Of a stretch of 64,000 nt of DNA, positions 1 to 64,000 are shown one piece after another. The stretch lies in the NCBI GenBank assembly GCA_028753945.1, contig JAPNXP010000002.1:15445624-15509623 (forward strand), read 5' to 3'. The position numbers and the translations under genes were made by a program. This DNA comes from Hexactinellida sp. DTS-2022 (taxonomy: Eukaryota > Porifera > Hexactinellida). The first letter of the stretch is position 1; every line of letters starts with the position of its first letter. Below the pieces are notes generated by a model, which searched no databases, had not been told where the DNA came from, and saw only the letters and a program-made list of their open reading frames with translations.

Positions 1-61
1 CACTCTGTACTACTATTGTGTGTCTGTGTAATATTAAATCGTTATTTTACCATTCCTGTAG

Positions 62-3517
<3,456 letters not shown>

Positions 3518-3815
3518 CGCCACATGTCGTAACTATGTTCCTTTGTTCTTTTAGCTCGTACACTATATATAGATTTTAATGTTTTTATCTCACAAATAAC
3601 ATTCTGCCATTGACATTAGTCCCTAGTGAGTTGTATTTATTTTGGCTGATATTTATGTTGTTATTTAGCGTATATTAATTATGCTGAAGTGTTGTATTGT
3701 TGTTGTTGTTGTTGTTATCTGGGGTTTTATAGAATTACTAGAGGGTTTATTTTGTATATAGTATTCGGTTTTATTGAATTTCTGGATAATCTGGCTTTTA
3801 CCAAGTATTCAACTA

Positions 3816-4010
3816 CAGTCAGGTCTGCTTATTGTGAACAGTTTTTCATTTGCTTAATATTAAAAACTATATTATGAACAAGCCCTATGATCCCAACTTA
3901 CATAGGGTTTGTATTAAGTTTAGTTCGCTTATTATAAAGTCTCTCTATTATGAACACAATTTTGGTCCCTTGAATAATCATATTAAAGAACCTGACTATT
4001 TGCATTTGTC
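3816..4010. mobile_element. MITE family D (CTTATTATGAAC words)
   Basis: Starts CAGTCAGGTCTGCTTATTG and closes with GAACCTGACT. Internal marks are GAACAAGCCCTATG, ACATAGGGTTTGTATTAAG and GGTCCCTTGAAT. Other copies: 9581-9764, 21307-21700 (interrupted by an L element), 28215-28350, 42655-42796, 57145-57316, 59485-59682. Confidence 0.75.
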
Positions 4011-4464
4011 CCGTTAAGTCCATTAAAAATACAAAATCATTAATGGGTACAACGTCCAAATAGTCACTTGCAAAATTAGTAACAAAGTTATTAAACTTAA
4101 GAAAACATTTGCACCAAAACACCCAAACAATTGTTATAACATAACATGTAATGCCAAGTTATACCATCCCAATAGTTATTTGCATTCTCATAAATAGACT
4201 GACATCAAATAGCTAAGGTTATTCTCAGAATATGTAATTTAATAAGTTATATAATTTAACCCCTATAATCCATTAAACTGGTTGTGCCACATTCCATTTG
4301 AGCTATCTGGTATCCTAGCAGAGCTGTCTCTGCATTAACTAATTATTCACAAATGAAAGTATTTCCTTTCACTACATTCCTGACTGGATGGAGTCACCAT
4401 GTGCATCAGAAGAGGCGGCACACAAACAGATGCCACATTCCACTCAGTTCCACCACCTAGCTCT

Positions 4465-4475
4465 GCTATAAGATA
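4465..4475 (+). promoter_or_regulatory. TATA-like box of NHL gene 1
   Basis: GCTATAAGATA lies about 90 bp before the ATG and is conserved, inverted, upstream of NHL gene 2 (about 48070-48080). Conservation between the duplicates is the support; transcription start is not known. Confidence 0.45.
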
Positions 4476-4558
4476 CGAGACACATTCTCTATAGCATTCT
4501 ACTAACAAACTACTTTCCTTTCCATAGACTAACTAGCTAACTAGCAAATAATAACAAA

Positions 4559-5791
4559 ATGGCAGTTCGATTCCCTGACCCGATACACCCCGTAGACCCT
4601 GTCGAGTTGGAAATACACCAACTGTTCGACCGCATAATTATGTGTGTCCAGCAGCGACGAGTGGCACTCCTAACCACATACCGCGACACACGCGACCAAA
4701 TAGCCGCTAGGCCCATAACCCGAGCGCGAAAAGAACAAGAATTAATCGCACTGAAAACGCAAACCGAACAAAGTCTCCAAATGAACGAACTGAGAGAGAC
4801 CCAGGAGCGAATCCTAGCGGAACTAGAACAAGCGCTAGCAGAGGTGAGGGTACCCCAGCCCGAGACACGCGTGGTGTTCCGAGGCACCTGTGGACACCTG
4901 GAGCAGGTGATCGCAGGTGTGGGAGAGGTAGTCGAGGAGGAGGTGCCCGTTGTACCCCGATATGAAGAAATGAGACCGATTGTAACTGTCGGGAAGACAG
5001 GACTAGCTCCTGGAGAGCTCTTCCATCCTTATGGTGTCGCTATCGATGGGAACACAAATCTAATTTATGTCGCAGAAGGGTTTGGTTCCTGTAGAGTCTC
5101 AATCTTCTCGGAGACAGGCGAATTCCTAAACACTTTCACGAATCAAGCCATGAGAGAGCCATGGGGTATAGCGATCCATCGAAACAACCTGTACGTGACG
5201 GACATAGTAGCACACGCTGTGTTCCGATTCAAAATAGAGGCTGACATGCGTCTCGTCGCTAGCCTAGGGAGTAGGGGATCTGGTGTGGGACAGTTCGATT
5301 GGCCTTGCGGACTCACCGTCTCTACCAACGGAGATGTGTTCGTAGCGGATTGTAACAACAACAGAATCCAAATCCTAGATGACTCCCTACACTTCCAAAG
5401 ATCCATAACGCATGAAACAATGAAACGCCCGTATGACGTTAAACTGACACCAGATGAGGTGTACGTGCTCTGTAGTGACTCTCAGTGCATACTCGTGTTC
5501 TCTCACGCAGGAGAGAAGATACGCTCCCTAATCACACAGGGTCCAGGAATGCAGATAGGATTAGCTGTCTTCTTCTGTTTGGACAGAAAACAGAATTTAC
5601 TGCTCAGTGATTATGATAATAATCAAATTCGAGTATTCTCGAAAGAAGGGACACACCTCCACACTATAGGGGAACCAGGACAAGAAGTGGGAATGTTTCA
5701 TAGGTCTAAAGGAATAGTTCTAACTGAAAATCTAAAGTTAATTATTGTGTCTTCGAGCGACAACTACAGACTACAAATATTTTCCTGTTAA
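4559..5791 (+). CDS. Coiled-coil/NHL-repeat beta-propeller protein, copy 1
   Basis: Intronless, 410 codons, start in the context AACAAAATGG. Residues about 20-100 are charged and heptad-like (probable coiled coil). Residues about 140-410 form a six-bladed NHL propeller, with repeats of the type PGELFHPYGVAID, EPWGIAIHRNNLYVTD, GDVFVADCNNNRIQI and NNQIRVFSKEGT. In animals such propellers usually sit on TRIM proteins and bind RNA or protein; here no RING or B-box precedes the coil, so ubiquitin-ligase activity should not be assumed. No signal peptide or TM segment is evident, so likely cytoplasmic. Copy 2 (46752-47987, - strand) is about 95% identical in residues 1-135 but only about 84% in the propeller. 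Changes are concentrated at equivalent loops of each blade. The duplicated unit includes about 290 bp of upstream DNA. Confidence 0.9.
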   Translation: MAVRFPDPIHPVDPVELEIHQLFDRIIMCVQQRRVALLTTYRDTRDQIAARPITRARKEQELIALKTQTEQSLQMNELRETQERILAELEQALAEVRVPQPETRVVFRGTCGHLEQVIAGVGEVVEEEVPVVPRYEEMRPIVTVGKTGLAPGELFHPYGVAIDGNTNLIYVAEGFGSCRVSIFSETGEFLNTFTNQAMREPWGIAIHRNNLYVTDIVAHAVFRFKIEADMRLVASLGSRGSGVGQFDWPCGLTVSTNGDVFVADCNNNRIQILDDSLHFQRSITHETMKRPYDVKLTPDEVYVLCSDSQCILVFSHAGEKIRSLITQGPGMQIGLAVFFCLDRKQNLLLSDYDNNQIRVFSKEGTHLHTIGEPGQEVGMFHRSKGIVLTENLKLIIVSSSDNYRLQIFSC

Positions 5792-5836
5792 AAATTCTTA
5801 TTTTGTTGTTTACTGTTTATTTGTTTACCGTATTAA

Positions 5837-5950
5837 TACAGTAGACTCTTGTTAATAGGAACACCAGGGGACCGTCTTAATTAATATGTTCGTATTAACC
5901 GGAGCACTTGCATGCATTTGTATAGGCTAGGGGATTAACATTGTATCCTT
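5837..5950. mobile_element. MITE family A, truncated
   Basis: CAGTAGACTCTTGTTAATAG, then GTTCGTATTAACCGGAG and GCATGCATTTGTATAGGC. It lies in the short NHL-geminin spacer, just 25 bp before the geminin ATG. Confidence 0.6.
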
Positions 5951-5974
5951 AATTAGCATAATTAAGTACAGAGA

Positions 5975-8900
5975 ATGTCTACTATATCTAGAAGAAGGAG
6001 ACAGCTTAAAATAAAGGAGAATAATTTGAAATATTTTCTGACCGCAAAGGGGGCCACCGAGGTACCCCCCAAGGGGCTCTCTGTTCGTAGCAACGATAAG
6101 GAGAACTTGGAATGTAAACTGGATGTAGGGAGTAAGCTGACTACTCAGTGCAAGGATTTATTCAATGATAAGGAGGTTAGAGTACAAGTTAGTTACCTTA
6201 TAGGTACATTGGCATTTGTTTACTTGTTTACATTATAGAATGTGTCACCTAACATTGGGACAACAACAACAACAACAACAGAAACACACAACTTGAAACT
6301 AAGGCAGAATTCTAAAAGTATAAAGGGGGGGTATAAGAACATGAACACCCCCCCTATTATTGCCCCCTCTGTTCCCATTGATGGTACCCCAGGGGGCAAG
6401 GGTCCCATTGATGGTACCCCAGGGGGCAAGAGTCCCATTGATGGTACCCAAAGGGGCAAGGGTCCCATTGATGGTACCCCGGTCACTTCGCACCTCTCAA
6501 CTGACGAGGTCACCAACCTACTCACTCAAGAGGGTCAGTTACATATACAGGGTAGCATAGCTATAGTATTGTGGTAATTAAAGAGATACAAATGGTACAT
6601 TTATACAAATATAACTAAACACCATATTTCCTGTATTAGCATTTCCAAATATACTTTGACATGGTAGGTTTCCGATTATGAAAGAAAAATTGGAAATTTG
6701 CAACTATTTTGACATTTTTATCTCCCTAACAATTTCAATACAATTATATTCTATTTCTACGGAGCGTGTAATAGGATAATTTCGACTGCATTAAATTTAG
6801 GAGTTAATCAGTTAAAGATACATAACAATAGTAACAAATCCGGATAATAACCTTAGAAAGGTATTCCGGATAGAAAGTACCGTATATAAAATATCCCTGG
6901 TTACAGGAATATATAAACCGTCATACAACAATACAAAGGATGGTCTGTCACACATTGGTTACCCCTCTCCCTTGGAAGCGTTACGTAACGTTTGGACACC
7001 CCCTATACCAGTGGTCCCACCTAGGGTCCATGTACATATGTAAGGGGTCCACTTAATGTATAATATCATTATAGGGGTCCACTTAATGTATAATATTTAT
7101 GAGTTTACTTATCCACCGATCATCGGCGTTTGTATTAAAAAACCTGGCTACTTTCTATCGATTGTTTTTTTATGTTTATGAAAACACCATCGGTAGAAAC
7201 TAGCCAGGTTATTTAATACAAACGCCGATGATCGGTGGATAAGTAAATTCTTAAAATATTTAATGTTTTGACCACTTTTGTCCAATTTTTAGGTTTAGGA
7301 CAGGGCGGTTTAAACCACCTGGTTTTAACCATTTGTCCAAAACCTACCAACCCTGGTTAGTTGGTATTTGCCCTCAGCTGATGTTTTTATAAACAAAGGG
7401 TCAATTGTCCCAATGTACTCATGGTACCTGGTTACTGTTACTGTCAGCATTTGAATGGGGCTTCACTAATCAGGCTACTCAACTCTTGCCTGGCATTGAA
7501 TGGGACATGTCATATGCGGGCAAATCTGTATAGAGAGCCATGTGACCAACTTATTTAAATAAATATATACTTATACGTATACTACATACATTGTTATGAT
7601 GAATTAATACGTCGTCATGCCTATTCATTTGGAATCGAATTAATTATGACCTGTCACACGGTCATATTTATATGGTTTTCAGGGCCCTTTTGGCCATTAA
7701 ATGCTCCACAAATACTATAAATTGAACCCTGTACTATCTGGCAATTAACCCACCACTAATCTATGATTATGACGTCATTAACCTTGAAACAGGTTCGCGT
7801 GTTACACGCCTGTATAATCACGACATCAAACTTTATGCATGCAATATTCTTGGACGCATACGTATCTCCAGTTGAAGACACATTGCTATCGAAGGGATTG
7901 GTGCCAATGTCCCTATTACCGGTATTCGCCTCCAACACATTAACCGGGGCTTTATTCGGGTCGCTATTAGCCGGACCGCTAAGCGAGTGGTTAGGAATAA
8001 AGTCTATTTTGATAATATTCTCTCCTCTCTCCGTTATAGGCAGTCTCCTGCTTATACTGGCTGTTAATCCGACATCCATGGTTGTGGGACGGGGGCTAAT
8101 AGGTGTGTACGCCGGTTTGGGGCTCTCTTGTTCTCCTGTGTACAACTCGGAAATCGCCCCTCCCCACTTAAAGCAGATTTATGGGTCTGTTTATAATCTG
8201 TCGATTGGCGTTGGTATGAGTCTCTCCTATCTAATGGGGATATGGCTGGATTTTCGTTGGTTGCCGTTAGTGTACTTATCCATGGTTGCATTTATGGTAT
8301 TTAACCTGTTGCTTCTGCCCGAGAGTCCGAAATGGTTGCTTAAGAAAGGTTTGTTGGAATCTGCGAAGAAAGCCCGTGCGTATTATTACGATTCTAACGA
8401 GATTAGTCCCCTTTCCCTTCCTGACCCAGATTGTGTTAACCACACCATGGATTACAACACGTTTGTTAAGCCCTCCCTGAGATCTGATATTTATAACTAC
8501 TTCAAGTGGCCAGTTATAAGGCCCCTATTGGTCTGCTGCACCCTCCAGACATTCAAATGTTCCTCTGGTTACATGTTTCTCATGGTGTACTCCTCACACA
8601 CCCTAAGGTCAGGGGTCAAATTGGACCCTAATGTGGTATCCCTTTTCTCACCTGTTTCCATCATACTTGGCAGCTTAACTTTCCTGTTTGTTATAAAACA
8701 TGTTAATTGGAAACGCCTATTAATGGTGACAACATTTGTACAGATGGTTTGTAATCTCCTTTTAGGCGCCACTCTCCACTTATCCAGTACCATGGCCCCC
8801 TCTACATTCCTAACATTCCTACAGTACGCTCCCGTTGCTCTGACGAGCTGCTTCATGTTTTGCATGGGCCTAGGCTGGGGGTCCTTATCATGGCTTTTGT

Positions 8901-11731
8901 ACGGACAGTTATTACACACCCATTACACACGGGTTTCGGCTGGCATTGCTACCTCCGTGTGCTATCTCTCTGCGTCTCTGAATCAGCTGATCGGTCCACT
9001 TGTGGTGCAGGCGTTTGGGAATCCGGGTCTGTTCTATTCGTACGGGGCTATGTGTTTAGTGGCGCTAGGGTTCCAGTGCTTCTATTAAACACAATGGTAT
9101 TTGTATCTACTCCCTTCGCTGTAGTGTTTATTATGTTTTGATTTATTAGAAATAACTTATATAGAGCTCAGTTTTTCAGTATGTGTATTCAGGCACTGAG
9201 AAAGGTCAGTTTTTCCCAAGCTTTGAAATTGACCTTTAGAAAGTAAGCCTGGGCTTTTAGTATGGGAAAAAATCTGAACTCTACTAGAGCTCAGCTCTAT
9301 ATAAGCATTCTCGATTTATTAACTATTAAACTTATGATATTAATATTATCTCTATTCATTCAGATATCAACTTTATTATAAGATACAGTGGATGCCGGTT
9401 ATAAGAACATCATCGGGAACTGCATATAATGTTCTTATAACCGACATAAATTATATGGGGTATATGGCAACCGTTTTCCAGTATAGTAACAGGATAATTT
9501 CCACTTTACCTCAACTTATTGTCTTTAAATTAATAGAACGAGGTCCCAATTTAATGTTACTATGTATACCGTAGTATACAGTCAGGTCTGCTTATTGTGA
9601 ACAGTTTTTATGCTGCTTAAATTGTAACTTTTTATTATGAACAAGCCCTATATTTAATAACTTACATATAGTTTGTATTAAGTTGAGTTCGCTTATTATG
9701 AAGTCTCTCTATAATGAACACAGTATTTGGTCCCTTGAATGTTCTTAATGGGAACCTGACTGTATTTACTTGCCTAGGAAAGGTTTTGAATCAAGACTTT
9801 ATGTAAAGGCCTTGGATTTCTATAATTAGTATACAATCCTGTCTGGATATCTTCTGTTATTTGATAGTCCGTAATCTAGAAATATTATGCCTTTAGTGTC
9901 TGTATTAATCCTTTCATTAATTGTAATACATATGTAATAGCAATTGCCAGGGTTGCCGTGGGTATGGGAATTCCCATAGGATTCCCATATGGGATGGGAA
10001 TGGGAATTTTTTTTAGCCTATGGCTATGGGAATTCTCACATGTGGGAATTCTCACATGTGGGAATCCTGTGGGAATTCAAATAGGATTAGCAATAGAATT
10101 TCCACAAATTCATATAGATAATTATATTACAATAAAGCATAGTTTTCATTATGGTTGTAGACAAGTATATAAATATACGTACTTCAGGGAATGAAAAGTT
10201 CACGAACGGACAGAATTGACGCAATTCAGTTCATCTTAAATTGACGCACGTTCAGTTCGTTCATGGGCTAACCCGCGTTCGTTCAATCCGTTCAATCCGT
10301 ACAATTAAGTTCATTCAGTTCGTTCAATTCGTTTAGTTCAGTTCGTTCAGTGTACAGTGAGTGGGTCGAACTATTCCGTTTATGATAGACTGTTCGATCC
10401 TCTAAGCTGTTATTGAAGTTCAGGTTAAGAAGCTATAATCTAAGCTAAGAGACATGAGTCCACTAGGGATGTCCGGAATTAGCACTTTTGCAGTCACCTA
10501 TTATATTTAATGGATCTATATTTAAAATTTATCTTTATTCAGTTTAGTTCGTTCAATTCAGTCCGTTCAATTGCCGTTCGGAAATCGTTGTCGTTCGTTC
10601 AGTTCGTTCACCGTGAATTCCTTAAAAGCCCTGCGTTCAGTTCGTTCAGTTCAAGTTCAATAAGTTCGTTCGTGAACCTTTCATTCCCTGACGTGCTTAT
10701 ATATAGTTTGGATTTTATTATAGGAATTTTATTTCCACATGTGGGAATCCTATGGGAATTCCCACAGAAATCCTTTGGGAATGGGATGGGAAGGGAATTA
10801 AAATTCCCTTCCCACGGCAACCCTGGCAATTGCTCTATTAGCAAGTTATTTTCAGTCCCCAAGCGAGTAATTATGTTCCTCTAATAGCAAGTTCGCCTAT
10901 TTAAATAGCAAGCAAATTAGTGCAAAAATGCGACTTGCTATTAGGCGAACACCACTGTAATAACTTTAGATATTTGTTTGTTTGTTTGTTTCTTTGTTTA
11001 TTTGTTTGTTTGTTTGTTTATTTGTTGTTGTTGTTGTTGTTGATTACATATTACCCAGAGCCCGGAGAGAAGTACTATCAGATCCTAGCTGAGCAGAGGA
11101 GAAAGGCACTGAAGGAAACTTTAGCTGAAAACGAAAAAGTTAGTAATTAATCGGACTTATAGTATATACGTATAGCATAGTAAATGTACTATTTATAGAT
11201 TTAATATTCCCCGGAATTATTGATAGGTCTGCTTATAACGAAAACTTTTTATTATGAACAAGCCCTATGGTCCCAATTTAACAACTTAACATAGGGTTTG
11301 TATTTTCCCCCAGAGTACTAAATGCATTAATTATATTATCCGCTTATAACGAATATCCGGATATAACGAAGGAATTTACAGGTCCCAAGCACTTCGTTAT
11401 AACGGGAGTTAACTGTATAATGTCTCTATTATACACACAATATGTGGTCCCTTGAATATTCGTATAATAATTTAACAACTTATGAACACACTGACTATAT
11501 ATACCCTGACTATATGCATACCTCTAGCTGACGAATGAGAATACGGAGCTGAGAGAGCTATCAGCTGTTCTCCAGGGACAGCTGGACTCAGCTTTGGAGC
11601 TGGTGAGATTATACGAGAAGATTATAGAGAATAGCAGCAGTTCCGATAAAGTTATAGAGAATAGCAGCAGTTCCGAGATTATTATAGAGAATAACAGCAG
11701 TTCCGATACAGGAGAGACACCCGATAATTAA
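5975..11731 (+). CDS. GMNN: Geminin, DNA replication licensing inhibitor
   Basis: Binds CDT1 and blocks MCM loading; nuclear, normally degraded by APC/C. Exons 5975-6175, 6239-6533, 11059-11138 and 11528-11731 join in frame to about 259 residues (vertebrate geminin is about 210). The diagnostic segment is EKYYQILAEQRRKALKETL followed by AENEK and LTNENTELRELSAVLQGQL, matching the geminin YWKEVAEKRRKALYEAL-ENEKL coiled coil. The C-terminus ends in an acidic serine-rich tail. Exon 2 contains four near-identical 30-bp in-frame units (PIDGTPGGKG) and exon 4 three units (IIENSSSSD-like), both absent from vertebrate geminin. No classical RxxL D-box is obvious in the N-terminal part I can read. Intron 2 is 4.5 kb and holds a complete transporter gene on the same strand. 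The splice 6533/6534 is G|GTCAGT and restores phase 1 exactly. Confidence 0.88.
6361..6480 (+). repeat. In-frame 30-bp coding repeat in geminin exon 2
   Basis: Four tandem copies of a unit beginning CCCATTGATGGTACCCCAG, encoding PIDGTPGGKG with small variations. Confidence 0.9.
6534..7762. other. Geminin intron 2, 5' portion
   Basis: AT-rich, non-coding. Contains a small repeat (AGGGGTCCACTTAATGTATA twice near 7038-7092) and a large foldback at about 7107-7250. I see no exon. Confidence 0.6.
7107..7250. repeat. Long inverted repeat (foldback)
   Basis: The arm starting ACTTATCCACCGATCATCGG and continuing GCGTTTGTATTAAA is repeated inverted, ending CCGATGATCGGTGGATAAGT. The arms are about 55 bp and the loop about 30 bp. 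Could be a foldback MITE; it lies in geminin intron 2 upstream of the nested transporter. Confidence 0.8.
7763..9088 (+). CDS. MFS sugar-transporter-like protein (SLC2-type), intronless
   Basis: Multi-pass membrane transporter of the major facilitator superfamily, 441 residues, about 12 hydrophobic segments. SLC2/sugar-porter marks are present: GPLSEWLGIKS after TM2 (the G-x-D/E-R/K loop), GRGLIGVYAGLGLSCSPVY with YNSEIAP in TM4-5, PESPKWLLKKGL at the start of the central loop, and a long cytoplasmic loop. SLC2 proteins move hexoses or related polyols, but the substrate cannot be read here. The C-terminal half lacks a clear PETKG motif, and the protein ends a few residues after TM12, shorter than typical GLUTs (about 490). 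A Met at codon 3 is an alternative start. It lies wholly inside geminin intron 2 on the same strand; no introns of its own, so a retrogene origin is possible. Confidence 0.82.
   Translation: MIMTSLTLKQVRVLHACIITTSNFMHAIFLDAYVSPVEDTLLSKGLVPMSLLPVFASNTLTGALFGSLLAGPLSEWLGIKSILIIFSPLSVIGSLLLILAVNPTSMVVGRGLIGVYAGLGLSCSPVYNSEIAPPHLKQIYGSVYNLSIGVGMSLSYLMGIWLDFRWLPLVYLSMVAFMVFNLLLLPESPKWLLKKGLLESAKKARAYYYDSNEISPLSLPDPDCVNHTMDYNTFVKPSLRSDIYNYFKWPVIRPLLVCCTLQTFKCSSGYMFLMVYSSHTLRSGVKLDPNVVSLFSPVSIILGSLTFLFVIKHVNWKRLLMVTTFVQMVCNLLLGATLHLSSTMAPSTFLTFLQYAPVALTSCFMFCMGLGWGSLSWLLYGQLLHTHYTRVSAGIATSVCYLSASLNQLIGPLVVQAFGNPGLFYSYGAMCLVALGFQCFY
9154..9306. mobile_element. MITE family M (CTTATATAGAGCTCAG termini)
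   Basis: Begins CTTATATAGAGCTCAG and ends inverted CTGAGCTCTATATAAG-like. Long arms meet around GGCACTGAGAAAGGTCAG...TGACCTTTAGAAAG. Other copies at 12607-12774 and 30102-30275. Three near-identical copies in one window suggest recent activity. Confidence 0.8.
9307..11058. other. Geminin intron 2, 3' portion
   Basis: Contains a truncated E MITE (9384-9485), a D MITE (9581-9764), a GGGAATTC/CCCATGGG-rich low-complexity block (9955-10080, inverse-related to 10730-10820), a GTTCAGTTCGTTC-rich block (10195-10680), then TTTG and GTT microsatellites up to the exon 3 acceptor. No coding exon seen. Confidence 0.6.
9955..10830. repeat. Large palindromic repeat with GTTCGTTCA core
   Basis: The outer parts (GGGAATTCCCATAGGATTCC near 9968 and GGGAATCCTATGGGAATTCC near 10743) are inverse-related. 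The interior has many TTCAGTTCGTTCA words and inverse AACGGACAG/GAACGAAC words. The overall inverted architecture of about 870 bp suggests a transposable element remnant without coding capacity. Confidence 0.6.
11222..11515. mobile_element. Composite: family C MITE inserted in family D MITE
   Basis: Family D sequence (GAACAAGCCCTATGGTCCC) stops after AGGGTTTGTATT. C-type sequence follows (CCGCTTATAACGAATATCCGG, GTTAACTGTATA), then D resumes (TGTCTCTATTATA, GGTCCCTTGAAT). Confidence 0.65.
11618..11705 (+). repeat. In-frame repeat in geminin exon 4
   Basis: Three copies of a 30-bp unit beginning ATTATAGAGAATAGCAGC, encoding IIENSSSSD-like acidic/serine repeats. Confidence 0.85.
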
Positions 11732-12301
11732 TACACTACACACACACACACAGATTGGTATTTGAACAGTCTATTGAGTAATTACCGCACTTAATACAAC
11801 AGTATGATTAATCTCACACACTATTGTTAAATCTGATTCTTAATTCGTATGGCATTGCTAGGTACCGTCTGTTTTGATAGAAACACTGCTTTATAAAACT
11901 CCCATACTGATTATCCTACTTTAACACCTTTTAGTAAATAAACCCGGTTTCACAAAGGTGAATTATTGATGTTAAAATGACCTTGCCATTGCCTGGAATT
12001 TCATTACTGTCGTTAGTAGGAACACGGATTCAGGGAATATCTGTTAAGGAGTACAAGGTTTAATCCCCTAGCCAAGGGTTTCATTTAGGGGGGGGGGGGC
12101 ATTTGCCCCCCCTTGGGATTTGAAAAATAAATTGATCAAAGCTGAAGCTGCCCCCCCTCATATTCCCAATACTCTACTTTGTCCCCCTTTGCCTAAATGT
12201 CTGGATAAATCACCCCCATAGCCTATACAATGCATGCGATACGAATCCCTCTAAGGCGCCTATACTATATAACTCGGTTGGACCTTCGCCCTAGCTCTGA
12301 C
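11732..12301. other. Intergenic geminin-catalase with nested MITEs
   Basis: A family A MITE (about 12003-12250) is interrupted by a separate roughly 135-bp element with G-rich and C-rich halves (12079-12219). The catalase promoter must lie here or overlap these elements. Confidence 0.6.
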
Positions 12302-20347
<8,046 letters not shown>

Positions 20348-21043
20348 ACCCCTCTGGAGTCTGGACACACCCCTCTGTGATTCTACTAAGCCGCAGCTTA
20401 TTTATCCTGTCGCTACTGTGCACTACTTACTCTCCGATCAATCATTAACCTCCAATTAATTCACTGTTCTTAGGGGACATGGGCAAATGTACCCCAAGGG
20501 GACTTATGTACCCTTAGGTAGAACTTGGGTATGTCAACAAAATTAAGATTTTGATTTTGCAATTGCATTTCGGTATATTATTACTAGTAATCCACAACAA
20601 ATTTTGTACAAAATATATATTTTTCAAGAGCCGCTTGACACCTAAGGTTCTAATACAGTCAACTCCCGTTATAACCAAGTCGGATATAACGGAGTACCTG
20701 CTTATAACGAAGTCATTCAATGATCCGGAAATCCTTCTATCTTGTTACATTATTAAAACTTCGGTTGCAACGAATTTCAGCTTATAACGAAGTCATATAA
20801 ATCCCATATAGCCTCTAAGCTATTGATTTACTCCGGTTATAACGAATTCTGTTATAATGAACTCCGGTTAAAACGAATTCAACTTGTAATGAACTCTTAT
20901 TATCTCGAAAACTCGAACTCCGCGTATAACGAAATGTAACTACGGTCCCGAGGACTTGGTTATAAGTTGACTATAAGGAGGGCATTATGAAGGTTTGGCA
21001 CCCCCCCTGGCTACGGTTAATGTGCTCTGGACTGCGTGTAGCA
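20348..21043. other. Intergenic tubulin-aldolase with MITE family C
   Basis: Contains a long family C element (about 20655-20980) with many GTTATAACGAA words, ending GGTTATAAGTTGACTATA just before the aldolase start region. Confidence 0.6.
20655..20980. mobile_element. Long MITE family C copy
   Basis: CAGTCAACTCCCGTTATAAC at the start and AAGTTGACT at the end. In between, at least nine CTTATAACGAA/GTTATAACGAA words make it twice the usual family length (about 155 bp). Confidence 0.65.
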
Positions 21044-24000
21044 ATGGCTAAGCACCCGGAGCTCCCAGCGGCGCTGCAGAAGGAACTGAGAGAAACAGCT
21101 GACTCAATAGTCAGAGACGGACACGGCCTCCTAGCTGCTGACGAGTCCATCGGATCCATGGAGAAGAGATTCCTTAAGATAGGTAGGTCCGGGGCTAATG
21201 TCGGGTATACGAACACTATTTGGTACACTACAAAGCCTTTTCGATACAAATGACACCGGTAAATACATTCCGGATAAGTCGAACGCATTTTCACGTTCTC
21301 CTGGTGTTCTTATTCTTACTGTTAATATGAATTGTGAACAAGCAAGCCCTATGGTCCCAATTTAACAACTTACATAGGTTTTGTATTAAATTGAGTTCGC
21401 TTATTATAAAGTCTCTATTATGAAACAATATTTGGTAATACAGTGTATTATACAGCCATTTGTAAATACGCTCCTAATCCTGGTCTGATACAATTTCCAT
21501 ACGCCTAAATCACAAATTAATGTTACGGTATAAGAAGATTCCAAATTTTCGCGCGCTCCTAATGAAAATTTTCCAAAAATCATATTTCAAAAGGAGCATC
21601 TCGCGCTCCTGTATAATCCCTTGGTCCACATAATAACCTGACTATACCTTACTAACCGGAACTAACACCTCTGCTGCAGGTGTGGATAACAGCGAGGAGA
21701 ACAGACGCGTCTATAGAGAGCTCCTCTTCACGGCGCCACAGGAGATATCGGAGAGCATATCGGCTGTTATTCTCTTCCACGAGACCGTGTACCAGAAGAC
21801 AGGGGAGGGGGTCCCTTTCATGGAGCTGTTCAAGAGGAGGAACATCATTCCTGGTACACTTGTGTTAGCTGTCAGTAGGGACTCCGTAGGGGTACCAACC
21901 TGTTAATGTGTAGTCCCGATTATATTCTATCAATATGTAGTGACATCTGTTAATACGAATTTAGATAAGGGACGTTCAAACGTTACGTAACGCTTCCAAG
22001 TTCTATAACTTATACGTATAACTATATAAATTATAATATAACTTATACGTACCTTATATATCATATTAACCAATGTGTGACAGACCATCATTTTGTATAC
22101 AAAATGGTAAAAATCAAGACATATGGATCTAATTTCGTGTATATTCCGTTACGTAACGTTTGACCTGCCCCTAAGTGACATATTCTGTCCCCTGTACTAT
22201 GCACCTACTAACTCAGGTACCTATATCCTATATATACGTACACTTGTGTAGGCATAAAGACTGACAAGGGTGTGGTTAAGCTGGCCTGCACAAACGGAGA
22301 GACCACCACTCAGGGTCTGGACGACCTGGACAAGCGCTGTGCGCAGTACTACAAGGACGGATGCAGGTTCTCTAAGTGGAGGAACACACTCAATATAGGC
22401 CCTCTCACCCCCAGCCATACCGCCATACAGGACAACGCAAACGTGCTAGCCAGGTACCCCTTGTTATCAGGGTGTTATCTAACTTATAAGCGAGATGTTA
22501 AGTTAAATAAAGGCTGTTATAAGAGAGATGTTAAGTTAATTAAAACATAGCGATTCCCAACTTATTCAACCGTAGACTATTAACTGAAATATGACCCGAT
22601 TTACTGGAATATTAACCCAATTAACCTGAAAATATTTTGTATTAGCTTCTATTAGCATGATTTATTCCTGAAAATGTGATCCCATTAAGCGGAGTCGACT
22701 GTATTTACTTAAGTAGAATATTAATAGATAGAAATAATTAATTTACTTTACCAATCCATTACTTCTATAACTATTATTCTATTTATAGGTACGCTAGCAT
22801 TTGCCAGACCAACGGCCTGGTTCCGATAATAGAACCAGAGGTGCTATCGGACGGGGACCATTCCCTGGAGATGTGTGAACAGGTACCCTGTCTGCCCCCT
22901 AGGGGAACTGTTATGTTATATACTCCGCTTATAGAGCCACCTCGGGACCAGGTTGTTTTGACCCGGTTAAGCGGAGAAATCTATTAACCGAAAATATTTA
23001 AGCCAAATGTAATTCCGTCCTATAAATACTATGAATTTGACCCCATTAAGCGGAGAAATCTATTAACAGAAAATATTTAAGCCAAATGTAATTCCGTCCT
23101 ATAAATCCTGTGAAATTTGACCCGATTAAGCGGAGAAATCTATTAACCCAAAATATTTAAGCCAAACTGTCATTCCGTCCTATAAATCCTATGAAATTTG
23201 ACCCCATTAAGCGGAGATATCTATTAGCCGAAAATATTTAAGCCAAATGTAATTCCGTCCTATAAATACTATGAAATTTGACCCGATTAAGCGGAGAAAT
23301 CTATTAACAGAAAATATTTAAGCCAAACTGTCATTCCGTCCTATAAATCCTGTGAAATTTGACCCGATTAAGCAGATAATATATTACCCGGTGGCTCTAT
23401 TAAGCTGAGTATACCGCATAACATTCCATTCGCCCCTACAGGTAACCACGGAGGTACTAGCGGCCGTTTACAAGGCGATGCGAGATCACCACGTGTACCT
23501 GGAGGGGAGTCTCCTTAAGACCAACATGGTGCTGCCAGGGGTCGACTGTCCGCAGAAATATTCCGCGGAGGATAAAGCGGCCGCCACTGTGAGGTGTCTC
23601 TCCCGCACCGTCCCAGCAGCTGTTCCAGGTGAGTGGAATGTTAGAGGGTGCAGCCGCATTCCATTCCCGCACTCCCTGGATACCGTGTTATGCGGTTATT
23701 GTATTCGTGGTAAAATCTGTCCTCAAATACTTTTTTGAAAAATTCAGAAAATACTATTTGGTGAAGCGACGTAAATATATCAAAAATTGCCTAAATAACT
23801 GTAATGCACTTCATTTCTCAACTAATCAGTGTTATTTGTTTGCCCTTTTTGACCCGGCGCTTAATTGGGGCTTAATACTGTGTTTATAAGCCATTCTAAG
23901 CCAATATAGATACTACTCCTGGAGGGTTGTAATATACTAAGCATCGCATTCCATTCCCCCGTTGTGTATGTAGGCGTGGTGTTCCTGTCGGGCGGACAGT

Positions 24001-24269
24001 CAGAGACGGACTCCTCTCTGCACCTCCAGCTGATCAACAGCGCCCCGGGCCGGAAGCCCTGGCACCTCTCCTTCTCGTACGGGCGAGCTCTGCAGGCCAG
24101 CGCCCTGGCGGCCTGGGGGGGCAAGCCGGAGAGGGTAGCGGACGCACAGACCGCGTTTGCGTTCCGAGCCAAGATGAACGGACTGGCCTCTCTAGGGAGG
24201 TATAAGCGGGAGGAAGATAATATGCCAGGGGCAGGGGAGAGCCTGCATGTAGCCAAACACACGTATTAA
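21044..24269 (+). CDS. ALDO: Fructose-bisphosphate aldolase, class I
   Basis: Cleaves fructose-1,6-bisphosphate in glycolysis; cytosolic. Six exons: 21044-21182, 21680-21853, 22252-22453, 22789-22882, 23442-23628, 23974-24269, giving 363 residues with all phases matching (human ALDOA 364). Visible marks: [40 protein letters not shown], catalytic Schiff-base lysine in [35 protein letters not shown], and the C-terminal tyrosine (HVAKHTY). Start [17 protein letters not shown] gives the expected length; an upstream in-frame ATG at 20987 would add 19 non-conserved residues. Intron 4 contains a tandemly expanded MITE, and a 36-bp array beginning inside the last codons runs into the 3' UTR. Confidence 0.96.
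21436..21636. mobile_element. MITE family L inserted in a family D element
   Basis: Begins ATACAGTGTATTATACAGCC, includes TACGCCTAAATCACAAATTAATG and ends GCTCCTGTATAATCCC. The flanking D sequence resumes with ATAATAACCTGACTATA. Confidence 0.65.
22916..23412. repeat. MITE family F with tandemly amplified interior, aldolase intron 4
   Basis: Outer ends match family F (GAGCCACCTCGGGACCAGG at the start, GGTGGCTCTATTAAGC at the end). Between them four to five direct repeats of about 85 bp (ATTAAGCGGAGAAATCTATT, AATTCCGTCCTATAAATCC). Confidence 0.8.
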
Positions 24270-24365
24270 CTATAGTATAGATATATAGGTTGATACTCGT
24301 ATTGACTATAGTATAGATATATAGGTTGATACTCGTATTGACTATAGTATAGATATATAGGTTAA
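24250..24365 (+). repeat. 36-bp tandem repeat starting in the aldolase stop codon region
   Basis: Three units beginning CGTATTRACTATAGTATAG. The first overlaps the final codons and stop (ACG TAT TAA), so later units are copies of the CDS end. Confidence 0.8.
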
Positions 24366-24781
24366 CACGCGTACTAATGTAGATATATACTCTACTAATG
24401 TAGGTACTATGTTAGGTGATCGTATAGTCACTGCTTAGTTGATATTGTAGGTTCTGATTGATTATTAGTTTGAGGTTTATCATTCATTTTTATTTATTCG
24501 TTTGAGTTATGAGCCTCGTCTTTAGTATCTGTTTGTTCCATTTTATGTAAACAAAAAAACAAACAAATCAACCAACTAACGAACGAACAAACAACAAACA
24601 AACAAACAAATCAACTAACTAACTATAAACAAACAAACAATCCAAACGAACGAACGAACAAATCCAACTAACTAGTAACTAACCAACTAACAACTAACCA
24701 ACTAACTAGCTAACTAGCTAGCTAACTAACAACTACACCTGATACCCTACATATAACTAGTATCAGCAATTAGGAGTTAGG
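24270..24781. other. Aldolase-eL22 spacer
   Basis: After the 36-bp array comes a low-complexity AAAC/TAAC tract (24550-24735) leading to the eL22 start. No further gene. Confidence 0.6.
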
Positions 24782-25165
24782 ATGCCCCCCAAGAAGAAGA
24801 CCCCCAGTAGCAAGTCTAAGTCTAAGAAGACAAAGAAGATCAGCAACAAGTTCGTTATAGACTGCAGAACCGCTATAGAGGATGATCTGATGGACGAGAA
24901 GGAATTCACGGATTTCCTAAAGAGCCGAATTAAGGTTAACAACCGTACCGGTCAGCTTGGAGATAGCGTACAGATATCCCGAGCCGACAAGAAGATTACG
25001 GTACAAACCAAGATCCCTATGTCAAAGCGGTACCTCAAGTACCTCTCTAAGAAGTTCCTTAAGAAGAAGAACATGCGAGACTTCCTAAGAGTGGTCGCCA
25101 GCTCGAGAATGGAGTACGAGCTGAGGTACTTTAACCTTGCCAATGAGGGGGCCGATGACGACTAG
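24782..25165 (+). CDS. RPL22: Ribosomal protein eL22
   Basis: Large-subunit cytosolic ribosomal protein, single exon, 127 residues (human 128). Basic N-terminus PPKKKTPSSKSKSKKTKK. The conserved core is FVIDCRTAIEDDLMD, RIKVNNRTGQLG and PMSKRYLKYLSKKFLKKKNM followed by RDFLRVVASS and YELRYFNL, with a short acidic tail ADDD. The start is fixed by the usual length and an immediately upstream purine-rich context (AGTTAGGATG). A 5' UTR intron in the AAAC-rich spacer cannot be excluded. Confidence 0.96.
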   Translation: MPPKKKTPSSKSKSKKTKKISNKFVIDCRTAIEDDLMDEKEFTDFLKSRIKVNNRTGQLGDSVQISRADKKITVQTKIPMSKRYLKYLSKKFLKKKNMRDFLRVVASSRMEYELRYFNLANEGADDD

Positions 25166-25932
25166 TTATAAGTGTTATGTTAGCTATTCTCTGTAGTGTA
25201 GTGTGTATTCTAGTGATTCCAAAGGGAAATATAGGGTAATAGTATTGTCACTTATGGGGGGGGGGAGAGTATATATAGGAGAACCTCTTAGTAGGAACAC
25301 GGTTATTACGAATTCCGGATAAGGCGAAAACATTTTGACGGTCCCCTAGTGTTCGTACTGACGAGATTCTACTGTACAGCTGTACGTACAGTAGACTCTT
25401 ATAACGTACCCCCTAGGGAAAGAGAAAAAGTACGTATTATCCGAGTTTACCCTACATAGAAATACATACTGCTTTATAAACTTGTTTAAATAATTAGTAC
25501 GTACGTTATAACCGAGTATTCTGTAGTCTTCTTGGCGGCCTTAATATTACAGAATACCCGCTAATATCTAGACTGTAGCTCTAACCAGTTCCACAATAAA
25601 TGATAACATGTTGCCAGGTTCCAATTACAGTTCCCATAGTTGTTCCTCTGAGTATAATCATACACTAATAACTGCTGTTAATAATAATACGAACAAACTA
25701 ATGAAATGCTTGCAAGTCAATTAACTAGTTGGTTTCTGGCTTGAATATCTATAATATTTATCTTTTAATAATAACAGTTAATACAACGCTTGCAAGTTAT
25801 TTAACTAGCTGAATATCTATAATATTTAACTTTTAATAATAACAGTTAATACAACGCTTGCAAGTTATTTAACTAGCTGAGTATCTCTAATATTTATCTT
25901 TTAATAAGAACAGTTAATACAATGCAATGCTC
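25166..25932. other. Spacer between eL22 and the 7-TM gene
   Basis: G-tract, truncated B MITE (about 25284-25375), MITE J (25387-25536) and a repeat array that copies the 3' end of the 7-TM coding sequence. Confidence 0.6.
25387..25536. mobile_element. MITE family J
   Basis: ACAGTAGACTCTTATAACGT at the start and ACGTTATAACCGAGTATTCTG at the end; GTACGT words inside. A fragment of the same family ends near 59746 (GGTACGTTATAACCGAGTC). Confidence 0.55.
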
Positions 25933-25985
25933 TTAACTAACTAGGTGGTATCTGGCTTGAATATCTCTAATATCTATCCTGTGTG
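25708..25985. repeat. About 73-bp tandem repeat copying the 3' end of the 7-TM gene
   Basis: Three to four units with AACTAG, (GGTTTCTGGCTT)GAATATCTATAATATTTATC and CAGTTAATACAACGCTTGC. The GGTWTCTGGCTTGAATATCT part corresponds to the last codons of the neighbouring CDS. Confidence 0.75.
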
Positions 25986-27012
25986 CCCTCCTCCTAGCTC
26001 GCCCCTGCCTAAGGTGCCTCCACAGGATTCGTATATGCACCGTGAGCAGTACCCAGGTGCCCCCTAGAGCCATTACGTTGGTTAGGACATGGTAGAACAC
26101 TGTGTTAGTGGTGCTAAGCGGGAGTTGAGAGGTTATACCATGGGTGTAGGAGGAGTTAATACCGTAGAACACTAATTCCATGCAGGGAGTTCTCACTATA
26201 ACCTCAAAAGCAGATAGGATTAGTACGTACGTGAGGGAGGCAATAAGTATGCTAGCACATGTGACATACAGTATGGAGTTTGTCTTGTACTCCCTACACA
26301 TTCCATCTAACCTCTTGTGTGACTGGGGATCTTCAAACCAAGCGTCTAGCCGTCTCCACTTCAGCAGCAGATACAGACTACGGCTGTACTTAATGTACAG
26401 ACACAGATGAATAGGGAATAGGACTAGTGTTAGAGTAAAAACGACAAATATAAGAGCCCGCCAATAGGCTATGCTTATCCATATAAGGATCAGCTGTATT
26501 AGCAGCCAGACTAGCAACACCTTATCTCTCCTAGCTAGGCTAACCACACGCTTAATGGCGTAGGCATGGGACAGGTAGGAAGTCAGTGTGTGGATAAGAG
26601 ACAGGAATATTGTTATCGAAGACACGGCTAGCAATACAACTGGCCGGAAGGAATGTAGATCTTTCGTATAACGAATCGGAAAAGGACAATTGTTGTCTGT
26701 GTCTACATGAACGAATATGTGGAATAAGCCGACAACAACAACACACGAGTAAACAACAGCCTCGGAACCCGATATAGCCGCTATGAAAACAGACTTTATA
26801 TAGTCTACCCTTGCATTTGTCAGTTCCTCATAACACCTCTCTTCTCTCTGTTTCTTCAGATAGTGTATCTTCTTTCCCAGCTCTCTCACTCGGGACACAA
26901 AGTAGACACACCATACGGCAGCTAGCAACACTATTCCTAGTGTAGCTATTCCTGTGAATATCTGTATGATACACACGGCTGTATTACTTGAATCTCTGCA
27001 ACTTGATAGCAT
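25933..27012 (-). CDS. Orphan seven-helix membrane protein, intronless
   Basis: 359 residues with seven hydrophobic segments (approximately residues 10-38, 70-100, 122-148, 168-190, 192-212, 248-276, 312-338, counted from the Met). The second and third are separated by a Cys-containing polar stretch (DTDNNCPFPIRY). An NSS sequon lies between helices 6 and 7 (YGINSSYTH). The tail is short and arginine-rich (RRRAHRIDIRDIQARY). I do not recognise a DRY, NPxxY or other GPCR family signature, so a receptor role is only suggested by topology; an insect-type gustatory/odorant receptor-like fold or another polytopic family is equally possible. Single exon, opposite strand to its neighbours, about 1.6 kb divergent from septin. 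Its stop-codon region is copied in the adjacent downstream array. Confidence 0.75.
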   Translation of the reverse strand: MLSSCRDSSNTAVCIIQIFTGIATLGIVLLAAVWCVYFVSRVRELGKKIHYLKKQREERCYEELTNARVDYIKSVFIAAISGSEAVVYSCVVVVGLFHIFVHVDTDNNCPFPIRYTKDLHSFRPVVLLAVSSITIFLSLIHTLTSYLSHAYAIKRVVSLARRDKVLLVWLLIQLILIWISIAYWRALIFVVFTLTLVLFPIHLCLYIKYSRSLYLLLKWRRLDAWFEDPQSHKRLDGMCREYKTNSILYVTCASILIASLTYVLILSAFEVIVRTPCMELVFYGINSSYTHGITSQLPLSTTNTVFYHVLTNVMALGGTWVLLTVHIRILWRHLRQGRARRRAHRIDIRDIQARYHLVS

Positions 27013-28632
27013 TCTGATATTATTGTTTCCTATCTATTTCCTATTTATGTATTCTGTGTGATTACAGGTGTTACGGGAGATATCCCAGACATTCCCCGTA
27101 TATATCCGTAGCAACGGATAGTATACTATGTTATGCAACTAATATCACATCACCTGGAGTAATCAACAGCTTATAATAGGATAAAGTGCTTTATTAAAAC
27201 GTGTACAGTATAACCTCGTTATTAATATACGATCACTATTTCAGTCCCCTTCAAATCCTTTTCAATACAAATGACACCGGTTAATACGAATTCGGGACAA
27301 AGCGACTAATTTGACGGTCCCCTGGTGTTCCTACTAACGCGGTTCTACTGTATATACCTCCTAAATTGTGTCACTTAAGGGGTACAAAGGGGGAGGGGTT
27401 ATTATGTTACCCTTGTCCCCATGAGGCCTAGGGGGCTGGGGCACAATGTGCTCGCAAGTGGTTGCAATATGACACTTAAATAAGGCAGCACAATACCAAT
27501 TGCTCTATAGTTATTGTATTATATATCATGCTGCTTCTCAATTGAATAATGAATAGAAATAACTGTGTAATTGGATCCATAGAGCTCTGTAGTTAATAAT
27601 TAATTTAACTACTGACAATCATACTTGCGGGTTGTATTTAATTGTGTTATAAAGTGGAACTATAATAGTGGTTGTGTTATAAAGTGGAACTATAATAGTG
27701 GTTGTGTTATAAAGTGGAACTATAATAGTGTCAGTGTCTGTTTAAGTGGTTAAGTGGCTTCTAACTCTACGCACCGTGGTTACTTGTAAGGCATCAAGTT
27801 ATGTAGGTTCAGTAGATATATATTCTGTTAGAACACTTGGATTGTATTTCTAGAATAATGGAAATTAGGCTCACTTATTGGGGCAATTTAGTGGGCATTT
27901 GTTAGATACTTTGACAACCAAGATGGCGAAAGAATGTTACAGTAGATGTCGGATATAAGCACACCGGTTATAAGAACATATCGGATATAAGCACACTATG
28001 TTGGGAAACGGTTGCCATATACCCTGTATAATTTATGTTGGTTATAAGCACATTAAGTGCAGTTCCCGACGATGTTCTTATAACCGGCATCCACTATATT
28101 TTATAGTTTTGTTTTACTACAAAATTCAGTTACTTCCTATCCTAACTACCGCCGTTTGGTTTATTGTCTAAATCGATCCAACTTTTCAGACAAATCGTCA
28201 GGGATTTACATTACTACAGTCAGGTTTGTTTATTGTGAACAAGCCCTATGGTCCCAATTAACAACTTACATAGGGTTTGTATTAAGTTGAGTTCGCTTAT
28301 TATAAACACAATTCTGGTCCCTTGAGTTCACAATAAGAACCTGACTACTTATCTTATAGGAACCATCACTGGAACTGAGTACAGTAGAACCTCGTTAATA
28401 CGAACACCAACGGACGGTAAAAATTTGTTCGCTTTATCCAGAGTTCGTATTAATTAACCGGAGTAATACCCATTGAATAGCCATTGTAGAGACCTGATTT
28501 TGTGGAACTGCTTGTTCGTCTTATCCGGAAATTCGTACTAACCGTGTTCGTAATACCCAGGTTCTACTGTAGTTCCATATTCAACTATAAACTGGAACTA
28601 AGCAATATAACTAACATTCCAATGTACCTAGC
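27013..28632. other. Intergenic 7-TM gene to septin, MITE-rich
   Basis: Family B at 27204-27353, a 30-bp triplication at 27640-27730, family E at 27939-28096, family D at 28215-28350 and a B-variant at 28381-28573. Remaining sequence is AT-rich with no gene seen. Confidence 0.65.
27640..27730. repeat. Three 30-bp direct repeats
   Basis: Three consecutive identical units beginning GTTGTGTTATAAAGTGGAAC. Confidence 0.9.
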
Positions 28633-31600
28633 ATGTCGAGCGGGGTGCAGGTGCGACGGATCCTCGGAGAGACCGACAGGGACTTGCGACTGTCCGGGAA
28701 AGTAGGGTTCGACTCCCTCCCGGACCAAATGGTGACCAAGAGCACCATGAAGGGATTCGACTTTAACATAATGTGCATTGGGGAGACCGGGATCGGGAAA
28801 AGCACTTTGGTAGACGCTCTCTTCAAAACTAACTTCGAGGGAGATGTGAGCTCGCATAGGTTGGCCCGCGTGGGACTTAATTCCAACACGTATCATCTCA
28901 TGGAGAGCAATGTGAAACTGACACTAACCTTAGTGGACAGTGTGGGTTAGTTCTTATGTTAGGTGTATAGCAACCGGGTTAGGCTATTGGTATGTAGGCA
29001 AGGGTTTATCCAGAACGCGAGACGCTCCTTTTGGAGTATTATTTTTGGGAAATTTCAATTTGGAGCGCGAAATTTTGGAATCTTCTCTATACCGTAACAT
29101 TAATTTGTGATTTAGGCGTATTAAAATTGTATCAGACCAGAATTAGGAGCGTATTACAAATGGCTGTATAATACACTGTATAATAGGGGTATTTACAAAT
29201 GGCTGTATAATACACTGTATAATAGGGGTATTTACAAATGGCTGTATAATACACTGTATAATAGGGTATTTTCAAACGGCTGTATAATACACTGTATAAT
29301 AGGGGTATTTACAAACGGCTGTATAATACACTGTATAATAGGGGTATTTACAAATGGCTGTATAATACACTATATAATAGGGTATTTACAAATGGCTGTA
29401 TAATACACTGTATAATAGGGTATTTACAAATGACTGTATAATACACTGTATGTAGGGTATTTACAAATGGCTGTATAATACACTATATAATAGGGTATTT
29501 ACAAACGGCTGTATAATACACTGTATAATAGGGGTATTTACAAACGGCTGTATAATAGGGGTATTTACAAATGGCTGTATAATACACTATATAATAGGGT
29601 ATTTACAAATGACTGTATAATACACTGTATGTAGGGTATTTACAAATGACTGTATAATACACTGTATAATAGGGTATTTACAAATGGCTGTATAATACAC
29701 TGTATAATAGGGGTATTTACAAATGGCTGTATAATACACTGTATAATAGGGGTATTTACAAACGGCTGTATAATACACTGTATAATAGGGGTATTTACAA
29801 ACGGCTGTATAATACACTGTATAATAGGGGTATTTACAAACGGCTGTATAATAGGGTATGGCGATCAAATCGATAAGGAAAACTGCTACCAACCACTCGT
29901 AGACCACATTGATAAGCACTACGAGAAATATCTTCAGGAGGAGCTAAAGATAAATAGGAACATTCCTAACTACCACGACACCCGTATCCACGTGTGTCTG
30001 TACTTCCTGTCCCCAACGGGACATTCCATAAAGTCCCTAGATCTGGTTACCATGAAGTCTCTGGATAGAAAGGTAACCGGTGTTAATTAATTAATTAACA
30101 AATAGCTTATATAGAGCTCAGCTCTAGTAGAGATCAGTTTTTCAGTATGTGTATTCAGGCACTGAGAAAGGTCAGTTTTCCCAGTTTGAAATTGACCTTT
30201 AGAAAGTAAGCCTGGGGTTTTAGTATGGGAAAAATATGAACTCTACTAGAGCTCAGCTCTATATAAGGATTCTCATTAATTAATAGGAGTAAAGCCTTCT
30301 GAAAGTGAACACACGGGGACCTGAATATATGTTCACCTTTCATGAGTTATGATAACGTGTGTCTAAAGCAATGGGGAAATTTTGGGACTGAGAAAAAGTG
30401 TTCATATTTTGGAGTTGTTCATTTCTTGAAGTTTTTGGATGTTTTACTGACTGTATATGTTATTTGTTGTTGTTTACTTTAGGTTAATATAATACCAATA
30501 ATAGCAAAAGCAGACACAATATCTAGAGACGAATTGGATCATTTCAAAGATAGAATAAACAGAGAGTTAATAAACAACAATGTTGAGATATATAGATTCC
30601 CAGTCGATGATGATACCATCAAACAGGTACTGGTGTTGTTGTTGTTGTTGTTTGTTTGGTTGTTTATTTATCTGTATACAGTGGATGTCGGTTAAGGTAC
30701 ATCGTCGGGAACTGCATATAATGTTCTTATAACCGACATAAATTATATAGGGTATATGGCAACCGTTTTCCAATACCCTATAATGTTCTTAAAACCGGTG
30801 TTTTTATATCCGGCATCTACTGTAATTGTTTACTTGTTTGTTTATGTTTGTGTTTGTATTGGTGTTTGTTTACTTGTTTGTATTAGTGTTTGTTTATGTT
30901 TGTGTTTGTATTGGTGTTTGTTTACTTGTTTGTATTAGTGTTTGTTTATGTTTGTGTTTGTATTGGTGTTTGTTTATGTTTGTGTTTGTATTGGTGTTTG
31001 TTTATTTGTTTGTGTTGGTGTTTGTTTATTTGTTGATATTTGTTTGTATGGTGTTTATTTGTATTGTATTGGTATTTATTTATTTGTATGTGTTATTTTG
31101 GTGTTTGTATATATATTGTTGTTATCTTTATGTCTATCTGTCCCCTTATACCCCCCATGCCTTATAGGTTAACGCGACTATGAACGAGCACATGCCGTTC
31201 GCGGTGGTGGGGTCCCGCGAGGAGCTGCTCATCAACAACCTGAAGGTGCGGGCCCGGGAGTACCCCTGGGGCGTCGTGGAGGTCGAGAACGAGAACCACT
31301 GCGACTTCGTAAAACTCCGGGAAATGCTAATTCGCACCAACATGGAAGACCTCAGGGAGAGGACACACACCGTTAGTGGCACAGCTAACAGCATTCCTAT
31401 GCCATGTTCCGTTGCTATACAGTAGAACCTCGTTAGTAGGGACACCAGGGGACCGTCATAATGTGTTTGCCTTATCCGGAATTCGTATTAACCCAGGCTT
31501 TCATCCAGACAAAATATCTGCGCCTAGATTAAGTTTGAGCTCGCTCACACGCGCCTAAATATTCAATTTGTATTACGTCTATGGGAGCATCTCTCGATTT

Positions 31601-32898
31601 TGCGCTTAGAAAAGTTTCCTTCAAAATTACTCGCGAAACCCTGTATTAACCGGTGTCATTTGTATTTAAGACTTTTGAAGGGGCCTAAATAGTGTTCGCA
31701 CTTACTACAGTAGAACGGCTAATACGAATAAACAGTTCCACGAAATCAGGTCCCTACAATGTTATTACTCCGGTTAATACAAACACCGGATAAAGCGAAC
31801 AAATTTTCACAGTCCGTTGGTGTTCGTACTAACGCGGTTCTACTAGGTTCCTATTCCACTGTCTATACGGTCGCTATGTTCTACTGCATATCATTCCATT
31901 GTGCCTGTACGGTCGCTAGGTGCACTACGAGCTGTACCGACGGGAACAGCTGCAGCGGATGGGCAGCAAGGAGATAGCAGAGCCCATCCGCGGGAATGTT
32001 AAGGACATGTACGAAATGAAGCGACAGCAGTACAAACTGGAGCTCGAGAAGAAGGAGCAGCGACTCAAGACCAACTTCATTTCTAAGGTGAGACACACCT
32101 CTTGTTATACGTATAGTAGTTACAGTCAACTCTCTTTATAAAGAGGTGCTTGGGACCTGTAATTTCGTTGTATCCGACTTCGTTATAACGGGAGTTCACT
32201 GTATATACAGATATAGCACACAACAGATATTCACAATACAGTAAACCGTCTACATTAGACTCTGTTAGATAAGGGAAATATCGGTCAGGAGTACAAGGTT
32301 TATTCCCCTAGCCTATACAAATGCATGCAAGTGACTCCGGTTAATACGAACATATTAATACAGTCCCCTGGTGTTCCTATTAACAGTCTACAGTAAATGC
32401 CGGTTATAAGAACATTCTACTTCAAAACGGTTGCCATATACCCTATATAATTTATGTCGGTTATAAGACATTATATACAGTTCCCGACGATGTTCTTATT
32501 AACAGTATCCACAGTATAAGTACCATTTGACAACAACAACAACAACAATGACTCGGTGACTCGCGTGAAAAGCCCTGGTTATTACAAACATATATCGACG
32601 GTCCCCTAGGGTTCCTATTAACAGAGTATAATTACCATTTGACAACAACAACAACAACAACAACATGAGTACCCTGTGTGTGTAGGTAAAGCAGAAGGAG
32701 ACTGAGTTGGTGGGTGCGGAGAACAATCTCCAAGAGGAGTTCGAGAAGCTGCGTCGCATGCACGCAGAGGAGCGAAAGGAACTGGAGGAGAAGCGGCGAC
32801 AACTCGATAACGAAATGTCCGACTTCACAAAGATACGGGCTTCTTATCAGGCCACACGCGCACACTCCGAGAAACAAGCCAACAAGCCGAAGAAATGA
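28633..32898 (+). CDS. SEPT6/8/11-like: Septin, SEPT6 group
   Basis: GTP-binding filament-forming protein of the cell cortex and cytokinesis. Exons 28633-28945, 29855-30072, 30483-30626, 31168-31371, 31920-32087, 32686-32898 give 419 residues in continuous phase. N-terminal [16 protein letters not shown] is typical of the SEPT6/8/10/11/14 group. P-loop [10 protein letters not shown], switch DSVGYGDQI, G4 [40 protein letters not shown], septin-unique [14 protein letters not shown], then a coiled-coil C-terminus ([20 protein letters not shown]). The exon 2 acceptor (TATAATAG|GGTATGG) is the last of about 18 copies of a repeat carrying that acceptor. Group assignment is firm; no single vertebrate orthologue is implied. 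Confidence 0.95.
29155..29870 (+). repeat. About 38-bp tandem array ending at the septin exon 2 acceptor
   Basis: About 18 copies of a unit of the form GGGGTATTTACAAATGGC + TGTATAATACACTGTATAATA. Each contains TATAATAG|GGGTAT, nearly identical to the real junction TATAATAG|GGTATG. The unit matches the terminus of the L-type MITE lying immediately upstream (28999-29165). Confidence 0.88.
30102..30275. mobile_element. MITE family M in septin intron 2
   Basis: Third copy of the CTTATATAGAGCTCAG palindrome (see 9154-9306). Confidence 0.8.
30825..31140 (+). repeat. TTTG-rich minisatellite in septin intron 3
   Basis: Variable units of TGTTTGTATTGGTGTTTGT, (about 32 bp) and TTTATTTG; low-complexity frames here are artefacts. 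Confidence 0.8.
31421..31706. mobile_element. Family B MITE interrupted by family K MITE
   Basis: B starts CAGTAGAACCTCGTTAG at the left. After GTATTAACC a K element follows (31497-31650, CAGGCTTTCATCCAGAC to CGAAACCCTG). Then B resumes TATTAACCGGTGTCATTTG. The TATTAACC on both sides looks like a target duplication. A second K-type element is at about 58283-58497. Confidence 0.7.
32243..32388. mobile_element. MITE family A in septin intron 5
   Basis: Contains GGTCAGGAGTACAAGG, CCTAGCCTATACAAATGC and a terminal GTTCCTATTAACAGTC. Confidence 0.65.
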
Positions 32899-33124
32899 AT
32901 AGCCCTGTCTGTTGTTGTTATTTATTCACAGTTGTTTATGTTAGCTATATTAGGTATCCTATTTATGTCAATAAAGATAGAAGCTTTCAGCTGTTTACTC
33001 ACAATATAAGTAAACACAAACAAATAATTTAAGCCAAGTGTCCTGATATGAATTGCTACCTAGATACACCCATATTCCTATGCCCACATCAGTAGCTAGC
33101 TAGCTGTGTGTGTAGGGATAGCGA

Positions 33125-34573
33125 TCAGCTGAGCAGTTTCTTAATCTCCCTGTGTAACATGCAGGTTCCGTCCACGTAGCTGGCGCGGCCCTGGCCCCCG
33201 TCCTCCACCAAGAGGCCACGGAACAGCTGTTCCGAGGCGTCCCCCTGTTTGGAGAGGGAGAGGGCGAGCCGCTTGCCGGTCCAGGTCTCTAGCAGGTCGA
33301 TGCACGCGTGGAGGTGTCGCGAGGTGTTGTTGTCGAGCTGGGGGAGCGTCGAGAGGGAGGGGTCCACTTGGTGCACGCTGGACACCCCGAACACCTAAAG
33401 GGACACAAATACACACCTTTGTTATTGCGATCATAATAGAGACTTCATATAAGCGAACTTAATACAAATCCTATGTACAGTAAACTCCCGTTATAATATA
33501 ACTAATATAAACTGCTTATAACGAAATGATTTCCCCCAGAGCACTAAATGGATTAATTATTAAACGCTTATAAAGAATATCCGGATATAACGAAGTGATT
33601 TACAGGTACCAAGCACTTCGTTATAACGAGATTCTGTAAGTTCTTAAATCGTGTATGTAAGTTGCCACCATACCACTAGTTCATAATAAAACTTTCATAC
33701 TAAGCATACGAATAAGCATACCTGACTTATTAACAAGTGTATCACACTACTGTACATACCTGTGCCACGATGTTAATGTTCAGGCCGCTGCCGACCCACA
33801 GGACCAGCTGCTGTCCGTCGGTCCCCAGATATGCCCTGTGTTCCTCTATGCGCAGTAGAGAGGCGCGCACGGGGTCCGGGAGGGGGGGCAGGTCCGGGTC
33901 CAGGGGGTACACCCGCGGGTACAGCTGCAGCAGGAACTCTCTCGTAGACAGCCACTGGGGGGGGGGGGGGTATAGTATAAATAGGAGTTCGTATCTTAAT
34001 ATGCTCCCTCGTAATATGTTCATGTTATACGGAATTCATATCACTTGCATGTATTTGTATAGGCTAGGGGAATTAACCTTGTACAGTCGTGTTCCTATTA
34101 ACGAGTAAGTCGCATTTTGCACTAATTTGCTTATTTATAGGCGAACTTGCTATTAGAGCAGTGGTTCCCAACCTGGGGTCCACAGAATGACTATAGGGGT
34201 ACATGGTTGAATAAGTTGGGAATCGCTGTATTAGAGGAACGGAATTAACATAAATGCTCGCTTGGGAACTGATATAACTGTTAATATAGCAATATTGCTA
34301 TAATGAATCTCTGTACCCCTTAACGAGAGTGCTGTATCTATAAATAGAACTGAACTAACCTGGAGTCGGTAGAAGGAGTAGGCGCGTATGTCGGGGGAGT
34401 TGGGAGAGGTGTTAAGTGGCGTGACTGGCAACTTTAGGATGCAGTTGGAGTAGCAGGGGAGCAGCTTCATGGTAGCCGGCAGGATCAGCTACACACACAT
34501 GTAAACAACAACAACAACAACCGTAGTAATAAGTTATAACAACAACAACAACAACATCATTAATAGTAACAGT

Positions 34574-34608
<35 letters not shown>

Positions 34609-37600
34609 GCTACCTGTCCCTTGTTGGTCCCGGGATTGCAGTGCCTCCTGTAGGTGGCCAGAATGTGTGCCACCTGTTGTCTGAGTCTGTCACTGACGGT
34701 ATCAATAGGCTCCTCTAGGAATGCCCTCAGGTTAAGCCGAGCCAACAGCTGAGTCATGGCTTCCAGGTCAGCAGACAGGTACACCTATTGTAGGTAGGGA
34801 GTTAGGTAGGTAGTGTAGTAGTTTGTTTGTCTGTTTGTTCGTTTGTTTGTTTGTTAGTTTGTTTGTTTGTTTGTTTGTTTGTTTGTTGTTTGTTTGTTTG
34901 TTAGTTTGTCTGTCTGTCTGTTTGTTTGTTTGTTAGTTAGTTAGATAGTTAGATATTTTGTTTGTCTGTTAGTTGAGTTGTTGGTTAATTCACTTAATTG
35001 GCAAGCTAGCTAGTTTGTTAGTTTAGTCGGATAAAGCAGTTAGTTATTTGTTGTTGTTGTTGTTTACTTACATCCTCGAAGTGTGAGCTGGTGCAGAGGG
35101 CCAGGTTGTGCAGCCTCAGTCTTCTCTCTCCCTTAAAGTTCGTATACAGCAGAGCTACCTAAGGAACCAAGGGATTATACGCTCCTTTTGAGTAGGATTA
35201 TTGGAAAGTTTTATTAGGAGCGTGAAAATTTGGAATCTTCTCCTATACCGCAACATTAATTTGTGATTAGGCGTATGTACATTGTATCAGACCAGGATTA
35301 GGAGTGTATTTACAAATGCCTGTATAATACACTGATTAGGAGCGTATTTACAAACGGCTGTATAATACCCTGACTACCACACAGGACATAGGAACGTACC
35401 TGTATGTAAGCTAGGGAGTTCTCCTTGAGTCTCTCCTCGTGACGTAGCACGACCGCTACGCTCTTATTGGCGTCGCAGGCTGCCAGCTGTATTTCTGTCC
35501 CTGAGAGCCTAACTGCCCCCTGGTACTGGTCGGGGGCGAGCCCCGGACTGGTGCGCACCCGCATGACCGCGTCGAAACCGGTCTCGGTGCCGAAGGTCTC
35601 CTGCAGATCCGAGAGGAGTCGCGAGTAGCAAGCTGGCTTTGAGGCTATATATAGATTGTAACACCTATAGTTCCAGTTAGGGCTCCTATTAGTATACACT
35701 TATTCCTGATATTGCTAGTATAGGAAACTCTCGTTATAACGAAGTCGCTGTATGATACACTAATATAAACCATGGATATGCTATTACAAATTATACTGTG
35801 GTATTTGAGGCGCTCTAGTAGATTGAGACGCTACTATAAATGTGATTTCCTATCATTTTACGAGATAATTTATCGTAGTTAGTCGCAAATTTAAGATAAC
35901 TAATAAATTTTACATTAAATTAACTGAATTCTCGAAATGGAAAATTGTTTACTACGCCTCAAAATACCACAGTATAATTTGTAATAGCATATCCCCCACT
36001 ATAGGGGGTCCTATAAGAACTCCGGTCCCACTATAGATGTAGTTATAAGGGTTACCCGAGAAGTTGTAATGGTAGTGCAGCTGTCCCCCTGTGTAGTGAC
36101 AGAGCTGTCCCAGGGTGAACACGTCCGTGTAGGCAGAGGGGAGCAGGAACAGGTCCACACTGACCCCTGCTCTCTGGCAGTCAGCTGAGAGCCTATCGTA
36201 GAACGGAGTCTGCGGCTTGAAGAAGTTATCCGTGCGTCGCTTTATCTGCCCCGGACCAGGGATCTCCGGGATGTCTGCCTGGAACACGATGAGCTTACCT
36301 GGTACGGGATTAGTGTAAGGTATGTGGCTATTCAACAGGTACCATGGGTATTAGGATATTGTAAGATACAGTAGAACCTCGGTAATACGAACACGGTTAA
36401 TTGGAAATTCTGGTTTTAATACGAACACTATTTCAGTCCCCTTCAAAGCATTTTCAATACAATGACACCGGTTAATACGGATTTCAGATAAAGCGAACGC
36501 CTTTTGACGGTCCCCTGGTGTTCTACTGTATATTGCAGTATAACAGGTACCATGGACACTCACCGACTCTCCGTGACTCGCTGAGCAGAGAGAGGCCTGC
36601 CCTCACGCCGGTCCCCAGACAGCCGGCCCCCCGTCTCTGCGGGAACAGCGAGGGGAGCATCTGCAACACGCCCCGTATGCCGGTTGCGGCCTGTGCAACC
36701 GGCACCAGGATCCCGGCGGGCTCCGGCAGGAAGGGGTCGCTGGGGTCTGTGATGACGTAGACCAGGGGCAGGGGGGCCGACAGGTTGAAGAAGTAGGCCT
36801 GAGTGTCGTAGAGCACCAGACCCACCTCCATGGGACACCGGCCCGTCTCGTCTCGGGGGAGCGTCTCCAGCAGCTCTAGGGGGAGGGGTACAGTATATAG
36901 TCTGTTGGTGGTGTTGTTGTTGTTGTTGTTGTTACACGAATGTTTTATAAGAATACTATTGTTGTTGTTGTTAGAGAATAGGATTAATCTCTGTTGATGG
37001 ACACGATTTGTTTTAGTAACAACAGTAGACTCGTTAATAGGAATACGGATAAGGGAATATCGGTTAAGGAGTACAAGGTTTAATTCCCCTAGCCTATACA
37101 ATGCATGCAAGTGACTCCGGTTAATACGAACATATTCCTAATACGGGAGTGTCCTGTAGGTACCAGTTAACAGGTGTCAGAATCGACACACACGTACCCC
37201 CGAGGTGCGAAGACAGGAATCCCTCCAGACCCGTGTTGAAGCTGCGCGTGGAGATGTCAACAACAACAACAACAGCCGGGGGGCCCCCCTCCCGCTGGTG
37301 TCGCATGTAGTCCTTGGTGACCCTCAGTTCGTAGCTGCCCACGCTAAGCTCAGGGCGCTCCGAGGCGTCCTAGATACACACACGGTGCAATGGAATGATA
37401 TACCGTACTGTCTAACTACCCTACTGACTAATGATAGAATCCTGAATTAGATGTACAGTAGAACCTCGTTAGTAGGAACACCAGGGGACCGTAATAATGT
37501 TTCACCTTATCCGGATTCGTATTAACCAATATCATTTGTACAGTGGATGCCGGTTATAAGAACATCGTCGGGAACTGCATATAATGTTCTTATAACCGAC

Positions 37601-40051
37601 ATAAATTATATAGGGTATATGGCAACCGTTTTCCAGTATAATGTTCTTATATCCGGCATCTATTGTATTGAAAAGGTTTTGAAGGGGACTGAAATAGTGT
37701 TCCTACTAACGAAGTTCTACTGTATATCTAGGTGCCCATAATTCCCCTATATGAACCCTGTACGTATATGATACCCCCACCCCTAAGGTATAAGGTATAA
37801 GTTATCCCTAAGGTATACACCCCTATAAGAACGCTATATGTATATGATACCCCTGGCCCTATGTCCCCTAAGGAACAGGTCTCACCATATATAACCCATT
37901 GGTTACATACTATCCCTAAGGTATACACCCCTATATGATACCCCTGGCCCTATGTCCCCTAAGGAACAGGTCTCACCATATATAACCCATTGGTTACATA
38001 CTATCCCTAAGGTATACACCCCTATATGATACCCCTGGCCCTATGTACCCCTGGCCTATGGTCCCTAAGTCCCTAGTCTCACCATCCGCTTCCCGAGGGC
38101 GTCGCAGTACTGGAAGTACGCGGGCGGGACCTCGTTGGTGACGTCACAGAATATGCAGGTGTAGGAGGCCCCGCCCCCCGAGAAGCTGTTGAAGGGATTC
38201 ATGTAGGCCTTGCAGCGCTTGCACCTGATTGGTCCCTCCGGCCCGTGGTCAACCAGTGGCAGCTATAAATAGAGCAACGTAGCTAGTTACAAAGCAATAA
38301 TGTTTCGTGGCTACATTTACACTAAAATTCTGAAAATCCAGAAAATAATATTTAGGTGAAACTAATGTTCTCAGCGACACTAAACATACCGAAATTCCCT
38401 AAATTAATGTAACAAATGCCATTTTATTGACGGCGCTTATTATATTAACTACGTTAGCTATAGAGCATTCCTATGTACCTGCTGGTTGTCGGGGTCGGTG
38501 GCGAGGGGCTGTATGATTAGTCCGGCGACCAGTTTGGACTCCCGAACCATCTCGGCTGAGGCCGGGAGGGTGTAGAGGGAGCTCCTTATGAACCGCGGGG
38601 AGGCACTGCCCGTGTCCCTAATGGGACAGGAGACCAGGGCCCCGGGGGGCGGCACGCGGGACCCCGTGAGGTACTCGTTTGAGACCCAGCGCTCCCTCTC
38701 CACTGCCAGGACCTCTACCTAGAGACAGCTCACATGCCATTCTACCGGGGGGTTGCTAGGTAACTAACCACGCTGGGAATGGAGTCCGGTGTTACCCGCG
38801 GCTGCGAAGTGACGGGTGCAAATTGTGGGGGCTGGGGGGTAGAAGGGGGCTGGTTAAACCCCATTGGTTGGGTAGGGGGGTGGTTAAAACCCATAGGTTG
38901 GTTAGGGGGCAAATTGAGATCCATTGGTTGGTTTGTAGGAGGCTGATTAAAACCCATTGGTTGGCTAGTAGGGGGCAAATTCAATCCCATTTGCATTTGT
39001 TGATAAGTAAGGGGCAAATTAATTCCCGTTGGTTGGCTAGTAGGGGGCAAATTCATTCCCGTTGGTTGGCTAGTAGGGGGCAAATTCATTCCCATTGGTT
39101 GGCTAGTAGGGGGCAAATTCAATCCCATTTGCATTTGTTGATAAGTAAGGGGCAAATTCATTCCCATTGGTTGGCTAGTAGGGGGCAAATTCATTCCCGT
39201 TGGTTGGCTAGTAGGGGGCAAATTCATTCCCATTGGTTGGCTAGTAGGGGGCAAATTCATTCCCATTGGTTGGCTAGTAGGGGGCAAATTCATTCCCATT
39301 GGTTGGTTTGTAGGGGGCAAATTCATTCCCATTGGTTGGCTAGTAGGGGGAAAATTTAGTCCCGTTGGTTGGGTAGAAGGCTGATTAAAACCAATTGGTT
39401 GGTTAGTAGAAGGGATGTTGATAGGCTGGTTAGTTTGGTTGGCTATCGGTTGGCTAGAGGGCATACTGAACTGGTCAGGAGGGAGAGAAGGGACTCCTGT
39501 TGTGAGGGAGACAGGAACCTGGCTGAACTGGTTGGGGACTGGAGTTTGCTGGTTGGGGACATGAGCACGGATTCCTATTCTGGGTGCGCTAGAGGGGAGG
39601 GGCGGATTGAGGGGCGGGAAGAGGGCGTCGGGGGGCGAGGGGGCCTGGAGAGGGGACAGGGTCCGGTAGAGGGGCTGGTTCTGACTGGCTGACTGGGATA
39701 TAGTTAGACCTATCAGCTGAGAGGAGATAGGTTGCGATGGGTGCTTTGGTGTCAGCTGAGGGGTGAGGCTCTGGGAGGGCAGGAGGGCGGGAGGGAACTT
39801 GGGGGGCAGGGTGGGGGTGTAGGTGCCCCCCTGGGGGGGACCGGGTCTGTTGAAGTGGGACTGTGGTTGCATTTGTGGGTACCCCTGCATTCCTGGTGTT
39901 GCTATGGCAGCAGGATGAGGTATGCCCGGGCTATCTAGAAAGGAACTGTAAATAAATATACGCCTTATAATAGTGGCACCAACTCACCAAGTGGTATATT
40001 GGCGTTGAAATGTGTCCCCTGTTGCGACATGAAGTGAGTGTTTGTGTTCAT
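33125..40051 (-). CDS. SEC24: SEC24 (SEC24C/D-type), COPII cargo adaptor
   Basis: Inner-coat subunit that selects cargo at ER exit sites with SEC23. Thirteen exons (transcript order): 40051-39988, 39934-38769, 38718-38479, 38262-38083, 37369-37198, 36875-36564, 36298-36056, 35632-35400, 35158-35072, 34784-34614, 34488-34360, 33954-33760, 33394-33125; 1153 residues, phases consistent throughout. Proline-rich disordered N-terminus with 11-residue repeats (NLPPTSQPMGM). Zinc finger IRCKRCKAYMNPF...YTCIFCDVTNEVPP, trunk (SVGSYEL, GLVLYDTQAYFFNL, LFPQRRGAGC), VDLFLLPSAY, FDAVMRVRTSPG, beta-sandwich and helical domains, gelsolin domain with LGTDGQQLVLWVG and terminal SYVDGTCMLHREIKKLLS. Closest to vertebrate SEC24C/D. 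Intron 4 contains repeats that copy the exon 4 donor. Confidence 0.95.
33476..33640. mobile_element. MITE family C (GTTATAACGAA words)
   Basis: CAGTAAACTCCCGTTATAA at the start and CACTTCGTTATAACGAG at the end, with internal CTTATAACGAAATG and CGGATATAACGAAG. Other copies: 32123-32205 (short), 42800-42954, 60271-60425, 61260-61409. Confidence 0.75.
34800..34960. repeat. TTTG microsatellite in SEC24 intron
   Basis: (TTTG)n with TTAG and TCTG interruptions. Confidence 0.85.
37453..37725. mobile_element. Family B MITE with a family E MITE inserted at TA
   Basis: B begins CAGTAGAACCTCGTTAG; within ATTTG|TA a complete E element (CAGTGGATGCCGG to GGCATCTATTG, 37541-37666) is inserted. B then resumes TA|TTGAAAAGGTTTTG and ends AAGTTCTACTG. 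Removing E and one TA restores B. Confidence 0.85.
37760..38090 (-). repeat. About 90-bp repeat carrying the SEC24 exon 4 donor
   Basis: Two full units plus a partial one, with CCCCTAAGGAACAGGTCTCACCAT. On the coding strand each has ATG|GTGAGAC, the same as the genuine donor at 38083/38082. Confidence 0.8.
38935..39365 (-). repeat. 33-bp in-frame repeat in the SEC24 N-terminus
   Basis: About a dozen units encoding NLPPTSQPMGM with variants (NLPLTYQQMQMGL). Includes two larger blocks repeated together. Confidence 0.92.
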
Positions 40052-40163
40052 TTAGTGGCTCTACTGAACTAGAAAGCTATTCTGTTATATACTAGCTATG
40101 TGACGTCATTATACAAACGTATTATTCTACCTGGATTTAATTAGACTGTTTGTTGTTGTTTAC

Positions 40164-40322
40164 TACAGTAGATTTTCGTTTATAGGAACACGGATAAGGG
40201 AATATCGGTTAAGGAGTACAAGGCTAATTCCCCTAGCCTATACAAATGCATGCAATTGACTCCGGTTAGTACGAACATATTAAGACGGTCCCCTGGTGTT
40301 CCTATTAACAGAGTCTACTGTA
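40164..40322. mobile_element. Complete MITE family A
   Basis: TA-flanked, CAGTAGATTTTCGTTTATAGG to CCTATTAACAGAGTCTACTG. Internal words: GGTTAAGGAGTACAAGG, CCTAGCCTATACAAATGC, GGTTAGTACGAACAT. Further copies at 1863-2037, 5837-5950, 12003-12250, 13459-13612, 32243-32388, 34004-34107 and 37020-37150. Confidence 0.8.
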
Positions 40323-40473
40323 GTTGTAATTGTGATTGAACTAGTGTTGTTTATTCACACGTTTAGATATTATTATGCATATATATATATAAACTAATAC
40401 AAACAATATGGCACAACAAACAGTATATAAAGATAGGTGTTAAAGAAATGGCGGGTGTTTAACCAGTCAGGTG

Positions 40474-43400
40474 TCAGAGGAGAGGGACAGCAGCTGTAGT
40501 TCTCTGGTCATCTATCCTGTGAGACTGGGCCTATACACACCGTATGTATAAATACAGGACAGAGTACATAGGGCAGTTAATACAGTTGAAACCGGATATT
40601 TTTAACAATCGGATATTTTTAACACATTTTCTTGTAAATAATTAATTATTGTTGTTGTTATAAAATCGGGAATTTTTAACAATCGGATATTTTTAACAAA
40701 TTTTCGTGTAAAGAATGTGTTAAAAATATCCGGTTTCAACTGTATACAGTAGTTACTGAGCTCCTATAGCATTCGATGCTCGTATAGGAGCCACTGTCGT
40801 TCCCATAAGAGCATCTATTCTGCTCTAATTCTCACAACTTGACTGTATTTATACTTTTCGTGCTACTGTTGCAGGTGTTGTTATCTTTATCAGACAGAAT
40901 AGCAGAAGTTTGTATGCAGGTGTTATTCTCTGTATAGTCTAGTATAGTTCCACTTATGTGAACACCTGTGACATACTCAGAGTGTATGTGTTGTAGGCGA
41001 ATTTGAGTTTCAGGCGAGATTGAGACTCAATCTCGCCTGAAACTCAATTTCGCCTGCCACATATACAATTTACAACAGGGATTAGTTTTTTAATTTTTAC
41101 ACTCTAAAACCCGGACAAACAAACAAACAAACAACAATCGAGTTTTAATAAATAGATTATTAAAACTTCGTTTACAACGGAATGGATATAACGAAATTCC
41201 GCTTATAACGAAGTCATGTATTACGCGAGTTGACTGTAATTAATGGGTGGCATTAAAGCCCTGTCCCATAGAGAGTATACCTGTAATATTAAGTTGAAGA
41301 AGTCTTCTGTCTGTTCGTACTCGATAAAGTGTCGCGTCCCAAGTGGCTGAAAAGTGGCAGCGCTCCTCTGTTCCTCCAGAGAGTGGATCTGACACCTAGC
41401 GACACAATAAAGTGTCCCAATCTGCTACTTTACAATTAGTGTCCCAATCTGCCACTACAACTAACCTGTCTATGAATGTGGCCAGTTTCCGTCTCTCCCC
41501 CACGAGGCTGTCAGCTTCCTAAACACAACAATAACAACAGCCTACTCCACATTCCAATCTCACCTTATCGTCTCTGAGGGGGGCTCGCTGCTCCTCTATC
41601 CTATGTTCCTGTGTGTCCCCGATTAGCGACAGCATGGTGTCCACGCTCCGCGAGTGGCTCATCACCTTGCCGCGGGGGGGGAGGGGGGGCGACAGGGGGG
41701 CAAATGCGCACCTCTGCTCCTCCAATCGGTTCCCCTGAGAGGAACAGAGTCTCTCCAACAGGAACAGGTCCAGACGGTCTTGTTGCGCCCCCTCAGGGGT
41801 CAGCTCGTCCCCCTGCTGCTCCACCAACACCTCTACACACACAATTGGAACTAACATGGGAACTAACATAGGAACTAACATAGGAACTAACATTGGAACT
41901 AACATAGGTGTGATCTAGAAACTTTGGTGTACTGCCCTATTTCAATACCAACTTAGCTAAATTCATTAGCGATAACTATGTGATAACAGTCTATAGAATC
42001 GATTTATGAAAACTCGAGTAATTAATTTAACTAGCGCTATGGTGGTCTGTATATAAGATAACTAACTAACTAAATAGGCAGGTACCTTGTATGTCGGCAT
42101 GGTCCCCATTGGGCAGGTCTGCGGTCACGGGTCCCGTGCACCCCTCGAGGGGTAGCATCTCCTCCGTCTCCGGGTCCTGTCCGCTGTCCTTGCGGCGCCC
42201 CGTGTGTCGCTCCAGTGCGGACACATTGTGTCGCGCGGTCTCCACGGCAGCGGAGTCCCCCAGCTCAGTGGCGACCGAGAGGTGCAAGCGGGAGTAGCGG
42301 AGGGCCTCTCGGTGCCGGCGCAGACAGGAACAGCTGTTGCTCAGGGCCCAGTAGGCACGCATACTCCCCGCCTATTCACAGCTGATTGATTAGACAATGC
42401 ACACACACACACAGACCGATGTCCATTTATCCCTAGTTTTTGTCTATATATCCTAAAGTGTCTATATATCCAGGGCTTTGTCCATTTATCCTCCAAAAGT
42501 GTCCATTTATCCTGGGACTTTTGGACACTTTGGAGGATAAAAGGACATCGGCATGGACCCACACACACACACACAAATGTACTTATAATAAGAACCAACT
42601 CAACTTAAGTTAACTTAATATAATCCCTATATAAGTTGCTTGATACTGTCACTGTCTGTCAGGTTATTTTACTTACAAGTAACCAAGCAAATATTGTGTT
42701 CATAATAGAGACTTCATAATAAGAACTGCTTAATACAAACCCTATGTAAGTTGTTAATTGGGACCGTAGGGCTTGTTCATAATAAGCAGACGTGACTCTA
42801 CAGTGAAATCCCGTTATAATGAAGTCGGATATAACGAAATGGAGATTTTCCCCCAGACTAAATGCAGTAATTATTACCCGCTTATAACGAATATCCTGAT
42901 ATAACGACTGTATTTACAGGTCCCAAGCACTTCGCTATAACGAGAGTTCCCTGTATCTACATTATACTCTGTAACAGGTTGGTTGAGTGACTAGTTCCCT
43001 GTATACATATTACATAGAGTGTGTCACCTTGTTCCTGAGCCTGGTGGCTATCTCCAGGTGTCGCTGTTGGTACTCAGTGGCGGTCCCATACTCCCTCAGG
43101 AGGGTGTAGCTGTTCCCTATCGAGTAGCAGAGCTGTCCCTCCGAGGAGAGGTCCCCCCGCCCCCTGGCCACCAACAGGCCCTCTTTGTAGTGCCCTATCG
43201 CTCTGTTTATGTCTCCCATGTACACATACCTACACAGTACACACACCTGTCATACTAAAGATACTGGTGAGAGTATGCAATGGATAATGATAGGAGTACA
43301 GTCTGTTCTCTCTAATGGTACACTTATTTACTTGTCCAAATCAACTATTTATATATATCTGTAATAGTCCATGTTTTATAATAGTCCACTTTGGCCCAAT

Positions 43401-44417
43401 TTCCCACTGGTTGAATATTAGAGAGAACAGTGTGTATACAAATAATGTTAGTCTTCAAGATAACTTGAAACGTGTAATAGAACTGTAATACATACAGTAG
43501 AACCTCGTTAGTACGAACACTGTTAATACGAACACTATTTCAGTCCCCTTCAAAGCCTTTTCAATACAAAGACATTGGTTAATACGAATTACGGATAAGC
43601 AGTACTAACAAGGCTCTACTGTATATATCTATACAAGTTCCTATCATACTCACGCGTTCCCTAGGTTGCTGTGTGCCCGTTTCTGCCCCCCCGTGTCCCC
43701 CTCTCCCACCGCCACCTCCAGTCTCCCTCCGTGGTACCGCACCGCATCCGGGAACCTCCCCAGGAGGTAGCAGACGCTGCCCAGGTTACCCAGGATCCGT
43801 CCCTCGGTCCCCCGGTCCCCCAGCCCCCGGCTGAGGGAGAGCGAACCCTCGTAAGGGGACAGCGACTCCGTTAGGGGGCCCGTCACAGCGGGGGGGTAGC
43901 AGCCGGGATCCACACCTAATGTAATGTTATAGCACTCCTGCTAGTTAGTTAGTAGGCAGTTAGGTACTGAATATTCCGGGTATAAGAACAACGGTTATTA
44001 GAAGACTACATATATGCAGTTCCCGACGATGTTCCTATATCCGGCAATCCCGGCATCCACTGTAACTAGTTTATAGTTAGTTAGTTTGTTAATTTGTTAG
44101 TTTGACTGTTTGTTAGTTGGTTGGTTGGTTGTTTGTTTGTTAGTTGGTTGGTTGGTTGTTTGTTTGTTAGTTTGACTGTTTGACTGTTTGTTAGTTGGTT
44201 GGTTGGTTGTTTGTTTGTTAGTTGGTTGGTTGGTTGGTTGGTTGTTTGTTTGTTTGTTTGTTTGTTTGTTTGTTTGTTTGTTTGTTTGTTTGTTTGTTTG
44301 TTTGTTTGTTTGTTTGTTTGTTTGTTTGTTTGTTTGTTTGTTTGTGGTTGTTATAATTATTTTTTGTTGTGATATTATTGTTGTTGTTAGTTTGTTTGTT
44401 TTTGTTGTCATATTATT

Positions 44418-44449
<32 letters not shown>

Positions 44450-44714
44450 GATATTATTATTATTGTTGTTGTTGTTGTTGTTTACCCTTGCATAGCGCGC
44501 TCTCCCTCTTCCCCCGGGTGTGCAGGATGGCGCCCAGACTGTGGAGACCCTTGCACTCCTCCCGCTTGTCTCCTAGCTCCCTTGACAACCGTATGTGCTC
44601 ATTGGCATGTGCACAGCTGTCCTCCCATCTACAGAGTCTCCGGTGGGTCTCTGATTGGCTGGCGTGGGACCGCATCTCTCTAATTGTGTCGCTCTTAGAG
44701 CCACATTCTGCCAT
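40474..44714 (-). CDS. GPSM2-like: GPSM/LGN (Pins) family: TPR plus GoLoco protein
   Basis: Binds G-alpha(i)-GDP through GoLoco motifs and NuMA/Inscuteable through TPRs; orients mitotic spindles at the cortex. Exons in transcript order: 44714-44486, 43915-43654, 43229-43028, 42371-42086, 41832-41564, 41518-41466, 41395-41281, 40530-40474; 490 residues, phases consistent. TPR-like helices carry LGN signatures: EGRILGNLGSVCYLLGRF, HSNLGNAYVYMGDINRAI, SIGNSYTLLREYGTATEY, MRAYWALSNSC. Four GoLoco-type motifs follow: SSQGNRLEEQR, TQEHRIEEQR, a degenerate QIHSLEEQR, and EDFFNLILQAQSHRIDDQR. The last is completed only by a 57-bp terminal exon. Shorter than human LGN (about 680) because of a compact linker and fewer TPRs. 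No intervening reading-frame problem. Confidence 0.93.
40581..40744. mobile_element. MITE family G
   Basis: TACAGTTGAAACCGGATAT at the start and ATATCCGGTTTCAACTGTA at the end; four internal AATCGGATATTTTTAAC words and a GTT run. Confidence 0.8.
40993..41058. repeat. Perfect short hairpin
   Basis: Arms of about 29 bp (AGGCGAATTTGAGTTTCAGG continuing CGAGATTGAG) immediately followed by the inverse copy, one mismatch, essentially no loop. Confidence 0.85.
42415..42552. repeat. Foldback with GTCCATTTATCC words
   Basis: CCGATGTCCATTTATCC at the left and GGATAAAAGGACATCGG at the right; GTCCATTTATCC recurs inside. In a GPSM intron. Confidence 0.7.
44075..44485. repeat. TTGG/TTTG/GTT microsatellite block in GPSM intron 1
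   Basis: Successive (TTGG)n, a long pure (TTTG)n of over 120 bp, then GTT and ATT repeats reaching the donor of exon 1. Confidence 0.9.
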
Positions 44715-45060
44715 AGCGACACTTAAGCTGCCACCACAATAAACTGGGATAGTAAACAACAACAATTATGTACGAATACAGTGGAACCTCGTTAATATGA
44801 ACACCAACAGACGGTAAATCTGTTCGCTTTATCCGGAGTTCGTATTAACCGGAGTAATACCCATTGTAGGGACCTGATTTTGTGGAACTGTTTGTTCGTA
44901 TTATCCGGAATTCGTATTAACCGTGTTCGTACTAACGAGGTTCTACTGTATCATACAGCGGTAGCGAGTGTGTCTGTTTGTTTATTAATTGTAAACACAA
45001 ACAATTTCCTAACAGAATACCTATAACGACTCCATATCTCTAATAGCTAACAAATTGGAT

Positions 45061-46664
45061 CTAAACAGAGGGGAACTCAAACACAACTTCCTTTCCCGTC
45101 AGTTTTCTGTAAATCTGCGAGAATACACCAACCTACAAACATACGTAGCTCGTCAATAGGACAGTAGTAATACAGGGGACTCTGTTAATAGGACAGTATT
45201 AGTACAGGGGACCGTATTAATATGTTCGTATTAACCGGAGTCACTTGCCCCTCCAAACCCATAAATTAACAGTCTACTGTAGTACAGTCGAAACCGGTTT
45301 TTTTCTAACCAATTCTTTGCATGGAAATAAAGTAAGAAAAATCCGATAGTTAGAATAAACAGTTTGAAAATAAAACAAAATTGGAATTCCATAGTTACAA
45401 ATTTAGAATAAATAGTCAATCAGAAAAATCGATTAGTTATTAAGAGTCTACTGTATGCATAACTGTAACCATGCTATACATAACAGGGACTATATATACC
45501 CCTGGGGACAGTCACAGGGACCTGAAGAACGCACCTTAGCCTCTAGATGCACCTTCTGCTGATGGTCCAGGTGTATCTTAATCTGTCTCTTCCCGTCCAA
45601 CCGGATTCTGGTCCTCTTCCCGACTATCTCCCCTGGGTACACCAAGTCCTCCAGCAGCGCGTTATGCACCGAGGTAAGCGTGCGGCTATAAATAGAATAG
45701 ATAGGGGACAGGGGACAGGGGACAGGGGACAAAGTACCTGTTGGGACGCTTCTGCTTTTGGTTCCGGGTCTTCCTAGTCTGTCTGGAGAGGATGGTGCGC
45801 TATAAATAGAACACAAGTAAATACGACAATAGCGACACAGTTATAACACCTCATGTGAGCAATGGACAGATAGAACTATAATATGTAGAGTGCCACTGTG
45901 CCACTAGGACACATTACCTTGGCAATGAACACGACAACTTTTCCGGAGTACTTTTTCTCGAGCTCCCTGGTTAGTTTCGCGTGCAGTTTCTGGAATGCTT
46001 TCAGCTGCGGAAACGGAACTGTAACCACTATTGCCTTCTTGCCGTGCACATCCAGCTCCTACCGGAACCAACCGTAAATATGGAACTAACAAGCAATATG
46101 GAATTAAACTAAAGCAATATGGAACTAACAAGCAATTTGGAACCAAGCAATGAATATGGAACTATAAGCAATATGGAACAATAAATAAATACAGTCGACT
46201 CCGCTTAATAGAGTCACCTCGGGACCAAGTTGTTTCGACCCGATTAAGCGGTGAAATCTATTAACCGAAAATATTGTAAGCCAAACTGTAATTCCGTCCT
46301 ATAAATCCTGTGAAATTTGACCCAATTAAGCGGAGAAACCGATTAACCGGTTGCTCTATTAAGCGAAGTTGACTGTATGGAACTAATAAGGAATATGGAA
46401 CTAAACTAAAGCAATATGGAACTAAGTATAGTTAGTATATTAACACCTTAGCTCCGAGTATATCTAGCTCCTTGAGTAATTTGAGATCAGGATTCTTCTC
46501 GAGCTCAAACAGGGACTATAAAGTATAAACAAACAAACAAACTAATAAACAAACAAACAAACAAACAAACAACAACAACTAACAGCAGAGAGGCTTTTCT
46601 CTACGTCAGATAGAGACGTTCCCTGAGGTTTAATTACTTTAGCCGACTCACTGTAGCTAGCCAT
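45061..46664 (-). CDS. RPS7: Ribosomal protein eS7
   Basis: Small-subunit cytosolic ribosomal protein. Six exons: 46664-46584, 46515-46447, 46058-45918, 45799-45738, 45685-45535, 45132-45061; 191 residues (human 194), all phases matching. Key segments: [101 protein letters not shown] and [14 protein letters not shown]. The intron between exons 4 and 5 is only 52 bp and consists of TGTCCCC repeats plus the acceptor CTATTTATAG. The ATG lies 88 bp downstream of the NHL gene 2 stop, so the promoter is very short. Confidence 0.97.
45293..45455. mobile_element. MITE family I
   Basis: TACAGTCGAAACCGGTTT at the start, ending AGAGTCTACTGTA. Interior words TTAGAATAAA and AAAATCCGAT; related fragments in the Src intron (2945-3150) and at 63103-63140. 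Confidence 0.55.
46191..46380. mobile_element. Complete MITE family F in eS7 intron 2
   Basis: CAGTCGACTCCGCTTAATAG at the start and TTAAGCGAAGTTGACTG at the end; internal GATTAAGCGGTGAAATC. Related: 22916-23412, 53605-53900 (partial), 59882-59952 (partial). Confidence 0.8.
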
Positions 46665-46751
46665 TTGATACTAATTATAGAACAAACAAATTGGTAAACA
46701 AATTACATATATAGTTGTCTTTGATCATAGCAAAACAAATAAAAATAGGAA

Positions 46752-47987
46752 TTATTGACAAGAAAATATTTGTAGCCTGTAGTTGTTGCACCTAGACACA
46801 ATAATTAATTTCATATTTTCAGTTAGAACTATTCCTTGAGGCCTATGAAACATTCCCACTTCTTGTCCTGGTTCCCCTATAGTGTGGAGGTGTGTCCCTT
46901 CTTTCGAGAATACTCGAATTTGATTATTCTCCATATCACTGATCAGTAAATTCTGTTTTTTGTCCAAACAGAAGAAGTTAGCTAATCCTATCTGCATTCC
47001 TGTACCCTGTGTGATTAGGGAGCGTATCTTCTCTCCTGCGTGAGAGAACACGAGTATGCAGGGAGAGTTATAACAGAGCACGTACACCTCATCTGGTGTC
47101 AGTTTAACGTCATGCGGGTCTTTCATTGTTTGGTGCGTTATGGATCTTTGGAAGTGTAGGGAGTCATCTAGGACTTGGATTCTGTGGTTGATCCAATCCG
47201 CTACGAACACATCTCCGTTGGTAGAGACTGAGAGTCCCATAGGGCAATCGAACTGTCCCGCACCAGATCCCTCACTCCCTAGGCTAGCGACGAGACGCAT
47301 GTCAGCCTCTAATTTGAATCGGAACACAGCGTCTACTCCTCTGTCCGTCACGTACAGGTTGTCTCGATGGATCGCTATACCCCATGGCTCTCTCATGTCT
47401 CGATTTGTGAAGGTGTTTAGGAATTCGCCTGTCTCCGAGAAGATTGAGACTCTACAGGAACCTGGCCCTTCTGCGACATAAATTAGATTTGTGTTCTCAT
47501 CGATAGCGACACCACGAGGCTTCCAGAGCTCTCCAGGAGCTTGTCCTTTCTTCCCGACAGCTACAATCGGTCTCATTTGTTGATATCGGGGTACAACGGG
47601 CACCTCCTCCTCGACTACCTCTCCCACACCTGCGATCACCTGCTCCAGGTGTCCACAGGTGCCTCGGAACACCACGCGTGTCTCGGGCTGGGGTACCCTC
47701 ACCACTGCTAGCGCTTGTTCTAGTTCCGCTAGGATTCGCTCCTGGGTCTCTCTCAATTCGTTCATTTGGAGGAGACGCTCCGTTTCGGTTTTGAGTGCGA
47801 TTAATTCTTCTTCTTTTCGCGCGCGCTCTATGGGCCTAGCGGCTATTTGGTCGCGTGTGTCGCGGTATGTGGTTATGAGTGCCACTCGTCGCTGCTGGAC
47901 ACACATAATTATTCGGTCGAACAGTTGGTGTATTTCCAACTCGACAGGGTCTACGGGGTGTATCGGGTCAGGGAATCGAACGGCCAT
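46752..47987 (-). CDS. Coiled-coil/NHL-repeat beta-propeller protein, copy 2
   Basis: Intronless, 411 codons, same architecture and start context as the gene at 4559-5791: coiled coil about residues 20-100, six NHL blades about 140-410. About 52 amino-acid differences separate the pair; only about 7 lie in residues 1-135. In the propeller they recur at the x-P-x-G entry (HPYG to KPRG, WPCG to CPMG, RPYD to DPHD, RSKG to RPQG). They recur again at the loop after the inner strand (DIVAH to DRGVD, DCNNN to DWINH, CSDSQ to CYNSP, DYDNN to DMENN, SSSDN to SRCNN). Silent differences are few in the parts I aligned. Extra C-terminal Gln before the stop. The same-strand eS7 gene begins 88 bp downstream. 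Function unknown; surface recognition is inferred. Confidence 0.9.
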   Translation of the reverse strand: MAVRFPDPIHPVDPVELEIHQLFDRIIMCVQQRRVALITTYRDTRDQIAARPIERARKEEELIALKTETERLLQMNELRETQERILAELEQALAVVRVPQPETRVVFRGTCGHLEQVIAGVGEVVEEEVPVVPRYQQMRPIVAVGKKGQAPGELWKPRGVAIDENTNLIYVAEGPGSCRVSIFSETGEFLNTFTNRDMREPWGIAIHRDNLYVTDRGVDAVFRFKLEADMRLVASLGSEGSGAGQFDCPMGLSVSTNGDVFVADWINHRIQVLDDSLHFQRSITHQTMKDPHDVKLTPDEVYVLCYNSPCILVFSHAGEKIRSLITQGTGMQIGLANFFCLDKKQNLLISDMENNQIRVFSKEGTHLHTIGEPGQEVGMFHRPQGIVLTENMKLIIVSRCNNYRLQIFSCQ

Positions 47988-47999
47988 TTTGTTATTATT

Positions 48000-48275
48000 T
48001 GCTAGTTAGCTAGTTAGTGCTATTGAAAGGAAAGTTGTTAGTAGAATGCTATAGAGAATGTGTCTCGTATCTTATAGCAGAGCTAGGTGGTGGAACTGAG
48101 TGGAATGTGGCATCTGTTTGTGTGCCGCCTCTTCTGATGCACATGGTGACTCCATCCAGTCAGGAATGTAGTGAAAGGAAATACTTTCATTTGTGAATAA
48201 TTAGTTAATGCAGACAGCTCTGCTAGGATACCAGATAGCTCAAATGGAATGTGGCACAACCCAGTTTAATGGATT
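48000..48275 (-). repeat. Inverted duplicate of the NHL gene promoter region
   Basis: Reverse complement of about 4268-4558, nearly identical, including the TATA-like GCTATAAGATACGAG and ATTCCACTCAGTTCCACC. Homology ends near AATCCATTAAACTGG. Confidence 0.88.
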
Positions 48276-48895
48276 CCAGGAGTTTAATTACATATTATGA
48301 GATCCTAGGAGCTAATTCCAACCATTTGGAATGTTCCAATTCTGTAGTGTTTAAAACAAATAATATTAACGGCTTATTTGCCTTAGATTTCACATTAAAT
48401 TGTGGACATTGTGTAGATTATATTTTCGTTGCATTATTTGTAATTAATAATAGTGTTGTTTACGGCATCAGAAGTTTGTTAAACCGGCATTTGTTTATTC
48501 TTTAGCCAACAGAAAAAAGTAAGGTGGTGGCTTAATTAGCAACCATCAAATTGGCTTTGTCGAGCCTGCAAACAAATTTTATAATATAGACCCAGCTTCC
48601 AAAAGTTGAATTTTTGATGTTAAAATGACGTTCCAGTGCCTGAAAATTACATTAGAAAAGGTGATATATAATAATTCCAATAATATTTCTTTAAATAAAT
48701 AAATAGAGTCTTGTTACATAGTACGTATTCTGATAAGGGACACATATTACGGTCCCTATTATGCACCCATGAAAACAGCAGCTGTTAGCTTAAATAATAT
48801 TATTTGCAACATATGTATGTACATAACAATAACAATGTTGGGATATTTACAAACTATAAAGGTGGAATTAGGAATATACAAATATTATATAATTT
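48276..48895. other. Spacer between NHL gene 2 promoter and EB1
   Basis: AT-rich, with a fragment of the intronic GTTAAAATGAC...ATTAGAAAAGGTG repeat also seen in catalase introns. Nothing coding seen. Confidence 0.5.
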
Positions 48896-49306
48896 CTAAT
48901 AAGTTTCATAAAGGTCTCCAGATTCTAGCTGCTGAGGTTCCATCTACAAACAAACAAGTAAACAAGTAAACAAGTAAACAAGTAAACAAGTAAACAAGTA
49001 AACAAGTAAACAAGTAAACAAGTAAACAAGTAAACAAGTAAACAAGTAAACAAGTAAACAAACAAACAAACTAGTAAATAAATTAACAAACAAACAAACG
49101 AACAAGTAAACAAACAAACAAACAAACAATGAGTAAATAGGTTATAATGTAGTACACTAAATTAACTATACTATCAGATATGTGTGTTGTTGTTGTTTAT
49201 ACGCTAAGCTAACTAATGTTGTTGTTGTTGTTTATACGCTAAGCTAACTAATGTTGTTGTTTTTGCAGTTATTACACTTGTTCTACGGCTAGGATACATA
49301 TCCCAT

Positions 49307-49340
<34 letters not shown>

Positions 49341-52300
49341 GTATACGCTAGCTACACATCTCACCTGCTGCTGTATGATGGAAAGCACGCCCGCCAGATG
49401 TCCCGTGTCCTCCCCTGCCTTATCCTCGCAGAACTTCCTGACGGCCTCCAGCGTTATGGCCATCCTGTCCAGGCGGGAGGCCCCCAGCATCAGCTCCGCG
49501 TTAAGCTCACGTTTCTAACAACACAGTATTAGTATTAGCTACAGTAGAACATTCTAGAATAGTTGTATTAGTATTTACAGTACAGTGGAACCTCTATAAG
49601 TGGGGGAGCTGGGACGGGGAAAATTTCAATTGCCCCCCATTCCCCGGTTATAAAATTCAAAACCTTAACTATGACGCGTTAACAGACCTTAACTATGACG
49701 TAATTCCATAGTTAACTATGACGCGTTAACAGACCTTAACTATGACGCGTTAACAGACCTTAACTATGACGCGTTAACAGACCTTAACTATGACGCGTTA
49801 ACAGACCTTAACTATGACGTGTTAACAGACCTTAACTATGACGCGTTAACAGACCTTAACTATGACGCGTTAACAGACCTTAACTATGACGCGTTAACAG
49901 ACCTTAACTATGACGCGTTAACAGACCTTAACTATGACGCGTTAACAGACCTTAACTATGACGCGTTAACAGACCTTATCTATGACGTAATTCCATAGTT
50001 AACTATGACGTGTTAACAGACCTTAACTATGACGTGTTAACAGACCTTAACTATGACGCGTTAACAGACCTTAACTATGACGTGTTAACAGACCTTAACT
50101 ATGACGCGTTAACAGACCTTAACTATGACGCGTTAACAGACCTTATCTATGACGTGTTAACAGGCCTTAACTATGACGCGTTAACAGGCCTTAACTATGA
50201 CGTATTACCAGACCTTAACTATGACGCGTTAACAGACCTTAACTATGACGCGTTAACAGACCTTAACTATGACGCGTTAACAGACCTTAACTATGACGTA
50301 ATTCCATAGTTAACTATGACGCGTTAACAGACATTAACTATGACGCGTTAACAGACCTTAACTATGACGCGTTAACAGACCTTAACTATGCCGTAATTCC
50401 ATAGTTAACTATGACGTGTTAACAGACATTAACTATGACGCGTTAACAGACCTTAACTATGACGCGTTAACAGACCTTAACTATGACGCGTTAACAGACC
50501 TTATCTATGACGCTTTAACAGGCCTTAACTATGACGCGTTAACAGGCCTTAACTATGACGTATTACCAGACCTTAACTATGACGCGTTAACAGACCTTAA
50601 CTATGACGCGTTAACAGACCTTAACTATGACGCGTTAACAGACCTTAACTATGACGTAATTCCATAGTTAACTATGACGCGTTAACAGACATTAACTATG
50701 ACGCGTTAACAGACCTTAACTATGACGCGTTAACAGACCTTAACTATGACGTAATTCCATAGTTAACTATGACGTGTTAACAGACATTAACTATGACGCG
50801 TTAACAGACCTTAACTATGACGCGTTAACAGACCTTAACTATGACGCGTTAACAGACCTTATCTATGACGCTTTAACAGACCTTAACTATGACGTAATTC
50901 CATAGTTAACTATGACGTGTTAACAGACATTAACTATGACGCGTTAACAGACCTTAACTATGACGCGTTAACAGACCTTAACTATGACGCGTTAACAGAC
51001 CTTAACTATGACGCGTTAACAGACCTTAACTATGACGTGTTAACAGACCTTAACTATGACGCGTTAACAGACCTTAACTATGACGTAATTCCATAGTTAA
51101 CTATGACGTGTTAACAGACCTTAACTATGACGCGTTAACAGACCTTAACTATGACGTAATTCCATAGTTAACTATGACGTGTTAACAGACCTTAACTATG
51201 ACGCGTTAACAGACCTTAACTATGACGTAATTCCATAGTTAACTATGACGTGTTAACAGACCTTAACTATGACGCGTTAACAGACCTTAACTATGACGCG
51301 TTAACAGACCTTAACTATGACGTAATTCCATAGTTAACTATGACACGTTAACAGACCTTATCTATGACGTAATTCCATAGTTAACTATGACGTGTTAACA
51401 GACCTTAACTATGACGCGTTAACAGACCTTAACTATGACGTAATTCCATAGTTAACTATGACGTGTTAACAGACCTTAACTATGACGCGTTAACAGACCT
51501 TATCTATGACGTAATTCCATAGTTAACTATGACGTGTTAACAGACATTAACTATGACGCGTTAACAGACCTTATCTATGACGTAATTCCATAGTTAACTA
51601 TGACGTGTTAACAGACATTAACTATGACGCGTTAACAGACCTTATCTATGACGTAATTCCATAGTTAACTATGACGTGTTAACAGACCTTATCTATGACG
51701 TATTAACAGACCTTATCTATGACGTAATTCCATAGTTAACTATGACGCGTTAACAGACCTTAACTATGACGTAATTCCATAGTTAACTATGACGCGTTAA
51801 CAGACCTTAACTATGACGCGTTAACAGACCTTAACTATGACGTGTTAACAGACCTTAACTATGACGCGTTAACAGACCTTAACTATGACGCGTTAACAGA
51901 CCTTAACTATGACGTGTTAACAGACCTTAACTATGACGCGTTAACAGACCTTAACTATGACGTAATTCCATAGTTAACTATGACGTGTTAACAGACCTTA
52001 ACTATGACGCGTTAACAGACCTTAACTATGACGTAATTCCATAGTTAACTATGACGTGTTAACAGACCTTAACTATGACGCGTTAACAGACCTTAACTAT
52101 GACGCGTTAACAGACCTTAACTATGACGTAATTCCATAGTTAACTATGACACGTTAACAGACCTTATCTATGACGTAATTCCATAGTTAACTATGACGTG
52201 TTAACAGACCTTAACTATGACGCGTTAACAGACCTTAACTATGACGTAATTCCATAGTTAACTATGACGTGTTAACAGACCTTAACTATGACGCGTTAAC

Positions 52301-54785
52301 AGACCTTATCTATGACGTAATTCCATAGTTAACTATGACGTGTTAACAGACATTAACTATGACGCGTTAACAGACCTTATCTATGACGTAATTCCATAGT
52401 TAACTATGACGTGTTAACAGACATTAACTATGACGCGTTAACAGACCTTATCTATGACGTAATTCCATAGTTAACTATGACGTGTTAACAGACCTTATCT
52501 ATGACGTATTAACAGACCTTATCTATGACGTAATTCCATAGTTAACTATGACGCGTTAACAGACCTTAACTATGACGTAATTCCATAGTTAACTATGACG
52601 CGTTAACAGACCTTAACTATGACGCGTTAACAGACCTTAACTATGACGTGTTAACAGACCTTAACTATGACGCGTTAACAGACCTTAACTATGACGCGTT
52701 AACAGACCTTAACTATGACGTGTTAACAGACCTTAACTATGACGCGTTAACAGACCTTAACTATGACGCGTTAACAGACATTAACTATGACGCGTTAACA
52801 GACCTTAACTATGACGTAATTCCATAGTTAACTATGACGTGTTAACAGACATTAACTATGACGCGTTAACAGACCTTATCTATGACGTAATTCCATAGTT
52901 AACTATGACGCGTTAACAGACCTTAACTATGACGCGTTAACAGACCTTAACTATGACGCGTTAACAGACCTTATCTATGACGTATTAACAGACCTTAACT
53001 ATGACGCGTTAACAGACCTTAACTATGACGTATAAACAGACCTTAACTATGACGTAATACAATAGTTAACTATGACGTAATACCATAGTTAACTATGAAG
53101 TATAAACAGAACTGTAGCTATGACGAATTAACAGAACTTACATATGATGTATTAACTATGACGTATACAATAGTTAACTATGACGTAATACCAAAGTTAA
53201 CTATGACATGTAACAGACCTTAACTATGACGTATTACCGTATTTAACAGAACTAATACCATGACGTATAACTATGACGTATACGTACCTCGCTATCCAGT
53301 GCGCTGATCCTCAGGGTGAGCTCCTGGTTCCGGGCCTTGGCCTCGGTGAGTCGGTCTCGCATGGAGGGGTCCCCTGGGGCCGCGGGGTACACGGGGGCCT
53401 GAGGACTAGCGGACCGCGACTCCCGGACAGGGGCCAGCTTGTCGGAGCTGGTGTAGTAGGAATCCGGAGTCTTGCACACCGTGGCGGCTCTCTGGAGAGT
53501 GGCCTTCTCTATAAGCACAGTAATGTAAAGCTACTATACTATTGTACGAGCAACCATGGATATGACATGTATACTGAACTTTAAATAAGTAAGCAACAGT
53601 AGAAATAAAGTTATTATTTTCTCCGCTTAATGGGGTCAAAATTTACCGGATTTATAGGACGGAATAACATTTTGACTCAAAATATTTTGGTTATTAGATT
53701 TCTCCGTTTAACTCTAAATAAGTAAGCAACAGTAGAAATAAAGTTATTATAAAGATGTTCTTTTCTCCGCTTAATGGGGTCAAAATTACCGGATTTATAG
53801 GACGGAATAACATTTTGACTCAAAATATTTTTGGTTATTTAATTTCTCCGTTTAATCGGTTCAAACTACGGTTAAACAAGCAGAGTCGACTGTATTTATA
53901 ATAGACCAATGAGGTACCTCTCTCCTCCTTTGGGTCATAGGCCGAGGGCCACTCTACGAAGTTGGCGTCGTAAAACCATTTGAACCAAACTAGGAATTCG
54001 TAGTTCTCCATGAAGTTCCCTTTGCAAAGCTTTTCCAGTGGAATTTTCTAAAATAAATAAAGTAACACCTCTCTATAAGGTCCCATGTCTGCCGTTGCAT
54101 AGTGACAGGTAGGTAGGGAAGGAATGTATATTACCTTTTTAACATCCAGCTCCGAGAAGCATTTTTGCAGAACTTTAAAGTTGTCGATGTACTGGTGCTC
54201 CACAGTGGCACTCCACCTGACCCGCCGGAGTGATATGTTATCTGTAAACAACAACAACAACAACAGGGTAAACAAGAGTACACATAAGTAAACAAATGTG
54301 ATGTGTTGGTGAACTTACTGGGAAATAGTACGTGCATGAATTGACAGTATACTGCTCCTATAAAAGAAATATAATAATCTTATTAATTCATACTCGTTTG
54401 TTTGTATGTTTGTTGATTAGTTACTTAGTTAGTTAGTTAGTTAGTTGATTTGTTTGTTTGTTGATTTAGTTTGCTTGTCTGTGTTTGTTTGTTTATTAAT
54501 TTGTTTGTTTGTTTGTTTGTTTGTTTGTTTGTTTGTTTGTTTGTTTATTTGTTTGTGTATTAGTATATAGTGTATTAGTGTATTTGTGCATTAGTGTGTC
54601 TGTTGATTAGTTAGTTAATTAATGTTAACTAGGTGCGTACCTGTGCACATTTCCTCTATCTTGACGAGGTTGAGTTGGAGAGACCCATTTATCCAGGAGA
54701 GATACTCGGTGCGACCCGTAAGACTCGTGTTCGGCTTAATGAGATTGGTGGGGGGAGGGTTCACAGCTTTGATTGATTTAGACAT
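48896..54785 (-). CDS. MAPRE: EB1 family microtubule plus-end tracking protein
   Basis: Tracks growing microtubule plus ends and recruits CAP-Gly and SxIP proteins. Exons in transcript order: 54785-54641, 54357-54319, 54241-54135, 54047-53918, 53508-53288, 49514-49365, 48943-48896; 279 residues (human EB1 268), phases consistent. N-terminal calponin-homology domain: TEYLSWINGSLQLNLVKIEEM, GAVYCQFMHVLFP, VEHQYIDNFKVLQKCF, EKLCKGNFMENYEFLVWFKWF, YDANF. Proline/serine linker, then the coiled-coil EB homology region (RDRLTEAKARNQELTLRISA, ELNAELMLGASRLDRM). The 48-bp last exon encodes MEPQQLESGDLYETY, preserving the C-terminal aromatic (EEY-like) end that binds CAP-Gly domains. Intron 5 (3.8 kb) is almost all satellite. 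The last exon is inferred from splice site, phase and the tail motif. Confidence 0.92.
48944..49135. repeat. AAACAAGT minisatellite in EB1 intron 6
   Basis: About fourteen TAAACAAG units. On the coding strand it reads (TTTACTTG)n running directly into the terminal exon's acceptor TTTGTTTGTAG. Confidence 0.88.
49660..53280. repeat. 3.6-kb satellite in EB1 intron 5 (two monomer types)
   Basis: Monomer A is 24 bp (TTAACTATGACGYGTTAACAG + ACCT junction). Monomer B is 23 bp (TTAACTATGACGTAATTCC + ATAG). They are mixed in irregular order, with about 150 monomers in total. Larger blocks are duplicated: diagnostic variants GACACGTTAACAG (51342 and 52148) and GACGTATTAACAG (51697 and 52503) are both exactly 806 bp apart. 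TATTACCAGACC recurs 358 bp apart (50203, 50561). Monomers decay toward the EB1 exon 5 donor. Frames reading LTDLNYDA are artefacts. Confidence 0.95.
53605..53900. mobile_element. Family F MITE fragments in EB1 intron 4
   Basis: Two direct copies of TTCTCCGCTTAATGGGGTC...GGATTTATAGGACGGAATAAC and the end AGAGTCGACTGTA. Confidence 0.65.
54410..54600. repeat. TTTG/TTAG microsatellite in EB1 intron 1
   Basis: (TTAG)n, then (TTTG)n over about 60 bp, then TTAGTGTA units. Confidence 0.85.
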
Positions 54786-55569
54786 GGCAACCGGTCTAGT
54801 CGATAGGAATTCAGATAATCTAAATTAGTTCTTTTCGGGAATTTATACTTGCAAAATTTTGCAGGAATACAACACGTAAGTGATTATTCAATTAATTGCG
54901 CATACCTACGCACTAGTTGGTTGCTAGGTTGGCTACATAGATATACGTAAGCTGATTGGCTAATGAGGTCACACAAATTCAGCTATTAAAGTATTGCGAC
55001 ACAACAAACACTATAAATAGGAATTTAACTGAAACTTAATAGTCATTATATAGCATGCAACATTCCTTGCTTAGTCATAGTAACCATACACATATCTATG
55101 TTACGCTTCAGTGCAATAGGAATGCTAATAACAGAGGAACTCTGCAATGTTAATTGAGTCACCTAGTTGTGTACAGTAGAAACTCGTTAGTAGGAACACT
55201 ATTTCAGTGCCCTTGAAAGCCTTTTCAACACAAACGATATTGGTTATTACTTAATACGAATTCCGGATAAGGCGAACACATTTTGACGGTCCCCTGGTGT
55301 TCCTACTAACGAAGTTCTACTGTATTTATAACTAAAGTATAAATGTATGTCCCCTGGGTGACCCTATAAATTGGGAGTGTCTTAAGTAGACACTACTGTT
55401 ATAAGTTGTTCTTATTCAGTAAATACATTAATTATACAATAATCAGTATGAATTCCAATATAATTGGAGTCCTAGTGCAAGGTAAAATGCCCTAGCCATA
55501 ACAACATATCGATACAATCGAGATTAATGTATAACGGGACTAAATAATTATCATATTCCAGTTAATTAC
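54786..55569. other. EB1 5' flank
   Basis: AT-rich DNA presumably including the EB1 promoter, with a complete family B MITE at 55173-55326. No gene seen. Confidence 0.55.
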
Positions 55570-56480
55570 TGTCCCCTATGGGTCTCTATAAGGTCCCCTA
55601 TAACTATGTACTTATGTCCCCTATGGGTCTATATAAGGCCCCCTATAACTATGTACTTATGCCCCCTATGGGTCTATTTATGCCCCCTATGGGTCTATAT
55701 AAGGTCCCCTATAACTATGTACTTATGTCCCCTATGGGTCTATTTATGTCCCCTATGGGTCTCTATAAGGTCCCCTATAACTATGTACTTATGCCCCCTA
55801 TGGGTCTATATAAGGTCCCCTATAACTATGTACTTATGCCCCCTATGGGTCTCTATAAGGTCCCCTATAACTATGTACTTATGTCCCCTATGGGTCTCTA
55901 TAAGGTCCCCTATGGGTCTATTTATGCCCCCTATGGGTCTATATAAGGTCCCCTATAACTATGTACTTATGCCCCCTATGGGTCTCTATAAGGTCCCCTA
56001 TAACTATGTACTTATGCCCCCTATGGGTCTCTATAAGGTCCCCTATAACTATGTACTTATGCCCCCTATGGGTCTCTATAAGGTCCCCTATAACTATGTA
56101 CTTATGCCCCCTATGGGTCTCTATAAGGTCCCCTATAACTATGTACTTATGCCCCCTATGGGTCTATTTATGCCCCCTATGGGTCTATATAAGGTCCCCT
56201 ATAACTATGTACTTATGTCCCCTATGGGTCTATATAAGGTCCCCTATAACTATGTACTTATGTCCCCTATGGGTCTATATAAGGTCCCCTATAACTATGT
56301 ACTTATGCCCCCTATGGGTCTATATAAGGTCCCCTATGGGTAAATATAAGTTCCCCCTATGGGTCAATATAAGGTCCCCTATGGGTCAATATAAGTCCCC
56401 CCTATGGGTCAATATATGGCCCCCCTAAGAGTAAATATAAGTTCCCCCTATGGGTCTATTTATATCCCCTATGGGTCAAT
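55570..56480. repeat. About 44-bp tandem array between EB1 and ERM genes
   Basis: About twenty units of the type CCCCTATGGGTCTATATAAG + GTCCCCTATAACTATGTAC + TTATG, with shorter and hybrid units. Contains frequent TCTATATAAGG (TATA-like). Low-complexity open frames on the + strand arise from the repeat. Confidence 0.93.
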
Positions 56481-56627
56481 ATAAGGTCCCCTGTATGTAT
56501 ATGATTGGGATATAGATTGCGTCATTAATTAACAGGAGTAGCATGGCATACATTGAGAGAGTTTAAGTAATGGGCCTATAACATATGCTATAAATAAAAA
56601 TGTTATAAAATAGTTGTATAAAATAGA

Positions 56628-61212
<4,585 letters not shown>

Positions 61213-61800
61213 ATTAGTTAGCTAGCAACAGAGGGGGCAATTGGAATGTGATATTATAGGTACAGTGAACTCCCGTCATAACCAAGTCGGATATAACGAA
61301 ATGGTGATTTCCCCAGAGCACTAAATGCATTAATTATTATCCGAATATAATGAAGGAATTACAGGTCCCAAGCACTTCGTTATAACTTATAACGAGAGTT
61401 GAATGTAACTAGAGACAATTTGAATGTGATATAGGAACTATCTATAATCGGATAGCAAGCAACACACAGGGCAATTGGAATAGGAACTATCCAAATTCGT
61501 AACTTTATAGAACAGATAGCTCCAATTAGCGCTGCGTGTGGTCTAAATCTCATTAACTGAAATCTGACAATTGTAAATAGAAAGGGAATCCGATCATGTT
61601 GCTACTCTTTCATTCGTTATTTATTCAAAACAACAACATTGTATTTATACCAAACCAGATCAGCTGTTGTCTGGGCAATAGAAATGCTACCATAAGCGTC
61701 TATTTATAGAACGCACGAATCACAAACGTGTGATAAATTAAATAATTAATTACATAACTCCGTTTGTTGTCAATCAGTTGTAAGTGCCTATATGAGAGAG
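61213..61800. other. ERM 5' flank
   Basis: Contains a complete family C MITE (61260-61409) about 50 bp upstream of the ERM start, otherwise AT-rich, no gene. Confidence 0.55.
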
Positions 61801-62604
61801 CAATTTAATTGGTTGCAACTATTATTATAACAAACAAGTGACAGCGGGAATTCAGTGTGCGAAGTACCTATATATGAGAGAGAGCAATTTAATTGGTTGA
61901 TACTATAGCTATTATAACAAACAAGTGACAGCGGGAATTCAGTGTGCCAGGTACCTATATATGAGAGAGCAATTTAATTGGTCGATACTATAGCTATTAT
62001 AACAAACAAGTGACAGCGGGAATTCAGTGTGCCAGGTACCTATATATGAGAGAGCAATTTAATTGGTTGCAACTATTATTATAACAAACAAGTGACAGCG
62101 GGAATTCAGTGTGCCAGGTACCTATATATGAGAGAGCAATTTAATTGGTCGATACTATAGCTATTATAACAAACAAGTGACAGCGGGAATTCAGTGTGCC
62201 AGGTACCTATATATGAGAGAGCAATTTAATTGGTTGATACTATAGCTATTATAACAAACAAGTGACAGCGGGAATTCAGTGTGCCAGGTAACTATATATG
62301 AGAGAGCAATTTAATTGGTCGATACTATAGCTATTATAACAAACAAGTGACATTCAGTGTGCCAGGTACCTATATATGAGATAGCAATTTAATTGGTCGA
62401 TACTATAGCTATTATAACAAACAAGTGACAGCGGGAATTCAGTGTGCCAGGTAACTATATATGAGAGAGCAATTTAATTGGTCGATACTATAGCTATTAT
62501 AACAAACAAGTGACATTCAGTGTGCCAGGTACCTATATATGAGATAGCAATTTAATTGGTCGATACTAGCTATTATAACAAACAAGTGACATTCAGTGTG
62601 CCAG
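61788..62604. repeat. About 86-bp tandem array that copies the bL34m stop region
   Basis: About ten units with GAGAGAGCAATTTAATTGG, CTATTATAACAAACAAGTGAC and ATTCAGTGTGCCAGGTACC. The last word is the reverse complement of the final codons YLAH and TGA stop of bL34m; some units lack AGCGGGA. Confidence 0.92.
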
Positions 62605-62793
62605 GTACCAGCGGCCCTTGGCGCGCCTCCGCTCCACAATCCTACGACCCGCTGCGGTTGCCATGCGGGCCGTGTAGCCGTACTTCCGCTTGCGCTGGTA
62701 GGTGTTGGGCTGGTAGTTGTTCCCCCGACAGCTGGCCCGCGCCAGGAGGGGCAGGAACAGGGGGCACCGGGAGAGGAGTAGGCTAAGCGACAT
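62593..62793 (-). CDS. MRPL34: Mitochondrial ribosomal protein bL34m
   Basis: Large-subunit protein of the mitochondrial ribosome. 66 residues (human 92). Hydrophobic/arginine N-terminus suited to mitochondrial import, then the bL34 core: [20 protein letters not shown] + [20 protein letters not shown], ending YLAH as in bL34 KGRxxLSH. The single coding exon may be preceded by a spliced 5' UTR, since CTATTTATAG|C stands directly before ATG. Both ends of the CDS are embedded in tandem arrays: the start codon in a 37-bp array, the stop in an 86-bp array. Confidence 0.9.
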
Positions 62794-63110
62794 GCTATAA
62801 ATAGACTGGGGACAGTAGGCTAACCGACATGCTATAAATAGACTGGGGACAGTAGGCTAACCGACATGCTATAAATAGACTGGGGACAGTAGGCTAACCG
62901 ACATGCTATAAATAGACTGGGGACAGTGGGCTAACCGACATGCTATAAATAGACTGGGGACTGTAGGCTAACCGACATGCTATAAATAGACTGGGGACAG
63001 TAGGCTAACCGACATGCTATAAATAGACTGGGGACAGTGGGCTAACCGACATGCTATAAATAGACTGGGGACAGTAGGCTAACCGACATGCTATAAATAG
63101 ACTGGGGACA
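62781..63110 (-). repeat. 37-bp tandem array carrying the bL34m start codon
   Basis: Nine copies including the gene's own. Coding-strand unit: CTATTTATAGC ATGTCGGTTAGCC + TACTGTCCCCAGT. Each extra unit encodes an 11-codon uORF ([11 protein letters not shown]) that stops at the TAG of the next acceptor-like CTATTTATAG. Confidence 0.92.
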
Positions 63111-63178
63111 GTCGAAACCGGGTTTCTAACTGTAGTATCTAAACAGTGTAATAACAACAAATGGGTCACTAAGAAGAG

Positions 63179-63448
63179 CTATAGGGAGGGGTCCGTTAGG
63201 AGAGGGGGCCTGGCGGGGGGCCTGTGGTCGGGTCGGTACCCGGGTCTGTCCCTGATCCTGTGTCCGGGCCCCTCCCAGTTCCGGGGGTACAGGTGGTACT
63301 TGGCGGTCCGGAGGCGCCGCTTGTGGCAGAGGGCCGCCACGTGGCGCTTGAACCTCTCTGTGTACCCGCCCCGGGGGGACAGCTCCGTGAAGAGACGGGA
63401 TAGGGGGCCAGGGGGCCGCAGGAGGGCGAGGGCTAGGCGCAGGGACAT
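63179..63448 (-). CDS. Small basic protein, unknown, possibly mitochondrial
   Basis: 89 codons starting MSLRLALALLRPPG, strongly arginine-rich (FKRHVAALCHKRRLRTAKYH, RIRDRPGYRPDHRPP), GC-richer than surroundings. The N-terminus resembles an import presequence and that of bL34m (MSLSLLLS). I do not recognise the family; a mitochondrial ribosomal protein is a guess from composition and neighbourhood, and the fragment PLSRLFTELSPRGGYTERF is faintly like the bL17 C-terminus. Could also be one exon of a larger gene. The start is preceded by a duplicated GGCTAATTATAGAACT segment. Confidence 0.45.
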   Translation of the reverse strand: MSLRLALALLRPPGPLSRLFTELSPRGGYTERFKRHVAALCHKRRLRTAKYHLYPRNWEGPGHRIRDRPGYRPDHRPPARPPLLTDPSL

Positions 63449-64000
63449 GTGGCTAATTATAGAACTACAGGGTATGTGGCTAATTATAGAACTATAGGAG
63501 AACCTCGTTAGTACTGTATAGGGTAATAGGAATTCCGGATAAGACGAACAAACAGTTCCACAAAATAGGTCGCTACAATGGCTAATACTCCGGTTAACTT
63601 AATACGAACTCCGGATAAAGCGAACACATTTTTACCGTCCGTTGGTGTTCGTATTAACGAGGTTATACTGAAAGTTGACTAATGGACATGTCACATGTGG
63701 CTATTTATAGAAATATAGTAATGGTAAGTGGAACTATAATGGGACAGTAATTAAGGAAACATGCATTCTGATTGGATAGGATTATGAATATATTACAACA
63801 GAGTTCAGTTAGAATGTTTTGCTGCAACCAAATAGGGTCTTGTACTTGAAATCTACAGCTAAAGTAAACAAGTAGGTAAAGTAAACAAGTAAACAAACAG
63901 GTAAACAAACAGCTAAAGTAAACAAGTAAACAAACAGCAAAGTAAACAAGTAAACAAACAGCTAAGTAAACAAGTAAACAAACAGGTAAAGTAAATAATA
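63449..64000. other. Right end: MITE B and AAAC minisatellite
   Basis: A short direct repeat (ATGTGGCTAATTATAGAACT twice, 63448-63495), a family B MITE (63490-63672) and from about 63840 a (TAAACAAG/TAAACAAACAG)n minisatellite running off the window. No gene seen. Confidence 0.6.

Follow-up and report, generated by a model that had tools for sequence, protein, structure and literature searches.

Replacement-biased diversity on one face of a large family of NHL propellers in a glass sponge: candidates for a recognition repertoire

How animals without antibodies, and sponges especially, recognize many microbes or distinguish self from non-self remains an open question. It is raised here by two genes in a 64,000-nucleotide stretch of the genome of a hexactinellid sponge (Hexactinellida sp. 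DTS-2022), the whole of which is referred to below as the window. Their products are closely similar, and the preliminary description of gene 1 considered their differences to be the pattern expected of positive selection on a ligand-binding face. The two genes, their upstream blocks (the block of gene 1 probably comprises a promoter and a 5' leader) and the two parts of gene 1 are as follows:

4559..5791, + strand: gene 1, single open reading frame of 410 aa, coiled coil and six-bladed NHL propeller
46752..47987, − strand: gene 2, single open reading frame of 411 aa, coiled coil and six-bladed NHL propeller
4248..4558, + strand: gene 1 upstream block, 311 bp, 95.5% identical to that of gene 2
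47988..48294, − strand: gene 2 upstream block, 307 bp collinear with that of gene 1
4559..4963, + strand: gene 1 residues 1–135, long helices and a short linker fold, under purifying selection (pN/pS of 0.50 across 31 genes)
4964..5788, + strand: gene 1 residues 136–410, NHL propeller with a hypervariable upper face

Both proteins match the NHL family of Pfam (PF01436), with E values of 8e-22 for gene 1 and 9e-26 for gene 2. Their alignment is gap-free and contains 52 residue differences, seven in residues 1–135 and 45 in residues 136–410, exactly the split that had been estimated. Few silent changes had been noticed beside many replacements in the propeller, and NG86 counting gave 8.8 silent and 59.2 replacement differences (dS 0.049, dN 0.099, ratio 2.02), a shortfall of silent changes with a binomial p of 0.039. 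In residues 1–135, 10 silent and 10 replacement differences were counted (ratio 0.31), so the coiled-coil part is, as described, nearly unchanged, and the same is true of the promoter region, given the identity of the upstream blocks. In a structural model (see below), the pair differs at 30 of 92 residues in ‘upper’ loops versus 5 of 50 in ‘lower’ loops (Fisher p = 0.0019). Collinear homology was also sought in the downstream flanks of the two genes, and none was found. The two genes are not a simple duplicate pair, as had been supposed; the closest relative of gene 1 lies toward the opposite end of the same contig and is 90% identical to it, versus 87% for gene 2.

The rest of the window has several other features. 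A sugar transporter/MFS gene in a single frame (7763–9088) lies about 2 kb downstream of gene 1, and a tubulin gene (18984–20347) occupies two frames about 45 bases apart, the gap being most likely one small intron. The − strand at 25933–27012 encodes a protein of 359 aa that has several hydrophobic stretches and matches no Pfam family. A 3.5 kb tandem array (49662–53147; about 143 copies of a 24-base unit) lies just to the right of gene 2, and tandem repeats at 55573–56492 and 38903–39380 leave long open frames (245 aa and 382 aa); a weak Pfam match to ActA at 38745–39890 is probably a composition effect.

The two genes belong to a large family. The genome (112.4 Mb in 18 contigs) contains at least 390 distinct loci of the coiled-coil and six-bladed NHL type, distributed over all 18 contigs, as determined by pooled searches of the genome with its own sequences (493 rows, with starts within 1300 bases merged and a few short fragments omitted). 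This count is a lower bound, because the search scored only the best candidates, and a few of the loci contributed by a general NHL search may encode other NHL proteins. Some copies are broken, and at least 329 of the 390 loci have an open frame of at least 380 codons with no reported stop; intact frames typically have 400–440 codons, without introns across the matched part. Sixty-two coding sequences were extracted: 31 in group A, which includes both window genes, 25 in group B and six in neither (L043, with a divergent 3' end, L061, L080, L081, L111 and L112). L049 and L114 were excluded as truncated, and copies containing stops were likewise set aside. A more distant subfamily, family C, is about 33% identical to the window gene, and seven of its 57 genes were sampled.

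The window is on contig C11, at 54 to 118 kb from its end, and the closest members of the family have similar positions: 27 of 30, counting both window genes, are within 500 kb of a contig end, against an expectation of 16%. Among the best 64 matches to the window gene, some of them partial, 46 are so placed. If loci are grouped into clusters separated by more than 300 kb, the fractions near contig ends are 7 of 9 for the closest 30 and 9 of 23 for the best 64. Protein kinases, used as a control, have such a position in 35 of 127 cases (28%), itself above 16%. General NHL matches are near contig ends in 50 of 146 cases and the whole family in 117 of 390 (30%), and family C shows no excess (10 of 57). 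As neither the whole family nor family C is more end-placed than the kinases, the pull toward contig ends is a property of the window's own branch rather than of the family; these controls have no bearing on the selection result described below. A shared satellite repeat is present at 15 of 20 contig-end stretches (ends of contigs C1, C4–C7 and C10–C18, among L085–L104), and a search for TTAGGG in the outer 300–500 bases of the 20 contig ends, one of which reads N at both printed ends, found none. These genes thus lie near contig ends, and their location may be subtelomeric. Away from contig ends, 23 family C loci are clustered at C1:13670008–13802245. Elsewhere, the SRCR domain has at least 150 matches in the genome, and on contig C13 (1250394–1291140) it recurs every 7.66 kb or so, six times and with equal scores, which is likely to be a recent tandem array of a scavenger-receptor gene.

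Groups A and B differ in genomic location, with 19 of the 25 genes of B and only one of the 31 genes of A on contigs C7 and C14. Over codons 1–300 they nevertheless form one population, silent divergence between the groups being like that within them. Family members therefore swap sequence between chromosomes. Linkage between biallelic sites is correspondingly short: r2 in A is 0.25 for sites less than 20 bp apart, 0.08 at 20–50 bp and 0.03–0.05 beyond, and over the same distance classes in B it is 0.17, then 0.05, then 0.04–0.06. In the 3' part, near-fixed differences between A and B number 80; they begin at nucleotide 912, with none before nucleotide 900, indicating that two different 3' modules have been joined to one common 5' part. 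In gene 1, this module is as follows:

5470..5788, + strand: gene 1 3' module (gene nucleotides 912–1230), sequence unlike between groups A and B

The flanks of the coding sequences are asymmetric. When 30 genes were compared in 870 ordered pairs, the upstream flanks were homologous in 754 pairs (median 279 bp) and the downstream flanks in six. The upstream block of gene 1 has at least 40 genomic matches; it is matched collinearly in 27 of 29 relatives, at 88.9–98.9% identity, and its last 279 bp or more are common to 20 of the 29 relatives examined. Such a pattern, together with the single open frame and the presence of loci on all 18 contigs, could be produced if a selfish element, or a captured one, had been dispersed by transposition as a promoter-plus-ORF cassette, in which case the copies would not constitute a receptor family at all. 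One viral-contig scan for a viral relative of gene 1 yielded one pattern match and no relative. A passenger of this kind would not be expected to display a site-specific replacement excess on one face of its product, and this origin is considered highly improbable.

The replacement excess follows the architecture of the propeller. Variability in the 31 genes of group A recurs in each blade, beside the entry proline and about 16–17 residues further on, at the following sites of gene 1:

5024..5032, + strand: blade 1 entry, codons 156–158, x-P-x with x hypervariable
Codons 200–202, 248–250, 290–292, 335–337 and 382–384: the other blade entries, of the same x-P-x class
5474..5479, + strand: blade 4 B–C loop, codons 306–307, hypervariable
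Codons 175, 216–217, 265–266, 352–353 and 399–401: other hypervariable B–C loops, of the same class

The recurrence at equivalent positions of successive blades, first proposed from the pair, thus holds in 31 genes. Some of the entry positions originally listed do not: residues 196–197 and 383 differ in the pair but are off the repeated offset, the family-wide entry positions on either side of the proline (P-1/P+1) being 156/158, 200/202, 248/250, 290/292, 335/337 and 382/384. Face sites were defined by six offsets (-10, -8, -1, +1, +16 and +17) from the blade-entry proline or its equivalent (157, 201, 249, 291, 336 and 383). These offsets were picked after inspection of group A, in which they account for 23 of the 36 most variable propeller sites; in group B they account for 20 of 36.

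Selection was assessed by pairwise counts rather than by site models on a single tree, because linkage decays within about 50 bp and groups A and B share a pool. In group A, pN/pS was 2.05 (CI 1.39–2.99) at face sites, 0.69 (0.52–0.92) in the rest of the propeller and 0.50 (0.32–0.80) in the N-terminus. The corresponding values for group B were 2.22 (1.33–4.09), 1.24 (0.97–1.61) and 0.53 (0.34–0.80), the ratio outside face sites being not clearly below 1. Group B was considered as an independent replicate of A and rejected as such, as it shares the pool of A up to codon 300 and is independent only from codon 301; in codons 301–410 of B, the contrast between face and other sites is weak (1.76 vs 1.48). 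The weight of an independent test is therefore carried by family C, in which pN/pS was 3.16 at the face offsets and 0.48 both in the rest of the propeller and in the N-terminus. Six of these seven genes come from the cluster on contig C1 and one from C11, and they have the same face-specific diversity. The variable sites are therefore clustered rather than scattered, as had been claimed, at the same blade offsets in 31, 25 and seven distant-subfamily genes, and mainly on one face.

For the propeller as a whole, the expectation of a dN/dS above 1 was borne out in B (1.5, bootstrap 1.21–1.92) but not in A, in which the ratio is about 1 (1.05, 0.81–1.34); the face positions carry most of the excess. 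Mean dS and dN in group A are 0.091 and 0.044 for the N-terminus and 0.097 and 0.102 for the propeller; in group B they are 0.097 and 0.049, and 0.086 and 0.132, respectively. As silent divergence is similar in the two parts (0.091 and 0.097 in A), the conservation of the N-terminus is not simply due to a younger age. Pair by pair, dN is higher than dS in the propeller for 284 of 465 comparisons within A and 289 of 300 within B; for the N-terminus, the corresponding counts are 26 of 465 and 16 of 300. Pairs are non-independent in all these counts. A relaxation of constraint, with the upper face drifting freely in redundant copies, could be envisaged given the many copies, some of them broken, and the whole-propeller ratio of about 1 in group A. 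Free drift predicts a ratio near 1 at the face too, where values of 2 to 3 are observed; it accounts neither for the distinctive composition of the face (see below) nor for the long open frames retained at 329 or more loci, and is quite unlikely. The concentration of the replacement excess at face positions, with ratios above 2 in all three sets and clustering on one face, supports the original proposal of positive selection on a candidate ligand-binding face.

Silent diversity is also higher at the face codons of group A (0.17 vs 0.08), a difference that local mutation bias could also produce. It is conceivable, therefore, that targeted mutation (local hypermutation or template-directed change) generates the diversity and that selection is secondary, especially as third-base diversity is 0.22 at face codons versus 0.07 elsewhere and change is limited to short blocks. 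Diversity at the first, second and third positions of face codons in A is, however, 0.35, 0.36 and 0.22 (0.07, 0.05 and 0.07 at other propeller codons); if a mutator acted by itself, silent third bases would not be expected to be spared. The third base is, moreover, mostly of one or two kinds per site at the eight sites displayed, and path counting through codons with multiple hits inflates the silent count. A mutator-only origin was set aside on the basis of the diversity by codon position, and targeted mutation as the main source is very unlikely.

An AlphaFold model of the gene 1 protein, based on a 46-sequence alignment, has a mean pLDDT of 87.6, mostly above 90 in the propeller. Helices are predicted at residues 14–72 and 76–97, followed by a six-bladed propeller. 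Loops were classed by strand order, as upper (D–A and B–C) or lower (A–B and C–D). Median per-site pN is 0.079 in upper versus 0.024 in lower loops in group A (p 7e-8) and 0.258 versus 0 in group B (p 1e-9; 86 of the 92 upper-loop sites have data in B). Upper loops hold 32 of the 40 most variable sites in A and 34 in B, and the strand sites among these 40 are at P+1, near the start of strand A, in five of seven cases (A) and five of six (B). In the model, the variable offsets are loops of one face, and the other face is conserved.

The closest solved fold is the NHL domain of zebrafish LIN41 bound to RNA (TM-score of 0.89, by target, for the TRIM71 NHL domain). Fourteen RNA-contacting residues are named for this protein in the available excerpt of PMC5908797. 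Placed in the TRIM71 alignment according to spacing and residue type, they fall at offsets -2, -1, +16, +17, -1, +16, +17, -1, +1, +17, +1, +16, -1 and +17, so that 13 of the 14 are at the four offsets most variable in group A. Because the positions are the same, the upper face of the sponge propellers would be the ligand-binding face. The same coincidence, and the fact that the best fold match is a complex with RNA, raise the possibility that these propellers act as regulators that bind RNA, as TRIM71/LIN41 and Brat do, and have diversified for many RNAs, viral RNA for example; the excerpt puts the difference in RNA binding between LIN41 and Brat down to the fast evolution of the domain (PMC5908797). 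The LIN41 pocket is, however, described there as highly positively charged, whereas the mean net charge of the 24 face residues is -0.3 in A (-5 to +3) and -0.6 in B (-3 to +1), and lysine makes up only 1.2% (A) and 1.1% (B) of face residues. RNA binding as the function of the family thus seems unlikely. Tryptophan, tyrosine, arginine and histidine account for 33% of the 24 face sites in A, versus 10.6% elsewhere in the propeller, and for 35% versus about 11% in B. We infer that this composition suits a broad binder of proteins or peptides better than a basic RNA pocket. No two of the 31 A genes, or of the 25 B genes, have the same face; the most similar two differ at 11 of 24 residues in A and at only two of 24 in B.

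By its Pfam match, six-bladed model and fold similarity to TRIM71, the family belongs to the NHL-repeat propeller class. The model has a long coiled-coil helix ahead of the NHL domain, as in TRIM-NHL proteins, but neither protein has a Pfam match to the RING and B-box domains of this class (class VII TRIM); B-box matches number 20 genome-wide. Pfam also yielded neither the RING/B-box and B30.2 combination of finTRIMs nor a NACHT or NB-ARC domain with WD40 or LRR repeats, as in HNWD or NLR proteins, in either protein. LIN41/TRIM71, Brat and TRIM2/3 are conserved regulators with RING/B-box or filamin domains and few genes per genome. They share with the family the NHL propeller fold and the same ligand-contact positions on the upper face (PMC5908797, excerpt).

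What the family does have are the marks of a recognition repertoire, namely many paralogues and replacement-biased variation on a candidate binding face. In Podospora anserina, het-d and het-e, of the HNWD (NACHT-WD40) type, are allorecognition genes with a WD40 propeller, and positive selection acts in every WD40 repeat on codons 7/9, which flank a conserved codon of the d–a loop, and on codons 25/27 of the b–c turn (PMC1805685, excerpt). Paired selected codons per repeat on an upper platform, and concerted evolution spreading variants between loci, are thus common to HNWD genes and the sponge family. The fungal genes differ from it, according to the same excerpt, in having WD40 rather than NHL repeats and a NACHT domain, in numbering 10 rather than hundreds, and in exchanging whole repeat units within and between loci (PMC1805685). 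Teleost finTRIMs also form a large family with near-identical N-terminal regions, clusters on different chromosomes and a positively selected C-terminal recognition domain, but, in a vertebrate with 84 zebrafish genes, they have RING/B-box and B30.2 domains rather than an NHL propeller (PMC2657112, excerpt). The zebrafish NLR-B30.2 family resembles the sponge family in its size (nearly 400 genes), domain-dependent gene conversion and positively selected recognition domain, and differs in its NACHT and B30.2 domains and in having the majority of its genes on one chromosome arm (PMC4852459, excerpt). Neither a diversified NHL family nor subtelomeric sponge families were found among the best matches listed in the open-licence PMC literature, and the excerpts available of PMC8242945, PMC3386278 and PMC3503706 contain no such diversified NHL family.

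Taken together, the two genes are probably members of a large germline-diversified intracellular recognition repertoire in which the upper face binds ligand; on the best reading, by analogy, this repertoire would work like fish finTRIMs or fungal HNWD genes. The conserved N-terminal coiled coil would serve in oligomerization or effector coupling. As Pfam detects no RING, B-box or signalling domain, the protein may multimerize or partner another coiled-coil protein. The upper face of the propeller, by the parallel with LIN41, would bind varied ligands, with selection favouring difference, and exchange of short tracts between chromosomes would keep the frame uniform while reshuffling face variants. 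The ligands would be variable non-self or self-marker molecules, most likely microbial or viral proteins, protein ligands being favoured because the face is rich in Tyr, Trp, Arg, His, Ser and Asn, with almost no net charge. By analogy with HNWD, finTRIM and NLR-B30.2 genes, use in immunity or allorecognition would be the most likely reason for the diversity.

It is possible, though somewhat doubtful, that the animal inherits hundreds of NHL propellers as an antibody-like library, in which continuing conversion between chromosomes shuffles short face segments and selection keeps the 24-residue faces distinct. In such a library, the window's own branch would convert near chromosome ends, and the receptor would be built on the RNA propeller of TRIM proteins. 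Lamprey VLRs, beside the fungal HNWD genes, are a parallel to a propeller library of this kind. For sponges, the family provides concrete, testable candidate receptors with named face residues. If the recognition reading is true, paired variable upper-loop residues spread by gene conversion would have been reached both with NHL repeats, in an animal, and with WD40 repeats, in a fungus.
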